Of a stretch of 64,000 nucleotides of DNA, positions 1-64,000 are shown one piece after another; within the stretch, counting starts at the first letter, position 1, and the number at the start of each line of letters is the position of its first letter. The stretch spans positions 124,001 to 188,000 of the forward strand of contig NZ_JANKBZ010000001.1 in NCBI RefSeq assembly GCF_024623785.1. The letters run 5' to 3'. The notes beneath the pieces were generated by a model, which searched no databases, was not told the DNA's origin, and saw only the letters and a list, made by a program, of their open reading frames with translations. A program made the position numbers and the translations under genes. The DNA comes from Archangium lipolyticum (GTDB lineage: Bacteria > Myxococcota > Myxococcia > Myxococcales > Myxococcaceae).

Positions 1-470
1 AGTACGCGCGCGAGTCCGGACAACCCGAGGAGGCCACCCAGGAGCGGCCGGAGCCGGTGGTGCGCGAGCGGGAGACGGAGGCGGGCTCGGTGTTCGCGCG
101 GGCGCTGGCGGAGGGCCTGGCGCGCACGCACGGCGTGTCCTCGGACGTGCACTGGGGCAACGACGGCTTCTGCGTGGACGTGGCGCTGCACCACCCCCGC
201 CGGGCCGGGGACGTGACGGTGGGCGTGCTGTGCGACGGCGCGCGCTACCCGAAGGCGGCGGATCCGGTGGAGTGGGATCTGTTCCGCACGGCCATGCTGG
301 AGGGCCAGGGCTGGAAGCTGGTGCGGCTGTGGTCGCCGCACTTCTTCCGCGATCCCGAGGGCGCGACGGCCAGGGTGCTCCAGGCGGCCAGCGAGCAGAT
401 CGCCCGCCAGCCTCCGGTGACGGCGTCCGCCGCGAGCCAGGGAGAGCCGGCCCGCCGCGTCATCAACTGA
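1..470 (+). CDS. C-terminus of a helicase-type protein with endonuclease-fold tail (5' partial)
   Basis: The reading frame is open from base 3 through the window edge to the stop at 468-470, so this is the last ~155 residues of a longer protein; the GTG at 57 is internal. The visible part reads F-C-V-D-V-A-L-H-H-P, then GVLCDGARYP, then DPVEWDLFRTAMLEGQGW and RLWSPHFFRDP. That order matches the C-terminal restriction-endonuclease-like (MTES_1575/Vsr-type) domain found at the end of DUF4011/superfamily-1 helicases. In that fold the D of CDG and the preceding acidic residues lie in the nuclease core. The stop is 4 bases from the convergent amidase gene. The helicase part is outside the window, so the full-length assignment is inferred. 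Confidence 0.6.
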   Translation, partial: YARESGQPEEATQERPEPVVRERETEAGSVFARALAEGLARTHGVSSDVHWGNDGFCVDVALHHPRRAGDVTVGVLCDGARYPKAADPVEWDLFRTAMLEGQGWKLVRLWSPHFFRDPEGATARVLQAASEQIARQPPVTASAASQGEPARRVIN

Positions 471-473
471 GGC

Positions 474-2054
474 TCAATTCACCTGCACCTTGGCGACCTG
501 ACGGCCGCCGAGGAAGTCCTCCACGCCGTGGGCGATGGCCTGGGCCACGTCGTCCTGGTACTTCTCCGAGGCCAGCCGCTGCTCCTCCTCGGAGTTGGAC
601 AGGAAGGAGGCCTCCACGAGGATGGCCGGCATCTTCGCGCCGAGCAGCACGTAGAAGAGCGCCTCCTTGGTGCCCAGATCCTTCACGCCGGAGTAGCTGC
701 TGGACAGGTGGCTCACGAGGTTCTTCTGCACCCGGGTGGCCAGCCGCGTGGACTCCTCGGTGTTGGCCTTGGTGGCCAGGTCCGCGAGGATGAACTGCAG
801 GTCGCTGATGCCCTTCTCCGAGGAGGCGTTCTCGCGCGCCGCCAGGCGGATGGAGTAGCGGTCCGCCGAGGTGTTGAGCGTGTACGTCTCGATGCCCCGC
901 AGCTTCGAGGTGTGCGCCGAGTTGCAGTGGATGGAGATGAACAGGTCGCCCTTCATCTCGTTGGCCATGCGCGCGCGCTCCTCCAGCTTCAGGTAGTGGT
1001 CGTCCTCGCGGGTGAGCATCACCTCCAGGCCCCGGTTGCGCAGCTCGTTCGCCAGCTTGCGCGCGATGGCCAGCGTCACGTCCTTCTCCCGGGTGCCCTT
1101 GCGGCCGATGGCGCCGGTGTCGTGTCCGCCGTGGCCCGCGTCGATGACCACCCGGCGCACCTTCAGCCCGAGCTGCTCCGCCAGCGTCAGCTCGGTGCCG
1201 TTGGACGCCTTCGCCACGGCCTTGAGGCGGGCCTGCGCCATCTTCTCGTCCACCGGGGCCGTCACCGGCTTCGCGGGCTCCACCACCGGCTTCGACTCCG
1301 GAACGGGAGCCGGCTGCGGAGCCTGGGCCACCTTGGTGGGCTCCGGCTCGGCTGGCTTGGACAGCTCGACGTGGATCACCGGCACCTGCTCCGCGGGGGC
1401 CTGCTTGTCGACCGGCTGCTTCTCGACCGGGGGCTGCTTCTCGGCCGGGGCCGGCTTGGGGGGCTCGGCCGAGGCGACGGCGGGCCTGGGCTCGGGAGCG
1501 GGCGGCGGCTCCGGAGCGCGAGCCGGTGCCTTGCGCACGGGCGCGGGAGTCTTCGGCGCGGGCAGCAGGGCCAGCAGCGCCTTCAAGTCCTTGGCGCGAT
1601 CTCCCTTCGGGTTGGCCGCGAGGATGCCGTTGAGGACGCGGCGCGCGGACTCGGGCTGATCCAACTGCTCGAAGTAGATGCGCGCGAGCATGTAGGCCGC
1701 GTCGTCCGCGAGCCGGTGCCTCGGGTGGGACTCCACCACGCGCGAGTAGTCGGCGATCGCCGCCTGCTGATCCTCGGGGACGAAGGAGATGCGGCTCAGA
1801 TCGTTGAGCAGCTCCGCGGCCGTGTAGAGGGCCTCCGGAGCCCGCTGGCTCTTGGGAAAGCGGCTGTACACGGACTCGAACTGGTGCGCCACCTTGAGCC
1901 AGTGGTGGCGCAGCTTGCGCCGGGCCGCGTCGTCCTTGAGGGTGTAGTAGGATCGACGCGCCTCCTGGTAGGCGGCCTCGGCCGGATCGCGCTTCGCCTG
2001 GGCGGCGAGCGGCAGCAGCAGGGCCAGCAGCAGCGGGGCGAGGCGTGGGCTCAT
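474..2054 (-). CDS. N-acetylmuramoyl-L-alanine amidase (Amidase_3), exported
   Basis: A 526-residue periplasmic peptidoglycan amidase that would cleave the bond between MurNAc and the L-Ala of the stem peptide. Residues 1-21 form a signal peptide (hydrophobic leucine stretch ending AAQA). Residues ~25-190 are helical and TPR/YbgF-like. A Pro/Ala/Glu-rich linker follows to ~265, and the Amidase_3 domain runs from ~300 to 515. The zinc-site pattern is complete: VVIDAGHGGHD (His), then LTREDD/LEERA (Glu) and ISIHCNS (His); the catalytic Glu lies in ILVEASFLSN. It is longer than E. coli AmiC because of the N-terminal helical region and linker. The ATG at 2054 has GGAGGA upstream. It is monocistronic and divergent from the next gene. 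Confidence 0.9.
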   Translation of the reverse strand: MSPRLAPLLLALLLPLAAQAKRDPAEAAYQEARRSYYTLKDDAARRKLRHHWLKVAHQFESVYSRFPKSQRAPEALYTAAELLNDLSRISFVPEDQQAAIADYSRVVESHPRHRLADDAAYMLARIYFEQLDQPESARRVLNGILAANPKGDRAKDLKALLALLPAPKTPAPVRKAPARAPEPPPAPEPRPAVASAEPPKPAPAEKQPPVEKQPVDKQAPAEQVPVIHVELSKPAEPEPTKVAQAPQPAPVPESKPVVEPAKPVTAPVDEKMAQARLKAVAKASNGTELTLAEQLGLKVRRVVIDAGHGGHDTGAIGRKGTREKDVTLAIARKLANELRNRGLEVMLTREDDHYLKLEERARMANEMKGDLFISIHCNSAHTSKLRGIETYTLNTSADRYSIRLAARENASSEKGISDLQFILADLATKANTEESTRLATRVQKNLVSHLSSSYSGVKDLGTKEALFYVLLGAKMPAILVEASFLSNSEEEQRLASEKYQDDVAQAIAHGVEDFLGGRQVAKVQVN

Positions 2055-2198
2055 GGGTCGAGTCCTCCAGACAAGGGCGAGGGCTACAGACGTGTGTCAC
2101 GGCCCACCTACACCGGCAACTTTTCGCCCCACCGGGGTTTGAAGCCCCACCCCGCGCGCGAGTACACTCCGTGTTTTCACGGATTCTGGGGAGCTCCC

Positions 2199-3128
2199 AT
2201 GTCGCAACCCCCCTCGGGACAGGGCAAGGGTCAGGGCGGTTCGGGTTCGGGTCAGCGCACTTCCACCAGTGGCTCCACCCCGGCGGTCCGGACGAGCACG
2301 GGCACCGGCATACCCCGGACGGCCACCAACGGCGCGGTGCCCGTGGCGAGGAGCCCCACTGGGGAGCAACCCGCCATACGCCGCAGCCCCACCCTGTCGG
2401 GGCTGCCCAACGTGCGCGCCGGCGTCAATGCCTTCGAGCTGGCCTCCACCCAGGACTCCAAGTCCTACAAGAAGCGCCTCGACCAGTCCGCCTTCGACGG
2501 CGAGGGGGAGCACACCCAGGTGGACGCCCTCCTGGGCGCGCGCCGCCAGCCCGCGGCGCCCCCCACGGAGGAGAATTCCGCGGCGGCGGGGAAGACCTTC
2601 GACGGCACCACGCCTCCCCCGGAGGTCATCAGCCGCGACGTGTGGAAGGCCATCCACGCGCCCCTGCAGAGCCGCCAGGGCCGGCGCTCCCCGGACCTCT
2701 ACAAGCAGGTCATCAACCAGTTCGCCGCGGGCCACAACCCGCGCTACGAGTCGGCCGACCCCAAGCAGCTCCGCGCCCACATCTTCGTCTGGGACGTCAC
2801 CCGCGCGATGAACGCGGAGATCCCCCACTTCGTCGGGCCGCGCGAGCTCACCCTCGTGCAGACGTGCGACTGGCTGCGCCACGAGGGCACCATGCGGGGC
2901 TGGCGCCGGGCGGACGTCGAGAGCGCCGCGGCCGCCGCGAACGAGGGCAAGCCGGTGGTGGCCGTGCCCAGGGACTCCAGCGTCCGAGCCATGGGCATGG
3001 TGCGGCCGGGAGGGCTGGGGCAGGACGGCCGCCCCCGCTTCGCCGCGGCGGGCCTCCAGCGGGGCAACGATCTGGGCACGAAGGAAGCCTTCGGCGTGAT
3101 GGCGCTGGAGTACTTCGTCCACGACTGA
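2199..3128 (+). CDS. CHAP/NlpC-like domain protein apparently lacking catalytic residues
   Basis: A 309-residue protein with no signal peptide. Residues 1-~120 are low-complexity (Gly/Ser/Thr/Pro) and look disordered. Residues ~150-309 resemble a papain-like (CHAP/NlpC-P60) module seen in secreted proteobacterial proteins: IFVWDVTRAMNAEIPHFV, then TCDWLRHEGT..GW, GKPVVAV, MGMVRPG and a terminal AFGVMALEYFVHD. In the active versions I recall, a Cys precedes the FVWDV helix and a His precedes the VRPG strand; here those positions read RAHIFVWD and SVRAMGMVRPG, so both catalytic residues appear to be missing. The start is the ATG at 2199; the frame is open far upstream but only antisense to the amidase. 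The family resemblance is from memory and unconfirmed, and the cell-wall role is inference. Confidence 0.55.
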   Translation: MSQPPSGQGKGQGGSGSGQRTSTSGSTPAVRTSTGTGIPRTATNGAVPVARSPTGEQPAIRRSPTLSGLPNVRAGVNAFELASTQDSKSYKKRLDQSAFDGEGEHTQVDALLGARRQPAAPPTEENSAAAGKTFDGTTPPPEVISRDVWKAIHAPLQSRQGRRSPDLYKQVINQFAAGHNPRYESADPKQLRAHIFVWDVTRAMNAEIPHFVGPRELTLVQTCDWLRHEGTMRGWRRADVESAAAAANEGKPVVAVPRDSSVRAMGMVRPGGLGQDGRPRFAAAGLQRGNDLGTKEAFGVMALEYFVHD

Positions 3129-3137
3129 GGGGGCGCC

Positions 3138-3902
3138 TCAGCGCACCCACCCCAGCGCCCGGGCCAGCGCCTCGTCGATGACACGGGCCTCGCCGGGCAG
3201 CGAGGACAGCACCGCCGCCAGCACCTTCTCCCCGTTGCGCACCGGAGCCCCGCCCGGGCGCAGGCGCGCGCGCACCGCGTGCTTCTGGTCCTGCTTCCAG
3301 TAGCTGGCTGGGAAGAGCACCTCCCGGCGGGCCTCGGGCAGCGGGCCCTCCGGGGTCAACCACACCAACATCCCCTTGCGCAGTGGCTCCAGCTCCGCGC
3401 GCAGCGTCCGCCGCAGCTCCCGGCCGAAGAGGCCCACCGCCACGAGCCCTCCGAGCGCGAGCCCCCACGGCACCAGCCCCAGCGTCCTCGCCCGCGAGCG
3501 CACGTAATCCGCCTCGCGCGGCCTGTCCGGCACCTGGGGATCCACCAGCAACCGCACGCGGGCCCCGGGGCCCAGGCCCTCGGCATACTCGGCCCGGGTA
3601 CGCACCCCGCTGGCCGAGTACTGCACCTTCCCCACGGCGTAGATGACCTCGAGCCTCGCCTCGGCGCCCTCGCGCTCGTCCCGAGGCGGGAGCGTCATCG
3701 CCGCCACCTGGCCCTCCAGCTCCTCGGCCCGCGAGAGGAAGGCCTGCTCCTCCACCACGAAGCGGCCCAGGAGCGACGCCCCCACGCCGAGCGCCGCCAT
3801 CACCGCGAGCCCCACCCCCCCCACCCGGACGAGCCGGGGGATGGCACCGGGCACTTTCGACAGGGGGACACTCCGGGGGGCCTGGGGGATGGCGAGCTGC
3901 AT
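3138..3902 (-). CDS. DUF3592-like two-helix membrane protein
   Basis: A 254-residue membrane protein of unknown function. There is a hydrophobic helix at ~27-48 (VGGVGLAVMAALGVGASLLG) and a second at ~142-162 (LGLVPWGLALGGLVAVGLFG). Between them lies a soluble domain with YAVGKVQYSASGVRT, GARVRLLVDPQVPDRPREADYV and neighbouring strands. This is the layout of DUF3592 proteins, in which a small beta domain sits between membrane helices. The ATG at 3902 follows a G-rich Shine-Dalgarno-like stretch and lies 9 bases after the stop of the upstream DUF2378 gene, so the two are probably cotranscribed. It is convergent with the CHAP-like gene. Confidence 0.6.
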   Translation of the reverse strand: MQLAIPQAPRSVPLSKVPGAIPRLVRVGGVGLAVMAALGVGASLLGRFVVEEQAFLSRAEELEGQVAAMTLPPRDEREGAEARLEVIYAVGKVQYSASGVRTRAEYAEGLGPGARVRLLVDPQVPDRPREADYVRSRARTLGLVPWGLALGGLVAVGLFGRELRRTLRAELEPLRKGMLVWLTPEGPLPEARREVLFPASYWKQDQKHAVRARLRPGGAPVRNGEKVLAAVLSSLPGEARVIDEALARALGWVR

Positions 3903-3911
3903 GCCCCCATC

Positions 3912-4532
3912 CTACCCCCAGGTCACCGTGTACTCGATGGAGAGTGGCCCCGTCGGCCGTCCCCGAACCCGCGGCTCACGCGTCCCCACCACCTCGAGCG
4001 CCGTCGCCAGTGCCCCCTCCACGTACTCGCGGGGGAGGAAGTCGCGATCCAGGACGACGAGCGCATTGTCCCGCGCCCCGAGCGTCACCGAGCACCGCCC
4101 GCCATTGGCCGAGGCCACCGCGTACGCCATGGGCAGGCTCTCCAGCAGCCGCTTCGGGTTGCCCATCAGCAACGCCTGCAACGGCCTGCCCGTCGAGGAG
4201 GACAGGAAGTCCGTCGCGCCCCGGCGTCCCAGCGCCCGCAGGGCTCCCTCGAAGCTCCCGTACCCGTCCCTCAGCAGATCCGCCGCCGACCACAGCAGCC
4301 GCAGGAAGGAAGCCGTCGGGTAGCAGGTGAAGTCCACGAACCGGCGCCCGCCGCACGCCTCCGCGCAGCGCTCCACGGCTGCTTCGTCTCCCAGCGCCCG
4401 CACCACCTCCAACACGCTGCGGAAGAACATGCCCCGCACGCTGTCCGCCGGGGTGGCCAGCGCCAGACTCCGCTTCAGCTCCGGTTCGGCTCCAAGCCCT
4501 ACCGGTTGCTTTCCGGCGACACCACGCTTCAT
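3912..4532 (-). CDS. DUF2378 (TIGR02265) myxobacterial paralogous family protein
   Basis: A 206-residue cytoplasmic protein of unknown function belonging to a family expanded in Myxococcales. Diagnostic stretches are VRGMFFRSVL near residue 30, RRFVDFTCYPTASFLRLL, a DGYGSFEGALRALGR helix, DFLSSSTGRPL and DFLPREYVEGAL. I chose the ATG at 4532 because GGAGAG sits 4-5 bases upstream; the frame also offers a GTG at 4553 but that has no ribosome-binding site. It heads a probable two-gene unit with the DUF3592-like gene. Some relatives are reported as fused to or encoded beside signalling proteins; nothing here shows a partner. Confidence 0.8.
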   Translation of the reverse strand: MKRGVAGKQPVGLGAEPELKRSLALATPADSVRGMFFRSVLEVVRALGDEAAVERCAEACGGRRFVDFTCYPTASFLRLLWSAADLLRDGYGSFEGALRALGRRGATDFLSSSTGRPLQALLMGNPKRLLESLPMAYAVASANGGRCSVTLGARDNALVVLDRDFLPREYVEGALATALEVVGTREPRVRGRPTGPLSIEYTVTWG

Positions 4533-4696
4533 GTGCTCTCCGCCACTCCCCACCTGAGGTCAGCGCATACCCAATATCGGTGGGGATGACCCCTTCCGCC
4601 GCAACCTGGCCGCCTGGATTTTTGGATCCGAAACATCTGGGACGGTGGGGGACTGTCACATGTCCGACACAACCCCTCCCCGCAGGTGCCGAAGAC

Positions 4697-4725
4697 GCCC
4701 CGGGGCCGGGCGGCAACCCCGGGGC
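4697..4725 (-). terminator. GC hairpin downstream of the CFA-synthase-like gene
   Basis: A perfect 9-bp inverted repeat, gccccgggg at 4697-4705 and ccccggggc at 4717-4725, with an 11-base loop. It starts 13 bases after the stop of the minus-strand methyltransferase gene. No T-run follows on the minus strand, so it may act with Rho or as an mRNA-stabilising structure rather than as a classic intrinsic terminator. Confidence 0.4.
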
Positions 4726-4738
4726 AATCGGGCCAGGA

Positions 4739-5893
4739 CTACTTCTTCAGATCGCGCTCGCCGAGGTTCACGGCGCCGAGCCACCGCCGGCGGTTGAAGC
4801 CATCGAGGTTCTTGTTGGCGACGACCTGGAAGCAGGTCGACGAGCCCTGGGCGGCGATCTCCACGGACCAGCCGAGGAACATCTGCCAGAGGCGGAACCA
4901 CCACTCGCCGTAGACCTTCACGATCTCCTCGCGGTGGGTCATCCAGTTGTCGTACCAGCGGGAGATGGTGAGCGAGTAGTGGATGCCCACGTTCTCCACG
5001 CTGTGGATTTCGAAGCCCGCGGCCTCCATGTTGCTGACCACGAAGGAGAGCGGCATCGAGGCGTCGGCGCCCGGGAAGATGTACTTGTTCATGAACAGGC
5101 CCCACACGAGATCCTCGAAGTGGAAGCCCAGGGTGCCCTTCTTGGCGCGCAGCCCGGCGATCTGCAGGTAGAAGAGGCCGTCATCGGCGAGCATGCCGTA
5201 GACCTGCTCCATGAAGGACTGGAACTTCCTCACGCCGACGTGCTCGGCCATCTCCAGGCAGGAGATCTTGTCGTAGGGGCCGGGGGGGATGTCGCGATAA
5301 TCCAGGGTGAGGATGCGGGCGCGATCGGCCACGCCCATGCGGGCGATCTGCTCCGTGCCGTACGCGGCCCCCTTCTGCGCGATGGTGATGCCCGTCGCGT
5401 CGACACCGTAGTCCCTGGCGGCGGTGGCCACGAGCGTTCCCCAGCCGCAGCCGATGTCCAGGTAGCGCTCCCCCTTCTTCATCTGCAGCTTCTCGCAGAC
5501 CAGGCGCATCTTCTGGTCCTGCGCGTCCTCGAGACTCTGGTTGGTGTCGGTGAAGAAGCCCGACGTGTAGATCATCCTCGGCCCGAGGAACCAGCCGAAG
5601 AAGTCGTTGCCGCGATCGTAGTGCTCGCGGCCGATGCGGACATCCTGCTCCTGCGAGTGGACCAGCACCTCGGGCAGGAAGTTGGTGATGAGGAACTTGA
5701 AGTGGTCCGCGACGAACTTGTAGTCGGCCACGGTGTGGCGCTCGCGGATGAAGGTGCGGAAGTCCCCTTCGATGTCAAGGCGCTCGTGGATGTAGTCCTC
5801 GATGAGCGTGGTCATCGGGACCTTTCCAGCGGCATAGCGCGCGTTCAGGGACGGGTCTTTCGGCTTGAGACGGAACGAAACAGGTGCATCCAT
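4739..5893 (-). CDS. cyclopropane-fatty-acyl-phospholipid synthase family methyltransferase
   Basis: A 384-residue SAM-dependent methyltransferase of the CFA/mycolic-acid methyltransferase family, expected to act on unsaturated acyl chains of membrane phospholipids. It shows YDRGNDFFGWFLGPRMIYTSG (substrate/pocket entry region), SAM motif I LDIGCGWGT at ~147, CLEMAEHVG (the family's EHVG segment), LQIAGL, and a C-terminal GIHYSLTISRWYDNW with the conserved Tyr/W segment. The frame is open far upstream to 7462, but the ATG at 5893 has a near-perfect GGAGGAATTAC ribosome-binding site, which decides the start. It is divergent from the cytochrome-like lipoprotein gene. The bond modified (cyclopropanation or methylation) cannot be told from sequence. 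Confidence 0.88.
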   Translation of the reverse strand: MDAPVSFRLKPKDPSLNARYAAGKVPMTTLIEDYIHERLDIEGDFRTFIRERHTVADYKFVADHFKFLITNFLPEVLVHSQEQDVRIGREHYDRGNDFFGWFLGPRMIYTSGFFTDTNQSLEDAQDQKMRLVCEKLQMKKGERYLDIGCGWGTLVATAARDYGVDATGITIAQKGAAYGTEQIARMGVADRARILTLDYRDIPPGPYDKISCLEMAEHVGVRKFQSFMEQVYGMLADDGLFYLQIAGLRAKKGTLGFHFEDLVWGLFMNKYIFPGADASMPLSFVVSNMEAAGFEIHSVENVGIHYSLTISRWYDNWMTHREEIVKVYGEWWFRLWQMFLGWSVEIAAQGSSTCFQVVANKNLDGFNRRRWLGAVNLGERDLKK

Positions 5894-6079
5894 GTAATTC
5901 CTCCAGCAAAAAACTCTGTTCCACGGAGGAAGGCAGCCCGACGGTCCGGGCCATCCCCCGCGGAGCAGAGGGCCGGCACTGTAGATAAGCACGCTGGAGA
6001 CCGTGAGACTTTCTGACGGACACGCATGCGATAGTTGGTGGTGCCGGGCACGCGGGTGAAGCCCGAGCAAGGGAGAGCC

Positions 6080-7099
6080 ATGCACACGCTTCAGCGGAAG
6101 TCGCTCCATGCGGTACTGCTCCTGAGCCTGGGATGGATCGGATGCGATCTGTTCGACCCCGACCCCACGGACCCCAGCCCCAATCACGCCCCCACCCTCT
6201 CCAAGGTGACCGCCACGCCTGCCTCGGTCGACGAGGGAGCGAGCACAACCCTGGCGGTGACCGCCGCCGACAGGGACGAGGACGCGCTCACCTATACATG
6301 GACGCAGACCCCGGCAACTCCCGCTGGCACCTTCGGCCAGGAGACCGGGGAGAACCGCACGTGGACGGCGCCCGCGGTGCCGGCCAACACGACGTTCACC
6401 CTGCAGGTGACGGTCTCGGATGGGAAGGGAGGCACGGCCGAGGGCACGGTGGACGTGGCGGTGACGAACGTTCCCACCGTCAACCGGGCCCCCACGGTGG
6501 ACGCGGCCATCCCCCCGCCCTCCCCGGCGATCGCGGGAGACACCATCAACCTCTCCATCGGCGCCACCGATCCGGACGGGGACACGCTCACCTACTCCTG
6601 GACGGTGAGCCCCGCGGGCGCGGGCACCTTCACGAACCAGACCGCCGCCGCCGCGCAGTGGCGCTCCGGCGACATCGCCACGGCCACCTCCTATACCTTC
6701 CAGGTGACGGTGTCCGACGGGCACGACTCGGTGACGCGCTCGGTGGACGTGCAGGTCGCCATTCCCTCCTACGCCAACGACATCCAGCCCATCTGGAATG
6801 CGCAGTGCACGAGCTGCCACAACAGCAGCAGCGGCACCCGGGGAGGACTCAACCTGGATGCGGGTAAGTCCTACGCCTCCATCGTCAACACGAACGGTGC
6901 CGGCGGGTTCCCCGCCGGCTGCGGCGCGACCGTGCGTGTCGTACCGAACCAGCCCGACAACTCCCTGGTGGTGAAGAAGATCAACGGCACCGCCTGCGGC
7001 AGCAGGATGCCACCGAGCAACCCGGCCTACTTCGATGAGCACCCCGGCGAGCTCACCCGTATCCGCTCCTGGATTCTCGCTGGCGCGCCCAACAACTGA
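6080..7099 (+). CDS. Ig-like (PKD/cadherin-type) lipoprotein with C-terminal c-type cytochrome domain
   Basis: A 339-residue exported protein. Residues 1-19 are a lipoprotein-type signal ending SLGWIGC, an imperfect lipobox. Two beta-sandwich repeats follow (~30-125 and ~135-230), both with APT(L/V) starts, the DxDxDxLTY(T/S)W signature and a closing FTLQVTVSDG/FQVTVSDG strand. Residues ~232-339 are a cytochrome-like module: YANDIQPIWNAQCTSCHNS, with haem motif C243-T-S-C246-H247, and a downstream RMPPS that could supply the distal Met. Such modules occur in planctomycete- and myxobacterial-type surface proteins. A role in surface electron transfer or haem binding is inference. The start is set by gggagagcc before the ATG at 6080. 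Confidence 0.75.
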   Translation: MHTLQRKSLHAVLLLSLGWIGCDLFDPDPTDPSPNHAPTLSKVTATPASVDEGASTTLAVTAADRDEDALTYTWTQTPATPAGTFGQETGENRTWTAPAVPANTTFTLQVTVSDGKGGTAEGTVDVAVTNVPTVNRAPTVDAAIPPPSPAIAGDTINLSIGATDPDGDTLTYSWTVSPAGAGTFTNQTAAAAQWRSGDIATATSYTFQVTVSDGHDSVTRSVDVQVAIPSYANDIQPIWNAQCTSCHNSSSGTRGGLNLDAGKSYASIVNTNGAGGFPAGCGATVRVVPNQPDNSLVVKKINGTACGSRMPPSNPAYFDEHPGELTRIRSWILAGAPNN

Positions 7100-7109
7100 G
7101 TGACTGGCA

Positions 7110-7145
7110 CGCACTTCCCGGGCGCCTCCGTGTCCGGGAAGTGCG
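7110..7145. terminator. bidirectional hairpin between convergent genes
   Basis: A perfect 12-bp stem, cgcacttcccgg at 7110-7121 and ccgggaagtgcg at 7134-7145, with a 12-base loop. It occupies the 52-base gap between the convergent cytochrome-like gene (stop 7099) and the repeat-protein gene (stop 7152), so it can serve both. No clear T-run. Confidence 0.6.
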
Positions 7146-7151
7146 CGCTGG

Positions 7152-7526
7152 CTATGGCTCCTGCTCCGGCGCCCCCAAGACGGTCTCGTCCCACTGCCCC
7201 CCGCCATAGCCCGGTTGCAGGAGGTAGTAGTAAGCCGCTGGCGGTTGCAGGAGGTAGTAGCCAGCCGCGGGGGGCCGCTGAAGGGAGTCACCAGCCGCTG
7301 GCGGCTGCTGAAGCTGATAGCTGCCGATGAGGGGCTGCTGGAGGTAGTAGTTCCCCACCATTGGCTGCTGAAGCTGATAGCTGCCAACGAGGGGCTGCTG
7401 AAGGTAGTAGCTTCCCGCCATCGGCTGCTGGAGCTGATGGCTCCCTGCCATCGACTGCGCATGGGCCAGCCCCACGGCTCCCCAGGACACCGCCACGGCC
7501 GCGGTCGTCAGAAGGCTCTTGAGCAT
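7152..7526 (-). CDS. small secreted Gln/Tyr-rich decapeptide-repeat protein
   Basis: A 124-residue exported protein. Residues 1-23 are a signal peptide ending AHA, with Gln as the likely first mature residue. The mature chain is built of about eight units of roughly 10 residues on the pattern SYxLQQP(M/L)(V/A)G, alternating SYQLQQP and NYYLQQP forms, and decaying to PPAAGYYLLQ near the C-terminus. It has no Cys and almost no charge until the acidic C-terminal tail. The ATG at 7526 has GGAGGAAGGGG upstream. Tyr/Gln-rich regular repeats suggest a fibre- or amyloid-forming or surface-coat protein, but that is inference. I recognise no family. Confidence 0.6.
   Translation of the reverse strand: MLKSLLTTAAVAVSWGAVGLAHAQSMAGSHQLQQPMAGSYYLQQPLVGSYQLQQPMVGNYYLQQPLIGSYQLQQPPAAGDSLQRPPAAGYYLLQPPAAYYYLLQPGYGGGQWDETVLGAPEQEP
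7211..7450. repeat. in-frame tandem repeats, ~30-base unit in ~60-base higher-order pairs
   Basis: On the plus strand the unit ggctgctgaagctgatag recurs at about 7303, 7363 and (as ggctgctggagctgatgg) 7423, alternating with ggctgctg(g/a)aggtagtag at about 7333 and 7393. More diverged ggttgcaggaggtagtag copies lie near 7213 and 7243. The period is in register with codons and encodes the alternating SYQLQQP / YYLQQP decapeptides. Confidence 0.75.
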
Positions 7527-7733
7527 GTCCAACCCCTTCCTCCAAGGGTCCAGGCTCAATGTAGCCGTGGAGCCCCCGCCAGGCGCACTGCCCCTCCTCG
7601 GCCGTGGCTGCTCGCCTGAGGAGCATCTCGAGCACCCGAATCCACCTTCATTCCCCGCCGGGAGCGCGCACCTCCGTCGCTTTCCCCTGGAGGAGACAGG
7701 CATGCCGCGCTTCGGCGGCATTAAGCTGGGGAC

Positions 7734-8108
7734 ATGCGACTGCTCTTGAACCTCCTGTGGGCCATCCTCGGCGGTGGAATCGTCATCTGCCTCGAGTACC
7801 TGATCGGTGGCCTCCTGCTGTGCCTCACGATCGTCGGCATTCCCTTCGGGGTGCAGTGCTTCAAGCTCGCCGGGCTGGCGCTGTTTCCCTTCGGAAAGGA
7901 GATCGTCGAAGCGCCGGGGAGCAACCCCATCGGCTGCGTGCTGAACGTCTTCTGGCTCGTGGTCGCCGGAGTGTGGATCTTCCTGAGCCACCTCGCGCTC
8001 GCCCTGCCACTCGCCGTGTCGATCATCGGTATCCCTTTCGCCATCCAGCACGTGAAGCTGGCGATGATGGCCCTCACGCCCTTCGGAAAGAGCACGCGCG
8101 AGACGTGA
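7734..8108 (+). CDS. yccF: YccF family inner-membrane protein
   Basis: A 124-residue membrane protein made of two YccF (DUF307) repeats. Each has a hydrophobic helix pair followed by a conserved re-entrant-like motif: IVGIPFGVQCFKLAGLALFPFGKEI at ~33-57 and IIGIPFAIQHVKLAMMALTPFGKS at ~96-120. The central segment carries NVFWLVVAGVW. Length and the repeated IGIPF...PFGK signature are typical. The molecular function of the family is not established. The ATG at 7734 has gctgggg upstream. It stands alone between a divergent repeat-protein gene and the oxygenase gene. Confidence 0.88.
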   Translation: MRLLLNLLWAILGGGIVICLEYLIGGLLLCLTIVGIPFGVQCFKLAGLALFPFGKEIVEAPGSNPIGCVLNVFWLVVAGVWIFLSHLALALPLAVSIIGIPFAIQHVKLAMMALTPFGKSTRET

Positions 8109-8147
8109 GCGTACGGGCCGTCCCCACGCGGCCTCTTGCGCGCACCG

Positions 8148-8174
8148 AGCTTGGTGTGTAAATTACACCAAGCT
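8148..8174. promoter_or_regulatory. AT-rich dyad upstream of the oxygenase gene, probable operator
   Basis: A perfect 10-bp inverted repeat, agcttggtgt at 8148-8157 and acaccaagct at 8165-8174, separated by gtaaatt. A second overlapping symmetry (gtgtaa-a-ttacac at 8156-8168) is centred one base away. The site is much AT-richer than its surroundings and ends 20 bases before the ATG at 8195, where a dimeric repressor of TetR or MarR type could block transcription. No such regulator is encoded next to it. Confidence 0.45.
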
Positions 8175-8194
8175 TGTTCCGCAGGGGGATCGCC

Positions 8195-8761
8195 ATGGGT
8201 ACACCCGCGCAGGTGCTGTCGAAGCGGCCATTCATCCAGACGATGTCGGCCGTGCTCTCCGAAACGGAGTGCGAGGAGATGAGACAGCGCATCGAGTCAC
8301 TGGGACCGGCCCCGGCGCCGATCACCACGCTCCGGGGCTTCGTGATGCGCCCGGACATCCGCAACAACGAGCGGGTGATGTTCGACGACGTGGCGCTGGC
8401 GGCGGAGCTCTTCGAGCGCGTGCGCCACTGCGTACCGCCGGTGCTGGGCCGCTGGAGGGCGGTGGGAACCAACGAGCGTTTCCGCTGCTACCGCTACCAA
8501 CCGGGGCAGTTCTTCGCGCCGCACTTCGATGGGGCCTTCATCCGCTCGCCCGTGGAGCGGAGCATGCTCACCCTGCTCGTCTACCTCAATGGGGACTGCG
8601 AGGGCGGAGAGACGCGGTTCCTCGACCTGGAGCAGGAGGTCATCCCGGCCCGGGGCATGGGACTGCTGTTCGACCACGCGGTCCTGCACGAGGGCGCGGT
8701 GGTTCGAGGCGGAACCAAGTACGTGCTACGGACCGACGTGATGTACCAGCGCGACCCGTGA
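8195..8761 (+). CDS. 2-oxoglutarate/Fe(II) oxygenase, prolyl 4-hydroxylase type
   Basis: A 188-residue cytoplasmic dioxygenase of the P4H/2OG-FeII_Oxy family. The double-stranded beta-helix core is complete. H110 and D112 in APHFDGAF and H165 in AVLHEGAVV make the iron facial triad, and R179 in YVLRTDVMY binds the 2-oxoglutarate carboxylate. FRCYRYQPGQFFAPH and LLVYLNGDCEGGETRFLD are family-typical strands. The start is the ATG at 8195 with AGGGGGAT before it; a TTG at 8174 lies inside the palindromic site and is unlikely. The substrate is unknown; related enzymes hydroxylate prolyl or other protein side chains or small molecules. It is convergent with the LysR gene. Confidence 0.85.
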   Translation: MGTPAQVLSKRPFIQTMSAVLSETECEEMRQRIESLGPAPAPITTLRGFVMRPDIRNNERVMFDDVALAAELFERVRHCVPPVLGRWRAVGTNERFRCYRYQPGQFFAPHFDGAFIRSPVERSMLTLLVYLNGDCEGGETRFLDLEQEVIPARGMGLLFDHAVLHEGAVVRGGTKYVLRTDVMYQRDP

Positions 8762-8774
8762 GCAGCTGCCGGGC

Positions 8775-9671
8775 TCACGCGCGGGAATGCCCCATCCCCA
8801 CCTTCTCGAGCTCGGACACGAGGAGCTCCGAGACCCGGCGCACGCGGGGGATGTCGAGCGCCGACTTCGCGCACACCAGATGGAGCGAGCTGCGCGCGAA
8901 GGGGCCGAGCTCGATGGACAGTGGCACGAGCGACGATGGGCGGGCGAAGCGGTGCGGGAAGCGGGCCATTACCACGGCGCCGAGCCCGGCCTCGGCCGCG
9001 GCGATCTGGACGAGGTAGTTGTCCGAGGCGAACACCGGGGAGAACCCGGGAATGAGCTCCTCGAGCTGCGGATTGGGCGGCAGCATATCGAGCGGTGGCG
9101 CCCAGGCGATCCACGGGAGGTCGGCGAGGCGCGGTTCACGCGGCAGCTTCGCGGCGAGCGACTTCGAGACGAAGACGGCGTTCTCGAACTCGAGCGTCAG
9201 CACCCCCTTGAGGCCTTCCTGGGTGGGGGCCCTGTTGCGCAGCGCGAGGTCCGCCTCTCCCCGGTTGAGGTCGAGGTACTGGATGCTCGAGAGCACCTCG
9301 AGACGAAGGCCGGGGTGTGTCCGCGAGAGCCACGCCGCGAAGGGCGCGAGGAAGTCGGCGCACAGGTAGGGACTCGCCGTGATGCGGACGAGCCCCCGGG
9401 GCGACGTGTCCGAGGACTCCACGGCGCGACCCACCTCACCGGCCCACTCCGCCATCTTCCTCGCGGGCGCGAGCAGCCGCTCACCAGCGCTGGTGAGCGA
9501 GGCCCCATCGACACTGCGCCGGAAGAGCGCCGCGCCGAGCGAGTACTCCAACGCGGCCAGGCGGCGGCTCACGGTGGGCTGACCGATGCGGAGCTTCCGC
9601 GCCGCGCCGCTCAAGCTGCCTGTCTCCGCCACCGCCAGGAACAGCCGCACGTCTTCCCAGGGGATATCCAT
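8775..9671 (-). CDS. LysR-type transcriptional regulator
   Basis: A 298-residue regulator with an N-terminal winged helix-turn-helix (residues ~4-62: VRLFLAVAETGSLSGAARKLRIGQPTVSRRLAALE) and a periplasmic-binding-protein-like co-inducer domain (~90-290), close to the family's usual length. The LysR_substrate start VRITASPYLCADFLAP and the YLDLNRGEADLALRN segment are typical. It is transcribed divergently from the metallo-beta-lactamase-fold gene across a 64-base gap, the classic LysR arrangement, so that gene is its most likely target. The effector is unknown. Confidence 0.9.
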   Translation of the reverse strand: MDIPWEDVRLFLAVAETGSLSGAARKLRIGQPTVSRRLAALEYSLGAALFRRSVDGASLTSAGERLLAPARKMAEWAGEVGRAVESSDTSPRGLVRITASPYLCADFLAPFAAWLSRTHPGLRLEVLSSIQYLDLNRGEADLALRNRAPTQEGLKGVLTLEFENAVFVSKSLAAKLPREPRLADLPWIAWAPPLDMLPPNPQLEELIPGFSPVFASDNYLVQIAAAEAGLGAVVMARFPHRFARPSSLVPLSIELGPFARSSLHLVCAKSALDIPRVRRVSELLVSELEKVGMGHSRA

Positions 9672-9735
9672 GAATGGATGGCATCATGACGAAACAGCCG
9701 GTTCCAATCCATGGGCGTATGGGTAGGGTTGGCGC

Positions 9736-10516
9736 ATGCCCATGAGAATCCTGCGCGACTGGAAGGTGGACCGGAGCGGCCTCATCAACCTCGCTCACCC
9801 GCGAGCGAAGGAGGCGGGCCTCGCCGACGGTCCGGAGGACATCCAGGTGTACTTCCACGTGCTGAGGCACCCGGAGCACGGCACGTTCATCGTCGACACC
9901 GGCGTGGAGAAGGCGCTGCGCGACGAGCCCGGGAAGGCCGCTGTGAGTGGCATGGTGGCCTCGGTCATGAAGACCGAAACGATGAAGATCCACGAGCCCC
10001 TCGGGGACTGGCTGGCGAAGCAGGAGAAGCCGCTCCAGGGCGTGTTCCTCACGCACCTGCACACGGATCACATCATGGGGATGGCGGACGTCCCCGCGGG
10101 TACCGCTGTCTACGCGGGCCCGGGTGAGACCTCCGCCCGAGCGCTCCTCAACGCCTTCACGCAAGGCAGCACGGACCGTGCGCTCCAGGGGAAGGCGGCC
10201 CTCAACGAGTGGGCCTACCAGGCCGATGAGGCCGGCCGCTTCGCCGGAGTGCTCGACATCTTCGGGGACGGCTCGGTCTGGGCGCTCTGGGTGCCCGGGC
10301 CATACGCCGGGCAGCACCGCGTACGTCGTGCGCACGACGAAGGGCCCGGTGCTGCTCACGGGTGACGCGAGCCACACCCGCTGGGGCTGGGAGCACGACG
10401 TGGAGCCGGGCACCTTCTCCGCCGACATCCCCAGGAGCGCCGAGAGCTTCAAGCGCCTGCGCCAGCTCGCCACCGAGCACCCGGCCCTCGACGTGCGCTT
10501 CGGCCACCAGCACTGA
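9736..10516 (+). pseudogene. metallo-beta-lactamase-fold hydrolase, broken by a +1 frameshift
   Basis: The N-terminal frame (9736 on) carries FLTHLHTDHIMG, so the H107-x-H109-x-D111-H112 zinc motif is intact. In that frame translation runs from VPG into unrelated sequence and stops at 10365. The other frame continues exactly with GHTPGSTAYVV, then LLTGDASH (bridging Asp) and FGHQH (last His) to the stop at 10514-10516. The join falls in gtgcccgggc at 10291-10300, where one extra C (or G) explains the shift; removing it restores a ~259-residue MBL-fold protein of the AHL-lactonase-like/glyoxalase-II superfamily. It may be a true mutation or a sequencing error in a GC run. Its own regulator (LysR) is intact next door. 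Confidence 0.8.
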
Positions 10517-10549
10517 GGCACACGGTGACGGGCGGGCCGTGGACCCCCA

Positions 10550-11566
10550 TCAATGGGTGGGGACGCGCCCATAGAACTGGCCGAAGATGTCCCTGCCAAC
10601 CCCCCACTCCCGCCCGTGGAGGGCCATGTTGAACACCACATCGGTCTCCATGTGAGCCCAGGTGCGGCCGCCGTCCTCGCTCTGGTGATACCAGACATCC
10701 AATCCATCCTTGAATGGATCCATGGAGTCAGTGATGACGCGAATGGTGTCACCCGAGACGGCGAAGGCCTCCACGTGGTGATTCCGAAAGTTGAAGGGTA
10801 TCCATGGAGCCCCCGGAGCGTCGTGGCGGATGGCCAGGGTTCCGGCCACACGCCCGACGAGAATGCCATCGCTACCGTCCAGCAGCTCGACGCCCGGCAT
10901 GACCTCGTGGGTCCAGCGCTCTCCCTGGTCCGAGATGCGGAAGAGTCCCTCGGGCTCGAGTAGCCACACGGTCCCGTTCGGACCGCGCGCGAGCCGATCT
11001 TTACTGTAATTGCGCTTCCCCGGTAGGGACACGATGGTGACCGTCCGGCCCCCATCCTTGCTGACGTAGAGTTCTTCTCGCCCGAGACCCCAAATCTCCT
11101 GCTCGGACACGGCAAGCAGCATCAACGGGCCGGGAACCTCGCCGAGTTCGTCCCAGGTGCGACCCTCGTCACGCGAGCGGATGAGCTTGCTACTCCACTC
11201 GTCCTTCCTGCCCACAGGGCCCGGCAGAGCCATGACGCCAAACCACACCCCCCCAGTACTTGCCAACGAGGAGATCCTGCCTGGGAATGAGGACCAGCGG
11301 CGCGGCCCGGTGGGGGTGATGCGCCAGAGCGTGGTGCTATCGTCGGGGTAATGGCTCTGCGTGTAGAACGCGGAGTGATCACCGATGAAGATCTTCTCCC
11401 AGATTTGCGGCCGATTGTGCTCGAGCCGTGGACCCAGGGGCTTCCACACGCTGGTGCCGGTTCCGATGCCCTGATCGCGAAGAGTGTCTTGAACCCAGGC
11501 GAATGCGCTGACACCGATACACAGGAAGCAGGGGCTGAAGAGGAGGACGAGAAGGAACTTGCGCAT
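10550..11566 (-). CDS. exported Asp-box (BNR/sialidase-like) beta-propeller protein
   Basis: A 338-residue secreted or membrane-anchored protein. The N-terminal MRKFLLVLLFSPCFLCIGVSAFA is a signal sequence. The mature part contains several Asp-box-type turns on the pattern S-x-D-x-G-x-x-W: SRDEGRTWDEL, VSKDGGRTVTI, ISDQGERWTHE and SEDGGRTWAHM, spaced as in a beta-propeller. Such folds occur in sialidases and in Ycf48-like assembly factors; no sialidase arginine triad could be assigned, so enzymatic activity is doubtful. I chose the ATG at 11566 to begin at the signal peptide. It starts 14 bases after the stop of the gene at 11581, indicating cotranscription. Confidence 0.6.
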   Translation of the reverse strand: MRKFLLVLLFSPCFLCIGVSAFAWVQDTLRDQGIGTGTSVWKPLGPRLEHNRPQIWEKIFIGDHSAFYTQSHYPDDSTTLWRITPTGPRRWSSFPGRISSLASTGGVWFGVMALPGPVGRKDEWSSKLIRSRDEGRTWDELGEVPGPLMLLAVSEQEIWGLGREELYVSKDGGRTVTIVSLPGKRNYSKDRLARGPNGTVWLLEPEGLFRISDQGERWTHEVMPGVELLDGSDGILVGRVAGTLAIRHDAPGAPWIPFNFRNHHVEAFAVSGDTIRVITDSMDPFKDGLDVWYHQSEDGGRTWAHMETDVVFNMALHGREWGVGRDIFGQFYGRVPTH

Positions 11567-11580
11567 GGGCCCACCCAGCA

Positions 11581-12342
11581 TCAATAGCCGCTCTGAAGCC
11601 AACCCTGCGCCATGCGCGCCTTCATCTCGCGCTGGATCTGATCCACCGTGGGCTGGACGTTGCGGCGTAGCGCCTCGTCAGGGGTCGCGGCCAGGATGGC
11701 CGCAACGTCGCTGCGATGCATTCTGTTGATGGCGACTTCTTTGATCTGCGCGCGCCCATCCGGATCCAAGAGATCTTTGAAATCCGGCGTCAAAAGGATG
11801 GTCTTCAAGTCCTGAATGGGAAGCTTGAAGAGACCCGCGTTGATGTAGGCATCCACGTGCGTGTCATAGGCGAACTCCTTGAACTTCTGCGGGTCGCGCT
11901 CGAGCTCGGCGAAGGAAGGCTCGGAAGGAGCAGGAGACGCCTTGCGCCGGTTTTCCATCGCATCCTGCAGGCCCTTCAGCGCCCGGTCGCGCCACGCGAG
12001 ACCTTCGGGGGACAGCTTGTCGGAGCCCAACGCCTTGAAGGCCTGGACGTACTTGTCTCCATACTGGAGGTAGTACGGCGGGGGCGGCACCCCGGGATTC
12101 CGGTCAACGAAGTCGAAGTGGCGCTTGCGGTAGTAGTCCATCGTCCCGGTGGGGAACTCGCGCGGCGCGTCGGGCACCGCCGTAGACGCGGGCGCCCGGG
12201 TGACGGTGTTGGACTCCCACGAGGCCGCCGTCCTGGATTCCTTCGTGGACCCGGAAGACGGGGCGGTGCCCTGGGCGGCGGCGAGCTCGTCCAGTGAGGG
12301 GTGCACTTCACCGGCACGGCTGCCGGAAACGGGCGTCGTCAT
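11581..12342 (-). CDS. conserved-looking protein of unknown function
   Basis: A 253-residue protein with no signal peptide or membrane segment. Residues 1-65 are Ser/Thr/Ala/Pro-rich and probably disordered. Residues ~70-250 are a helical domain with PGVPPPPYYLQYGDKYVQAF, LSPEGLAWRDRALKGLQDA, FKEFAYDTHVDAYINAGL and IKEVAINRMHRSDVAAIL. I do not recognise the family. The ATG at 12342 is preceded by AGGAG at good spacing. It sits directly upstream of the secreted propeller gene, so the two products may work together, for instance as a secreted effector with an exported partner; that is speculative. Confidence 0.55.
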   Translation of the reverse strand: MTTPVSGSRAGEVHPSLDELAAAQGTAPSSGSTKESRTAASWESNTVTRAPASTAVPDAPREFPTGTMDYYRKRHFDFVDRNPGVPPPPYYLQYGDKYVQAFKALGSDKLSPEGLAWRDRALKGLQDAMENRRKASPAPSEPSFAELERDPQKFKEFAYDTHVDAYINAGLFKLPIQDLKTILLTPDFKDLLDPDGRAQIKEVAINRMHRSDVAAILAATPDEALRRNVQPTVDQIQREMKARMAQGWLQSGY

Positions 12343-12433
12343 GGGTCAACTCCTGGTTGGGATGGACCCGACCCGGAGCAAGACGCCTGCCAGGGATGCT
12401 CCCCTCTGAACCGCTGCCATCACGCGCCTGCGG

Positions 12434-12453
12434 CCATCCACACTCGTGGATGA
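12434..12453 (-). terminator. short hairpin downstream of mutS
   Basis: A 7-bp perfect stem (catccac at 12435-12441, gtggatg at 12446-12452) with the tetraloop actc. It lies ~35 bases past the mutS stop on the minus strand, with no T-run. A weak candidate for a transcription stop. Confidence 0.25.
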
Positions 12454-12487
12454 CCCCTCCAAGCACGTGGACGGTCTACCGCCTCCC

Positions 12488-15238
12488 CTACTTCAGCTCG
12501 CGCTGCAGCTGGGCCAGGAGGTTGAGGGCCTCCAGCGGCGTCATCTCCTCCAGCTTCATCGCCCGGAGCGACTCCAGCACCTTCTGCTGGGCCGGATCCA
12601 CCTTCGGCCCGGGCTCGGCCGCGCCACCGAACAAACCGAGCTGCCCCGGGGCCGGCGCGCGCGAGGTCTTCCGCGCCACCACCCGCGGCCGACCGCTGTC
12701 GTCGAACTCGCCCGACTCCAGGTTCTGCAGGATGTCCCGGGCCCGCGTCACCACCTCGGGCGGCAGGCCCGCGAGCCTCGCCACCTCGATGCCGTAGGAG
12801 CGGTTGGCCCCACCCGGCACCAGCTTGCGCAGGAAGAGCACCTTGCCGCCCTGCTCCTTCACCGCGATGCACATGTTCCTCACCCGGGGCTTCTCCCGGG
12901 CCAGGTCCACCAGCTCGTGGTAGTGCGTGGCGAACAGCGTGCGCGCCCCCACCTTGTCGTGGATGTGCTCGGCCACCGCCCACGCGATGGAGAGGCCGTC
13001 ATACGTGGACGTGCCTCGCCCAATCTCGTCCAGCACCACCAGGCTGCGCCGCGTGGCGTGGTGGAGGATGTGGCTCGTCTCCGTCATCTCCACCATGAAG
13101 GTGGACTGTCCGCGCGCCAGGTTGTCCGCCGCTCCCACGCGCGTGAAGATGCGATCGCACACGCCGATGCGCGCCGCCCCCGCCGGTACGAAGCTCCCCG
13201 CCTGCGCCATCAGCACCGTGAGCGCCACCTGCCTCATGACGGTGCTCTTGCCCGCCATGTTGGGGCCGGTGATGACCAGGATCTGCCCGTCCCCCGAGTC
13301 CATCTTCACGTCGTTGGGAACGAAGGCCTCCCCCGCCCCCAGCACGCGCTCCACCACCGGGTGGCGCCCGGCGGTGATGGACAGCACCTCGGACTCGTCC
13401 ACCACCGGCCGCACGTAGCCGTATTCGGCCGCGCACCGCGCGAAGGACAACAACGCGTCACTGGTGGCCACCGCCTCCGCCGCCGAGCGCAGCCGGGGCG
13501 CCTCCTTCACCACCTGGGCCCGTAGCTGCTCGAAGAGCTCCAGCTCCAGCGCGCTGCGCCGCTCCTCCGCCGTGAGCACCTTCTCCTCGTACTCCTTGAG
13601 CTCCGGGGTGACGAAGCGCTCGGCGCCCACCATCGTCTGCTTGCGGATGTAGTCCGAGGGCACCAGGTGCAGGTTGGCCTTCGTCACCTCCAGGTAGTAC
13701 CCGAAGACCTTGTTGTAGCGGACCTTCAGCGAGCCGATGCCCGTCCGCTCCCGCTCGCGCGTCTCGATCTTCAGCAGGAAGTCCTTGCCGTCGGTGGACA
13801 GCGCCACCAGCTTGTCCAGCTCGGCATGGAAGCCCGGACGGATGAAGCCGCCTTCCTTGAGGCTGGTGGGCGGCTCGTCCACCACCGCCCGCAGCAGCAG
13901 ATCCGCCAGCTCCGGCAGCGACCCGAGCGGCCCCGCCAGGGACTTGAGCAGCGGGGACTCGCAGCGCGCCAGCACCGCCGCCAGCCGGGGCAGCTGCGCC
14001 AGCGACAACCCGAGCGCCCTCAAGTCCCTCGCGTTGCCCGCGCCCAGCGACAGCCGGCCGCACAGCCGCTCGATGTCACCCACTTCCTTGAGGAGGCCCG
14101 TCATCTCCTCGCGCCACACGCTGCGCTGGGACAGCTCGTCCACCGAGTCCAGCCGGGCGTTGATCTCCGGCAGCGAGCACAGGGGCGCGGCCAGCCACCG
14201 GGCCAGCTTGCGCGCGCCCAGGCCCGTCGCCGTCCTGTCCAGCACGCCCAGGAGCGAGCCCCGGCGCCCTCCGTCCCGCAAGGTGCGCAGCACCTCCAGG
14301 TTGGAGCGGGACGCCTCGTCCATGAGGAGGTGTCCTCCGCGCTGCTGGCGGCTGATCCTGTCCACGTGGGCGGCGGGCGTCTTCTGGGTGTCCTTCAGGT
14401 AGCGCAGCGCCGCGGCGGCGGCCCCGGTGGCCAGGGGCGCGTCCTGCAACCCGAAGGCCTCCAGTGACTGCACCGCGAAGTGACTCCGCAGGTACACCGT
14501 GGCCCGCGCCGGCTCGAAGGCCGCCTTCTCCAGCTCCGCCACCGCCGGGGGCTTCGCCAGCCGCGACACCACCCACGCCGTGTCCTGGGAGTCCCGCTCG
14601 CCCTCGGGCACCAGCAGCTCCCTCGGCTCCACCCGGGACAGCGCCTCCACCAGTTCCTGAAGTGTCTCCGCCTCCAGACTGAAGAACTCGCCCGTGGAGG
14701 CCTCCAGCAGCGCCGCCCCGTAGCCCTGGGCCCCCGGATACACCGCCGCCAGGAAGTTGCTCGCCCTGGGCTCGAGCGCCTCCTCGTCCAGCACCATTCC
14801 AGGGGTGATGATGCGCGTCACCTCTCGCTTGACGATCCCCGGCCCGCTGCCCGCCTCCTCCACCTGCTCGCAGATGGCGACCTTCAGCCCGTGCTCCACC
14901 AGCTTGGCGATGTACCGGCGCGCCGAGTGGTACGGCACTCCGGCCATCGGCACCTTCTCCGCGTTCTTCGCCCGTGCGGTGAGGGTGATCTGGAGGATCT
15001 CCGAGGCGCGCACCGCGTCCTCGAAGAACATCTCGTAGAAGTCCCCGAGCCGGAAGAAGAGGATGGCGTCCGGGTTGAGCGCCTTCGTCTCGAGGTACTG
15101 CCGCATCATCGGGGTGAGCGCACCGATCTCCCGCGCCCCGGCCGGCTCGCCCGCCGCCTCCACCCGCGCCTCGGCCTCGTCCCCGTGTCCCTTGCCTGCC
15201 TTCGCTTGCGTCGCGCCCATCGCCGCCCCTTGTGTCAT
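12488..15238 (-). CDS. mutS: DNA mismatch repair protein MutS
   Basis: A 916-residue mismatch-recognition ATPase, slightly longer than the E. coli protein (853) through a charged N-terminal extension. Domain I carries the mismatch-wedging Phe-x-Glu in FYEMFFEDA (~67-75). The connector, lever and clamp domains follow. The ATPase shows Walker A GPNMAGKST (~656), the STFMVEM signature-helix region, Walker B LVVLDEIGRGTSTYDG (~735) and the ATHYHEL switch His. The C-terminus has the helix-turn-helix dimerisation segment and an ELK end. No mutL is nearby. The ATG at 15238 is used; the Met at residue 7 is an alternative. It is divergent from nhaA. Confidence 0.98.
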   Translation of the reverse strand: MTQGAAMGATQAKAGKGHGDEAEARVEAAGEPAGAREIGALTPMMRQYLETKALNPDAILFFRLGDFYEMFFEDAVRASEILQITLTARAKNAEKVPMAGVPYHSARRYIAKLVEHGLKVAICEQVEEAGSGPGIVKREVTRIITPGMVLDEEALEPRASNFLAAVYPGAQGYGAALLEASTGEFFSLEAETLQELVEALSRVEPRELLVPEGERDSQDTAWVVSRLAKPPAVAELEKAAFEPARATVYLRSHFAVQSLEAFGLQDAPLATGAAAAALRYLKDTQKTPAAHVDRISRQQRGGHLLMDEASRSNLEVLRTLRDGGRRGSLLGVLDRTATGLGARKLARWLAAPLCSLPEINARLDSVDELSQRSVWREEMTGLLKEVGDIERLCGRLSLGAGNARDLRALGLSLAQLPRLAAVLARCESPLLKSLAGPLGSLPELADLLLRAVVDEPPTSLKEGGFIRPGFHAELDKLVALSTDGKDFLLKIETRERERTGIGSLKVRYNKVFGYYLEVTKANLHLVPSDYIRKQTMVGAERFVTPELKEYEEKVLTAEERRSALELELFEQLRAQVVKEAPRLRSAAEAVATSDALLSFARCAAEYGYVRPVVDESEVLSITAGRHPVVERVLGAGEAFVPNDVKMDSGDGQILVITGPNMAGKSTVMRQVALTVLMAQAGSFVPAGAARIGVCDRIFTRVGAADNLARGQSTFMVEMTETSHILHHATRRSLVVLDEIGRGTSTYDGLSIAWAVAEHIHDKVGARTLFATHYHELVDLAREKPRVRNMCIAVKEQGGKVLFLRKLVPGGANRSYGIEVARLAGLPPEVVTRARDILQNLESGEFDDSGRPRVVARKTSRAPAPGQLGLFGGAAEPGPKVDPAQQKVLESLRAMKLEEMTPLEALNLLAQLQRELK

Positions 15239-15415
15239 GCGTCCGGTCCTGGATCAACAGAACACATGACCTCCGCCGTCCACTCGTCCGCTCCTACTCC
15301 GCCGATGGCTAGCACGCTCCCCTGACGGCCAGCCGGATCGCCCCTGGAAAATCGTTGGAGGTCCGACCGAAAACGGTGGCCGGAACGGAATCCAGAGGGC
15401 AACCTGAGTCCCGCC

Positions 15416-16777
15416 ATGGAGACCCGTACCGTCCCTCCCGTCCCCCGAATCTTCGAGGTCGCCGTCGCGCCCGTCCAAGCCTTCTTCCGGCTCGAGGCGA
15501 GCAGCGGCATCCTCCTGGCCCTGTGCGCCGTCGCGGCCATGATCTGGGCCAACTCCCCCTGGGCCGACAGCTACGTCTCGCTCTTCGAGGCCCGTCTGGC
15601 GCTCGGACAGGGGGACACCCTCCTCCACTTCACCTTCCGGGAGCTCATCAACGACGGGTTGATGACGATCTTCTTCTTCCTGGTGGGAATGGAGATCAAG
15701 CGCGAGCTTGCCGCGGGCGAGCTGCGCACCTTGTCCAAGGCGATGCTGCCGCTCATCGCGGCGTTGGGCGGCATGCTGGTGCCAGCGGCCGTCTACGCGG
15801 CCCTCAACGCGGGCACCCCGGCGCTGAAGGGGTGGGCCATTCCCATGGCCACGGACATCGCCTTCGCCATCGGCTGCCTCACCCTGCTCAAGGGGCGGGT
15901 GAGCCACGGGCTGGTGGTGTTCCTCACCGCCCTGGCCATCTTCGACGACATCGGCGGCATCCTGGTCATCGCCATGTTCTATGGCACGGGGCTGCACGTG
16001 GAGTGGCTGCTGGGAGCGGCGGCGCTCACCGGCGCGCTGTGGGTGTGCAACATCTACTACGTGCGCAACGGGGTGGTGTACGTGGTCCTGGGCGCGGCGC
16101 TCTGGTACGCCATGCACCATGGCGGTGTGCACGCCACCATCGCGGGCGTGGTGGTGGGAATGATGATCCCCGCCAAACCCACGCGCCGCGGCCGTGATGT
16201 GCTGGAGGAGCTGCACGGCTACATCGGTCAGATCCTGAAGGAGCCCGAGGACGAGTCCGTGCGCAGCGGGCAGTTGCTGCACATCGAGGAGCAGCTGGAG
16301 GACATCGAGCCGCCGCTCAACCGCTTCGTGCACCTGTGGCACGGGTGGGTGGCGTACGGAATCGTCCCGCTGTTCGCGCTGGCCAACTCGGGCATCTCCG
16401 TGAGCGGAATGCGCCTGTCGGATCTGCTGGAGCCGTTGCCGCTGGGCGTGATGCTGGGCCTGTTCGTGGGCAAGCAGGTGGGCATCTTCCTGTTCACCTG
16501 GGTGGCGGTGAAGGCGGGGCTGGCGCAGATGCCGGGGCGCGCCACGGTCCTGCAACTGCACGGGGTGTCGGTGGTGGCGGGCATCGGCTTCACGGTGGCG
16601 CTGTTCGTGGCGGGGCTGGCCTTCAGCAACGAGCCGAACCTGCTGGCGGAGGCGAAGCTGGGCATCCTGCTCGGCTCGCTGCTGGCGGCGGTGGTGGGCT
16701 ACCTGCTGCTGCGCTTCGGCCCGACCCCCCGGCCCCAGGCCAGGCCGGACTCCGAGCCCGCCACCGGGGCGGCCTGA
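15416..16777 (+). CDS. nhaA: Na+/H+ antiporter NhaA
   Basis: A 453-residue inner-membrane antiporter that exports Na+ (or Li+) in exchange for protons. The ion-binding aspartate pair is present in LAIFDDIGGILVIAMFYG (E. coli D163/D164 equivalents), and the helix IV segment IPMATDIAFAIG carries the D133 equivalent. MEIKRELAAGELR matches the cytoplasmic loop of the family. It is about 65 residues longer than the E. coli protein, with an insertion at ~260-305 (LHGYIGQILKEPEDE... EQLEDIEPPLNR) as in many delta-proteobacterial NhaA proteins. The ATG at 15416 has only a weak ribosome-binding site. It is divergent from mutS and followed by the ABC1 kinase gene 28 bases later. Confidence 0.97.
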   Translation: METRTVPPVPRIFEVAVAPVQAFFRLEASSGILLALCAVAAMIWANSPWADSYVSLFEARLALGQGDTLLHFTFRELINDGLMTIFFFLVGMEIKRELAAGELRTLSKAMLPLIAALGGMLVPAAVYAALNAGTPALKGWAIPMATDIAFAIGCLTLLKGRVSHGLVVFLTALAIFDDIGGILVIAMFYGTGLHVEWLLGAAALTGALWVCNIYYVRNGVVYVVLGAALWYAMHHGGVHATIAGVVVGMMIPAKPTRRGRDVLEELHGYIGQILKEPEDESVRSGQLLHIEEQLEDIEPPLNRFVHLWHGWVAYGIVPLFALANSGISVSGMRLSDLLEPLPLGVMLGLFVGKQVGIFLFTWVAVKAGLAQMPGRATVLQLHGVSVVAGIGFTVALFVAGLAFSNEPNLLAEAKLGILLGSLLAAVVGYLLLRFGPTPRPQARPDSEPATGAA

Positions 16778-16805
16778 GGGAGCGTCGGCTGGACGACGCT
16801 AGGGT

Positions 16806-18533
16806 TTGCGGGGCGCGGGCGCTCGTGGAAAGGTGCGCGCCACCGTGCTCCTCCAGGATTTGAACCGCGTCCGGCAGATTGGGGTCATCGCAGCGCGCCA
16901 CGGCTTCGGCGAGTGGCTCGAGCGCGCGGGGGTGTGGCGCCTTCTCGGGCGGCGGGAGAAGGTGGAGGTGTCGCCCGAGTCCCAGCGCGCCTCCACCGCG
17001 CGCCGCTTCCGGATGCTGCTCAATGATCTCGGCCCCACCTTCGTGAAGCTGGGGCAGATCCTCTCCACGCGCGCGGACCTGCTACCGGGCGAGTTCATCG
17101 AGGAGCTGGCCTCGCTGCAGGATCACGTGGAGCCCTTCCCGCTGGAGGACGTGTACGCGCAGATCCGCGGGTCGCTGGGCCGGGACGCCAAGGAGATCTT
17201 CAAGGAGATCGATCCCGAGCCGCTGGCGGCGGCCTCCATCGCACAGGTGCACCGGGCGGTGACGCTGGAGGGCGAGGAGGTGGTAGTGAAGGTACAGCGG
17301 CCGGGGATCGCCGAGCAGATCGACTCGGACCTGGTGGTGCTGCGCTCGCTGGCGAGGCTGCTGGAGGCGGTGGTGGAGGAGACGGGCATCTACACGCCCA
17401 CGGGCATCGTCGACGAGTTCGATCGGGCCATCCACGAGGAGCTGGACTTCGTGCACGAGGCCTCGAACATCCGGGCCTTCCTGGAGAACCACCGCAACCG
17501 GCCGTACATGAAGATTCCGCGGGTGTATGCCGGGCTCAGCAGCCGGACGGTGCTGACGATGGAGTTCATCCGGGGGGTGAAGATCAGCCAGGCGGAGCTG
17601 TCGCCGGAGGACAAGCGGGAGGTGGCGGGCCACATCCTGGATGCGAGCTTCCGGCAGCTCTTCGAGGACGGGCTGTTCCACGGAGATCCGCACCCGGGGA
17701 ACATCCTGGTGCTGGAGGGCAACCGGCTGGCGCTGCTGGACTTCGGGGTGGTGGGCCGGCTGTCGCGCGCCATGCAGGAGACGCTGGTGATGCTGGTGCT
17801 GGCGGTGGCGCTCAAGGACAGCGACTCGGTGGCGCGCATCCTCTACCGGGTGGGCGTGCCGGACGCGCGGGCCAACCTGGTGGGCTTCCGCAACGACATC
17901 GAGGGCCTGCTCGGCAGGCACCTGCCGACGACGCTGGGCGAGGTGGACGCGCGCAGCCTGATGAGGGACCTGCTGGACCTGGCGGTGAAGTACCGGATCC
18001 GGATCCCGAAGGAGTACGCGCTGCTGAGCCGGGCGTCGGTGTCGACGGAGGGGATGATGCGCACCCTGTACCCGGACCTGAACATCCTCGAGGTGGCGAT
18101 GCCGTACGCCAAGGAGCTGCTGGCGGACCGGTATGACCCCTCCCAGCTCCAGGGCGGGCTGATGCGCACGCTGCTGCGCTTCCAGTCGCTGGCGGCGGAC
18201 CTGCCCACGCAGCTGTCGCAGATCCTGTTGGATCTGGAGTCGGGGAAGTTCAGCGTGACGGTGCGGGCGGATCAGTTCGACAAGCTGAACGAGAACCTGC
18301 GAAGCGCGGCGATCGTGATGTTCATGGGCCTGTGCGCGTGCGGGTTCATCGTGGGGGCGTTCATCTCGTTCGCGCAGACACCGGTGATGTACCAGGGCGT
18401 GCCCGTGCTGGGGCTCCTGGGCATCGCCATGTCCGCGGCGCTCTTCGGCGCGACCTTCACCTGGTACGTGTTCGGCAAACGCTTCGGAAAGGTGCGCGTG
18501 AGCCGCTGGCTGGCGAAGAAGCGCGGCCGGTGA
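16806..18533 (+). CDS. ABC1/UbiB (AarF) family atypical kinase, membrane-anchored
   Basis: A protein of up to 575 residues of the family linked to ubiquinone/menaquinone lipid biosynthesis. All hallmarks are visible: the KxGQ motif in FVKLGQILSTRADLLP, the Ala-rich nucleotide loop PLAAASIAQVHRA, the catalytic Lys in VVVKVQRPG, ExD in EELDFVHEA, HGDPHPGNI and the metal-binding LLDFGVVG. Two hydrophobic helices near the C-terminus (IVMFMGLCACGFIVGAFIS and VLGLLGIAMSAALFGATFTWYVFG) anchor it in the membrane. The start is uncertain: the TTG at 16806 is the longest, and the GTGs at 16833 or 16845 (preceded by ggaaagg) are at least as plausible. It is convergent with the histidine kinase gene. Confidence 0.92.
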   Translation: MRGAGARGKVRATVLLQDLNRVRQIGVIAARHGFGEWLERAGVWRLLGRREKVEVSPESQRASTARRFRMLLNDLGPTFVKLGQILSTRADLLPGEFIEELASLQDHVEPFPLEDVYAQIRGSLGRDAKEIFKEIDPEPLAAASIAQVHRAVTLEGEEVVVKVQRPGIAEQIDSDLVVLRSLARLLEAVVEETGIYTPTGIVDEFDRAIHEELDFVHEASNIRAFLENHRNRPYMKIPRVYAGLSSRTVLTMEFIRGVKISQAELSPEDKREVAGHILDASFRQLFEDGLFHGDPHPGNILVLEGNRLALLDFGVVGRLSRAMQETLVMLVLAVALKDSDSVARILYRVGVPDARANLVGFRNDIEGLLGRHLPTTLGEVDARSLMRDLLDLAVKYRIRIPKEYALLSRASVSTEGMMRTLYPDLNILEVAMPYAKELLADRYDPSQLQGGLMRTLLRFQSLAADLPTQLSQILLDLESGKFSVTVRADQFDKLNENLRSAAIVMFMGLCACGFIVGAFISFAQTPVMYQGVPVLGLLGIAMSAALFGATFTWYVFGKRFGKVRVSRWLAKKRGR

Positions 18534-18545
18534 ACGGAGCCCGGT

Positions 18546-19979
18546 TCACGGGGTTCGATTCGGGCCAGCGGCTCCACCCGCGACGGGCAGCTTCGCGTAG
18601 AAGGTCGAGCCCCTCCCTGGCTCACTCTGGACCTCCAGCGAGCCGCCATGTGCCGCCACGATCTTCCGCGCCACCGCCAACCCGAGCCCCACGCCAGGGA
18701 TGACCCCTCGGGTGGAGGAGCTGCGGCGGAAGGGCTCGAAGATGCTCTCCTGCTCCGCGGAGGGGATGCCGACTCCGCTGTCCGTCACCGCGATGCGGTA
18801 TCCATCCTCCAACGGCGCGACCTGGATGCGCACCGTTCCTCCTTCGGGCGAATACTTGATGGCATTGCTCAACAGGTTGTTGAGCACCTGGGAGATCCGC
18901 GTGGGATCGCAGCGCACGGGGGCCGGCTGCTCGGGAACCTGAAGCTCGAGGGTATGCAGCGGGGAGACGGGCCGGTGCAGCTCCACGGACTCCCGCACGA
19001 GCTCGATCAGATCATGCTCTCCCAGATGGAGCTCCAGCTGGCCGGCCTCGATCCGGGTCGTATCGAGCAGGTCGTTCACCATCCGCCCCAACCGCTCCAC
19101 CTGCCGCTCGACCATGGCCAGGCGCTGCTGGGCCCGCTCGGGTGGAAGCTCGCCAGCGCTGGCCCCCCTCGTGGCCAATTGCAGCACCGAGAGCGGGTTG
19201 CGCAGATCGTGGGCCACCCCCGCCAGGAAGCTCACCTGTGCCTCCCGCTGCCGCTCCAGACGGGCGACCATCTCGTTGAAGGCCCGGGCGATGTCACGCA
19301 ACTCCGTGGCCCCGCGCTCGGGTGCCGGCAGCCAGGGAGCCCCGAGCCGGAAGCTCACGAGTGCCCGTTGGATGACGTCCACCGGTTGATAGACGAGGCG
19401 CCGCTCGGTCCAGATGACCCCTCCAATGCCCGTCAGCAGCACCAGGACCGCGAGGATGCCGAGGATGTTGGCCCGCTGGTCCCAGGCCTGCGCCTCCTCC
19501 ATGCGGTCGCGTGCATCGGCGACGTTGAGGTTCACGAGACGCTCGGTCAGCTCCAGGATGACCGCGAGGTCCGGGTCGTGCGCTCCGGCCGGGAGTGGGG
19601 CGCCCGTTCCGGTTCGCGCCCGGGTCAGGTACGCCTCGATCTTCCGCCGCACCTCCTCCATGAGCAAAGCCTCTGCCTCCCCACCCACGTGGCCGCGGGC
19701 CTGCTCCAACCAGTGGTGGACCTGGGACTCGGCCTCCCGCATCGCCCGCGCGTGCTCGGACGAGCCCGTCACATCCAGGAGCCGCCGCTCCCGGCCGTAC
19801 AACAGGAGCGCGACCTCCAGCTCCTCCGCCACACGAACGCTCTCGCCGGACTCCCACAGGCGCCCGATGTCGCGCCCCATCCAGGAGGTGATGGCGATGA
19901 GCGCGCCCGCCGAGACGAGCGTCACCAGGCCCAGCAGCACGGCACTTCCGATACGTTGTCCCCGCAGGCTTGGTGTCAT
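18546..19979 (-). CDS. sensor histidine kinase with HAMP domain, orphan
   Basis: A 477-residue membrane sensor. TM1 is at ~11-34; an extracytoplasmic helical domain (four-helix-bundle-like) spans to ~172; TM2 is at ~173-193 (ILGILAVLVLLTGIGGVIW). A HAMP linker covers ~195-245. The phosphoacceptor H257 lies in GVAHDLRNPLS, and the ATPase shows N box NNLLSNAIKYS, G1 DSGVGIPSAE, F box FEPFRRSS and G2 GVGLGLAVARKI. There is no response regulator on either side: the left neighbour is the ABC1 kinase and the right neighbour a divergent antiporter. The signal is unknown; divergence from the antiporter and stress genes hints at, but does not prove, a role in ionic stress. Confidence 0.92.
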   Translation of the reverse strand: MTPSLRGQRIGSAVLLGLVTLVSAGALIAITSWMGRDIGRLWESGESVRVAEELEVALLLYGRERRLLDVTGSSEHARAMREAESQVHHWLEQARGHVGGEAEALLMEEVRRKIEAYLTRARTGTGAPLPAGAHDPDLAVILELTERLVNLNVADARDRMEEAQAWDQRANILGILAVLVLLTGIGGVIWTERRLVYQPVDVIQRALVSFRLGAPWLPAPERGATELRDIARAFNEMVARLERQREAQVSFLAGVAHDLRNPLSVLQLATRGASAGELPPERAQQRLAMVERQVERLGRMVNDLLDTTRIEAGQLELHLGEHDLIELVRESVELHRPVSPLHTLELQVPEQPAPVRCDPTRISQVLNNLLSNAIKYSPEGGTVRIQVAPLEDGYRIAVTDSGVGIPSAEQESIFEPFRRSSSTRGVIPGVGLGLAVARKIVAAHGGSLEVQSEPGRGSTFYAKLPVAGGAAGPNRTP

Positions 19980-20231
19980 CTCGCTCCTTCGTGACCTGAC
20001 GGCATTTCCCCCGTGTGCCAGGCCTCCGGGCAGTCTGGCATCCAGTTGGGAGAGATGCCCTGGTTTCCTCGGCAGTGGGTGGGAGATACCTCATCGCCGG
20101 GCTGGCGGGCGGGCTAGCCCAGGGATGAAAAGGACCCCTCCCCGCTGACTGGCGAGGGAGGGAGCAGCAGCTCTGATACGGGCCGACTCTCCCCCTAGCT
20201 TCATCCCAAAGGGGCAATAGGAGGGTCGGCA

Positions 20232-21545
20232 ATGCGCAAAGTCCTCATCTATTCCGTCCTCCTTCTCGGAGGACTGCTGGCTTCGCAGGCGCTTCCAGCG
20301 CTCGGGGCAGGCGTCTACGAACCGCTGACGCACGTCATCCGGCTGCTCACCATGGTGGGGCTGGCCTTCATCATGATCCACGTCGGGCAGGAGTTCGACC
20401 TGGATAAGTCGAACCTGCGCCAGTACGGCTGGGATTACGTGGTGGCCGCCACCGCGGCCACCTTCCCGTGGATCTTCGTCACGCTCTACTTCGTCTTCGT
20501 CCTGGCGCCACCCGAGTTCTGGGGACAGTTCGACTTGTGGAAGGAGGCGCTGCTCCAGGGGCGGTTCGCCGCGCCGACGAGCGCCGGGGTGCTCTTCTCC
20601 ATGCTGGCCGCGGCGGGCCTGGGCGCGACGTGGATGTTCCGCAAGGCCCGCGTCCTCGCCATCTTCGACGACCTCGACACCATCCTCCTCATGGTGCCGC
20701 TCACGGTCCTGCTCGTCGGCTTCCGCTGGCAGCTCGCGGGCGTCATCGTCCTCATCGCCCTTCTCCTCTGGGCTGGCTGGAAGTACCTGCATCGCTGGCA
20801 CATCCCGTACACCTGGCCCTGGGTGCTCGGTTACTCGGTGCTGCTCGCGCTCGTCTCCGAGCTCATCTATCTGGGGACGGGGTACCTGGACCCCGACGCG
20901 GCGGTCCACTTCGAGGTCCTCCTGCCCGCCTTCATCCTGGGCTGCGTGATCGCCAATCCCGAGCACGGCCTGCACGAGCAGGACGCGTTGGAGGGTGAGC
21001 TCCCCGGGCTCGATACGCCCAACGAGCAGCGCGTCACCACGATCATCTCCGGCTGCTTCATGGTCCTCGTGGGCCTGTCGATGCCCGCCCTGGGTGGCGT
21101 GGAGGCGGCACAGGAGACGGAGCAGCGCGTCAGCGCCGCCGCGGGTGGCAGCCCGGGCTGGGGCCTCATCGCCCTGCACGTCCTGGCGGTGACCCTCCTG
21201 TCCAATCTGGGAAAGATGTTCCCAGCGCTGTGTTACCGCCGGGAGGCGAGCTTGCGCGAGCGGCTCGCACTCGCGGTCGGTCTCTTTCCACGAGGAGAGG
21301 TCGGCGCCGGCGTGCTCGTCGTGGCACTGGGATATGGCATCAGTGGCACGGCGGCGACCGTGGCCCTGCTGTCCCTGACACTCAACCTGTTCCTCACGGG
21401 CCTCTTCATCCTGGGGGTGAAGCGGCTGCTGGCCGGTCCTCGCCCCCGGACAACCGCGGTGCCGGCCCAGGAGCCGCCACGTCCTTCTCGGGACAAGGCG
21501 CCTCGGCCCCACGGGAACATCCCCATCCAAGAGGGAGGGCACTGA
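20232..21545 (+). CDS. cation/proton antiporter, CPA-type membrane protein
   Basis: A 437-residue polytopic membrane protein with ~11-12 hydrophobic helices and a Pro/Arg-rich cytoplasmic tail (from ~405). It resembles Na+/H+ or K+/H+ exchangers of the CPA family: TMVGLAFIMIHVGQEFDLD in the N-terminal half, a conserved acidic stretch FDDLDTILLMVPL at mid-protein (candidate ion-binding Asp residues), and GLFPRGEVGAGVLVVALGYGI near the end, as in Kef/NhaP-like proteins. AGGAGG is upstream of the ATG at 20232. It is followed one base later by a universal stress gene, a pairing seen for many stress-linked antiporters. The ion specificity cannot be deduced. Confidence 0.8.
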   Translation: MRKVLIYSVLLLGGLLASQALPALGAGVYEPLTHVIRLLTMVGLAFIMIHVGQEFDLDKSNLRQYGWDYVVAATAATFPWIFVTLYFVFVLAPPEFWGQFDLWKEALLQGRFAAPTSAGVLFSMLAAAGLGATWMFRKARVLAIFDDLDTILLMVPLTVLLVGFRWQLAGVIVLIALLLWAGWKYLHRWHIPYTWPWVLGYSVLLALVSELIYLGTGYLDPDAAVHFEVLLPAFILGCVIANPEHGLHEQDALEGELPGLDTPNEQRVTTIISGCFMVLVGLSMPALGGVEAAQETEQRVSAAAGGSPGWGLIALHVLAVTLLSNLGKMFPALCYRREASLRERLALAVGLFPRGEVGAGVLVVALGYGISGTAATVALLSLTLNLFLTGLFILGVKRLLAGPRPRTTAVPAQEPPRPSRDKAPRPHGNIPIQEGGH

Positions 21546-21546
21546 C

Positions 21547-22485
21547 ATGATGACGCACGAACCTATCCCCCACCCTGGCCACGCCGGTACCGGGCCGTCG
21601 GAGACGATGGGCCTGGCGCGCGTCCTGGTGGCCACGGACTTCTCCCCCCGCTCCGCCTGTGCGCTCGTGAGAGCGCTCCAGCTTCCCCTCCGGGAGGGAG
21701 CGGAAATCCTCCTCGTCCATGCACTGCCAGCGGGTAGCGCCGTGGGCGCCAGGCACGACGAGGAGGAAGCGCTCATCCGTCACGCCCTCCAGGAGGCCGT
21801 GCACCAGCATGAACGGGCCACGTACACGGTGCGCGGCGTGCTGGTGAAGGGACGGCCGGCGGAGGCCATCCTCCAGGCGACGCGGGACTTCGGCGCGGAC
21901 CTGGTCGTCCTGGGGAGACCCCGCCGCCCCGGCTCGCTCCTGGCGCGGATCCGGGAGCGGGTGGCCGGAGGGATCATCCCGAGCATCCCCACCTCGCTCC
22001 TCGTCGTCGGGCCGCCCCCGGTGTGTCCGTACCGGCGCCCCCTGGTGGCCGTGGACTTCACGGCGGCATCCCGGCACGCGTTGGAGGCGACGTTCCGCCT
22101 GTGCCCGGACGCGAGCCGCGCGGTCGTGCTGCACGACTACGACACTTCCTACGAGCTCGTCCTCCACCAGTCGGGGGCGCCCTCCTCCCGGATCCTCGAG
22201 TACCAGCGTGAAGCCAAGGCATGGGCACGCGCCGAGCTGCACCGGTTCCTGGCGCCGTACCGTGAGACCGGGATGCACTTCGACGAGCTCGTCCGCTCCG
22301 GCGAGGCCTGCGAATCCATCCTGGAGATCGCACAGGAGGAACAAGCCGATCTGGTCGTCGTTGGACGGCACATGCGCGCGGGTCTGAGCCGGATCGTGCG
22401 CCCCCACCTCGCGGAGCAGGTCGTCAGGGAGAGCACCTGCGACGTGCTCATCCTCGAGCAGGAGCCTGGGGCTGATAGTCCATGA
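21547..22485 (+). CDS. tandem universal stress protein (two UspA domains)
   Basis: A 312-residue cytoplasmic protein with two Usp folds, at ~18-155 and ~165-308. Each starts with a strand of the type VLVATDFSPRSACAL or PLVAVDFTAASRHAL and ends with a VVLGR/VVVGR strand. The second domain keeps a Gly-rich VVVGRHMRAGLSRIVRPHLAEQV close to the ATP-binding G2xG9xG type; the first has GRPRRPGSLLARIRERVAGG and is less regular. The ATG at 21547 is one base after the antiporter stop, so the two are cotranslated or coupled. Likely role: sensing adenine nucleotide or stress state and modulating the antiporter; this is inferred from the gene order. Confidence 0.88.
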   Translation: MMTHEPIPHPGHAGTGPSETMGLARVLVATDFSPRSACALVRALQLPLREGAEILLVHALPAGSAVGARHDEEEALIRHALQEAVHQHERATYTVRGVLVKGRPAEAILQATRDFGADLVVLGRPRRPGSLLARIRERVAGGIIPSIPTSLLVVGPPPVCPYRRPLVAVDFTAASRHALEATFRLCPDASRAVVLHDYDTSYELVLHQSGAPSSRILEYQREAKAWARAELHRFLAPYRETGMHFDELVRSGEACESILEIAQEEQADLVVVGRHMRAGLSRIVRPHLAEQVVRESTCDVLILEQEPGADSP

Positions 22486-22605
22486 CCGTCTTGGAAGCGC
22501 GACTGATAGGCATTGCCCCGAGAGTTCTCGAAGCCGAAGAAGGCCCGTTCGAGCAGTAGCAGCGTAATGTATCGAGGCGGCTGGAAGCCTCCCGCTCCAG
22601 TACCG

Positions 22606-22642
22606 GTTAACGCTTTGCGTCGAAAAATGAAAGCGCTTGCGA
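22606..22642 (+). promoter_or_regulatory. LacI-family (cre-like) operator upstream of the ABC importer operon
   Basis: atgaaagcgcttgcga at 22627-22642 contains the AAGCGCTT core palindrome and matches most positions of the LacI/GalR-family operator type (TGAAA-n-CG-n-TT-n-C). A weaker partial copy, ttaacgctttgcg, lies just upstream at 22607-22619. The main site ends 50 bases before the ATG of the binding-protein gene, a position suited to repression of the sugar-uptake operon. No LacI-type regulator is encoded in the window. Confidence 0.5.
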
Positions 22643-22692
22643 AGCGGAGAATCCGCGTATTGTTGACGCATCTTCACGGAGGGGATTGATCC

Positions 22693-24396
22693 ATGTCACG
22701 TCGGCTGCTGATGCTCTGTATGTCCCTGCTGTCGCTCGGGGGCCTCACTCACTGTTCGAAGAGCCCGAAGGAGGGCGGCACCCAGCAAGCTGCCGCGCCG
22801 ACCGCCAAGACCGAGGCCGCCGCGAAGGCCACGGCGCTCACGATCATCCAGGAGCAGCAGGCCTCCTGGATCCGGAACTTCAATCCCCTGATCGCGCCCA
22901 GCAACGCGCGCTGGCCGACCCGCTCCGGCATCTACGAGCCGCTCATGATCTACAACACGATCAAGGGCGAGATGGTGCCCTGGCTGGCGTTGAAGCATGA
23001 GTGGAGCCCGGACAACAAGACGCTCACCCTGACCCTGCGCCCCGGCGTGAAGTGGTCCGACGGCCAGCCCTTCACCGCCAAGGACGTGGCCTTCACCTTC
23101 GAGCTCCTCAAGAAGCACAAGGCCCTGGATTTCTCGGCGGTATGGGCCTTCCTGGAGGGTGTCCAGGCCAAGGATGACGCGACGGTCGAGTTCACCCTGG
23201 CGCGCCCGTTCGTGCCCGGCCTGCTCTACATCGCGCACCAGCCGATCGTGCCGGAGCACAAGTGGAAGGACATCGCCGACCCGGTCATCTTCAAGAACGA
23301 GACGCCCGTGGCGACGGGCCCGTTCACCGAGGTGAAGGTCTTCCAGAACCAGATCTTCGAGCTCGGGCGCAACCCGCACTACTGGCAGCAGGGCAAGCCC
23401 GCCGTCGAGAGCCTGCGCTTCCCGGCGTACCCGGGCAACGATCAGGCCAACCTCGCCCTGCTCACCGGTGAGCTGGACTGGGCGGGCAGCTTCGTGCCCG
23501 ACATCGAGCGCGTCTTCGTCAGCAAGGACAAGGAGAACAACCACTACTGGTTCCCGCTCGTCGGCAACACGACGACGCTCTACGTCAACACCACCAAGAA
23601 GCCCTTCGACGACGTGCGCGTGCGCAAGGCGATCAGCATGGCGATCGACCGCGATCAGATCGTCAAGGTGGCGATGTATGGCTACACGAAGCCTTCCGAC
23701 GCGACGTGCCTGAGCGAGACGCACGACAAGTGGCGCAACCCCGAGGCCGTGGCGGCGGGTGATTGGACGAAGCTGGACGTGGCCAAGGCCAACGCGCTGC
23801 TCGACGAGGCGGGCTTCAAGCGGGGCGAGGGCGGTGTGCGCGTGGGCCCGGACAAGAAGCCCCTGCGCTTCGAGGTCAACGTCGTCACCGGCTGGTCGGA
23901 CTGGGTGCGCGCCGCGCAGATCATCACCCAGAACCTCAAGCAGATCGGCATCGACGCCACCCTGAAGACCTACGACTTCAGCCCCTACTTCGAGCGCATC
24001 CAGAAGGGCGAGTACGACATGAGCATGGGGTGGACGTCGGATGAGCCGACCCCGTACTACGTCTACCGCGATCTCATGTCGAGCGAGACGCTCAAGCCCA
24101 CGGGAGAGATCGCCCTGCGCAACTGGAACCGCTTCTCGAACAAGGAGGCCGACGAGCTGCTGAAGGCCTTCGAGGCCACGAATGATGCCGAGGAGCAGAA
24201 GAAGATCGCCCACCAGCTGCAGATGATCTTCGTCAAGTACGCGCCGGTGATCCCCCTCTTTCCGGGCCCGTCCTGGGGCGAGTACAGTACGCGCCGCTTC
24301 ACGAACTTCCCGAACAAAGACAACCCCTACGCGAAGCTCACGCCGAACAGCCTCCCCGAGAACCTGTTCGTGCTCGTCGAAGTGAAGCCCAAGTGA
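22693..24396 (+). CDS. ABC importer substrate-binding lipoprotein (SBP family 5)
   Basis: A 567-residue periplasmic binding lipoprotein. The signal peptide ends in LTHC, so Cys21 is the lipidated residue. It is followed by a Ser/Lys/Ala linker and the peptide/nickel-type binding fold. Family signatures include LRPGVKWSDGQPFTAKDVAFTFEL (~113-136), RVRKAISMAIDRDQIV and the C-terminal KYAPVIPLFPGP. Members bind peptides, or, in clusters with glycosidases such as Thermotoga CbtA, cello-oligosaccharides. The GH3 gene at the end of this operon favours an oligosaccharide ligand, but the ligand cannot be read from sequence. GGAGGGGATTGATCC precedes the ATG at 22693. It is the first gene of the operon. 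Confidence 0.93.
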   Translation: MSRRLLMLCMSLLSLGGLTHCSKSPKEGGTQQAAAPTAKTEAAAKATALTIIQEQQASWIRNFNPLIAPSNARWPTRSGIYEPLMIYNTIKGEMVPWLALKHEWSPDNKTLTLTLRPGVKWSDGQPFTAKDVAFTFELLKKHKALDFSAVWAFLEGVQAKDDATVEFTLARPFVPGLLYIAHQPIVPEHKWKDIADPVIFKNETPVATGPFTEVKVFQNQIFELGRNPHYWQQGKPAVESLRFPAYPGNDQANLALLTGELDWAGSFVPDIERVFVSKDKENNHYWFPLVGNTTTLYVNTTKKPFDDVRVRKAISMAIDRDQIVKVAMYGYTKPSDATCLSETHDKWRNPEAVAAGDWTKLDVAKANALLDEAGFKRGEGGVRVGPDKKPLRFEVNVVTGWSDWVRAAQIITQNLKQIGIDATLKTYDFSPYFERIQKGEYDMSMGWTSDEPTPYYVYRDLMSSETLKPTGEIALRNWNRFSNKEADELLKAFEATNDAEEQKKIAHQLQMIFVKYAPVIPLFPGPSWGEYSTRRFTNFPNKDNPYAKLTPNSLPENLFVLVEVKPK

Positions 24397-24406
24397 CGGC
24401 AACGCG

Positions 24407-25411
24407 TTGAAGAAAGGCCCACCCGGTCCTCCCGTGAGACATCTCCTGCGAAATCTGGGCTTGTACGCGTTCGCCGCGTGGGCCTCTCTGACGCTGAATT
24501 TCCTGATCCCGCGCCTCATGCCGGGCGATCCCGCCTCGGCCATGTTCGCGCGCTTCGCGGGGCAGCTCCAACCGGAGGCCATCGACGCCCTGCGCGTGGC
24601 CTTCGGCTTCACCAACGAGCCGCTCCACCAGCAGTACTTCACCTACGTGGCCCACCTGTTCCAGGGCGATCTCGGCCTCTCCGTCGCGTACTTCCCCTCG
24701 AAGGTGACGGACGTGATCGCCACGGGACTGGGCTGGACGCTCCTGCTCTCGGGCATCGCGGTGGTCATCAGCTTCGTGCTCGGCACGACGCTCGGCGTGG
24801 TCGCCACGTGGAGGCGTGGCGGCTGGCTGGATTCGGTGATGCCGCCGGTGCTGATCTTCCTGGGCGCGTTCCCCTACTTCTGGCTCGCGATGGTGCTGCT
24901 CTACACCTTCGGGTTCGTGCTCGGCGCCTTCCCCGCCCGGCATGCCTACAGCGACACGCTCGCGCCCGCGTTGAGCGCCGAGTTCATCCTCAGCGTCATC
25001 CAGCACATGGTGATGCCCGTGACGGCGATCGTGATCGCCTCGCTCGGCGGCTGGATGCTCAGCATGCGCAGCACCATGGTGGGTGTGCTCGCCGAGGACT
25101 ACATCACCATGGCGAACGCCAAGGGCCTGTCCCAGAAGCGGATCATGTTCCACTACGCCGCCCGCAACGCGCTGCTGCCCAACATCACGGGCTTCGGGAT
25201 GGCGCTGGGGTTCGTCCTCTCCGGCTCGCTGCTGACGGAGATCGTCTTCTCGTACCCGGGACAGGGCTACCTGCTCATCCAGGCGGTGCGCAACCAGGAC
25301 TACCCGCTCATGCAGGGCATCTTCCTGACCATCACGCTGGCCGTGCTGGGCGCGAACCTGCTCGTGGACATCCTTTACGTTTGGTTGGACCCCCGGACGC
25401 GGGCGCGTTGA
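24407..25411 (+). CDS. ABC importer permease, DppB/OppB type
   Basis: A 334-residue inner-membrane permease with six predicted helices. The N-terminal helix is followed by NFLIPRLMPGDPASAMFARF, the family's characteristic conserved loop. The EAA coupling motif reads EDYITMANAKGLSQKRIMFHYAARNALLP at ~228-256. The long frame begins with TTG at 24407, ten bases after the binding-protein stop; a GTG at 24434 is an alternative, and neither has a strong ribosome-binding site, suggesting translational coupling. It forms the channel with the next gene's product. Confidence 0.93.
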   Translation: MKKGPPGPPVRHLLRNLGLYAFAAWASLTLNFLIPRLMPGDPASAMFARFAGQLQPEAIDALRVAFGFTNEPLHQQYFTYVAHLFQGDLGLSVAYFPSKVTDVIATGLGWTLLLSGIAVVISFVLGTTLGVVATWRRGGWLDSVMPPVLIFLGAFPYFWLAMVLLYTFGFVLGAFPARHAYSDTLAPALSAEFILSVIQHMVMPVTAIVIASLGGWMLSMRSTMVGVLAEDYITMANAKGLSQKRIMFHYAARNALLPNITGFGMALGFVLSGSLLTEIVFSYPGQGYLLIQAVRNQDYPLMQGIFLTITLAVLGANLLVDILYVWLDPRTRAR

Positions 25412-25435
25412 CGGGCGGGAAGCAGGGGGCCTGAA

Positions 25436-26380
25436 ATGTCATCGTCGAAGCAAGCAAGCAAGCAACGCTCGGGTTTCATCTGGCAGTTGCTCGAGAACCG
25501 CAAGGCGTCGTTCGGAGCCGCGCTCATCCTCTTCTTCGTGCTGATCGGTCTCTTCGGACCGATGATCGTGCCGGGGGATCCGTCCGCCTTCGTGGGACCG
25601 CCGCACCAGCCACCCTCCTCCGAGTATTTCTTCGGAACCACCGGCCAGGGGCAGGACGTGCTCGCGCAGACGGTCGCGGGAGCCCGCACGTCGCTGGCGG
25701 TGGGCTTCCTCACGGGCTTCGCCGTCATGGCGATTGGCGCGCTCGTCGGGATGACCGCCGGTTTCTTCGGTGGGTGGGTCGACAGTGTCCTGTCGTTCAT
25801 CACCAACGTGTTCCTGATCATCCCCGGGCTGCCCATGGCCGTGGTGATCGCGGCGTACCTTCAACCCGGACCCGTCACCATCGGGCTCGTGCTGGTCATC
25901 ACCGGGTGGGCGTGGAACGCACGCATGCTGCGCTCGCAGCTCCTGTCGCTGCGGGAGAAGGACTTCGTCCTGGCGGCGATCGTGAGTGGCGAGGGACGCC
26001 TGCGGATCATCTTCCGGGAGATCCTCCCCAACATGACGTCGCTGCTGATGAGCGGCTTCATCTCGGCGACGGTCTACGCGATCGGCGCGCAGGTGGGGCT
26101 CGAGTTCCTGGGGATCGGCGACGTGAGCACGGTCACCTGGGGCACGAACCTGTACTGGGCCTCCAACGACGCGGCCCTGCTGACGGGCGCCTGGTGGACC
26201 GTCATCCCCACGGGCGTGTGTGTCGCGCTCATCGGCTTCGCGCTCGTGCTCGTCAACTTCGCGATCGATGAGATCACCAACCCGCGGCTGCGGGCCGAGC
26301 GGACGTGGACGAAGCTCCTCAAGAGTCATGACCTGGAAGGGGGGCTGTCGACCCCCGTGGTGAGGCACAGTGGAAACTAA
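25436..26380 (+). CDS. ABC importer permease, DppC/OppC type
   Basis: A 314-residue permease partner. It has the short N-terminal cytoplasmic segment and first helix (ASFGAALILFFVLIGLFGPMIVP) typical of OppC, then YFFGTTGQGQDVLAQTVAGARTSLAVG at the start of the BPD-transport domain. The EAA loop reads KDFVLAAIVSGEGRLRIIFREILPNM at ~177-202. The C-terminus reaches 40 or so residues past the last helix. Its end overlaps the first ATPase gene by 11 bases. Confidence 0.93.
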   Translation: MSSSKQASKQRSGFIWQLLENRKASFGAALILFFVLIGLFGPMIVPGDPSAFVGPPHQPPSSEYFFGTTGQGQDVLAQTVAGARTSLAVGFLTGFAVMAIGALVGMTAGFFGGWVDSVLSFITNVFLIIPGLPMAVVIAAYLQPGPVTIGLVLVITGWAWNARMLRSQLLSLREKDFVLAAIVSGEGRLRIIFREILPNMTSLLMSGFISATVYAIGAQVGLEFLGIGDVSTVTWGTNLYWASNDAALLTGAWWTVIPTGVCVALIGFALVLVNFAIDEITNPRLRAERTWTKLLKSHDLEGGLSTPVVRHSGN

Positions 26381-27341
26381 GCCTTCGACGTTACTCTCCG
26401 TGCGGGATCTCCGGGTCGAATACCTGACGCCCACGGGTCCCGTGTGCGCCGTCGATGGCGTGTCGTTCGACATCGGCCGGGGCGAGGTGCTCGGGCTCGC
26501 CGGCGAGTCGGGCAGCGGCAAGTCGACCGTGGCGCAGGCCCTGCTGCGGATCCTCCGCCCTCCCGCGGTCATCACCGGCGGACAGGTGCTCTTCGAGGGC
26601 GAGGACGTGCTGGCGATGAGCGAGGCGCGGCTTCGGGAGCTGCGCTGGCGCAAGGTGTCGCTCGTCTTCCAGAGCGCGATGAACTCGCTCAACCCCATCC
26701 TCACGATCGGCGATCAGATCGTGGACGCCATCCAGGCGCACCAGCCGGTGAAGCGCGCCGAGGCCGTCGACAGGGCCGTCTCGCTGCTCAAGCTCGTGGG
26801 GATCGACAGCTCGCGGCTCACGAGCTACCCGCACCAGCTCTCGGGCGGAATGAGACAGCGCGTGGTGATCGCCATCGCCCTCGCGCTCGAGCCGCCGCTG
26901 ATGCTCATGGACGAGCCGACGACGGCGCTCGACGTGGTGGTGCAGAAGGAGATCCTCCATCAGGTCGCGGAGCTCAAGGACAAGCTCGGGTTCTCCATCC
27001 TGTTCATCACGCATGATCTCTCGCTGATCCTCGAGTTCTCCACGCGCATCGCGGTCCTCTACGCGGGCAGGCTCATGGAGATGGCGCCCTCCCAGGAGCT
27101 GTTCCACGCGCCCAGGCACCCGTACACGAAGGGGCTGCTGGGCTCGGTCCCCTCGGTCCGAGGGCCCCGCCGGAAGCTCGTGGGCATCCCTGGCTCACCT
27201 CCGGACATGCGAAAGCTGCCCGTGGGGTGCCGCTTCCACCCGCGCTGCCCGTCGGCGACGGAGCTCTGCCGGACGGATGCGCCCGTATTGCGCGAGCTTG
27301 GCCCCGCCCACATCGAGGCCTGTCACCTGGACGCCCCATGA
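26370..27341 (+). CDS. ABC importer ATPase, DppD/OppD type
   Basis: A 323-residue ATPase. Walker A is GESGSGKST (~45-53); the Q loop is LVFQSAMNSLNP, the typical Opp form; the signature is LSGGMRQRV; Walker B is LMLMDEPTTALD; the switch His lies in ITHDLS. The C-terminal oligopeptide-transporter domain holds PGSPPDMRKLPVGCRFHPRCP with clustered cysteines that in DppD/OppD relatives bind an Fe-S cluster. The start is a GTG at 26370 inside the previous gene. The stop overlaps the next ATG (ATGA at 27338-27341). Confidence 0.93.
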   Translation: METKPSTLLSVRDLRVEYLTPTGPVCAVDGVSFDIGRGEVLGLAGESGSGKSTVAQALLRILRPPAVITGGQVLFEGEDVLAMSEARLRELRWRKVSLVFQSAMNSLNPILTIGDQIVDAIQAHQPVKRAEAVDRAVSLLKLVGIDSSRLTSYPHQLSGGMRQRVVIAIALALEPPLMLMDEPTTALDVVVQKEILHQVAELKDKLGFSILFITHDLSLILEFSTRIAVLYAGRLMEMAPSQELFHAPRHPYTKGLLGSVPSVRGPRRKLVGIPGSPPDMRKLPVGCRFHPRCPSATELCRTDAPVLRELGPAHIEACHLDAP

Positions 27342-28426
27342 CGATCATCGACCGGAAGAGCCAGGCAATCCTCGAGGCGAAAGGCCTCGGCAAATACTTC
27401 CAGGTGGGTGGGGGCTTCAAGCCGAAGCAGCTGCGCGCCCTCCACGATGTGTCCTTCTCCCTCGGGCAACGGCAGGTCGTCGCGCTCGTCGGCGAATCGG
27501 GCAGCGGCAAGAGCACCATCGCGCGGTTGCTCGTACGGCTGATGGAGCCGTCCTCCGGGAAGATCCTCTTCCATGGCAAGGACATGCTTCAGGAAGAGCC
27601 GCGGCAGGCCTCGCTCGCCTACCGGGCGCAGGTGCAGATGATCTTCCAGGATCCGTTCGGCTCGCTGAACCCGGTCCATACGATCGGCGAGCACCTGGAG
27701 AGGCCCCTCCTCCTCCACGGAAAGGCGAAAGGCGACGCCGAGCTCAGGGAGCGCGTGAACGAGCTGCTGTCGACCGTGGACCTGAACCCGGCGGCGGAGA
27801 TCGCGGCCCGCTATCCGCATCAGCTCTCGGGCGGGCAACGACAGCGCGTGGCGATCGCGCGGGCCCTGGCACCGGGCCCCTCGGTGATCCTGGCCGACGA
27901 GCCGATCTCCATGCTCGATGTGTCCATCCGTGTCGGCGTCCTGAACCTGATGGAGCGCCTCAAGGAGGAACGGGGAATCGCGTACCTGTACATCACGCAT
28001 GACATCGCGAGCGCCCGCTACTTCGCGGACCGGACGATGGTGATGTACGCGGGGAACATCGTGGAGGGCGCGCCGAGCGAGGAGCTGATGCAGCGGCCCG
28101 CGCACCCCTACACGCAGCTCCTGCTGTCCGCGGTGCCGGATCCGAATGGCTCGATGAAGAGCGCGCTGAAGGCGAAGTCGGGTGCGCCCAAGCTGATCGA
28201 TCCGCCTCCCGGCTGCTCGTTCGCCGACCGGTGCCCGAACGTCATGGCGGTGTGCCGCCAGGAGACGCCGGGCATCACGCAGCTCGAGCAGGATCGCTGG
28301 GTGCGGTGCCACCTGTTCGGACAGGGCTCCAAGTCCGGTACGGTGGGCTCGCAGCCGGTGAACGCCGCTGACCCGCAGAGCGAGCTGCCTGGAGTCGCGG
28401 CGCGGCGTCTCGAGGAAGCGCGCTGA
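27338..28426 (+). CDS. ABC importer ATPase, DppF/OppF type
   Basis: A 362-residue ATPase pairing with the preceding one. Walker A is GESGSGKST; the Q loop is MIFQDPFGSLNP; the signature is LSGGQRQRVAIARAL; Walker B is VILADEPISMLD, where the usual leucine or threonine positions vary but D-E are kept; the switch His lies in ITHDIA. The C-terminal domain ends with PGCSFADRCPNVMAVCRQ, again a Cys-rich segment. The ATG overlap with the previous stop sets the start; the frame is open further upstream only within the previous gene. The last ~30 residues are a loose tail. Confidence 0.93.
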   Translation: MTIIDRKSQAILEAKGLGKYFQVGGGFKPKQLRALHDVSFSLGQRQVVALVGESGSGKSTIARLLVRLMEPSSGKILFHGKDMLQEEPRQASLAYRAQVQMIFQDPFGSLNPVHTIGEHLERPLLLHGKAKGDAELRERVNELLSTVDLNPAAEIAARYPHQLSGGQRQRVAIARALAPGPSVILADEPISMLDVSIRVGVLNLMERLKEERGIAYLYITHDIASARYFADRTMVMYAGNIVEGAPSEELMQRPAHPYTQLLLSAVPDPNGSMKSALKAKSGAPKLIDPPPGCSFADRCPNVMAVCRQETPGITQLEQDRWVRCHLFGQGSKSGTVGSQPVNAADPQSELPGVAARRLEEAR

Positions 28427-28457
28427 ATCGAGGTCCCAAGTCCCTGAGGAACCCCCC

Positions 28458-28485
28458 GCGTTCTCCGCGTCATCGCGGAGAACGC
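28458..28485 (+). terminator. 12-bp hairpin between the importer genes and the beta-glucosidase
   Basis: A perfect stem, gcgttctccgcg at 28458-28469 and cgcggagaacgc at 28474-28485, with the tetraloop tcat, in the 91-base gap between the last ATPase and the GH3 gene. It lacks a T-run, so it may attenuate rather than end transcription, or protect the upstream mRNA 3' end so that transporter and enzyme are made in different amounts. Confidence 0.5.
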
Positions 28486-28517
28486 CTTGCCATGCCCTGA
28501 ACCCGAGGCCCCCTGAC

Positions 28518-30824
28518 ATGTCCAGACAATCCAAAGACTACAAGGCAAGAGCGCAGGAACTGGTGTCCCAGATGACGCTGGAGGAGAAGGCCCTGCTCTT
28601 GTCTGGCAATGGCGCGTGGACGACGCATCCCATCGAGCGCCTGGGTATCCCCTCCATCTTCATGACGGATGGCCCGCATGGGCTCAGGAAGGCGCAGGGG
28701 CTGAACATCTCTGAAAGCGTTCCCGCGACCTGTTTCCCCACGGCTTGCGCCCTGGCCTCCACCTGGGACACGGAGCTCATCCAACAGGTGGGCGCCGCCA
28801 TGGCCCGGGAATGCCAGGCGAACGACGTCCAGGTGCTGCTGGGGCCGGGCATCAACATGAAGCGCTCTCCCCTGGGCGGGCGCAACTTCGAGTACTTCTC
28901 CGAGGACCCCGTCCTGGCCGGTCAGCTGGCGGCGTCCTACATCCAGGGAGTCCAGAGCGAGGGCGTGGGGACCTCGTTGAAGCACTTCGCGGTGAACAAC
29001 CAGGAGTTCGAGCGGATGGTGAACGACTCGATCCTGGATGAGAGGACCCTGCGCGAGATCTACCTGCCAGCGTTCGAGATCGCGATCACCCAGGCCCAGC
29101 CGTGGTCGGTGATGTGCGCCTACAACAAGGTGAATGGTGTCTACGCCTCCGAGAACCCCTTCCTGCTCGATCAGCTCCTGCGGAAGGAGTGGGAGTTCGA
29201 GGGGTTCGTGGTGTCGGACTGGGGCGCCGTCCACGAGCGCGCCAAGGCCGTGATGGCCGGGCTGAACCTGGAGATGCCCGGCAGCGGCGACGTGAATCGC
29301 AAGAAGATCATCGAGGCCGTCAACGCGGGACAGCTGCCAGTCTCACGCCTGGACGAGGTGGTCGGCGCTCTGCTCGCCGTCATCCTCAAGGCCGCGGAGA
29401 GCCGCCGGACCGGAGTCCGCGTCGACGCGGAGCAGCACCATGCCCTGGCGAGGCAGGTGGCGGGTGAGAGCATCGTCCTGCTGAAGAACGACGACCAGCT
29501 CCTGCCTCTGGACGCGGGCGGGAAGAAGAAGATCGCCCTGATTGGCGCCTTCGCGAAGGAGCCCCGCTACCAGGGCGCTGGAAGCTCGCAGGTGAATCCG
29601 ACCCGCATCTCCAACGCGTATGACGAGCTGCTGGCGATCCTGGGCGGGAGCGAGCGCATCGGTTACGCGAGCGGCTACGACGCGGAGGGGGTCACCACCG
29701 CCCAGCTGCTCGACGAGGCGCGGCAGCAGGCGAGGAACGCGGACGTGGCCATCGTCTTCGCCGGCCTGCCGGACAGCCACGAGTCCGAGGGCTTCGACCG
29801 CGCCAGCCTGGAGATCCCCGAGGGACACAACCGGTTGATCGACGCGGTCAGCCAGGTCCAGCCCAACACGGTGGTGGTGTTGATGAACGGCGCCGCCATC
29901 ACCATGCCCTGGGTGGGCCGGGTGAAGGCCATCCTGGAGGGCTGGCTGACGGGACAGGCGGGCGGAGGCGCCATCGCCGATGTGCTGACCGGCAGGGTGA
30001 ACCCCTCGGCGAAACTGCCGGAGACCTTCCCGATGCGGCTCGAGGACACGCCGACCGCCACCGAGTTCCCCGGACTGAATCAGAAGGCCCACTACGGCGA
30101 AGGCGTCTTCATCGGCTACCGGTACTACGACAAGAAGAACCTCACGCCGCTGTTCCCGTTTGGTTTCGGGCTGAGCTACACCACCTTCGCCTACTCGGAC
30201 CTGACCCTCAGCGCGCAGTCCATCCAGGACACCGGGAGCCTGACGGTGCAGCTGAAGGTCAAGAACACCGGCAACGTGGCTGGAAAGGAGATCGTCCAGC
30301 TCTACATCCGTGAAGACAGGCCCGTGGTGAGCCGTCCGGACAAGGAGCTCAAGGCCTTCACCAAGGTGGCGCTCGAGCCCGGTCAGGAGAAGACGGTGAG
30401 CTTCACGCTGAAGCGGCGGGATTTCGCCTACTACGACGCCGCCCACCACCGCTGGTCCGTCAACCCTGGCCGGTTCGACATCCTGGTCGGTGGCTCCTCC
30501 AGGGACCTGCCCCTGAGGAAGCACGTCATGGTGGAGACGGCCCAGGTGCCCGTCCCCAAGCTGACGCGCGAGTCCATGGTGAAGGAGTTCAAGAACCACC
30601 CCAAGGGCAAGGCGTTCTACCCGGTGCTGAAGAACGTCATCATGGGCAGCTTCGAGGAGCAGAGCAGCGTGAAGCGCACGCCGCGCGAGGAGCACGCCCG
30701 GAAGAAGGCCGAGATGTCGACGCTGGTGTTCGTCCACGACATGCCGGCCTACAAGCTGATCAACTTCTCCGAGGGCAGGTTCACCGAGCAGATGCTGAAC
30801 GACATCCTCGCGCAGGTTCAGTAG
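28518..30824 (+). CDS. GH3 family beta-glucosidase, probably cytoplasmic
   Basis: A 768-residue retaining glycoside hydrolase. The N-terminal (alpha/beta)8 domain carries MTDGPHGLR, the KHFAVNNQE motif and the nucleophile Asp at ~233 in GFVVSDWGAVH. The alpha/beta sandwich domain follows (~320-520), with GAGSSQVNP and SHESEGFDRASLEIP holding the likely acid/base Glu. A C-terminal fibronectin-III-like domain spans ~590-660. No signal peptide is present, so the substrate is presumably brought in by the ABC importer encoded just upstream. Beta-glucosidase is the most common activity; beta-xylosidase or others of GH3 cannot be excluded. The gene ends at a strong palindromic terminator. Confidence 0.92.
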   Translation: MSRQSKDYKARAQELVSQMTLEEKALLLSGNGAWTTHPIERLGIPSIFMTDGPHGLRKAQGLNISESVPATCFPTACALASTWDTELIQQVGAAMARECQANDVQVLLGPGINMKRSPLGGRNFEYFSEDPVLAGQLAASYIQGVQSEGVGTSLKHFAVNNQEFERMVNDSILDERTLREIYLPAFEIAITQAQPWSVMCAYNKVNGVYASENPFLLDQLLRKEWEFEGFVVSDWGAVHERAKAVMAGLNLEMPGSGDVNRKKIIEAVNAGQLPVSRLDEVVGALLAVILKAAESRRTGVRVDAEQHHALARQVAGESIVLLKNDDQLLPLDAGGKKKIALIGAFAKEPRYQGAGSSQVNPTRISNAYDELLAILGGSERIGYASGYDAEGVTTAQLLDEARQQARNADVAIVFAGLPDSHESEGFDRASLEIPEGHNRLIDAVSQVQPNTVVVLMNGAAITMPWVGRVKAILEGWLTGQAGGGAIADVLTGRVNPSAKLPETFPMRLEDTPTATEFPGLNQKAHYGEGVFIGYRYYDKKNLTPLFPFGFGLSYTTFAYSDLTLSAQSIQDTGSLTVQLKVKNTGNVAGKEIVQLYIREDRPVVSRPDKELKAFTKVALEPGQEKTVSFTLKRRDFAYYDAAHHRWSVNPGRFDILVGGSSRDLPLRKHVMVETAQVPVPKLTRESMVKEFKNHPKGKAFYPVLKNVIMGSFEEQSSVKRTPREEHARKKAEMSTLVFVHDMPAYKLINFSEGRFTEQMLNDILAQVQ

Positions 30825-30851
30825 CGGGGCGGGACGCTGGCCCGAACGTAG

Positions 30852-30894
30852 AACGGCCTTGCTTCAGGAGCTCCTGAAGCAAGGCCGTTTCGTT
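30852..30894. terminator. 38-bp perfect palindrome, bidirectional terminator
   Basis: Arms of 19 bases, aacggccttgcttcaggag at 30852-30870 and its exact reverse complement at 30871-30889, followed by tttcgtt on the plus strand. It lies between the convergent GH3 gene (stop 30824) and the efflux pump gene (stop 30919). A long stable stem followed by T-rich bases is the classic intrinsic form, unusual for this GC-rich genome where most other hairpins here lack T-runs. Confidence 0.85.
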
Positions 30895-30918
30895 ACGAGC
30901 GGCGGGAACGCTTCGTCG

Positions 30919-33900
30919 TCAGCTTCCCGCGAGCCGGGGCTTTTCGCTCTCGGCCAGGGGGACGCCCTCGCCACCGGAGCCCGAGCCGTGCTCATCCGAG
31001 CCCCGGCCTCGCCTCCGGTCCAGCCGCGTCTTCATCCGGTCCGCCACCACGTAGAAGGCGGGCACCACCAGCAGGCTGAGCACGGTGGAGACGGAGAGTC
31101 CGCCCAGCACCGCCACGGACATGGGGGCGCGCGTCTCGCTGCCAGCGCCCAGCGCCAGCACCGCGGGCACCGCCGCCATCATCGTGGCCAGCGACGTCAT
31201 GAGGATGGGCCGCAGGCGCACCGGTCCCGCCCGCTGCATGGCCTCCACCGCGCCCGCTCCCAGCTCGCGCTGTTGCAGCGCGTAGTCCACCAGGATGATC
31301 GAGTTCTTCTTCACGATGCCCATCAGCAGCAGCAGGCCGATCATGCTGAAGATGTTGAGCGTCGTGCCCGTGATCCACATCGCGAAGGCCGCTCCCGCCA
31401 CCGACAGGGGGAGGATGGTGAGCACCGTCACGGGGTGGAGGAACGAGTTGAACTGCGAGGCGAGCACCATGTACGCCACCCCGATGCCCAGGAAGAGGGC
31501 GAACAGGAGGCTGCCCATGGACTCCTGGAAGGCCACGCTGGAGCCGCCGAACACCACGCGGGTGCCACCAGGCAGTTCCTTGGCCAGCCGCTCCACCGTC
31601 TCCAATGCCTCCTGCTGGGTGGCGCCGGGGGCCACGTTGGCGAAGATGCTGATGGCGCGCTCGCGATCCTTGCGGGTGATGGCCTGGAGCGCCGGGCGCT
31701 CCTCCTGCGTCACCAGCGAGGCCAGGGGCACCAGCTCGCCGGAGCGGGTCCGCACCTTCAACAGCGCCAGATCCTCCGGCCGCGAGCGCTGATCCTTCAA
31801 GAGACGCAGCCGCACGTCGATGCGCCGGCCTCCCGTGCTGTACTTGCCCACGCGCACCCCGCCCACCAGGGCGTTGAGGGTGGAGCCCACGTCCTGCATG
31901 GACACGCCCAGGTCCGCGGCGCGCGCCCGGTCCGGGGTGATGCGCAGCTCCGGCATGCCGAGCTGGTAGTCCGTGTCCACGTCCACCACCTTGCCGCTCG
32001 CCTGGAGCTTCTCGCGCATCTCCGTGCTGGATTCGATGAGCCGCTCCCAGTCCGAGCCGCGCACGCTGAACTCCACCGGGAAGCCGCGCGAGGCCGTGAA
32101 GCCGCTCTGCGACAGATCCATCACCACCGCGCGCAGGCCCGGGTACGAGTTGAGCTCCTTGCGCACCACCTGGCTGAACTCGGCCATCGACATGCGCTGG
32201 TCCTGCGGCACCAGGGTGACGAACAGCATGCCGCCGTTCACCCCGCCGCCACCGCCACCCACCACCGAGAACAGGCGTGTCACCTCGGGCCGGTTGCGGA
32301 GGAACTCCTCGGAGCGCAGGAAGAGCCGGTTCGTCTCCTCCACCGTGCTGCCCACCGCCGTCTGTAGCCGCACCATGACGCGGCCCTGATCCTGCGAGGG
32401 GACGAACTCGCTCGACAGGCTCTTGAAGGCCAGGCCCGACAGCGCCAACAGCACCACCGCGCCTCCCAGCACCCACCAGGGCCGCGCCAGCCCCTTGGCC
32501 AGCACCTTCCCATACTGGTGCTCCAGCCAGGTGAAGGCCCGGTCCACGGCCAGACCCACCCTGCCGCGGCCCTCGCGGCTCGTCTTGAGCAGCTGCGCGC
32601 ACCGCGCCGGTGCCAGGGTGATGGCCTCCACGTAGGACAGCAGCACCGCCACGCACAGCGTCACGCCGAACTGCAGGAAGAACCTGCCGATGACCCCTTC
32701 CATGAAGACGACGGGGAGGAAGATGGCCACCACCGCCAGCGTGGCCGCCAGGGCCGCGAAGGTGATCTCCTGCGTGCCCTCGCGCGCCGCGCTCACCCGC
32801 TCCTTCCCCTCCTCCGCGTGCCGGAAGATGTTCTCCATCACCATGATGGCGTCATCCACCACGATGCCCACCGCCAGTGACAACCCCAGCAGCGTGAAGG
32901 TGTTGAGCGTGAAGCCCAGGAAGTAGATGACCGCCACCGTGCCCAACAGCGACATGGGGATGGCGAGGATCACATTGAGCGTACTGGACAGTGAGCCGAG
33001 GAACGCCCAGCACACCAGCGCCGTCAGGATGCACGCCAGCAACAGCTCGAACTCGATCTCGTGGACGCTCTCCTCGATGAACCGGGTGGAGTCGAAGTTG
33101 ATGCCCACCTCCAGCCCCTCGGGCGCGTCCTTCTGCACCTCGGCGATCTTCGCGCGCACGCCCTGCGCCACGGCCACCGCGTTGGCGCCGCGCTGCTTCC
33201 TCACCCCCAGGCCCTGGGCGGGCTGGCCGTCGACGCGGGCGATGCGCCGCTCGTCCTCGAAGCCGTCCTCCACCAGCGCCACGTCGGACAGGTAGATGGG
33301 GGAGCCGCCCCCCTCGCGTACCACCAGGTGGCGCAGCGTCTCCATGTCCAACGCCTCGCCCATGACGCGGACGTTGACCTCGCGGCCCTCCGTCTCGATG
33401 CGGCCCGCGGGCAGCTCCACGTGCTCTCGCTGAAGCGCCGTGACGATGTCCGCGACGGTGAGGCCCCGCGCGTCCAGCTTCTCCGCGTCCACCCAGATGC
33501 GCACGTTGCGCTCCAGCGAGCCGCCCAGCGTCACCTCGCCCACGCCCGGCACCGTCTGCAACGTCTCCTTCAGCCGGTAGCGGGCGAAGTCGGAGATGAA
33601 CTGCCGCGAGAAGGGACCCGACACGCCCACCTGCACGATGGGCTGATCCTCCGGGTTGCTCTTGGAGATGACCGGCGGATCGATGTCCCGCGGCAGCCGG
33701 TTCTGCGCCTGGCTCACCTTGGACGTCACGTCCTGCAGCGCCTGGTCCACGTCGCGCGACAGGTCCAACTCCACGGAGATGCTGCCACCGCCCAGGCTCG
33801 ACCTGGAGGTGATGGCCTTGACGCCCTCCACCTGCATCGCCGCTTCCTCGAGCGGCTCGATGATGTCGCTCTCCACCGCCTCCGGCGAGGCCCCCTCCCA

Positions 33901-34050
33901 CGTCACGCTGATGCTGATGACGGGGTAGTCCACGTCCGGGAACTGGCTGATGCCGATGCGCTGCGCCGCCACCAATCCGAAGACGATCGTCGCCGCCATC
34001 AACATCCAGGCGAAGACGGGCTTCTTGATGCACGCCTCGGTGATGTTCAT
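30919..34050 (-). CDS. RND multidrug efflux pump, HAE1 (AcrB/MexB) type inner-membrane subunit
   Basis: A 1043-residue proton-driven exporter with twelve helices and two large periplasmic loops. The proton relay is complete: Asp pair in LAVGIVVDDAIMVMENI (TM4) and Lys in GIVKKNSIILVDYAL (TM10). The N-terminal helix MNITEACIKKPVFAWMLMAATIVFG and SQFPDVDYPVISISVTWEGASPE are typical of the HAE1 group. There is an insertion-like Gly-rich run SVVGGGGGGVNGG in the second periplasmic domain. The ATG overlaps the stop of the adaptor gene by 4 bases. It is the last gene of a three-gene operon. The exported compounds are unknown. Confidence 0.95.
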   Translation of the reverse strand: MNITEACIKKPVFAWMLMAATIVFGLVAAQRIGISQFPDVDYPVISISVTWEGASPEAVESDIIEPLEEAAMQVEGVKAITSRSSLGGGSISVELDLSRDVDQALQDVTSKVSQAQNRLPRDIDPPVISKSNPEDQPIVQVGVSGPFSRQFISDFARYRLKETLQTVPGVGEVTLGGSLERNVRIWVDAEKLDARGLTVADIVTALQREHVELPAGRIETEGREVNVRVMGEALDMETLRHLVVREGGGSPIYLSDVALVEDGFEDERRIARVDGQPAQGLGVRKQRGANAVAVAQGVRAKIAEVQKDAPEGLEVGINFDSTRFIEESVHEIEFELLLACILTALVCWAFLGSLSSTLNVILAIPMSLLGTVAVIYFLGFTLNTFTLLGLSLAVGIVVDDAIMVMENIFRHAEEGKERVSAAREGTQEITFAALAATLAVVAIFLPVVFMEGVIGRFFLQFGVTLCVAVLLSYVEAITLAPARCAQLLKTSREGRGRVGLAVDRAFTWLEHQYGKVLAKGLARPWWVLGGAVVLLALSGLAFKSLSSEFVPSQDQGRVMVRLQTAVGSTVEETNRLFLRSEEFLRNRPEVTRLFSVVGGGGGGVNGGMLFVTLVPQDQRMSMAEFSQVVRKELNSYPGLRAVVMDLSQSGFTASRGFPVEFSVRGSDWERLIESSTEMREKLQASGKVVDVDTDYQLGMPELRITPDRARAADLGVSMQDVGSTLNALVGGVRVGKYSTGGRRIDVRLRLLKDQRSRPEDLALLKVRTRSGELVPLASLVTQEERPALQAITRKDRERAISIFANVAPGATQQEALETVERLAKELPGGTRVVFGGSSVAFQESMGSLLFALFLGIGVAYMVLASQFNSFLHPVTVLTILPLSVAGAAFAMWITGTTLNIFSMIGLLLLMGIVKKNSIILVDYALQQRELGAGAVEAMQRAGPVRLRPILMTSLATMMAAVPAVLALGAGSETRAPMSVAVLGGLSVSTVLSLLVVPAFYVVADRMKTRLDRRRGRGSDEHGSGSGGEGVPLAESEKPRLAGS

Positions 34051-35240
34051 CGGCCCGCGCCTCCACTGCTGGCGTCCGCCTCACGGCGCGGCTCACCCGT
34101 GAACGAAGGCTTGGGGCCCTCGGCGATCCGCACCGCGGCGCCGTCCTTGAGCGCCTCTCCACCGCGCACCACCAACTGCTCGCCGGCCTTCACGCCCTCG
34201 CGCACCTCCACGAGGCCGTCCGCCGTGCGCAGGCCGAGCTCCACCACGCGCTCGCGCGCCTTGCCGTCCTGCACCACGAAGGCCAGGAAGCCGCGCTCGC
34301 TGGGCCGCACCGCCGTCTGGGGGATGACCGGCGCGCCCTGGGCCGTCTCCACCGGCACCGTCACCGTGGCGAAGGCGCCCGGCCGCAGCGCCTGGGCCTC
34401 CTTGCCGCTCACCTCCGCCGTCACCTTCACCATGCGGCTGGCCGGATCCGCGGCGTCCGCCACGTAGCTGATGCGGCCCGTGTACGTGCCCCCGTCCGAG
34501 CGCACCGTGAAGCGCGCCGGCATGCCCGGCTTGAGCCGCGCCACGTCCGCCTCGGGCACGGAGAAGCGCAGCAGCAGCGGATCGCGCCGCAGCAGCGTGG
34601 CCAGCACCGTGCCCGGCTGCACGTACTGCCCCGTCTGCACCGTGCGCGACTGCAGCACCCCTTCCATGGGCGCCTTCACGTAGGCATCGCGCAGGTTCAG
34701 CTCGGCCTGGTCCAGCGCCGCCTTCGCCGCGCTCGCGTCCGCCGCCGCCGTGCGCGCCCGCGCCTGGGCCGTGTCGAGCTGCTCGGCCGGCAGCAGGCCC
34801 GGCTTCGCCTCGTTGACCGCCGTGCGCCGCCCGGCCGCCGACTCCGCCTCGTCCTTCGACGCCTGCGCCTTCTCCAGCGCCGCCTGCGCCGAGCGCACCG
34901 CGATGCTGTAGCGCGTGGGCTCTATCTCCGCGAGCACCTCGCCCTTCTTCACCGTCTGGCCTTCCATGAAGCGCACCTGCTCCACCACGCCCGCCACGCG
35001 CGCGGTGATCTGCACCTGCTCGAAGGCCTCCACCGAGCCCACCGCCGAGACGACGTACTCCACGTCCCGCGCCTCCACCGGCGCCACCTCCACGGGGAAC
35101 TGGATGGGACCGCGGGCGCCCGGGCCACCCTTCGCGCCACCCTTGCCCGCGGGCGTTCCACCGGCCGCCTCCTTGCCACCACACCCCGTCCCCAGGGCGA
35201 GCGCGGCGCCCAGTGCCATCGTCACCACACGGATCTTCAC
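34047..35240 (-). CDS. RND efflux periplasmic adaptor lipoprotein (HlyD/MexA type)
   Basis: A 397-residue membrane fusion protein. The signal peptide ends LGTGC, so the lipidated Cys is at ~20. The lipoyl half-motif V.ITARVAGVVEQVRFMEGQTVKKGEVLAEIEP (~75-110), an Ala/Glu-rich coiled-coil hairpin (~115-185), the second lipoyl half with DAYVKAPMEGVLQSRTVQTGQYV, and the beta-barrel and membrane-proximal domains follow. The start is GTG at 35240, directly after the TAA of the outer-membrane gene and with GGAAGGAG upstream, indicating tight coupling. It links the pump to the TolC-like channel encoded just before it. Confidence 0.94.
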   Translation of the reverse strand: MKIRVVTMALGAALALGTGCGGKEAAGGTPAGKGGAKGGPGARGPIQFPVEVAPVEARDVEYVVSAVGSVEAFEQVQITARVAGVVEQVRFMEGQTVKKGEVLAEIEPTRYSIAVRSAQAALEKAQASKDEAESAAGRRTAVNEAKPGLLPAEQLDTAQARARTAAADASAAKAALDQAELNLRDAYVKAPMEGVLQSRTVQTGQYVQPGTVLATLLRRDPLLLRFSVPEADVARLKPGMPARFTVRSDGGTYTGRISYVADAADPASRMVKVTAEVSGKEAQALRPGAFATVTVPVETAQGAPVIPQTAVRPSERGFLAFVVQDGKARERVVELGLRTADGLVEVREGVKAGEQLVVRGGEALKDGAAVRIAEGPKPSFTGEPRREADASSGGAGR

Positions 35241-36584
35241 TTACGGCTCCTTCCCCAGCGGATCGAGTCCCACGGCGGCCCGCAGCTCCAGGAGCGCGGA
35301 TCCCAGTGAATAGCGGGCCTGTGCGAGCGATACTTCGGCCTCGAACAGTCTCACCTGCGCATCGCTCAACGCCAGGGACGTGGCAAGACCCTGGCGATAG
35401 AGAATGCTCGTCTCCTCGGCATTCTGTCTGGCGGCCTTCACGGCCACCTCGCCGAGCTCCAGGGCGGCCTGGGCGGTGCGCAGCGACACGCGCGCGCTCT
35501 CCACCGCCACGTCCACCCGCCGCACCCGCGCCTGCGTGTCCAGCTCCTGCACCCGCGTCAGCGCGAGCCGCTCGCGGCGATCGGCGTAGCGCTCGCCTCC
35601 GTCGAAGAGGTTCCAGGTCAGGTCCACCGTGAGAAAACCATTGAACGTACGGCCGGTGAGGCCCGCCTCGTTGGTGGCGCTGCCCTGCGCGGAGGCCGTC
35701 AGCGAGGGGAAGAGCCGCGCCAGGGGCTCCCGCGCGAGGGCCTTCTGCTGCTCCACCCGCAGCCGCGAGGAGAGGATGTCCGGGCGGCGCTCCAGGGCGT
35801 TCTCCGCCAGCCCCGCGAAGGAATCCACGGGACGGGAGGCGTCGGAGAGCAGCGTCTCGGGCGCGGCCAGCGGCTCCTGCACGGGCGCCACCAGCAGGTA
35901 GCCCAGCTCCAACCGGCTCTCCGCGGCGTTGCCCACCGCGTCGGCGAGCTGCGACTGCGCGGTGGCCACGTCCAGTTCCGCGCGCGTCACGTCATTGGTG
36001 CTGGCCAGCCCCGCCTGGGCCCGCGCCCGGGCCTCCTCGAGGGACTGCTTCGCGAAGGTGAGCCTCCGCTCGGCGGCCTCGGCCACCTGCTGCTGTCCCA
36101 GCGTGGTGAGGAAGGCGTTGGCCGCCTGGAAGCCCACCTGCCGGCGTGCCTCCACCGCGTCCAGCTCCGTCGCCTCGCGGTCCCGCTTCGCCGCCTCGTA
36201 GAGCGGAAAGCCGCGTGCATCGAAGAGCGTGATGCGGGCCACGGCGTTGGCCCCCAGGGCATTGAAGCGCTGCAGCACCACCGTCTGATCTCCCACCTGC
36301 CGCGTCGACTCCTGGGGACGGCGCGTATAGCTGCCGTTGAGGGTGAGCCTCGGGAGGAAGAAGGCCAGGGCGCGAGACACGCGGGCCCGGGCGGCCTCGG
36401 AGCGGGCCTGGGCCGACAGCGCGGTCTCGTTGCGCTCGGCCGCGAGCGATACCGCGCGCTCCAACGTCAGCGGCTCCTGCGTGACCTCGGGGGTGGGCCG
36501 CGGCTCCTGCGCGCGCGCCTCGGGCGCACATAGGGCGAGCCACACACACATGGGGACGGCGACGGCGGATCGGATCAAGGACAT
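35241..36584 (-). CDS. TolC-family outer-membrane efflux channel
   Basis: A ~447-residue outer-membrane factor and first gene of the efflux operon. After a signal peptide ending PEARA the protein shows two repeats rich in long amphipathic helices, as in TolC: LTLERAVSLAAERNETALSAQA at the N-terminus, NDVTRAELDVATAQSQLADAVG at mid-protein, and TSLALSDAQVRLFEAEVSLAQARYSLGSALLELRAAVG near the end. The frame is open upstream to 36692. I placed the start at the ATG at 36584 because the signal peptide begins there; its ribosome-binding site is weak. It is divergent from the MopE-like lipoprotein gene across 178 bases that must hold both promoters. Confidence 0.9.
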   Translation of the reverse strand: MSLIRSAVAVPMCVWLALCAPEARAQEPRPTPEVTQEPLTLERAVSLAAERNETALSAQARSEAARARVSRALAFFLPRLTLNGSYTRRPQESTRQVGDQTVVLQRFNALGANAVARITLFDARGFPLYEAAKRDREATELDAVEARRQVGFQAANAFLTTLGQQQVAEAAERRLTFAKQSLEEARARAQAGLASTNDVTRAELDVATAQSQLADAVGNAAESRLELGYLLVAPVQEPLAAPETLLSDASRPVDSFAGLAENALERRPDILSSRLRVEQQKALAREPLARLFPSLTASAQGSATNEAGLTGRTFNGFLTVDLTWNLFDGGERYADRRERLALTRVQELDTQARVRRVDVAVESARVSLRTAQAALELGEVAVKAARQNAEETSILYRQGLATSLALSDAQVRLFEAEVSLAQARYSLGSALLELRAAVGLDPLGKEP

Positions 36585-36762
36585 GTTCGTGCGGAGGGGT
36601 GTGATCCGGAGGGGGAAGGACAGCAGGCCCATATATAGGAGCCAGCCGGGCACGGCCACGGGAACCGCCCGTCTGGACGCTGCATCGCGCATCGGGCTAA
36701 TGGGGAGGGGGACGAAGGGGTTTCTTCACGTCGGGCGCAGGGCGCCCGGGAATGCACGAGCG

Positions 36763-38697
36763 ATGCGTTTATTCCTGGTGACGGTAGGAATGTTGGCGCT
36801 GGCCGGTTGCAAGCGGGATGAGGCCGGAGCGGGAGCCGTGCGCGTGGAGGTCTTCTACGCGACGTTCCACCCCGGGTGCCTCACGGTGACGGTCCAGGAC
36901 GAAGCGGACCCGAGCCGCACCGAGACGCAACAGCTCACGGTGGACGGGGGGAACAGCGACACGAAGACGGTGGCGGTGTTCCGCAAGGCGGACTGGGGCC
37001 GCACCCTCCGGGTGACGGCGAGCGCGCGAGAGATTTCGTGCGCGGGGCCCGAGGTGGCCACCAGCTCGCAGGTGGTGGAGGTGCCCGAGAAGGGCGCCAC
37101 GGCGGCATACCTGGATCTGCGCGCGGAGGACCTGGACGGAGACGGGTACGTCTCGGCGAGCACGAAGGGCTCGGACTGCGACGACACCGACGCCACCGTG
37201 CACCCGGGGGCCGAGGAGAAGTGCGGCGGCAAGGACAGCAACTGCGCCAACGGCGATGACGACGCCACCGACAAGCGCCCGTACTACCCGGACGCGGACG
37301 GTGATGGGTACGGTAACTCGTTGCAGGGGACGGTCGCATGCGCGCCGCCGCCGAACATGGTGGCCCAGGGCGGGGACTGCCACGACACCGACCCCACCGT
37401 GCACCCGGGCCGGGCGGAGCTGCTCTGCGACGGGCAGGACGAGGACTGCGACGGCAAGGCGGACGACGACTTCCAGCTGGGCGCCTCGTGCGAGGCGGAG
37501 CTCGGCTGCGCGGGCAAGCGCATGTCGTGCAGCGCGGATCGCACGGAGGCTCCGTGTGTGCGCACGGAGGAGCCCAAGCAGTGGTACGTGGACAGGGATG
37601 GGGATGCTCGCGCCGGCACGTCCGTGGGCCTGTCCTGCGAGATGCCTCCGGACGCGGTGGCCACCCCGAACGACTGCGACGACACCTCGCGCTTCATCGG
37701 TGGCACCGAGGTGTGCGACGGGCTGGACAACGACTGCAAGGGCGGTGTGGACGAGGGCACAGTGTGCGGCTCGCATGACTGGAAGACGGAGACCGTGAGC
37801 GGCGAGAGCGAGTCGTGGCCCGTGGTGACGACCTACGCCCCGGGCAAGGCGTGGCTCGCGGGCGACGGCGGCAGGCTCGCGCACGTGGACATGAGCGCAC
37901 AGACGCGCGCCACCCGGTTCAGCTGCACGGGAGATTGGAAGGCGGCCTGGGCGAGGCCGAGCGATGGACGCGTCTTCCTCGGCGGGTCGCAGGGCGTGCT
38001 CGCCACCACCACCACGGCGTCGAACGCGACGTGCACCACCGCCTCGGTGCCGGGAATGACGAGCACCCTCAATGGCCTGGTGGGCTTCGAGCGCAACGGC
38101 GTCACCACGGTGTACGCGGTCTCCAGCGGCGGCCACGTGCTGCGCTGGGAGTGGCCGGCCACCCAGGCGGAGCCCTCCGCGCCGGTGATGATGGAGCGGC
38201 TGGCCGCGAACCTGCGGAGCATTCACGGTCTGAGCACGGACACGCTGCTGGCCGTCGGCGCCGAGGACTACCTGCTCGACACCGTACCGCGCGTCTTCAG
38301 CCTCGACACGGCCTCGGGGAAGTGGAAGCGCGAGAACCTGCCCAACAATGTGGGGACGGGCTACCTGCGAGGCGTGTTCGTGGTGGACGGCGGGCTGGCC
38401 TACGCCGTGGGCGACAAGGGACTCGTGCTCAAGCGTGAGAACGGAACGTGGAGCAAGCCGTCGTCTCCCACCGGCGCGGGGTCGGATCTGCGGGACGTGG
38501 TCGCCTTCCACCCCACCCGCGTCTTCGTCCTCTCCAACAAGAGCAACACGTACCTCCACCGCTTCGATGGCACGGCCTGGAGCGAGCCCCTCAACCCGGC
38601 CCAGTCGCTCCTGTCCCTCGATGCCCTCCGGCCCGAGGAGATCTGGGCCTCGGGAGGAAACGGAACGTGGACGCGCTGGGGGCAGCAGAACCCATAG
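36763..38697 (+). CDS. MopE-like lipoprotein with Asp/Cys metal-binding repeats and C-terminal propeller
   Basis: A 644-residue surface lipoprotein. The signal MRLFLVTVGMLALAGC has a good lipobox (LAGC). Residues ~125-340 contain repeats of the 'putative metal-binding motif' type: DLDGDGYV...DCDDTDATVHPGAEE.CGG.DSNC, then DADGDGYG...DCHDTDPTVHPGRAELLCDGQDEDCDG, and a third DRDGDA...DCDDTSRFIGGTEVCDGLDNDC. Asp-x-Asp-x-Asp-Gly loops suggest calcium, and paired Cys suggest disulfides. Residues ~350-640 look like a beta-propeller with repeated GxxWxxxGxxG turns. The start at 36763 is chosen for the lipobox. It ends 4 bases before the first ATPase gene, so it probably leads the lipid-transport operon. 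Confidence 0.75.
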   Translation: MRLFLVTVGMLALAGCKRDEAGAGAVRVEVFYATFHPGCLTVTVQDEADPSRTETQQLTVDGGNSDTKTVAVFRKADWGRTLRVTASAREISCAGPEVATSSQVVEVPEKGATAAYLDLRAEDLDGDGYVSASTKGSDCDDTDATVHPGAEEKCGGKDSNCANGDDDATDKRPYYPDADGDGYGNSLQGTVACAPPPNMVAQGGDCHDTDPTVHPGRAELLCDGQDEDCDGKADDDFQLGASCEAELGCAGKRMSCSADRTEAPCVRTEEPKQWYVDRDGDARAGTSVGLSCEMPPDAVATPNDCDDTSRFIGGTEVCDGLDNDCKGGVDEGTVCGSHDWKTETVSGESESWPVVTTYAPGKAWLAGDGGRLAHVDMSAQTRATRFSCTGDWKAAWARPSDGRVFLGGSQGVLATTTTASNATCTTASVPGMTSTLNGLVGFERNGVTTVYAVSSGGHVLRWEWPATQAEPSAPVMMERLAANLRSIHGLSTDTLLAVGAEDYLLDTVPRVFSLDTASGKWKRENLPNNVGTGYLRGVFVVDGGLAYAVGDKGLVLKRENGTWSKPSSPTGAGSDLRDVVAFHPTRVFVLSNKSNTYLHRFDGTAWSEPLNPAQSLLSLDALRPEEIWASGGNGTWTRWGQQNP

Positions 38698-38701
38698 TCC
38701 C

Positions 38702-39400
38702 ATGGAGCTGCGCGCGGACAGGCTCTCGGTGCGGCAGGGGGTGCGGCCCGTCCTTCGGGACGTGGACTGCACCCTTCCGCCGGGCAGCCGCGTGCTCGTG
38801 ATGGGGCGCTCGGGCGCGGGCAAGACGACGCTGTTCAAGGCGCTCGCGGGATTGGTGGCACCGGCCAGCGGCCGAGTCCTCTGGAAGGGCGAGGACGTAG
38901 CCGGGATGACGCCCGCGGAGAAGCGCATGCGCCAGGCGGCGTTCGGCATGGTGTTCCAGACGGATGCCCTCTTCGACTCGATGACGGTGCGGGGCAATGT
39001 GCTGTTGCCGCTGGAGCGCCGGCACGTGCCCCGCGAGGAGGCGGAGGCGCGCGCGGACGAGGTGCTGCGCGCGGTGGGGCTCTCGGAGGCCGCGGACACG
39101 CTGCCGGAGCGGCTGTCCGGCGGCATGCGCAAGCGGGCCGGCATCGCGAGGGCGCTGGCGGCGAGGCCTTCGGTGCTGCTGGCGGATGATCCCTTCGCGG
39201 GGTTGGACCCGGGCACGGCGCGGCAGGTGGCGCGGGTGCTGCTGGAGGTGGCCGGGAACGGCACGCTGATCGTCGCCGCGCACGATGCGCCACCCGAGCT
39301 CTCCTTCTCCCGCTGGCTGTACCTGCGCGAGGGGCAGCTCGTCTACGACGGCCCTCCGTCCCCCGAGGTGGAGACGCTGGCGGACGAGGCGCTCGCATGA
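38702..39400 (+). CDS. Mla-like lipid ABC transporter ATPase 1 (Walker B Glu to Asp)
   Basis: A 232-residue ATPase of the MlaF/Mkl type. Walker A is GRSGAGKTT (35-43); the Q loop is GMVFQTDALFDSMTV, with the F-D-S-x-T-V of MlaF; the signature is intact LSGGM (138-142). Walker B reads VLLADDPFAGLD, so the catalytic Glu after D162 is an Asp (D163). The switch His lies in VAAHD. The start is the ATG at 38702, 4 bases after the MopE-like stop. The stop overlaps the permease ATG (ATGA). It lacks an MCE gene of its own; see the second block at 43668-46145. Asp at the catalytic-base position usually lowers or abolishes hydrolysis at that site. Confidence 0.9.
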   Translation: MELRADRLSVRQGVRPVLRDVDCTLPPGSRVLVMGRSGAGKTTLFKALAGLVAPASGRVLWKGEDVAGMTPAEKRMRQAAFGMVFQTDALFDSMTVRGNVLLPLERRHVPREEAEARADEVLRAVGLSEAADTLPERLSGGMRKRAGIARALAARPSVLLADDPFAGLDPGTARQVARVLLEVAGNGTLIVAAHDAPPELSFSRWLYLREGQLVYDGPPSPEVETLADEALA

Positions 39401-40173
39401 GCGGGACGCTGGTGTGGCTCGGCCAGGAGGCGCTGGGCGCGGTGAGGGCGGTGGGGGCGCTGGCGATCGTGCTGGCGCGGACGGTGCTGGGACTCTGGCG
39501 GATGGATCGCCGCGAGCTGCTGCGCGGGCTGGAGGAGTTCGGCTGGGGCTCGCTGCCGCTGACGCTGGCGGTCGCGGCGCTGACGGGGGCGACGGTGGTG
39601 GTGCAGACGTCGCTGTACGTGCAGCGCTTCGGGGCGCGGGCGTTCCTCGGGTGGGCGGCGGGGTACGCGGTGCTGTGGGAGTTCGGCCCGCTGCTGCTGG
39701 GGCTGGTGATGGCGGCGCGGCTGGGGGCGCGCAACGCGGCGGAGCTGGCGACGATGCAGGTGGGCGGGCAGCTCGAGGGCCTGCGCGGCATCGGGTTGGA
39801 CCCGTTCGCGGTGCTGGTGGCCCCGCGCGTGGTGGCGATGACGGTGAGCGTGACGGGCCTGTCCACCCTCACCTTCCTGGTGGCCGTGCTCTTCGAGGCG
39901 GTGGCGGCCTTCTTCACGCTGGGGCTGCCGGTGCGCGCCTTCTTCGACAGCTTCGAGCGCATGCTGCACGCGACGGACGTGCTGGGCGGTGTGGTGAAGT
40001 CGGGCGCCTTCGGGCTGGCGATCGCGCTGGTGTCCACGGCGGTGGGGATCCGGGCACGCGGAGGCGCACGGGCGGTGGGCCAGGCGGCCGCGGGCGCGGT
40101 GGTGATGGGGTGCGCGGCCATCTTCCTGCTGGACTTCCTGCTCACCTCCTCGCTCTCGTTCCTGCTGAGGTGA
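39397..40173 (+). CDS. Mla-like lipid ABC transporter permease 1 (MlaE/YrbE type)
   Basis: A 258-residue inner-membrane permease with five to six hydrophobic helices. The MlaE signature is present: YAVLWEFGPLLLGLVMAARLGARNAAELATMQVGGQLEGLRGIGLDPFAVLVAPRVVAM (described at ~90-150), corresponding to the R/W-E-F-G-P and E-L-x-T-M conserved blocks that contact the ATPase. The N-terminal amphipathic helix region (~1-50) is as in MlaE. It overlaps the ATPase gene by 4 bases. The 58-base gap to the next gene could hold a ribosome-binding site only. Confidence 0.88.
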   Translation: MSGTLVWLGQEALGAVRAVGALAIVLARTVLGLWRMDRRELLRGLEEFGWGSLPLTLAVAALTGATVVVQTSLYVQRFGARAFLGWAAGYAVLWEFGPLLLGLVMAARLGARNAAELATMQVGGQLEGLRGIGLDPFAVLVAPRVVAMTVSVTGLSTLTFLVAVLFEAVAAFFTLGLPVRAFFDSFERMLHATDVLGGVVKSGAFGLAIALVSTAVGIRARGGARAVGQAAAGAVVMGCAAIFLLDFLLTSSLSFLLR

Positions 40174-40231
40174 GGCCGGGACTTCGCTTCACTTTGAGCG
40201 AAAGCCCTGGAGTTCTCGTAACATCACACCC

Positions 40232-41161
40232 ATGTCCCGCTCGTTCCCCCTCCGGAGTGCCGGCGCCGCGGCGTTGGCCCTCGTCCTGTCCGCGGCTCCG
40301 ACGACCTCCGCGTGGGCGGCCCGGCCCAAGAACCGCGCGCAGAAGCCGCAGCCGGCGCCAGCTCCCCAGCAGCCACGTGCCGAGGAGCCGCAACCGGTCC
40401 TGCGGACGTACCTGAACGCCGCCCTTCGCTTGTACGAGAGCCTCGAATACGAGCGCGCGCTCGATCAGATCCGCCGCGCGAGGAGCTACACGCGAAGTGT
40501 GGACGATGACGTCACCGTGTCGCTCTTCGAGGGCGTCATCCTGGCGGACATGGGGCGCAAGGAGGAAGCGATCGCGGCCTTCCGCACGGGACTGCTGCTG
40601 CGGCCGGAGGCAACGCTGCCGGTGAAGGTGTCCCCCAAGGTGGAGCGCGACTTCGAGACCGTGCGCCAGGGAGTGCGCCGCGAGCTGGCCACTCTGCAGG
40701 CGAAGCAGCAGGCGGAACAGAAGCCCCCGGAGCCCGGCGAGGAGACGCCCGAGTCCACCCCGGAGGCACAGCCCTCCCGGACCGCGCTCGACGCACCGGC
40801 CACGTCCACCCCGGACGCGGCGGTGGCCACCCCGGCGGCTCCACGTTCGAAGACGCTCTCCTATGCCCTCATGGGCGGGGGCGTGGTGGCGACGGGTGTT
40901 GGCGCGTACCTGGGCGTGTCCGCCCTCTCCTACAACCAGCGCAGGCTGGAGCTGCGCGCCGACGATGCAGTGAAGGCCCGCTCCCGGGCGGAGACGCAGC
41001 TCACCGCGGGCGCGGTGCTGGTGCCCGTGGGGCTCGCCGCGCTCGGCACCGGACTGGTGATGATGTTCCTGCCGGGAGACGCCGCTTCCTCCCCTTCTTC
41101 CACCGTCACGCTCGCGCCGCTTCCCGGGGGAGTCTCCCTGGGTGCCACCGGGCGCTTCTAG
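40232..41161 (+). CDS. exported TPR-like protein with C-terminal membrane segments
   Basis: A 309-residue protein of unknown function. The signal peptide ends TSAWA (~30). A Pro/Gln-rich linker leads to a helical TPR-like region (~60-160: LRTYLNAALRLYESLEYERALDQIRRAR, then SLFEGVILADMGRKEEAIAAFRTGLLLRPEA). An acidic Pro-rich linker follows, and then two hydrophobic helices at ~208-230 and ~265-285. The TPR part is probably periplasmic. It lies between the two lipid-transport blocks and in the same orientation, so it may be an accessory envelope subunit; this is inferred from position only. Confidence 0.6.
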   Translation: MSRSFPLRSAGAAALALVLSAAPTTSAWAARPKNRAQKPQPAPAPQQPRAEEPQPVLRTYLNAALRLYESLEYERALDQIRRARSYTRSVDDDVTVSLFEGVILADMGRKEEAIAAFRTGLLLRPEATLPVKVSPKVERDFETVRQGVRRELATLQAKQQAEQKPPEPGEETPESTPEAQPSRTALDAPATSTPDAAVATPAAPRSKTLSYALMGGGVVATGVGAYLGVSALSYNQRRLELRADDAVKARSRAETQLTAGAVLVPVGLAALGTGLVMMFLPGDAASSPSSTVTLAPLPGGVSLGATGRF

Positions 41162-41183
41162 CCGCCTCTCCGAGGACTCGCCG

Positions 41184-43592
41184 ATGACCTTTCGTCCCTT
41201 CCACCTGATGGTGTGCTGCCTCGTGGTGAGCACGGGGTGTGGCTGGCTGCTGGAGGACTACTCCGGCGTGCTGTGCAACGAGGACGGCAGTTGCCCCTCG
41301 GGCTACTTCTGCGCGGCGGACACCGGGCGCTGCCAGCCCGGAGAGGCACCCGTCGTCGAGGACGCGGGCGTGTGCGCCAGTGTCTCGGCCTGCATCGCGG
41401 ACGACGGTTGCTGCCCGAGTGACTGCAACGCGAACACCGACACCGATTGCCAGCCGGCGTGTGGCAACGGCCAGGTGGAGACGGACGAGGTCTGCGACGA
41501 CGGCAACACGCTCAACGGCGACAACTGCGATCCGACCTGCCGCTACTTCAACGGCGTGTCCTTGTTGTCCGGCGTGCCTGGCTCGCGAGGTTACTCGGAT
41601 GGGCCGCGTGGCGTTGCCCGCTTCCAGGGGCCGAGCCATCTCGCCCAGGGCACGGGCGCACTCTTCCTGGTGGACACGGACAACGCCACGATCCGCCGCA
41701 TCCAGCTCTCGGACGGCACCATCACGACCGTGGCGGGAGCCCCCTTCGAGAAGCAGTACGTCGACGGACCCATGGCCGGTGCGCGCTTCGTCCAGCCCGA
41801 GGACGGGGTGTACTTCAACCAGGAGCAGGTCCTCTATCTGCGGGATCACCTGCTCCTGTCGGACGGAGGCACGTCGAGCCAGCAGGTGCTCCGACGCATC
41901 TCCCTCGATGGCGGCACGGTGGAGACGGTGGACGCCGGCATGGGCTTCACCAATCTCCGTGGACTGGGCAAGGACAACCAGGCCCTGCTCCTGCTGGACG
42001 ACAACGGTCTGCGCCGGTGGGACCCGTCCACGGGCACGAAGGAGACGGTGGTCACCGCCGCCCAGCTCACGGCCATCGCCGGCTCGAACGAGTGTGCGGG
42101 CGTGACGGCCTCCGCGAGTGGCACCTATCCATATTACCTCGCCTGCGGCCAGCTCATCCTGCGCGTGGACGACGCCACTGGGAACATCTCGGTCCATGCC
42201 GGGAACGCGACCTACTCCGGGTGCTCGGACCCGACGGATGGAGGCCTGGGCTCGGCCACCTTCACCCAGGCACGCAACCTCGCCTGGGGGAGCATGACCG
42301 CACTGTCGCAGGGGCCCTTTGGAACCCCCATCATCCGCACCTACTCCTATCTCTTCATCGCGGACCCGGGCTGCCACACCATCAGGGTGCTCTCCTCGGG
42401 CACGCTCACCACCCATGCCGGTGCCGCTTATTCCCCGGGGTATGTCGACGCGGTGGATCCGCTCGCTGCCCGCTTCAACCGGCCGAGCTCGCTCGCGGCG
42501 ATCAACTCCGGGATCAACGCTCCTCCCACGCTGTATGTCGCGGAGCCCGGAAACGGGGTGGTGCGCCAGGTCATAGGCATCTACAACTCGTCGTTCCCGA
42601 GCTCCGTGAGGACCTATGCGGGTGCGCCTCCCAACACCACCTTCGCCTACTCGGACGCGGGGACCACGGCGCGCTACACCCAGGTGACCGACCTCGTCAC
42701 CGATGGGGATGCCGGGGTCGCCTACGCCACCTCGCGCACGGGAGGACGCGTGTTCCAGGTGTCGCTCGACACCGGCGCCTCCGAGGAGTTGGCGGCCTTC
42801 TCCAGCCAGGCCGTGGCCATCACCCGGCTCGAGGGCATGCTCTACGTGGCCCTCGCCGACGGGACGGTGCGCCGGCTCACCCCGGGCTCGGCCACCCTGG
42901 AGCTCTACGCCGGCAAGAGCGGGCAGACCACCCCGGCGGTGGACGGCGATCGCAGGACGACCGCGGTCCTCTCCGCCACGGCCCTGGCCACCGACGGCAA
43001 GGTCCTCTTCTTCGTCGATGACAAGGCACGCAGCATCCGCAAGCTGGATCCGGCGACGAACTTCGTCACGACGCTCGCCGGAGGCGACAGCACCGCCGGC
43101 CCGCCCGCGGTGGTCGATGGCACCGGCCGCACCGCGCGCTTCGAGACCCCGAAGGATCTCGCCTATGACGGCCAGTTCCTCTACACGCTGGACGGCAACG
43201 GTTCCGTCGTGCGGCGGATCAGCATCGGCACTGGCGAGGTCACCACGATCGCCGGCCAGCTCAACGCCCTGGGCGCGCTGGATGGCTTCGGCAAGGAGGC
43301 GCGGTTCGCCGGGGCGCGGGGGCTGACCACGGATGGCCGCTACCTCTTCATCTCGGATCCGGGCGGTGGGCCGATCGTGCCCCCGGATTTCACGGGCCCG
43401 ACCATCCGCGCGCTGGATCTGCGGACGCTCGCCGTCACGACGATGGCGGGAATGCGCGGACACTGGAGCGTCATGGCCGGCCCGGGGACGAGCGCCCGGC
43501 TCAACACGCCGGGCCCCATCGCCTTCGATCCGATCCGCCAGACGGTGGTGTTCTACGACGAGCGGGAGAACAGCTTCCTGCGCATCCGGTGA
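41184..43592 (+). CDS. NHL-type beta-propeller lipoprotein with myxobacterial disulfide repeat
   Basis: An 802-residue lipoprotein. The signal sequence ends VVSTGC (Cys19 lipidated). An EGF/disulfide-type Cys-rich stretch (~28-100) includes the 'Myxococcus cysteine-rich' repeat CGNGQVETDEVCDDGNTLNGDNC. From ~120 to the end there are ~10 NHL/SMP-30-like blades on the pattern GxxxxxxDGxxxxARFxxPxxL(A/S)...LYVAD..NxxIRxI..GxVTTxAG. The final blade ends ENSFLRIR. The start is the ATG at 41184 for the lipobox. The family is expanded in myxobacteria; binding partners are unknown. It precedes the second permease gene by 75 bases. Confidence 0.75.
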   Translation: MTFRPFHLMVCCLVVSTGCGWLLEDYSGVLCNEDGSCPSGYFCAADTGRCQPGEAPVVEDAGVCASVSACIADDGCCPSDCNANTDTDCQPACGNGQVETDEVCDDGNTLNGDNCDPTCRYFNGVSLLSGVPGSRGYSDGPRGVARFQGPSHLAQGTGALFLVDTDNATIRRIQLSDGTITTVAGAPFEKQYVDGPMAGARFVQPEDGVYFNQEQVLYLRDHLLLSDGGTSSQQVLRRISLDGGTVETVDAGMGFTNLRGLGKDNQALLLLDDNGLRRWDPSTGTKETVVTAAQLTAIAGSNECAGVTASASGTYPYYLACGQLILRVDDATGNISVHAGNATYSGCSDPTDGGLGSATFTQARNLAWGSMTALSQGPFGTPIIRTYSYLFIADPGCHTIRVLSSGTLTTHAGAAYSPGYVDAVDPLAARFNRPSSLAAINSGINAPPTLYVAEPGNGVVRQVIGIYNSSFPSSVRTYAGAPPNTTFAYSDAGTTARYTQVTDLVTDGDAGVAYATSRTGGRVFQVSLDTGASEELAAFSSQAVAITRLEGMLYVALADGTVRRLTPGSATLELYAGKSGQTTPAVDGDRRTTAVLSATALATDGKVLFFVDDKARSIRKLDPATNFVTTLAGGDSTAGPPAVVDGTGRTARFETPKDLAYDGQFLYTLDGNGSVVRRISIGTGEVTTIAGQLNALGALDGFGKEARFAGARGLTTDGRYLFISDPGGGPIVPPDFTGPTIRALDLRTLAVTTMAGMRGHWSVMAGPGTSARLNTPGPIAFDPIRQTVVFYDERENSFLRIR

Positions 43593-43667
43593 GCCAGGCG
43601 CCCGGGTGGTTTCGCTCCCCGCGCCGGGCGCGCTACGCTCGGGGCTCCCCCAGGGCCCCCACCCGGA

Positions 43668-44411
43668 ATGAACATCCTCAGCTTCTTCGGAGCCCCCGCA
43701 TTGATGCTCGCGCGCACGGTACGTGCGAGCGCGCGTGATGGCCTGTCCTGGCACGAGTGCCTGCGCCAGCTGCACGAGCTGGGCGGGCGCAGCGCGTGGC
43801 TGGTGACGTCGGGCATGGCCTTCTTCGGGGCCGTGATGGTGACGATCGCGGACAGCCAGGCGAGGAAGATGACGGGGAACCTGCCGGTGGTGGGCCCGCC
43901 CTACTTCGAGCTGATGGTGCGCGAGTTCGGCCCGGTGATGTCCGCGCTGCTGACGGCGGCGCGAGGCGGGGCGAGCCACGGCGCGGAGCTGTCCACCATG
44001 AGCGTGAACGAGCAGGTGGAGGCGCTGGAGATGTCGGCGGGAGATCCGCACGCGGACCTGGTGGCGCCGAGGGTGGTGGCGGGGCTGTTGGGAGTGCCGC
44101 TGCTGTGCGTGCTGGGGACGATGGCGGCGACGCTGTCGGCGGTGGCCACGGCGAGCTGGGTCTTCGGGGTGGACGGGACGGCCTTCATGGACGCGCGGTA
44201 CGTGGACGGGTGGGACGTGGTGGCGGGGCTGGTGAAGGCGGCGGGCTGCGGCCTCTACATTCCGCTGGCGGCGGCGGTGGCGGGCCTGTCCGCGCGAGGA
44301 GGCGCCGAGGCGGTGGGCGAGGCCACCACGCGCGGGGTGGTGGCGGCGTGTCTCGGCTGCCTGCTGATCGACTTCGTGGTGGCGCTGGGCTTCCAGGCGC
44401 TGCGGGTATGA
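43668..44411 (+). CDS. Mla-like lipid ABC transporter permease 2 (MlaE/YrbE type)
   Basis: A 247-residue permease. The conserved block is closer to canonical MlaE than that of permease 1: MVREFGPVMSALLTAARGGASHGAELSTM, followed by SVNEQVEALEMSAGDPHADLVAPRVVAG (~85-142). The N-terminal amphipathic helix reads RTVRASARDGLSWHECLRQLHELG. The two permeases share the E-F-G-P and A-E-L-x-T-M cores but differ around them, as expected for subunits that have specialised. Overlaps the second ATPase gene by 4 bases. Confidence 0.88.
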   Translation: MNILSFFGAPALMLARTVRASARDGLSWHECLRQLHELGGRSAWLVTSGMAFFGAVMVTIADSQARKMTGNLPVVGPPYFELMVREFGPVMSALLTAARGGASHGAELSTMSVNEQVEALEMSAGDPHADLVAPRVVAGLLGVPLLCVLGTMAATLSAVATASWVFGVDGTAFMDARYVDGWDVVAGLVKAAGCGLYIPLAAAVAGLSARGGAEAVGEATTRGVVAACLGCLLIDFVVALGFQALRV

Positions 44412-45139
44412 GCGGGATGCTGCGCTTCTCGGAAGTGGCGGTGACGTTCGAGTCCGGCCGGCGGGCGCTGGTGGGGCTGAGCGCGGAGCTGTCCACGCGC
44501 GAGCTGACCTTCGTGGCCGGAGCCAGTGGCGCGGGCAAGAGCGTGCTGTGCCGGCTGGCGGTGGGACTGCTGAGGCCCGTGTCGGGCCAGGTGGAGCTCT
44601 TCGGCGAGCGGGTGGACACCCTGCCCGAGCGGGCCCTGCGCAGGTTGCGCCAGCGGGCACCGTACCTGGTGCAGGGCCCGGCGCTGCTGGACTGGCGGAC
44701 GCTGCGGGAGAACGTGACGCTGGCGGCCCCGGACCTCCCGGCGGACGCGGTGCACGAGGCGCTGGCCCAGGTGGGGCTGGAGTCCGCGGCCGATCGGCTG
44801 CCCACCGAGCTGGGGCCCGGGGCGAAGAAGCGGGCGGCGATCGCGAGGGCGCTGGCGCTGCGGCCGGAGTACCTGCTGCTGGACGAGCCCACCACGGGGC
44901 TGGACCGGAGGGCGGCGGCACAGGTGGAGGCGGTGCTGGCCTCACTCAAGGCGCGAGGGCTGGGCGCACTGGTGGTGTCACACGACTACCACCTGCTGCG
45001 AACACTGGCGGATCGCGTGCTGGTGGTGGGAGGGGGGCGCTGTGCCTTCCTGGGCACGCCCGAGGCGTTCCTGGCATCCTCGGAACCCGAGCTGCGGGCC
45101 CTGACGGCGCCCTTCCTGGAGAGCGCAACGGATGGATGA
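44408..45139 (+). CDS. Mla-like lipid ABC transporter ATPase 2 (degenerate signature LGPGA)
   Basis: A 243-residue ATPase. Walker A is GASGAGKS (38-45); the Q loop is YLVQGPALLDWRTLRENV; Walker B is canonical LLLDEPTTGLD (D159, E160); the switch His lies in VVSHD. The signature motif, normally LSGGQ/LSGGM, reads LGPGAKKRAAIARAL (135 on), so the Ser that contacts the gamma phosphate and the first Gly are replaced. This is complementary to ATPase 1, which keeps LSGG but has lost the catalytic Glu. The start is the ATG at 44408 overlapping the permease stop; the end overlaps the MCE gene by 8 bases. Confidence 0.9.
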   Translation: MSGMLRFSEVAVTFESGRRALVGLSAELSTRELTFVAGASGAGKSVLCRLAVGLLRPVSGQVELFGERVDTLPERALRRLRQRAPYLVQGPALLDWRTLRENVTLAAPDLPADAVHEALAQVGLESAADRLPTELGPGAKKRAAIARALALRPEYLLLDEPTTGLDRRAAAQVEAVLASLKARGLGALVVSHDYHLLRTLADRVLVVGGGRCAFLGTPEAFLASSEPELRALTAPFLESATDG

Positions 45140-46145
45140 GCGTCGCTTGGAGATGAAGGTGGGCGCGCTGGTGCTGGCGGCACTGGTGGGAGTGCTCGGG
45201 CTGCTGTGGCTGATGGGCGAGCTGCGGACGGGTGGCGAGACGGTGCTCTCGGTGGACTTCGCACACACGGGCAACGTGGTGAAGGGCGCGCCGGTGAAGC
45301 TGGGAGGCGTGGCGGTGGGCCGGGTGGAGGAGATCCACCTGCAGCCGGACCGGCGCGACGAGCAGGGCCGGCCGCTGCCGGTGCGGATGGGCGTCTGGGT
45401 GAAACCGGAGGTACAGGCGGCACTGCGGGCGGACACGCGGGTGACGGTGGCCACGGTGGGGCCACTGGGCGAGCCGTACCTGGAGCTGAACCCGGGCTCC
45501 GCGTCCGCGTCTCCCCTGTCCTCTGGAGTCGCGCTGCGGGGGACGGATGCGCCGCGGTTGGACCTGGTGGCCCAGCAGCTCTCGGCCTTCCTGGACGTGG
45601 CGAGCGGGGCACTGGCGGACGACCCCGAGGGGCTGCGGAAGCTGGCGGCCAACGTGTCGCGGCTGACGACCACGATGGAGAGCGTGCTGAACGAGAACCG
45701 GGGAGACTTGCGGACGCTGGCGGGCGAGCTGTCCGCGGCGGCGAAGGACCTGCGGACGCTGGCGAGGGTGGCCCGCGAGACGATGCAGCCCGGAGGCGCG
45801 GGGGCGCGGCTGCTGGGAGACGCGGCGGACGCGGCGGCGCTGGTGAAGCGCGAGCTGCCCGACATCTCCGGCACGGCGGCGAGGACGCTCAACGGGCTGT
45901 CGGCGGTGACGAGCCAGCTGGACGCGAAGGATGGCGAGCGGCTCAAGCTGGCCCTGGAGCGCTACTCGGCGGCGGGCGAGAAGCTCGATCAGATCGCCGG
46001 GCGGGCGGACCGGCTGCTCCAGCGCATCGAGGCCGGCGAGGGCACGGTGGGAGCGCTGCAGAAGGACAAGCAGATCTACGAAGACCTGCGGGGGCTGCTC
46101 TCGGACCTCAAACAACACCCCTGGAAGGTGCTCTGGAAGGAGTGA
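45132..46145 (+). CDS. MCE/MlaD-family lipid-binding protein
   Basis: A 337-residue periplasmic protein anchored by an N-terminal helix (~9-30: VGALVLAALVGVLGLLWLMG). A single MCE domain (~38-128) contains FAHTGNVVKGAPVKLGGVAVGRVEEIHLQ, the family core, and the VGPLGEPYLELNPG end. A helical tail (~150-335) with LRKLAANVSRLTTTMESVLNENRGDLRTLAGELS and a terminal ILQ-rich segment may form a tunnel across the periplasm, as in other long MCE proteins. It is the only MCE protein in the window and would serve both permease/ATPase pairs. Overlaps ATPase 2 by 8 bases. Confidence 0.92.
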   Translation: MDERRLEMKVGALVLAALVGVLGLLWLMGELRTGGETVLSVDFAHTGNVVKGAPVKLGGVAVGRVEEIHLQPDRRDEQGRPLPVRMGVWVKPEVQAALRADTRVTVATVGPLGEPYLELNPGSASASPLSSGVALRGTDAPRLDLVAQQLSAFLDVASGALADDPEGLRKLAANVSRLTTTMESVLNENRGDLRTLAGELSAAAKDLRTLARVARETMQPGGAGARLLGDAADAAALVKRELPDISGTAARTLNGLSAVTSQLDAKDGERLKLALERYSAAGEKLDQIAGRADRLLQRIEAGEGTVGALQKDKQIYEDLRGLLSDLKQHPWKVLWKE

Positions 46146-46254
46146 CGGGGAGCCGTTTGATGGCGCCTCGCGTCATTACCTCTGTCGTTGGAACGGGAGA
46201 GTCCGCTATCCTGGGTTTTCCCGTCCGGAAAGCCGTGCCGCAGGAGGCGCAGTC

Positions 46255-47415
46255 ATGAACGTCGTCTTCATCTCGCCCCACTTCCCGCCTCAGTTCTTCC
46301 ACTTCGTCACCGCCCTGCGCGAGCGGGGCGTCAACGTGCTGGGTATCGGCGACGCGCCCTACGACACCCTCCGCCCCGAGCTGCGCGAGGCCCTCTCCGA
46401 GTACTTCTTCACCCCGAACCTCAACCACTACGACAGCCTGCTGCGCGCCACCGGCTACTTCACCTGGCGTCACGGCCGCATCGACCGCATCGACTCGCTC
46501 AACGAGTCGTGGCTCGAGGTGGAAGCGCGCCTGCGCGAGGACTTCCACGTCCCCGGCCTGCAGCCCGCGGACATCGCCATGCTGCGCTCCAAGCTCGGCA
46601 TGCACGATGTCTTCAAGAAGGCCGGCATCCCCCACCCCGATGCCATCCCCGTCCAGGACGCCGCCGGGGTGAAGGCCTTCGCCAGGAAGGTCGGCTACCC
46701 GCTCGTCCTCAAGCCGGACGTGGGCGTCGGCGCCGCCCGCACCTTCAAGGTCTCCAACGACGCCCACGTGGACGAGGCCTTCTCCGAGCCCCTGCACGGC
46801 TACGTCGCCCAGGTGTTCGTGCGCGGCACCATCGTCACCTACGACGGGCTCGTCGACGCGCGGGGACGGATCATCTTCGCCTTCAGCCACGAGTACAGCG
46901 ACGGAATCATGGAGTCGGTGCTCGAGCAGAAGGATCTGGCCATCTGGAGCCACAAGGAGCTGCCGCCCGCGCTGGATGAGCTGGGCCGCCGGGCGGTGGC
47001 GGCGCTCGGGCTGCGCGAGCGCTGGTTCCACCTGGAGTTCTTCCGCCTCGCCGACGGGAGCTACGTCGCGCTGGAGGCGAACCTGCGCCCGCCGGGAGCC
47101 TTCCTGACGGACATGATGAACTACGCGTGCGACATGGACGTGTACCGCCTGTGGGCGCGCATGATGACCGGCGACGACCTGAGCGGATTTCAGTACACGC
47201 CCCGCTACCACGTGTGTCACGCCGGCCGGCGCACGGGGCGGCAGTACCGCCACCGGCACTCGGAGGTGGTGGACCGGCTCGGAGGAGCGCTGCTGCAGCA
47301 CCGCGAGCTACCCGCCGTCTTCAAGAGCGCGCTGGGGGATGAGATGTACCTCATCCGTCACCAGGATCTGCCGGCCATGCAGGAGGCCCTGCGCTTCATC
47401 CAGGCGCGGGGCTGA
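46255..47415 (+). CDS. ATP-grasp family ligase of unknown substrate
   Basis: A 386-residue cytoplasmic enzyme. The N-terminal Rossmann-like part starts MNVVFISPHFPPQFFHFVTAL. The ATP-grasp fold spans ~110-310: KAGIPHPDAIPVQDAAGVKAFARKVGYPLVLKPDVGVGA (nucleotide lid and Lys), then the core strands GYVAQVFVRGTIVTYDGL and the metal-binding WFHLEFFRLADGSYVALEANLRPPG (Glu and Glu/Asn). This fits carboxylate-amine ligases related to the carbamoyl-phosphate synthase large-chain family. The ATG at 46255 has caggaggcg upstream. The gap of 109 bases from the MCE gene leaves cotranscription uncertain. Confidence 0.82.
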   Translation: MNVVFISPHFPPQFFHFVTALRERGVNVLGIGDAPYDTLRPELREALSEYFFTPNLNHYDSLLRATGYFTWRHGRIDRIDSLNESWLEVEARLREDFHVPGLQPADIAMLRSKLGMHDVFKKAGIPHPDAIPVQDAAGVKAFARKVGYPLVLKPDVGVGAARTFKVSNDAHVDEAFSEPLHGYVAQVFVRGTIVTYDGLVDARGRIIFAFSHEYSDGIMESVLEQKDLAIWSHKELPPALDELGRRAVAALGLRERWFHLEFFRLADGSYVALEANLRPPGAFLTDMMNYACDMDVYRLWARMMTGDDLSGFQYTPRYHVCHAGRRTGRQYRHRHSEVVDRLGGALLQHRELPAVFKSALGDEMYLIRHQDLPAMQEALRFIQARG

Positions 47416-47433
47416 ACGCGGAGGGCCAGGCGC

Positions 47434-48207
47434 TCAGCAGAGCAGCCAGCGCATGGCGAGTGGCAACCGGCGCTGCCAGTCCTTCTCGTGGTGGAGCCCA
47501 CCCGGCTCCAACACGAGGAACAGCTCGTGGTCGGCGTAGCCCAGGCTCTTGAGGTGGTGGAAGAACTCCCGCGTGGCGTCGCCGTAGTACATGGTGTAGC
47601 CGACCGGATCGATGGTCTCGTGGAGACCGGCGTCCAGGTAGATGCGGGACCAACGGCGAGTGTGGGCGGACCACTCGGAGAACATCCGGTTCCAGCCCCA
47701 CATGACGGAGGGAGACAGGCCGCCGATGCGGCCGAACAGCTCGGGGTGCTTCCAGCCGAGGTACAGCGAGATGAGACCGCCCAGGGACGAGCCCATGACG
47801 GCCGTCCACTCAGGGCCCTGGCGGGTGCGATAGGTGGAATCGATGTAGGGCTTGAGGGTCTCGACGAAGAAGCGGGTGTAGGGCCCGCCACGGGCCTGGA
47901 CCTGGCTGCGCGGCTCGTCCCAGGGCGAGTACTCGGAGAGCCTGTTGGACGTCGAGTCCACCGCGACGATGAGCCAGGGCTCCAGGCGCCCCTCGGACAC
48001 CATGCTCTCGAGGGCGGTGTTGGCACACCAAGTGTCGTAGATGGCGGACTCGGGGTGGGCGAAGACGTTCTGCCCGTCCTGCATGTAGAGCACGGGGAAG
48101 CGCCGGTGGGGCTCGTGGTCGTACGCGTCCGGGGTGTAGATGCGGACGGTGCGGGAGAACCCCTCGTGCGGGGAGGCGAAGTCTCGGATGATGTGGACGT
48201 GTCCCAT
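47434..48207 (-). CDS. esterase of the Fes/IroE/esterase D-like alpha/beta-hydrolase type
   Basis: A ~257-residue serine hydrolase without a signal peptide. The nucleophile elbow is GSSLGG in AVMGSSLGGLISLYLG (~134-149). RRFPVLYMQDGQNVF gives the oxyanion-hole strand, and the catalytic His is in GGLHHEKDW near the C-terminus; the Asp is probably the one in YLDAGLHETID. Related enzymes hydrolyse siderophore trilactones, S-formylglutathione or feruloyl esters. I use the ATG at 48207 rather than the TTG at 48219; neither has a clear ribosome-binding site. Convergent with the ATP-grasp gene. Confidence 0.82.
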   Translation of the reverse strand: MGHVHIIRDFASPHEGFSRTVRIYTPDAYDHEPHRRFPVLYMQDGQNVFAHPESAIYDTWCANTALESMVSEGRLEPWLIVAVDSTSNRLSEYSPWDEPRSQVQARGGPYTRFFVETLKPYIDSTYRTRQGPEWTAVMGSSLGGLISLYLGWKHPELFGRIGGLSPSVMWGWNRMFSEWSAHTRRWSRIYLDAGLHETIDPVGYTMYYGDATREFFHHLKSLGYADHELFLVLEPGGLHHEKDWQRRLPLAMRWLLC

Positions 48208-48222
48208 GGAGGCTGCCAAGTG

Positions 48223-48414
48223 CTACGGCGTCCACGCACCATAGGATGACGGGCACTCCCCCGTCATCCCTCCTGCACGCTCCGACCTTCCGCTCTTTTC
48301 CCAGGGCATGAGCTCAACCGCCAGTCGGGCAAATTCGTCGCACTGTTCCTGTGTCACGCAGGTGAACCACGTGGACAGATCGAAATCACCCCATCCCTCC
48401 AAGAATACATTCAA
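48223..48414 (-). other. possible gene remnant downstream of the Rhs locus
   Basis: A 63-codon frame (TTG start, stop 48223) overlapping the end of the STAS-like gene in another frame. Its product contains DLSTWFTCVTQEQCDEFARLAVELMPWEK, which reads like the end of a real helical domain rather than random translation. It has no ribosome-binding site and is closed by a stop at 48442-48444 upstream. It may be the 3' remnant of an older immunity gene left by tip replacement, or noncoding. Confidence 0.2.
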
Positions 48415-48835
48415 CAGCTTCTTCGACCGAAAGAGCCAGCCTCAATTCGGTTCGCTCCTCGTCTTCGATCAAGGATTGCACGCGCGCCCTGTTCGCATCC
48501 GAGCAAACCAGCGTTAATCCGTATCCTTCAGCGGGCAGCTTGAATCGATTCAGAACATCTCTCCAATAAAACAACATATCTCCACCTGGATACTCCAATT
48601 CCCGGAGATCCAACACGAACCCCTGACAAGAACCCCGAGGATTCGCCATGGCAGCACCAACAATCATCGCAATAAACACTCCTCCTTCGGGACTACCAGG
48701 CCCCATCCAATACTTCCCTGAAAGCTTCACACACAACACTCGTTGACGACCATCCTGCCGCTTCCAGATGGAGATCTCAAAACCCAATCCTAGAACGCCG
48801 CTCCACATTACCTCTTTGAAAACTGACATGCTCAT
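48386..48835 (-). CDS. small STAS-like protein, candidate immunity protein of the Rhs toxin
   Basis: A 149-residue cytoplasmic protein. The order strand-SGKYWMG...helix, then FVLDLRELEYPGGDMLFYWRDVL (a STAS/anti-sigma-antagonist-like strand-helix), then LTLVCSDANRARVQSLIEDE, then SVEEAVECIL at the C-terminus, recalls the STAS fold. The ATG at 48835 overlaps the TGA of the giant Rhs gene by 4 bases (ATGA), so it is translationally coupled to it. Such a small gene directly after an Rhs tip is the standard place for an immunity gene. Base composition is visibly AT-richer than the rest of the window, as is the Rhs tip. Function is inferred from position. Confidence 0.6.
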   Translation of the reverse strand: MSMSVFKEVMWSGVLGLGFEISIWKRQDGRQRVLCVKLSGKYWMGPGSPEGGVFIAMIVGAAMANPRGSCQGFVLDLRELEYPGGDMLFYWRDVLNRFKLPAEGYGLTLVCSDANRARVQSLIEDEERTELRLALSVEEAVECILGGMG

Positions 48836-51800
48836 TTTCCCGGCACCGGCGCCAATGTTGTTCCCTCCGGCATACGCTTCCAGCACCTGAAGCAAAAGGG
48901 CTTGCTCGGATCGTCACGCATGTTCTCGAATCCGGGGAGAGAGCGAAGATCGGCCTCGATCATCTCCTCCAACTTCATCACCTCCATCGTATTAGACATT
49001 ACCTCGCGAGAAAAACCCTGTGGCAGTTGCTTGTGAACGACGAGCGCATCGACATCGAAGTCAGCGGGATTGAAGGGCCCGCCCGTTGAATACCGCGTAC
49101 CGGTTGAAAGACTGCCACGAATACCGTACTGCACATCTAGACCGAAAACCTCGCGAATCGTGTCGTCGTAGTAGCGGAGGACCCCCAGAGCGCTCTCAAG
49201 CATCTCCTCGCGCGTGGGCGGGCGTGGAGCCATGTTACGCAGGACATCGGCTTGCTCAAGTCCCTCTCGGATCGATGGCAGCCCAGCCGCATGGCGCTCC
49301 GCATTGATGACGGCCGATAGCGCCTCCATATCTGCGCCATGTCGGGCGAGCTGGTCCTCGATTTCGTCCCATTTGTTCTGGGCAAGAGTAGTGGCAACCT
49401 CATCCACATTCTGAACCCCAAACGCAGACCTTGCAGCAGCCGCTTCCTCAAGAGAGCGGAAGTGCTTCATCGATCCAAGCGCGTTAACCCCAGACATACC
49501 AGCCGACATCAATACGCCTTCTGGAGTTACCCGCCCTGTCATCCCGTATTCGGTTGCCACTCCGCCAGCAGTCTCACCAATCAGAAGGAAGCCAGCAGCC
49601 CCAGCCGTTGAAACCCCAGCAGTCTCCACCAAAAGCGGCGCTGCTGCCGGCACAGCCATCGAGATTCCGACCCCCGCCACCAACATCGTCCCCTGGAACC
49701 GGACTCGCGCGCTCCTCAACCTGTTCTCGTGGTACTTCTCGTACTCGCCCATGAAGGTGAGAAGTTGCTGGCCTTGCTGGCCGCGGAACTCACGCTCGTA
49801 TGCAGTTATGGCTCCAGGCTTGTCGCGGCTCTCCACTGCCACGAATTCCTTGAGCTTGGGCTTTGGCTGAACCGTGCGTTCAATGGGACGGAGGGAGCGT
49901 GGGTCGGCCTGAGCGCTCCGTAGACCCAACGTCACAAGAGTGTCATTCCAATCTTCCGCTGCCCATCCCTTGATCTGTTCCCAACTAAAATGACCAGTCG
50001 GGTCAATAAAGCGAAGAGGGTTTACACTGCCATAAATGTATCGATGCAGGCTTGGGGCATCGTTCAACTGCCCTTCGTACAAGTCGCGGCTGATGAACCG
50101 CCCCAAGTCGCTGTCGTAGTACCGGGCGCGAGCATAGGTGAGCCCCGTCTCCGGATCGTACTGGTGCCCTGTGTAACCAAGCTTGAAGTCCGCAGCCAAA
50201 GGCGCGGTCCCACCACGGTAGCTGCCCCAGGCGTCGTACTTGCGCGAAATAGACACCGAACCAGTGTCAGACGTGACGTCGGTCACGCTGCCCAGCGAAT
50301 CCGTGTGGAGAATGCGTGTGTTGGTGCCACCAGAGATTTCGCTGACTGCAAGCGGCCCCGCCGCGTAGTGATAGCGACGCTTCGCCGGTTGGCTTGTCTG
50401 TGCCGCATCCAACTCCTGGAGGACGAACTCGTCATCCAGCACATACGAAACGTTCTCGGCAGCAGTCTTCCGGCTTACCCGCTGGAGGTTCGCATCGTAA
50501 TCATAGCGACCCACTTCCGTGGCGGTAGCGGGAGTGGTGCCCTCGCGCACGACCGTCAGCGTGTTCCGCACGTCCCACGCGAACGTCCGTGTGATCCCAC
50601 CCTTCACCTTCGACACCAGATTGCCGTTGAGATCGTAGCCGAAGGTGATGTTGCGGGCCGCGTCTTTCACATCCGTGCTGGTCCGCAGCCAGTCCGCGCG
50701 ATTGAGGGCGTACGTCACGTCGCGAGACAGACTCGAATAGCTTGCCTCGTACGCCTCGGGCCCCAGCGAGGTGACGTCCGCCGAGGACACTTCCTTCTCT
50801 CCCGTCCGGTTACCCACCGCATCCAGGCGGTAGAGGATTGCCTTGCCCTCTGGAGTTCGAGTCCCCGTCAGACGGTCCAGCTCGTCGTAGCCGTACTCCG
50901 TCCGCTCCTCGGCCCCCAGTGCCTGATCGGCCGGATTGGTCCGCAACTCCTTCAGACTGTTGCGATTGCCATTGTTGTCATAGCCATACTCGGAGCGGCC
51001 GAGGAGCGTCGCGGCGTCCCCCAGGCTGCAATCGTCATTGATCGACCCGCGCGCGGTCAGTTGCTTCGACAACCGGCCTGCATTGTCATAGCACCGCGCT
51101 TCCGTCACCCCATTATTGGGGTACGTGGTGAGCCTGAGCAATCCGTCGGGCCAGTAGAAGTACTCCGTCCTACCCAAGTCGAGGACGGCAGTCTTCAACC
51201 GATCCAACGCATCGTAGGTATAGGTGGTGGTGACGTTGTCCGCGTCACGCACCTCGGTCCGGTTACCCTTGTCGTCGTACTTGTACGTGACGACCGCGTT
51301 TTTATTGCCGTAATAGCGCGCCTGCTGCCACAGCCTGTCCAGCTTGTCGTAGTCGAACCGGGTCTGCTTCAACTCCGGTCCAGATAGCGTCTGCTTCGTT
51401 TCCTTGATGAGGGTCTGATTGCCATTCTCGTCGTACTCGAAGGACTGCGCCTCGACGTAAGGCTTCTCCCGGGTCACAGGGCTCGAGAAGGAGCGCGACA
51501 CGAGGCGATTGAGCACCCCATGGATGGACGTCGTCACCTGCCCCTTCGGGTCCGTCTCGGTCTCGACGTTCCCGTTGGCGTCGTACGTCCACTTCCAGGT
51601 GAGGGTACCGGTCTCTCCGTCCGAAGTGGCCTTCGCCTCGGGGCCGGGCAGGCTGGCACGGCCGGACAGCCTCGGGTGGGCATCCAGGTGCTGGTGCTCG
51701 GCTTCTCGGAGATTGCGCTCATCGAACTCGTACGTCGTCAGGTTGCCGTTGGCATCCTGCTTCGCCACCAGGTTGCGTGCCTTGTCGTAGACGAACGTGT

Positions 51801-54800
51801 ACTGGCCTTCGCCCGCATCCGTCACCCGGGTGAGCTTGCCCAGCTCGTCGTACTCGTACTTCGTGACGTAGTCACCGAGGCACACGGCCGTCTGGATGGC
51901 TTCGATCGACATCCCGAGGGTGTCGCCGTGCGTCAGGGTCGTACCGCCGAGTGGACGCTTCTCGCACAGCTTGTTGCCAGCCTTGTCATAGGCAGACGCC
52001 CACACATGGCCCAGCGCGTTCTCGCGCCGCACCAGGCGGTTCAGCCCGTCGAAGCTGTTGCGCTCGTCGTAGGTGACTGCCTCCGGCGTGCGTGGCCCCT
52101 TCCAGGCCACCAGATTGCCCGCCTTGTCGTACGTGTACCTCGTCGTCGCCGCATCGCTCGTGCCCGCCCCGAGCGTCTCCACCAGCTTGCGTCCGGCTCC
52201 GTCGTACAGCCACTCCTTGCGGTGGAGGTTCGCGTCGATCACCGCGACCACTTCATCCCGGTCGCTGTACTCCGTCTCCTCCTTCTGCAGCAGCGGCGAG
52301 ATGCCTCGGATGGTGCGTACCACACGGCCCAGACCATCCTTCTGCTTCACCAGGGGGATGCCACGGCGGTCGGTGAGTGTCTCCCGCTGGAGGGCATCCT
52401 CGTAGAGGATGGACTGCCGATACTTCACCACCGCGGACCCGTTGACGATGTCCTCATCGTCCTGGGCCTTCAGGCGGCCGGCCTTGTCGTACCGCAACAG
52501 GGTCCGGTAACCCTTGCGATCACGCCGCTCGCGAACATTGACGGCGTCGTAGCGCGAGACCTGCGCCTTCCCCTTCGCGTCCACCACACTGAGCTCTCGC
52601 CCGAGGGCGTCCAGGTAGCGCCGGGTGGTGTTGTCGCGCGCATCCTTCTCCTCCACGGACGTCACACCATCCGGTCCCGCCTGGTCGACGTACGTCCTCG
52701 TCAGCAGGTCCAGGGTCGCCCCACTGTTCGACAGGGACTCCACCAGCCTGTCGGTGACGGGCCGGCGGAACATGTCGAAGGTGAACTCGCGACGAATCCC
52801 CCGCACGTCCACCCGTCCGATGACCGCCCCTTCCCCGTCGTATTCGAGGCTCTCCGTCGCATCCATCGGACGGCGCGTTTCCAGGAGCCGCTTCAGGGCG
52901 TCGTACGCGTACGTCGTCTTGCGATCGAGCGGATCCACCTCGGTGGTCAGGTTGCCGTTGCTGTCGTACCCACGCCGGGAGGTCAGGGACAGTGCGGGTC
53001 CCACCTCTTCGTCAGGCGTGCGCGGCAGCTTGCCGTCCCCATCGTCCACCACCACGCGGATGACGCGGTCGAGGTCATCCTTCACCGTCGTGGTGACGAA
53101 GCCCCGGGCATCCTTCACCGTGACGGTGTTCTCCGCGTCCGTGTAGCGCGTCTCGATGTGCCGCTCGCGCGGGACGAAGGAGCCATTCGCGTTCGGGTGG
53201 AGGTACTCCTCCTCCACATGCACCGGCCGATTGAGTCCGTCATACGTCGTCGTCCGTGTCAGGTGGACGGTGCTGCCCGTGCGCTTCTCGAGGACCCGCG
53301 GGTTCCCGGCGTGGTCGTACGTCTGGCGCTCCTCGCGGCCCTCGGCATCCACCGTGCTCACCAGGCGGTTGGCGAAGTCATAGGCCATCCGCGTGAGGTG
53401 GCCGTTCCCGTCCTTCTTCTTCGTGGGATTGCCCACGAGGTCGTAACGAGCCGTCAGCTCGTAACGCACCGGAAGGACCGACGCGAAGCTCGCGCCCGGC
53501 ACGGAGGGAGCCTGGGTGCGAACGACCCGGTAGAGCGAGTCGAGCACGTAATCCGTCCGCTGCCCGTGGAGGTTGGTCTCGTAGACCTTGTTGCCGACGG
53601 CGTCGTAGCCGAACGTCGCCGTATCCACCTCGCTGGCCGAGCCGTTCACGCCGCCTCGTAGCCCGTACAGCGCCGCCCCTTCCAGGACGCGCACGGAGGT
53701 CCGGATCGGCCGGTCACCCCAGTCGTACGTGGTGATCGTCGTCACCCCACGGCGATCCGTCACATGCGTGCGATTGCCCGCCTTGTCATACTCATACGTG
53801 GTGACGAGCGTCTCGCGCAGCCCCTGGCCGCTCTCGCGCACATTCTTGACGCGGTTGAGCCCGTCGAGCACGTAGCGGCGCTCGAAGCTGATGCTGTCGT
53901 TCTTCTCGCTCTTGAGTTGGCCCCCCGGGTAGTAGTCGAACGTCTGGACGATGGACGGCGATGCCACGGACAGATGTGGCCCACCCGCCACCTTGGTGTT
54001 GCGCCGGGTCGTGCTCTTGACGCGATCCAACCCGTCATACGTCCACTCGGTGTAGTGCCCGAAAGTGTCCTTCTGCTCCAGCGTCAACCCTCTCTTGTTG
54101 CGGAGGAAGTTGGTCTTGAGCTCCTGGCTGTCGTTCGCATACGCCACCTGGACGGAGGGCAGACCCCAGCTGTCATACGCCGCGATCCGGGTGTGCTGGA
54201 TGCGCTCACTGGCACTCGCACCTTCGATCCACGTCTCCAGCGCATCACCCGGGAGTGCTCCCTCGGGGCAGGACAACACGCCATCCACCTTGCACCAGGT
54301 CCGGTGCTGCACGATGTCGTCAAGCCCTGGCGACAGATTCTCCGCGAGCTCCAGACACGTCTTCGTGCTCGTCCGCTCCGCGCTGTCAACGGTCTGCGCG
54401 TACCGGCGGGTGCTCAGGACGAGCCCGGTCCCAGTGACCGTTCCGGTGCGCGGGTCCACGCCGTTGGAGTCCAGCTGCACCCGGGTGATGCGCCCCTCGG
54501 CGTCCATGGAGCAGACCGGCACGCTGAAAGCGGGGTCGTAGCTCCACTTCTCCACCACCTCGCTGTGCACCTTCGTCTCATCCTGGCCGTCCTTGACGGA
54601 CTCGGTGGCCTCGCCATCGCCGGAAGCGGGCAGCGGAGCGAGCGCGATCCGGCGCTCGATGAGGTTGCCGAAGCCGTCATACTTGAAGGCCGTACCGCGG
54701 CTGCGGGCATCCGTCTCGGAGTCGCGGCGCATGTGGAGCGGATCCCACCTGGAGGAGGTCGTCGCCGTGAGCGCCTCGGACAGGGGCCGCTCCGTTCGTG

Positions 54801-57800
54801 CCACCGTGCCATCCAGGCCCATGTAGTAGCGCGTGCTCCGGGCGACCTCCGGACGCGGTCCCTTCACCTCGGTCACGAAGGCGGTGATCGGCGAGCCGAA
54901 CACCTGCAGCTCTTTCCGCTCCAGGCTGTAGATGAACTCGGTGGTGGCGCCTTCCGGCTCGTTCACGTAGCGGATGCGCTCCGACTTGTTCCCGAACCTC
55001 AGGAAGTCACTCTCACCCGGGAGCCGATCCTCGGGCTGGTAGTAGACGTAGGACGTGGTGTTGTCGTTGGCATCCGTCCACGAGGCCAGATTGTTCCGCA
55101 GCTCGTCGAGCGGGCTGTCCACATAGGTGTAGGACTCCTGCCGCGGCGGTGTCTGTCCTTCCAAGGACTCGGGGCATGGGCCGTCGTAGCGCTGAGCGGC
55201 CGCGAGCATGCTCTGGGTGTTGTACAGATAGGCGATGCACACCCCGAGGTGCTCGGGGCTGGCGGAGTCCGACAGGACATTGGGAGCACTGGGGTTGAGA
55301 TAGAGCTCCACTGTCGACAGCAGCGCACGCGGCACCCCGCTCACGCGCCCATAGGAGAACTGCAGGAAGCGCTTACGGCCGGGCTCGTAGACACGCCCCA
55401 CCTCGTAGTCGGTACCGGGGCCCTCGTACTCGAACGTGAACTCATTGCCCGCCGGGCTCCGAACGGACAGCAACTGGTGCTTCAATCCCTGGATGGTGCT
55501 GATGACGGGACCGTAGCGGTACTCCGTTCCATTCTTCGCCCGGTAGACCAGGAGCTGCCGCGAGTCCGCCCCCGAGCCCTCCACCTCCGCGCGGAACGTG
55601 CCGTGGAAGCCATCCTGGGAGACGCACTGGGTCGGACCCGGCTTGCACTCGAAGACCTGACCCGTGCCCTCTCCGCCCACCACCATGTAGCGGGCGACAT
55701 TCAGATCCGCGTCCCACGAGGGCAGCACGTAGCCGCGGTACGAGTGCGTCCAGCCCAGGCCGAGCGGACCGCCATCATGCCCACGGTTCGTGTAGCTGCG
55801 CACCAGCTGCAGCCCTGGAGCACGGCCCTGCACCTCCAGATCCACACTCTGCTTGACGAGGTGTCCGTCGACGGTGCTGACGTCCTTGACGAAGGTATGG
55901 CCCACGGGAAGCGCGCTCGCGTCCTCCACCGTGGTGATGAGCGGGATGTCCTGCGACTGGGTGCCACCCGTCCGGGCCGAGGAGAACTTCACGACGACTT
56001 GCTGGCCACTCGGATCCCCTGGGGGAACGACGACCCTGAGGGAGCCGTTCGAGGGATGATCCGGCACGGGCACACCTTCCTCGAGCTCCGAAAGGTCTAC
56101 CCGGCCATCCTCCTGAACCATCACCTGGGCACCCGCGATGAGAGCCGTGCCCGACCTCACCTCGAGCCGGCCCGTCTCGTTGATGCAGAGGGGAAGCTGC
56201 GCGGGACGGAAGATGGGCTTCGGAACCCGGACGGGCGTGACATCATCCGGATCCTTGGGCGTCCGGGCCGCCGCGAAGTTGCGGACCGCCAGGACGATGC
56301 TCGCCCGGAGCTCACGGGCCGAGCTGCCGACTCCCCCGAGTTCCTTGCGCACGGAGAAGGTGTACGAGTCCCTCCTCTTCAGCTGCGTCCGGGCTTCGGA
56401 CCCTATCCTGAAGTCCGGCGCATAGAACTCCACCTCCGCCTGACCATTTCCCGAGCCAACGGTCAGCTCGAGGGGAATCCGGATCGTCGCGCCCGGGGGG
56501 ATGAGCAGGCGCGATGCATCCACGGGATCCCGCTCGATGACGTCCGGGGGCGGAAGCTTGAACAGCTCGGTACCGGCGATCTCCGGACGCTGGAGGATCC
56601 GGGCGTAGATGGGGAAGGTCCCGGGGTTCGTGAGGTTGAGCCGCAAGGATTGGTCATCCGGAGCGAGCTGACCGCAGGGATTGAGCGGCTCCTCCGCCCC
56701 ACCCGGGCGCAAGCGTTTGACCTCGACCTCCGGCACTCCGGAGTAGAAGGCGGAGACGAAGCGGTTGTCGCAGCACACCTGCGTCTCTTCATACCCGTAG
56801 GGCTTCTTGAAGACCTGCGCGAAGAAGGCCATCTCCTGCATGCCGTTCTCCACGTCATAGGTCGGCCAGGCGACGACGTTGTCGTCCAGGTCGATCTCGC
56901 CGGTGGCTCCCGACCCCAGCGCGTAGGGAGGGGTCGTCTTGACGTCCGCCAGTTTCCTGTCCGCCGTCACCCGTCCCACGATGACGTTCGCCCTTACTTC
57001 GGGCTCGTTCCCCTTCACCCGCGTCCAGCTTCCGCTCTCGTTCCTCTGAAGAATCTCGAGGATGAAGGGCTTGGGCACGGAGGCGCCGAACACACCGCTG
57101 CTGCCAGCGGTGTCCGGCGTGGCCAGGCGGAAGGTGAACTCCTTCCCCACCAAGGAGTTGACGGTGAACGTCTGTGTCACCGTGCCGCTCTGGGCGAACA
57201 CCGTGACCTTCGGTGGCGTGACCGGGATGAAGCCCACCACCACCAGGCCGGAGGTCGGCGTCACCAGGGAGAGTTGCGACTTCTGATGCTCCTGCTTCGG
57301 GTCACTGCCCAGGAACTGGACCCGCGTCACCTTCCCCGACTCCGGAATGAAGAAGCGGCTCGCGGCGTCATTCGACGACCAGGTGACGGTCTTGTTGGCG
57401 AGCACGTTGCCATACTGATCCGCCGCCTTGACCTCGAAGGGCAGGCCGATCTCGACCCCGGCCTCTCCGCTGTAGGTCCGCGTCGGGTCCGTATTGATCA
57501 ACTGCGAGAGCGGTCCCGGCTTCGCCGTGAACCAGAGGGGCTCCGCGAGTCGCATGGAGCCCGTCTCCGTCGCGACCTCCGCCGTCACCGCGTTGAAGCC
57601 ATGGAGCTCCTGATTGGGATCACCCGGCCAGAAGACGCCGAGACGGCCGATGTTGGTATCGGGGAAGGCTTTGACGGAGGCCCGCCCGAACCTGTTGGTC
57701 TGTACCGTCACCGTCTCGCTCTGGCTCGCATCGCCCGCCTTCTGGAACCGCGGCTTGGACAGATCCGCGGTGCGGAAGGTGACCAGGGCTCCCCGCACGG

Positions 57801-60609
57801 GCTGGCCGCGGGTGGTGGTGACGTACACCGCGATTTCCTTGGGAAGAGCCTCCCCCACGGTCCCCTGCTGCAGATCCGTGTCGGGCACCTTGATGATGTG
57901 ACCGATGAGCCTGGTGTCGTTGGTCGAATCGGGCGCATTGGCCTCGAGGTAATCCGCGAGCTCACGATCCAACCAGGAATCGGGCGACACCACCGTCTGG
58001 CCACCGGAGATCCGGCCGGAGAGGAAGTAGCCACCCTCCCCCGTCTCAGGATCGCGGGCGATGAAGCCCGTCCCCTCCCAATCGCGGATCGTCAGGGGCT
58101 TCTGCGGAATGAGCACCTCACGGCCGTTCGCCACCTGCGTGCTCACGTCGGCGAACACCGCGGGCGGAGCCTGCAGCTTGCCCAGCTCGGTCCCCACGTT
58201 CCCCGGGTCGATCCGCAACACCGGCAGGCTGTTCTCGTAAGCCTCCTGGATCAGTGTCACGGCGGACACGGCTTCCTCGCCGGTGCCGTCGGTGAGCACC
58301 TTGGCTTCCAGGAAGGAGCCCTCGTAGCCCGAGAGGCGCAGCAGCGTGGCCCCCCGCCCTTCCACGAGCTCGAGCGGAGTCACACTGCGGAGATCCGCGT
58401 CGACCTCGAGCCCCTTCCACTCCACCTGCTGGCGGACTCCGAAGGACTCCTTGACCTCGAGCTGGTTCTCCACCAGCACCAGGCTCGCCGTGGGCCGGAC
58501 CGGCACCACCCGGGTGAGGTGGGACAGCGCCTCCTCGGATTCGGTCCAGGAATTCACATAGCTGGCGGCGAGCAGGTAGAGGAAGCGCGCCGCCTCCGTG
58601 TCGAGATCCTCCAGGGACTTGGGCGTGGGCTCCACATGGCGGTCGAACGGAGCACCCAGTCCGATCGCCACCTGATTGCCAGCGATGATCTCGTTCTCCA
58701 CGCGGCGCTTGGAGCCGTCGGGAAGGAGCATCTCCAGTGTCCAACGATGGCGGGTGCCCAGCCCCACCGAGCGTGTCGCCCGGGCTTTGTTCACCCCATC
58801 GATCCGGAAGGTGGCGAGCAGGTCCACCACCGAGGCAGGGGCGTTGTAGAGCCCGCCCGAGGCGAAGATGAGCTCCTTGTCCTCGTCCGTGGCGGGCTCG
58901 TAGGTGAAGACGGCGCGATGGCCCATCACCAGGTGCATGGGCAGGGTGACATCGAGCAGGAGCTCGGCCCCGTCGTGCGCGGTGATGTGCAGCCGGTGCT
59001 TGCGCTCCTCGGGCAGGAAGGTGTGCTCGGCCTGCACCGAGACGACCCGGTAGGGCAGCGCACCGGGAAGCAGCGGGAGCTCCTCCGGCTTCTTCTCCAC
59101 CTTGCGCAGGACCTGCTCGTAGGTGAGGCCCGAGGAGTGCCCCTTCAGGAACTGCGTCACCTGATTGCGCCAGAACACGAGCGGCGCGCTCCCCTGCCCC
59201 TGCTGGAGATACGCCTGCGTGAGCGACTCCGCGCTGGCGCCCATGGCCGTCAGGACGTCCAGGTCCGGCTCGGTCGCGACGTATTTGGGGCCACCCGAGA
59301 TGGAGGGCTCCAGCGGCACCCACTGGCGCCCGCCCCGGGACGCGCCCGCCCCTCGGTAGTCGGAAACAGGGAGATAGGCCTCGACCCAGATGTGGCTCAA
59401 CCTGACGGCCATCATCTGGCCACCGGACACCACGGGCTCGAAGGGAACGCCGATGGCGCCCAGCGCGGTGAGCACCAGCTGCCTCTTGGCGTCCGTCAGC
59501 ACGAAGGGCGCGCCGCCGGGAGCTGGCGCATAGAGGGCCTCCTGTTCCTCCTGGCCGAGCAGTCCGAGCAGATCCGCGATCTTGCCCTCGGACAGCTCGA
59601 TGGTTCCCTCCACGAAGCGCGCGGGAGTCCCCTGCGCCCGCAGCAGCGACACCAGCAGCGCCGCGAGATCCGCATCATTGCCGCGGCCCTCCCGCAGCGT
59701 CTCCGTGGCCCCCTTGAGCGAGCCGTAGTACCAGTCGAGCCGCAGCTCGTTCCTCACGAAGTCGTAGGCGGCCTTGGCGCTCCCCAGCGCCTCGGCCTTG
59801 GTCCTGATCTCCGAGGACTGCTCCACCTCACGATCCAGGGTGGTGTCCTCCAGCTCGAAGCCAGCGGTTCCGCCGGCCAGGTACGCCGGAACGATGCTCT
59901 CGGTGGGCAACGCCCCGGGCTGGAGCCGCCCCTGCACGTAGGTGAGGTCGGCGGAGAGGACACCGGAGCCACGCCCCACGCCCCAGTCCGAGAGCCGGGT
60001 ACGCAGCGAGTCCAGCTCGTCCACCGCACCAAGCCCCCTGCCCCATTGCCAGACACCGGGGAGGCGATCCCAGACGGAGCCGGTATCGCACCCCATGGAG
60101 CCACTCACCTCGGCGATGGCACGCTCCATCTCCTGGGCGCGCGTCTCGAGCCGGGTGCGCTCGGCGGCGAGCCGGGTCATCACGCCCGCCGCATTGGGAG
60201 CGGCCTGGAGCCGCGCTTCGAGCGCATCGAAGTGAATGAGCGATTCGGCGAGCCCCTGCCGCACCGCGGCGCGGGCGGCCTCCAGCTTGCCGTGCGCGGA
60301 GATGCTCCGCTGGCGCTGCTCCTCCGAGGGCAGCACGCACGACACGAGCCGGCTCAACCCACCCGGGGGCTGGCCCGCGGCGGAGCGGGCTTCCTCGAGC
60401 AGCACCGCCACCCGGGCCGACTGCTCCGCCGACACGGTGGGGGCCCGCTCGCGGCGCAGCACCGCCCGGTACGCCTCGGTGCGAGCCTGGATCTCGGCCA
60501 GCCCCGGCAACTGCGGGGAAGAACGCTGGATCCGGATGGTTCGCGGTGGCTCCGCCGCGGACGCGACGAGCGCGAACGCGAGAACGGCTGAAATTAGAGC
60601 GCGGACCAA
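48832..60609 (-). CDS. giant Rhs/YD-repeat polymorphic toxin-like protein
   Basis: About 3925 residues, exported by a signal peptide (VRALISAVLAFALVASAAEPP). I take the TTG at 60609, preceded by GGGAGGC, rather than the TTG at 60621. Domains in order: a helical N-terminal part (~30-280); a transglutaminase-like fold (~285-415: GNDADLAALLVSLLRAQGTPARFVEG, HIWVEAYLP) without an obvious catalytic Cys; Ig-like repeats (~920-1110); a DUF6531-type entry (~1585: VDLEVQGRAPGLQLVRSYTNR); YD repeats (~1700-3480, many of the form YDxxGNxxxxxD); the Rhs core (YDPETGLTYARARYYDSDLGRFISRD, ~3484) ending DPTG; and a variable tip (~3536-3925). The tip has a hydrophobic segment (~3636-3690) and GSLSTGTR...DFDVDAL (GS at ~3832, Asp at ~3850/3852/3854), a nucleotidyltransferase-like pattern, with a C-terminal CFRC pair. 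The YD cage is expected to enclose the toxin. Confidence 0.93.
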   Translation of the reverse strand: MVRALISAVLAFALVASAAEPPRTIRIQRSSPQLPGLAEIQARTEAYRAVLRRERAPTVSAEQSARVAVLLEEARSAAGQPPGGLSRLVSCVLPSEEQRQRSISAHGKLEAARAAVRQGLAESLIHFDALEARLQAAPNAAGVMTRLAAERTRLETRAQEMERAIAEVSGSMGCDTGSVWDRLPGVWQWGRGLGAVDELDSLRTRLSDWGVGRGSGVLSADLTYVQGRLQPGALPTESIVPAYLAGGTAGFELEDTTLDREVEQSSEIRTKAEALGSAKAAYDFVRNELRLDWYYGSLKGATETLREGRGNDADLAALLVSLLRAQGTPARFVEGTIELSEGKIADLLGLLGQEEQEALYAPAPGGAPFVLTDAKRQLVLTALGAIGVPFEPVVSGGQMMAVRLSHIWVEAYLPVSDYRGAGASRGGRQWVPLEPSISGGPKYVATEPDLDVLTAMGASAESLTQAYLQQGQGSAPLVFWRNQVTQFLKGHSSGLTYEQVLRKVEKKPEELPLLPGALPYRVVSVQAEHTFLPEERKHRLHITAHDGAELLLDVTLPMHLVMGHRAVFTYEPATDEDKELIFASGGLYNAPASVVDLLATFRIDGVNKARATRSVGLGTRHRWTLEMLLPDGSKRRVENEIIAGNQVAIGLGAPFDRHVEPTPKSLEDLDTEAARFLYLLAASYVNSWTESEEALSHLTRVVPVRPTASLVLVENQLEVKESFGVRQQVEWKGLEVDADLRSVTPLELVEGRGATLLRLSGYEGSFLEAKVLTDGTGEEAVSAVTLIQEAYENSLPVLRIDPGNVGTELGKLQAPPAVFADVSTQVANGREVLIPQKPLTIRDWEGTGFIARDPETGEGGYFLSGRISGGQTVVSPDSWLDRELADYLEANAPDSTNDTRLIGHIIKVPDTDLQQGTVGEALPKEIAVYVTTTRGQPVRGALVTFRTADLSKPRFQKAGDASQSETVTVQTNRFGRASVKAFPDTNIGRLGVFWPGDPNQELHGFNAVTAEVATETGSMRLAEPLWFTAKPGPLSQLINTDPTRTYSGEAGVEIGLPFEVKAADQYGNVLANKTVTWSSNDAASRFFIPESGKVTRVQFLGSDPKQEHQKSQLSLVTPTSGLVVVGFIPVTPPKVTVFAQSGTVTQTFTVNSLVGKEFTFRLATPDTAGSSGVFGASVPKPFILEILQRNESGSWTRVKGNEPEVRANVIVGRVTADRKLADVKTTPPYALGSGATGEIDLDDNVVAWPTYDVENGMQEMAFFAQVFKKPYGYEETQVCCDNRFVSAFYSGVPEVEVKRLRPGGAEEPLNPCGQLAPDDQSLRLNLTNPGTFPIYARILQRPEIAGTELFKLPPPDVIERDPVDASRLLIPPGATIRIPLELTVGSGNGQAEVEFYAPDFRIGSEARTQLKRRDSYTFSVRKELGGVGSSARELRASIVLAVRNFAAARTPKDPDDVTPVRVPKPIFRPAQLPLCINETGRLEVRSGTALIAGAQVMVQEDGRVDLSELEEGVPVPDHPSNGSLRVVVPPGDPSGQQVVVKFSSARTGGTQSQDIPLITTVEDASALPVGHTFVKDVSTVDGHLVKQSVDLEVQGRAPGLQLVRSYTNRGHDGGPLGLGWTHSYRGYVLPSWDADLNVARYMVVGGEGTGQVFECKPGPTQCVSQDGFHGTFRAEVEGSGADSRQLLVYRAKNGTEYRYGPVISTIQGLKHQLLSVRSPAGNEFTFEYEGPGTDYEVGRVYEPGRKRFLQFSYGRVSGVPRALLSTVELYLNPSAPNVLSDSASPEHLGVCIAYLYNTQSMLAAAQRYDGPCPESLEGQTPPRQESYTYVDSPLDELRNNLASWTDANDNTTSYVYYQPEDRLPGESDFLRFGNKSERIRYVNEPEGATTEFIYSLERKELQVFGSPITAFVTEVKGPRPEVARSTRYYMGLDGTVARTERPLSEALTATTSSRWDPLHMRRDSETDARSRGTAFKYDGFGNLIERRIALAPLPASGDGEATESVKDGQDETKVHSEVVEKWSYDPAFSVPVCSMDAEGRITRVQLDSNGVDPRTGTVTGTGLVLSTRRYAQTVDSAERTSTKTCLELAENLSPGLDDIVQHRTWCKVDGVLSCPEGALPGDALETWIEGASASERIQHTRIAAYDSWGLPSVQVAYANDSQELKTNFLRNKRGLTLEQKDTFGHYTEWTYDGLDRVKSTTRRNTKVAGGPHLSVASPSIVQTFDYYPGGQLKSEKNDSISFERRYVLDGLNRVKNVRESGQGLRETLVTTYEYDKAGNRTHVTDRRGVTTITTYDWGDRPIRTSVRVLEGAALYGLRGGVNGSASEVDTATFGYDAVGNKVYETNLHGQRTDYVLDSLYRVVRTQAPSVPGASFASVLPVRYELTARYDLVGNPTKKKDGNGHLTRMAYDFANRLVSTVDAEGREERQTYDHAGNPRVLEKRTGSTVHLTRTTTYDGLNRPVHVEEEYLHPNANGSFVPRERHIETRYTDAENTVTVKDARGFVTTTVKDDLDRVIRVVVDDGDGKLPRTPDEEVGPALSLTSRRGYDSNGNLTTEVDPLDRKTTYAYDALKRLLETRRPMDATESLEYDGEGAVIGRVDVRGIRREFTFDMFRRPVTDRLVESLSNSGATLDLLTRTYVDQAGPDGVTSVEEKDARDNTTRRYLDALGRELSVVDAKGKAQVSRYDAVNVRERRDRKGYRTLLRYDKAGRLKAQDDEDIVNGSAVVKYRQSILYEDALQRETLTDRRGIPLVKQKDGLGRVVRTIRGISPLLQKEETEYSDRDEVVAVIDANLHRKEWLYDGAGRKLVETLGAGTSDAATTRYTYDKAGNLVAWKGPRTPEAVTYDERNSFDGLNRLVRRENALGHVWASAYDKAGNKLCEKRPLGGTTLTHGDTLGMSIEAIQTAVCLGDYVTKYEYDELGKLTRVTDAGEGQYTFVYDKARNLVAKQDANGNLTTYEFDERNLREAEHQHLDAHPRLSGRASLPGPEAKATSDGETGTLTWKWTYDANGNVETETDPKGQVTTSIHGVLNRLVSRSFSSPVTREKPYVEAQSFEYDENGNQTLIKETKQTLSGPELKQTRFDYDKLDRLWQQARYYGNKNAVVTYKYDDKGNRTEVRDADNVTTTYTYDALDRLKTAVLDLGRTEYFYWPDGLLRLTTYPNNGVTEARCYDNAGRLSKQLTARGSINDDCSLGDAATLLGRSEYGYDNNGNRNSLKELRTNPADQALGAEERTEYGYDELDRLTGTRTPEGKAILYRLDAVGNRTGEKEVSSADVTSLGPEAYEASYSSLSRDVTYALNRADWLRTSTDVKDAARNITFGYDLNGNLVSKVKGGITRTFAWDVRNTLTVVREGTTPATATEVGRYDYDANLQRVSRKTAAENVSYVLDDEFVLQELDAAQTSQPAKRRYHYAAGPLAVSEISGGTNTRILHTDSLGSVTDVTSDTGSVSISRKYDAWGSYRGGTAPLAADFKLGYTGHQYDPETGLTYARARYYDSDLGRFISRDLYEGQLNDAPSLHRYIYGSVNPLRFIDPTGHFSWEQIKGWAAEDWNDTLVTLGLRSAQADPRSLRPIERTVQPKPKLKEFVAVESRDKPGAITAYEREFRGQQGQQLLTFMGEYEKYHENRLRSARVRFQGTMLVAGVGISMAVPAAAPLLVETAGVSTAGAAGFLLIGETAGGVATEYGMTGRVTPEGVLMSAGMSGVNALGSMKHFRSLEEAAAARSAFGVQNVDEVATTLAQNKWDEIEDQLARHGADMEALSAVINAERHAAGLPSIREGLEQADVLRNMAPRPPTREEMLESALGVLRYYDDTIREVFGLDVQYGIRGSLSTGTRYSTGGPFNPADFDVDALVVHKQLPQGFSREVMSNTMEVMKLEEMIEADLRSLPGFENMRDDPSKPFCFRCWKRMPEGTTLAPVPGK

Positions 60610-63600
60610 CGTGCCTCCCAATAGATGATGAGCCGATCCAGGGCGAGTCGCGTCTGGACTGGGCTGACGGTGCTCAGACCCGTGGTGACCATGGCGGCCT
60701 GATAGAGGTCGCGGAGGTTGGCCTCCGCGTCAGCCGCCGTGGCAACCGGCCGTGTCTGGACCTGATTGAGCAGATTCTCGATGGTGGTGCGGTGGACGCC
60801 GTCCGGACCCTGGCTGGGCAGTGTCTCGACGATGTCGCGGGCCTCGCTGAAGAGATCTTCCCCCGTCTTCCCGACCGTCAGGTAGCGGGTCCGGCTGCCG
60901 ATCCGCCAGGGGCCCTCGGGCAGCAACACCTCCGCCCACGTGGTGGTCTCGTACTGACCCACGGCATCGGGGAGCCGCACGAAGTAGTACGGCATGGAGC
61001 GCTCGCCTCCGTTGAGCGAGTACGTCCATTCGAGCGAAGGCGCGAGCGGCTCGGTCTTGATGACGGAGAGCTGAGGAGCGAGCTGTTCGCGCACGCGGAT
61101 GTCGAGCGGGCTGGTCACCGAGCTGCTCACCCTCACATCGAGCTCCATCTGGACCGCCCCGAGCGGCAGGAGCTCGGCGGGAGTCGGGTGGACCCAGGAC
61201 AAGGCGCTATGGAAGGCCGTGCTCGCGCCCGTGGACGGCGTGGCCAGGCTCGGGTCGAAGCCGAAGCTGACGATCCGGCCATTGCCAAACGTATGGGTGG
61301 CAACGGCCACCTCTGCACCCCGCGCGGTGCCGTACCAGGCCGCGGGAGTCGCGCCTCCGGCTTCGGGTTGGAGCACCATTGCCTGTTCGGACGAGCTCGC
61401 CTCGAGAACGTCTTGCGAACCAAGCGGCCCCTCCCAGCCAACCACTGCTCGCGAGCTGAGAACGGAGGCGTTGGACCCGTACAGCCCCAACACCTCCCGG
61501 CAGCTGTTGAGCATCTGGAAGGAGCTGGGATTGATGGCCACCAGTCCGGCGTTGCCGGAGTGGACCCACTCCGTCACCCACTGACACACCTTCGGCTGCG
61601 GGGTGTTGGGGGCGCAGCCGCTCTCATACGCACGGGGGAACACGAGGATGATGAGGTCGAAACGTCCGGAGCGCAGCGCACCCCTGAAGTCGGCCTCCGT
61701 GGACGTCACCTGGAGGGTACCTCCGGACTTCCGCAGCTCGGTCGAGAGGTAATCCGAGAGCCGGTTGGCCTCGCTCTGCGGGGGAACGCATCTCCCCGAG
61801 CCCACCAGGGCCAGCGCCTGGTAGCTGGAGAATGGCCTCTTCTCCACCTGGATGCTGAACCGATCGACAAAGAAGGAGACCTCGACGCGCCGATGATGGC
61901 CGGCGGCATCCGACGCCTCGGCGACGAGGAGGTGCGAGCCATCGCCCCTCACCTGCGAGCCGGAAACGAAGTCCACGCCATCGAGCTTCACGGACGACGA
62001 GACCAGGTTCATGTCCGAGATGGTCACCACCGGCGTCACCGCGTCTTTGTAGCTGCCACCGTTGACGACTCCGGTGATGGCGATGCTCGGGGGCTCATCG
62101 TCGATGATGAAGGAGACGCTCACCGAGCTGGAGTTGCCCGCGTGATCGGCCGCCTCGACCACGAGCCCATGGCTGCCCTGTGCCACCACGGCCGTGCCGG
62201 GCACCCATTCCAGTCCATCGAGCAGGATGCTCTTCGTGGCGAGGTGGGAGTCCACCACCTCCACCACCGGAGTGACCGGCCCGGCGAGGACCGCACCATC
62301 GGACACCCCCATCACGGAGATGACGGGCTTGTTGCGATCCACCACGAAGTCGATGCTCTCGCTGCTCGAGTTTCCTGCCTTGTCGTGAGCCTCGACCCGG
62401 AGCCGGTGCGGGCCATCGGTTCCCACGGAAGTTCCGGGGACGAAGGGGACGCCATCGAGTGTGATGACGGCGCCGGACAGGTTGGTATCGCTCACCACCA
62501 CCACGGGGGAGACGACCGAGGCATAGAACCCGCCGTGCTCCACGCCGGAGATGTCGATTCCGGGCCGCTGCGTGTCACGCACCACGGTGAAGGAGCGCGG
62601 GTTGCGCGGCTCCGGCTTGCTGCCGCCGTCGTTCCCGTCCTTGTCCACGGCGGTGAACCTGAGCAGGTGCGGGCCCTCCGAGCCGAGCGGGATCCGCGCG
62701 CGCCAGGTGCCGTTCAGCGGTGTCGTTCCCGGGACGAGGGCGAGCGCCACCGTCGTGGTGCCATCCACCAGGGCGCTCACGTTCGCGACACCGGAATGGT
62801 CATCCACCACCTGCAGGCTGACCAGGACCTCCTCCCGCACGAACATGCCGTCGGAGAGGTTGGCGGAGGTGATGACTGGCACCGAGGTGTCACCCACGCG
62901 GAAGGAGGTGGAGGACAGGCTCGTCTCCGCCGCCCCGGCCCAGGTCGCCGTGAGCGACACCGCATGGGTCCGCGGCATCAGGCCGGTGGTCGGCACCTTC
63001 AGGATGTGGGTCCAGGAAGCACCGGGCGCGAGCGTGCCCACCGGCACCCGCTCGGTTTTCACGGGAGCCGAGGACACCGACCCCTCATCCACCACGTGAA
63101 CGAAGACCACCAGCGACTCGGCCGGGACCGTGCCGTCGTTCTTCACCCTGAGCTGAATCGAAGCCTCCTTGCCGGACGGAACGACGGGCGGTGAGCCGGC
63201 CGCATCCACCACGGCGACGGCGCCCTGCACATCCACCCGGCCCTCCACCACGAAGGACGTCTCGGAGGTGGCGAGCACGGAGCCGTCGAGCTGGAGCCTC
63301 GCGGTAGCCGAATAGGTGCCCGGCACCGGACGCGTGGCCAGCAAGACCACCTGCGACGCCGAAGCGCCCGGGGTGAGGGCTTGCCGCAGATCGAGGCTCA
63401 GCGTCTCGAGGACGAACCCCTCCGCGTTCTTCACCTCGAGCGCGATCACCGCACCCGAGAGCAGCGCGTTGCTCGAGAGGTTCACCACCCGGGCCATGAG
63501 GTCGACCGGCTCTCCCGAGATGTACTTGCTTCGCGAGGGAGACAGCGCGAGGGAGGCGCCCTGATCGGGGAGGATCTCCAGCAGCGCGTGGGCCGTGGAA

Positions 63601-64000
63601 ACCACCGAGCCCGCCACCCTGGCCGTGGCCACGATCTTGTAGGTGCCGGCGAGCAATCCCAGCGCGTCGGCCGACCGGTCGAAGGACTCGCGTCCGTCAG
63701 CACCCAGGGGACTGAACAGCTCGTCCGCTCCCAGGGTCCTGACACGGGTGCCCTTGTCGTCCTCCAACGCCACCTCCACGGCCACGGAGGTGGCCGCGCC
63801 CGTGTTGACGACGGACACCGTCGCCGTGGTGGTGTCATCGGCCTGGAGCGTCCTGCGGGAGAGATGGACGCCCATGGAGATTCCCGAGTCTCCGGCGATG
63901 ACGAACGGGACCCGCTCCTGGTTGTTGCCGCGATTGGACTCCTGGATGAGCTGCTCGGGATCGACCACCGCCAACAGCTCCTGGCCACCGGAGAGCCCGG
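60594..64000 (-). CDS. large surface protein with CARDB/Ig-like repeats and GATase-like domain (5' partial)
   Basis: The frame is open to the window edge (the TTG at 63974 is internal; upstream codons read GLSGGQELL), so the N-terminus is missing. About 1135 residues are visible. The first begins with a CARDB-type end (VVDPEQLIQESNRGNNQERVPFVI). Several beta-sandwich repeats follow (~1-700), including tandem Ig-like copies starting PVI.(I/V).GV..G and containing LDG..(F/W)VPGT.V..(D/Q)G.H.L.VEA.D.AGN(S/H). A Rossmann/glutamine-amidotransferase-like domain (~745-960) has DLIILVFPRAYESGC, WVHSGNAGLVAINPS and THTFGNGRIVSFGFDPS. The C-terminus is helical. Its stop lies 16 bases inside the Rhs gene, so the two are coupled. 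It may present, process or export the Rhs protein; that is inference. Confidence 0.75.
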   Translation of the reverse strand, partial: GLSGGQELLAVVDPEQLIQESNRGNNQERVPFVIAGDSGISMGVHLSRRTLQADDTTTATVSVVNTGAATSVAVEVALEDDKGTRVRTLGADELFSPLGADGRESFDRSADALGLLAGTYKIVATARVAGSVVSTAHALLEILPDQGASLALSPSRSKYISGEPVDLMARVVNLSSNALLSGAVIALEVKNAEGFVLETLSLDLRQALTPGASASQVVLLATRPVPGTYSATARLQLDGSVLATSETSFVVEGRVDVQGAVAVVDAAGSPPVVPSGKEASIQLRVKNDGTVPAESLVVFVHVVDEGSVSSAPVKTERVPVGTLAPGASWTHILKVPTTGLMPRTHAVSLTATWAGAAETSLSSTSFRVGDTSVPVITSANLSDGMFVREEVLVSLQVVDDHSGVANVSALVDGTTTVALALVPGTTPLNGTWRARIPLGSEGPHLLRFTAVDKDGNDGGSKPEPRNPRSFTVVRDTQRPGIDISGVEHGGFYASVVSPVVVVSDTNLSGAVITLDGVPFVPGTSVGTDGPHRLRVEAHDKAGNSSSESIDFVVDRNKPVISVMGVSDGAVLAGPVTPVVEVVDSHLATKSILLDGLEWVPGTAVVAQGSHGLVVEAADHAGNSSSVSVSFIIDDEPPSIAITGVVNGGSYKDAVTPVVTISDMNLVSSSVKLDGVDFVSGSQVRGDGSHLLVAEASDAAGHHRRVEVSFFVDRFSIQVEKRPFSSYQALALVGSGRCVPPQSEANRLSDYLSTELRKSGGTLQVTSTEADFRGALRSGRFDLIILVFPRAYESGCAPNTPQPKVCQWVTEWVHSGNAGLVAINPSSFQMLNSCREVLGLYGSNASVLSSRAVVGWEGPLGSQDVLEASSSEQAMVLQPEAGGATPAAWYGTARGAEVAVATHTFGNGRIVSFGFDPSLATPSTGASTAFHSALSWVHPTPAELLPLGAVQMELDVRVSSSVTSPLDIRVREQLAPQLSVIKTEPLAPSLEWTYSLNGGERSMPYYFVRLPDAVGQYETTTWAEVLLPEGPWRIGSRTRYLTVGKTGEDLFSEARDIVETLPSQGPDGVHRTTIENLLNQVQTRPVATAADAEANLRDLYQAAMVTTGLSTVSPVQTRLALDRLIIYWEARWSAL

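Follow-up and report, generated by a model that had tools for sequence, protein, structure and literature searches.

Among the systems closest to the locus analysed here, the E. coli Mla transporter (MlaFEDB) contains an MlaF homodimer with MlaB (PMC7367683, PMC7790496), and mycobacterial Mce1 pairs heterodimeric YrbE1A/B with homodimeric MceG and employs six different MCE proteins (PMC9882608). Each ATP site of an ABC protein takes its Walker A and B motifs, Q-loop and H-loop from one chain and its signature from the partner chain, and in the degenerate-site exporters (TAP1/TAP2, TM287/288 and BmrCD) one chain has lost the Glu, often along with a changed H-loop, and the other has an altered signature (PMC7756269). 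A preliminary description of the locus had held that known Mla systems use an MlaF homodimer and that a heteromeric complex of the kind it proposed was not known to have been described; the homodimer is documented (PMC7367683), and in open-access full text, with subscription papers and preprints mostly uncovered, we found no report of a heterodimeric MlaF or MceG, or of an MCE system with heterodimeric ATPases.

The window, by which we mean the whole 64,000-nucleotide stretch of DNA that was analysed, contains two MlaE-type permeases (PERM1 and PERM2), two MlaF-like ATPases (ATP1 and ATP2) and one MCE protein between positions 38702 and 46145 (Table 1). This is the inventory that the preliminary description had given, and the motifs it had read in each ATPase (LSGGM with D163 in the first, LLLDEP with LGPGA in the second) were likewise observed. 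Two matches to PF02405 and one to PF02470, all exceeding the Pfam cut-off, place MlaE permeases and an MCE-domain protein in one operon.

Table 1. Features of the locus and its ATPase motifs, in window coordinates.
Feature	Coordinates	Strand	Remarks
ATP1, MlaF-like ATPase	38702..39400	+	LSGG intact; Asp163 for Walker B Glu; H-loop residue His194
ATP1 signature LSGG (LSGGM)	39113..39124	+	invariant, 74/74 orthologues
ATP1 Asp163 codon (Walker B LLADDP)	39188..39190	+	replaces catalytic Glu
ATP1 H-loop codon CAC (His194)	39281..39283	+	CCC (Pro) in 4 genus-mates compared
PERM1, MlaE-type permease	39397..40173	+	Pfam MlaE (PF02405), 178 bits; Glu of EQ replaced by Gly (VGGQLEGL)
TPR-like protein	40232..41161	+	within the genus-level insertion splitting the operon; not a transporter component
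Beta-propeller-like (NHL-type) putative lipoprotein	41184..43592	+	same insertion as the TPR-like gene; not a transporter component
PERM2, second MlaE-type permease	43668..44411	+	Pfam MlaE (PF02405), 157 bits; ancient clade separate from PERM1
ATP2, MlaF-like ATPase	44408..45139	+	Walker A/B and H-loop H192 intact; signature LGPGA degenerate
ATP2 signature LGPG (instead of LSGG)	44810..44821	+	
ATP2 E160 codon (Walker B LLLDEP)	44885..44887	+	catalytic Glu kept
MCE protein	45132..46145	+	Pfam MlaD (PF02470), 48 bits; N-terminal membrane helix, one MCE domain (39-122), ~200-residue helical tail

The host genome (12.6 Mb, high-GC), which we read from its size, composition and relatives as that of a myxobacterium, has four MlaE genes and three MCE genes. 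Each of the two MCE genes outside the locus (on C3 and C29) is accompanied by a permease and a canonical ATPase of its own (LSGG, DEP, His); with all three MCE genes of the genome accounted for, there is no spare one elsewhere to partner PERM1 and ATP1, a finding that the preliminary description had named as one that would refute it. The MCE protein of the locus has 337 residues, with helices predicted at low confidence from 143 to 335; its model was poor outside the MCE domain (mean pLDDT 51.5), and its NCBIfam match to the Mce family was sub-threshold. No STAS/MlaB gene was found among the operon genes, the rest of the genome not being covered. The earlier label "Mla" is too narrow for a system whose MCE protein has such a long helical tail and whose operon has no MlaB gene. 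In 14 Myxococcota rows PERM1 has Gly for Glu in the conserved (T/S/N)EQ(I/V)(D/E)A stretch, presumed to be the coupling helix; the corresponding Gly was seen neither in PERM2 nor in the 17 canonical permeases with a readable pattern.

Across the class Myxococcia, the ATP1 orthologues (n = 74) retain the Walker A Lys (74), the Q-loop Gln (73) and LSGG (74); Asp stands for the Walker B Glu in 70/74, and the H-loop His is lost in 72/74 and kept in 2. The ATP2 orthologues (n = 79) have the Walker B Glu and the H-loop His without exception, and all 79 have a degenerate signature (GPG in 72, SAG in 5, SSG in 1 and SPA in 1). When the 70 sequenced pairs and the window were examined pair by pair, ATP1 had always kept LSGG, ATP2 always combined a degenerate signature with an intact Glu and His, and with a single exception ATP1 was missing Glu, His or both. 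For comparison, 39 canonical MlaF controls, drawn from the listed matches of a scan of genome contigs (mostly canonical MlaF, from many phyla), had Glu and His in 39/39 and SGG in 38/39; one control, L091, has the non-standard signature LSVG, and no second MlaF was seen there. As the lesions are conserved and complementary in 74 ATP1 and 79 ATP2 sequences while canonical MlaF is intact, the alignments indicate that they are not due to chance. The two chains also match the two halves of an asymmetric ABC transporter, ATP1 being a chain with LSGG but without Glu and/or His, and ATP2 an altered-signature partner with intact Walker A/B and H-loop.

A few ATP1 sequences depart from this pattern. 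In G146 ATP1 keeps both Glu and His while ATP2 has LGPG, leaving the second site degenerate by signature only, and in G035, G042 and G051 ATP1 has kept Glu and lost His; because of these exceptions, the comparison suggests an order in which the change in the ATP2 signature came first and the loss of the ATP1 Glu last. The His194 codon in the window, versus the Pro codon of its genus-mates, is apparently a single-base change back (CCC to CAC). Separately, the ATP1 of G020 contains a stop codon.

Profiles built for each ATPase separated orthologues from canonical MlaF (for ATP2, true orthologues scored at least ~235 bits and canonical MlaF at most ~221; the ATP1 profile separated them likewise). 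Using these profiles with locus reading, we found both ATPases in 81 of 147 Myxococcia genomes, neither in 60 and a single one in 6, i.e., both in 81/87 genomes carrying either (Fisher p ~1e-33, relatedness uncorrected). Five divergent ATP1 sequences (G041, G042, G047, G051 and G146) were added through locus reading; the score threshold alone gives 76/3/8/60. The single-ATPase genomes comprised three with ATP2 only (G007, G095 and G143) and three with ATP1 only (G029, G093 and G097). Five of these six cases lie at contig ends, and G007 is a 78% complete MAG in which an unrelated gene occupies the place of ATP1. Homologues in which either block occurred alone would have told against the preliminary description, and the distribution found favours its reading.

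Gene order, read at ~80 orthologous loci in the class, was ATP1-PERM1-PERM2-ATP2-MCE without interruption in most of them. In the genus of the window there is an insertion between PERM1 and PERM2, and its TPR-like and propeller genes were common only to the window and G003 among the genomes compared. The operon is broken elsewhere in other genera: between PERM2 and ATP2 in g16 (with a gap of more than 10 kb in G086), at the same joint in g2, where the two parts are on different contigs, and in g35 into separate loci that hold ATP1, PERM1 with PERM2, ATP2 and MCE. Despite these differing break points (g16, g2, g35 and the genus of the window), the parts and their motifs are retained in the genome. 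We rejected "two blocks" as an ancestral design, as most relatives have the operon unbroken and the joints that are broken differ by genus; the split reported earlier exists at this locus, but its blocks are not ancestral units. These observations also bear on whether PERM1/ATP1 and PERM2/ATP2 could be two independent homodimeric transporters sharing one MCE protein, as might be supposed from two permease/ATPase pairs that accompany a single MCE gene and lie 3.5 kb apart in the window. We consider this very unlikely, since either homodimer would have two defective sites, the breaks in g16 and g2 fall at PERM2|ATP2 and not between the pairs, the pairs are kept or missing together, and the LSGG of ATP1 is invariant despite the decay of its own active site.

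Other Myxococcota classes have PERM1-PERM2-ATP2-MCE operons in which ATP2 carries LGxG. ATP1 adjoins the operon in G159 (LSGG, DEP, H-loop Asn) and in G168 (LSGG, DGP, His). Where an ATP2 with LGxG had no adjacent ATP1, an unlinked ATP1 was located in 5/6 genomes (G187, G189, G190, G194 and G156), non-adjacency being judged only in the DNA read around the operon. These unlinked ATP1s combine LSGG with a dead H-loop, in which Asn or Thr stands for His, and in two of them Asp also replaces Glu; a tree from which the motif columns had been removed places them with ATP1. On this evidence the prediction drawn from a lone ATP2 with LGxG, namely that the genome must hold an unlinked ATP1 whose LSGG is intact and whose H-loop is dead, was met in 5/6 genomes. 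In G191, listed as 100% complete, ATP2 has LGPG and no ATP1 was found in the genome. This apparent case of ATP2 without ATP1, together with the existence of the LSVG control in which no second MlaF was seen, leaves some room for an ATP1 that is decaying or purely regulatory and an ATP2 homodimer that works via its altered signature. We regard such a homodimer as very unlikely too, since ATP1 accompanies ATP2 in 81/87 genomes with either, keeps LSGG and the Walker A Lys in 74/74, persists unlinked in other classes and, like the other operon genes, is by its dN/dS under purifying selection in the genus (0.27 for ATP1 and 0.18 for ATP2; gene medians 0.18-0.35).

Myxococcota and Bdellovibrionota include predatory bacteria, and pairs from the latter phylum first surfaced among the listed matches of the MlaF contig scan. 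In a Bacteriovorax stolpii MAG (L122), a member of the Bdellovibrionaceae (L075) and a member of the Bdellovibrionales (L077) the order is ATP1-ATP2-PERM-PERM-MCE, with SGG/DDP/Asn in ATP1 and SYG/DEP/His in ATP2. There were strong matches in ~80/192 genomes of the phylum of L122, and 59/59 readable Bdellovibrionota pairs were complementary: ATP1 has SGG, with His replaced by Asn, Ser or Thr in 59/59 and Asp for Glu in 38/59, and ATP2 has an SYG or SFG signature with Glu and His present. These 59 pairs come from the strongest matches; 9/68 loci in which one partner was missed (at contig or locus ends, or by the regex pattern) were left out. The differing signature lesion (SYG/SFG versus those of Myxococcota) may reflect a separate origin or drift after a common loss. 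In the sequences compared, H-loop loss, which the preliminary description had not noted, is a more universal ATP1 lesion than Glu-to-Asp (72/74 and 59/59). Of the proposed co-occurrence of lesions, the pairing of an ATP1 defect with an altered ATP2 signature therefore stands, but Glu-to-Asp is not always part of it (70/74 in Myxococcia, 38/59 in Bdellovibrionota).

In an ATPase tree of 126 rows with the motif columns removed, ATP2 of Myxococcota and Bdellovibrionota fell on one side of a branch (85); a single clade of ATP1 with the unlinked orphan ATP1s was not rejected, the constrained tree having the higher likelihood. The permease trees grouped Myxococcota with Bdellovibrionota members for both PERM1 (95, starred) and PERM2 (93), in two distinct clades that are always paired; the view that the two permeases differ is borne out by their separate ancient clades. 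The cross-phylum groupings of ATP2 (85) and PERM2 (93) fall below star level. Because Myxococcota and Bdellovibrionota members group together for all four core subunits, the system is ancient as far as these trees can tell, and one ancestral four-subunit core would be the simplest reading. The least credible alternative, that ATP2 is partnered by another ATPase such as an MlaF-like orphan of the host genome (the C16 type, which has LSGG, DDP and an H-loop Pro and stands without an MlaE neighbour) and that ATP1 pairs elsewhere, is possible in principle, but we rejected the orphan as it groups with canonical MlaF and not with ATP1 and also occurs in G032, which is without ATP1 and ATP2, and ATP1 shares an operon with ATP2 in most genomes.

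We consider it highly probable, on sequence evidence alone and with no physical or biochemical data, that the locus encodes an MCE transporter with a PERM1-PERM2-ATP1-ATP2 core, an obligate ATP1-ATP2 heterodimer and one MCE protein; the contact between the ATPases, the stoichiometry and the asymmetric hydrolysis are inferred. The inner-membrane ABC core would consist of PERM1, PERM2, ATP1 and ATP2 at 1:1:1:1 beneath a ring of the single MCE protein, the ring being inferred to be hexameric and the substrate inferred to be lipid. Since each ATP site combines two chains, such a heterodimer would have one consensus site, with all lesions in the other, which is the outcome that the preliminary description had predicted for the pairing (one canonical and one doubly degenerate site) and which co-occurrence and the complementary motifs support, physical pairing itself remaining an inference. 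In the consensus site, which would hydrolyse ATP, ATP2 would supply the Walker A/B motifs, Q-loop and H-loop, and ATP1 the LSGG. In the second, ATP1 would contribute its Walker A together with its impaired Walker B and H-loop, and ATP2 its degenerate signature; as the Walker A Lys and Q-loop of ATP1 are kept, this site probably still binds ATP, with hydrolysis slow or nil, and may, like its counterpart in TAP1/TAP2 and TM287/288, act as a hinge. Our opinion is evenly balanced on the wider proposal of an ancient MCE class, which would predate the Myxococcota/Bdellovibrionota split or have been passed whole between them, and whose asymmetric four-chain core and single-site hydrolysis would give lipid movement a built-in polarity absent from the symmetric Mla and Mce systems.

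Compared with MlaFEDB, the locus has in common an MlaE-type permease, an MlaF-like ATPase (with LSGGM in ATP1) and an MCE protein, and differs in its two permeases, its two ATPases with complementary defects, the lack of an MlaB gene in the operon and the long helical tail of the MCE protein, which excludes it from Mla under a strict definition (PMC7790496). It resembles Mce1 in having two MlaE-type permeases (heterodimeric in Mce1) and an MCE protein with a long helical region; however, its operon carries a single MCE gene and a gene for each of two ATPases, whereas Mce1 has six MCE proteins and a homodimeric MceG. Both the direction in which MCE machines transport lipid and the energetics of the process are debated, and a naturally asymmetric MCE transporter, kept across two phyla and with separate, individually mutable genes for each subunit, would make it possible to ask which of the ATP sites powers which step. 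With TAP1/TAP2, TM287/288 and BmrCD the putative heterodimer shares complementary lesions that leave one site consensus and the other degenerate; unlike those fused permease-ATPase exporters of another fold, it would be built from separate subunits of MCE type, and would extend the degenerate-site principle, for which exporters like TAP are the best-studied examples, to an ABC class of different structure.

Gly takes the place of the conserved EQ-stretch Glu in PERM1 only, the first MlaE-type permease, both in the window and in relatives; the change falls in the permease that accompanies the defective ATPase, ATP1. The H-loop codon of ATP1 (window 39281-39283) is CAC (His), against CCC (Pro) in all four genus-mates used for comparison; judged by sequence, the His of this genome is an apparent reversion. 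The large MopE-type protein upstream of ATP1 is conserved at eight loci. In several genera an ABC1/UbiB-type atypical kinase gene lies 5' of ATP1, adjoining it in L055, L057, L061, L063, L064 and L070 and close by in L054, L056 and L058; this neighbour is a lead to function or substrate.

Features located
Feature	Position	Strand	Remarks
MopE-type metal-binding repeat protein, large	window 36337-38697		directly 5' of ATP1
PERM1	window 39397-40173		
RHS/YD-type repeat open frame	window 48832-60621	-	3929 residues
Orphan MlaF-like ATPase	G000:C16:201574-202239 (L213 5482-6336)	-	lacks an MlaE neighbour
MlaF-like ATPase, LSVG signature	L091 7992-8732		Elusimicrobia

The Elusimicrobia ATPase has just one permease beside it, and a second MlaF was not seen; possibly it forms a degenerate homodimer, or its partner was overlooked.

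The orphan ATPase of the window's own genome, whose type recurs in genomes G032 and G034, has no MlaE gene among its neighbours. It combines LSGG with DDP (Glu to Asp) and an H-loop Pro; since it groups with canonical MlaF, its motif decay is, as inferred from sequence, an independent event.
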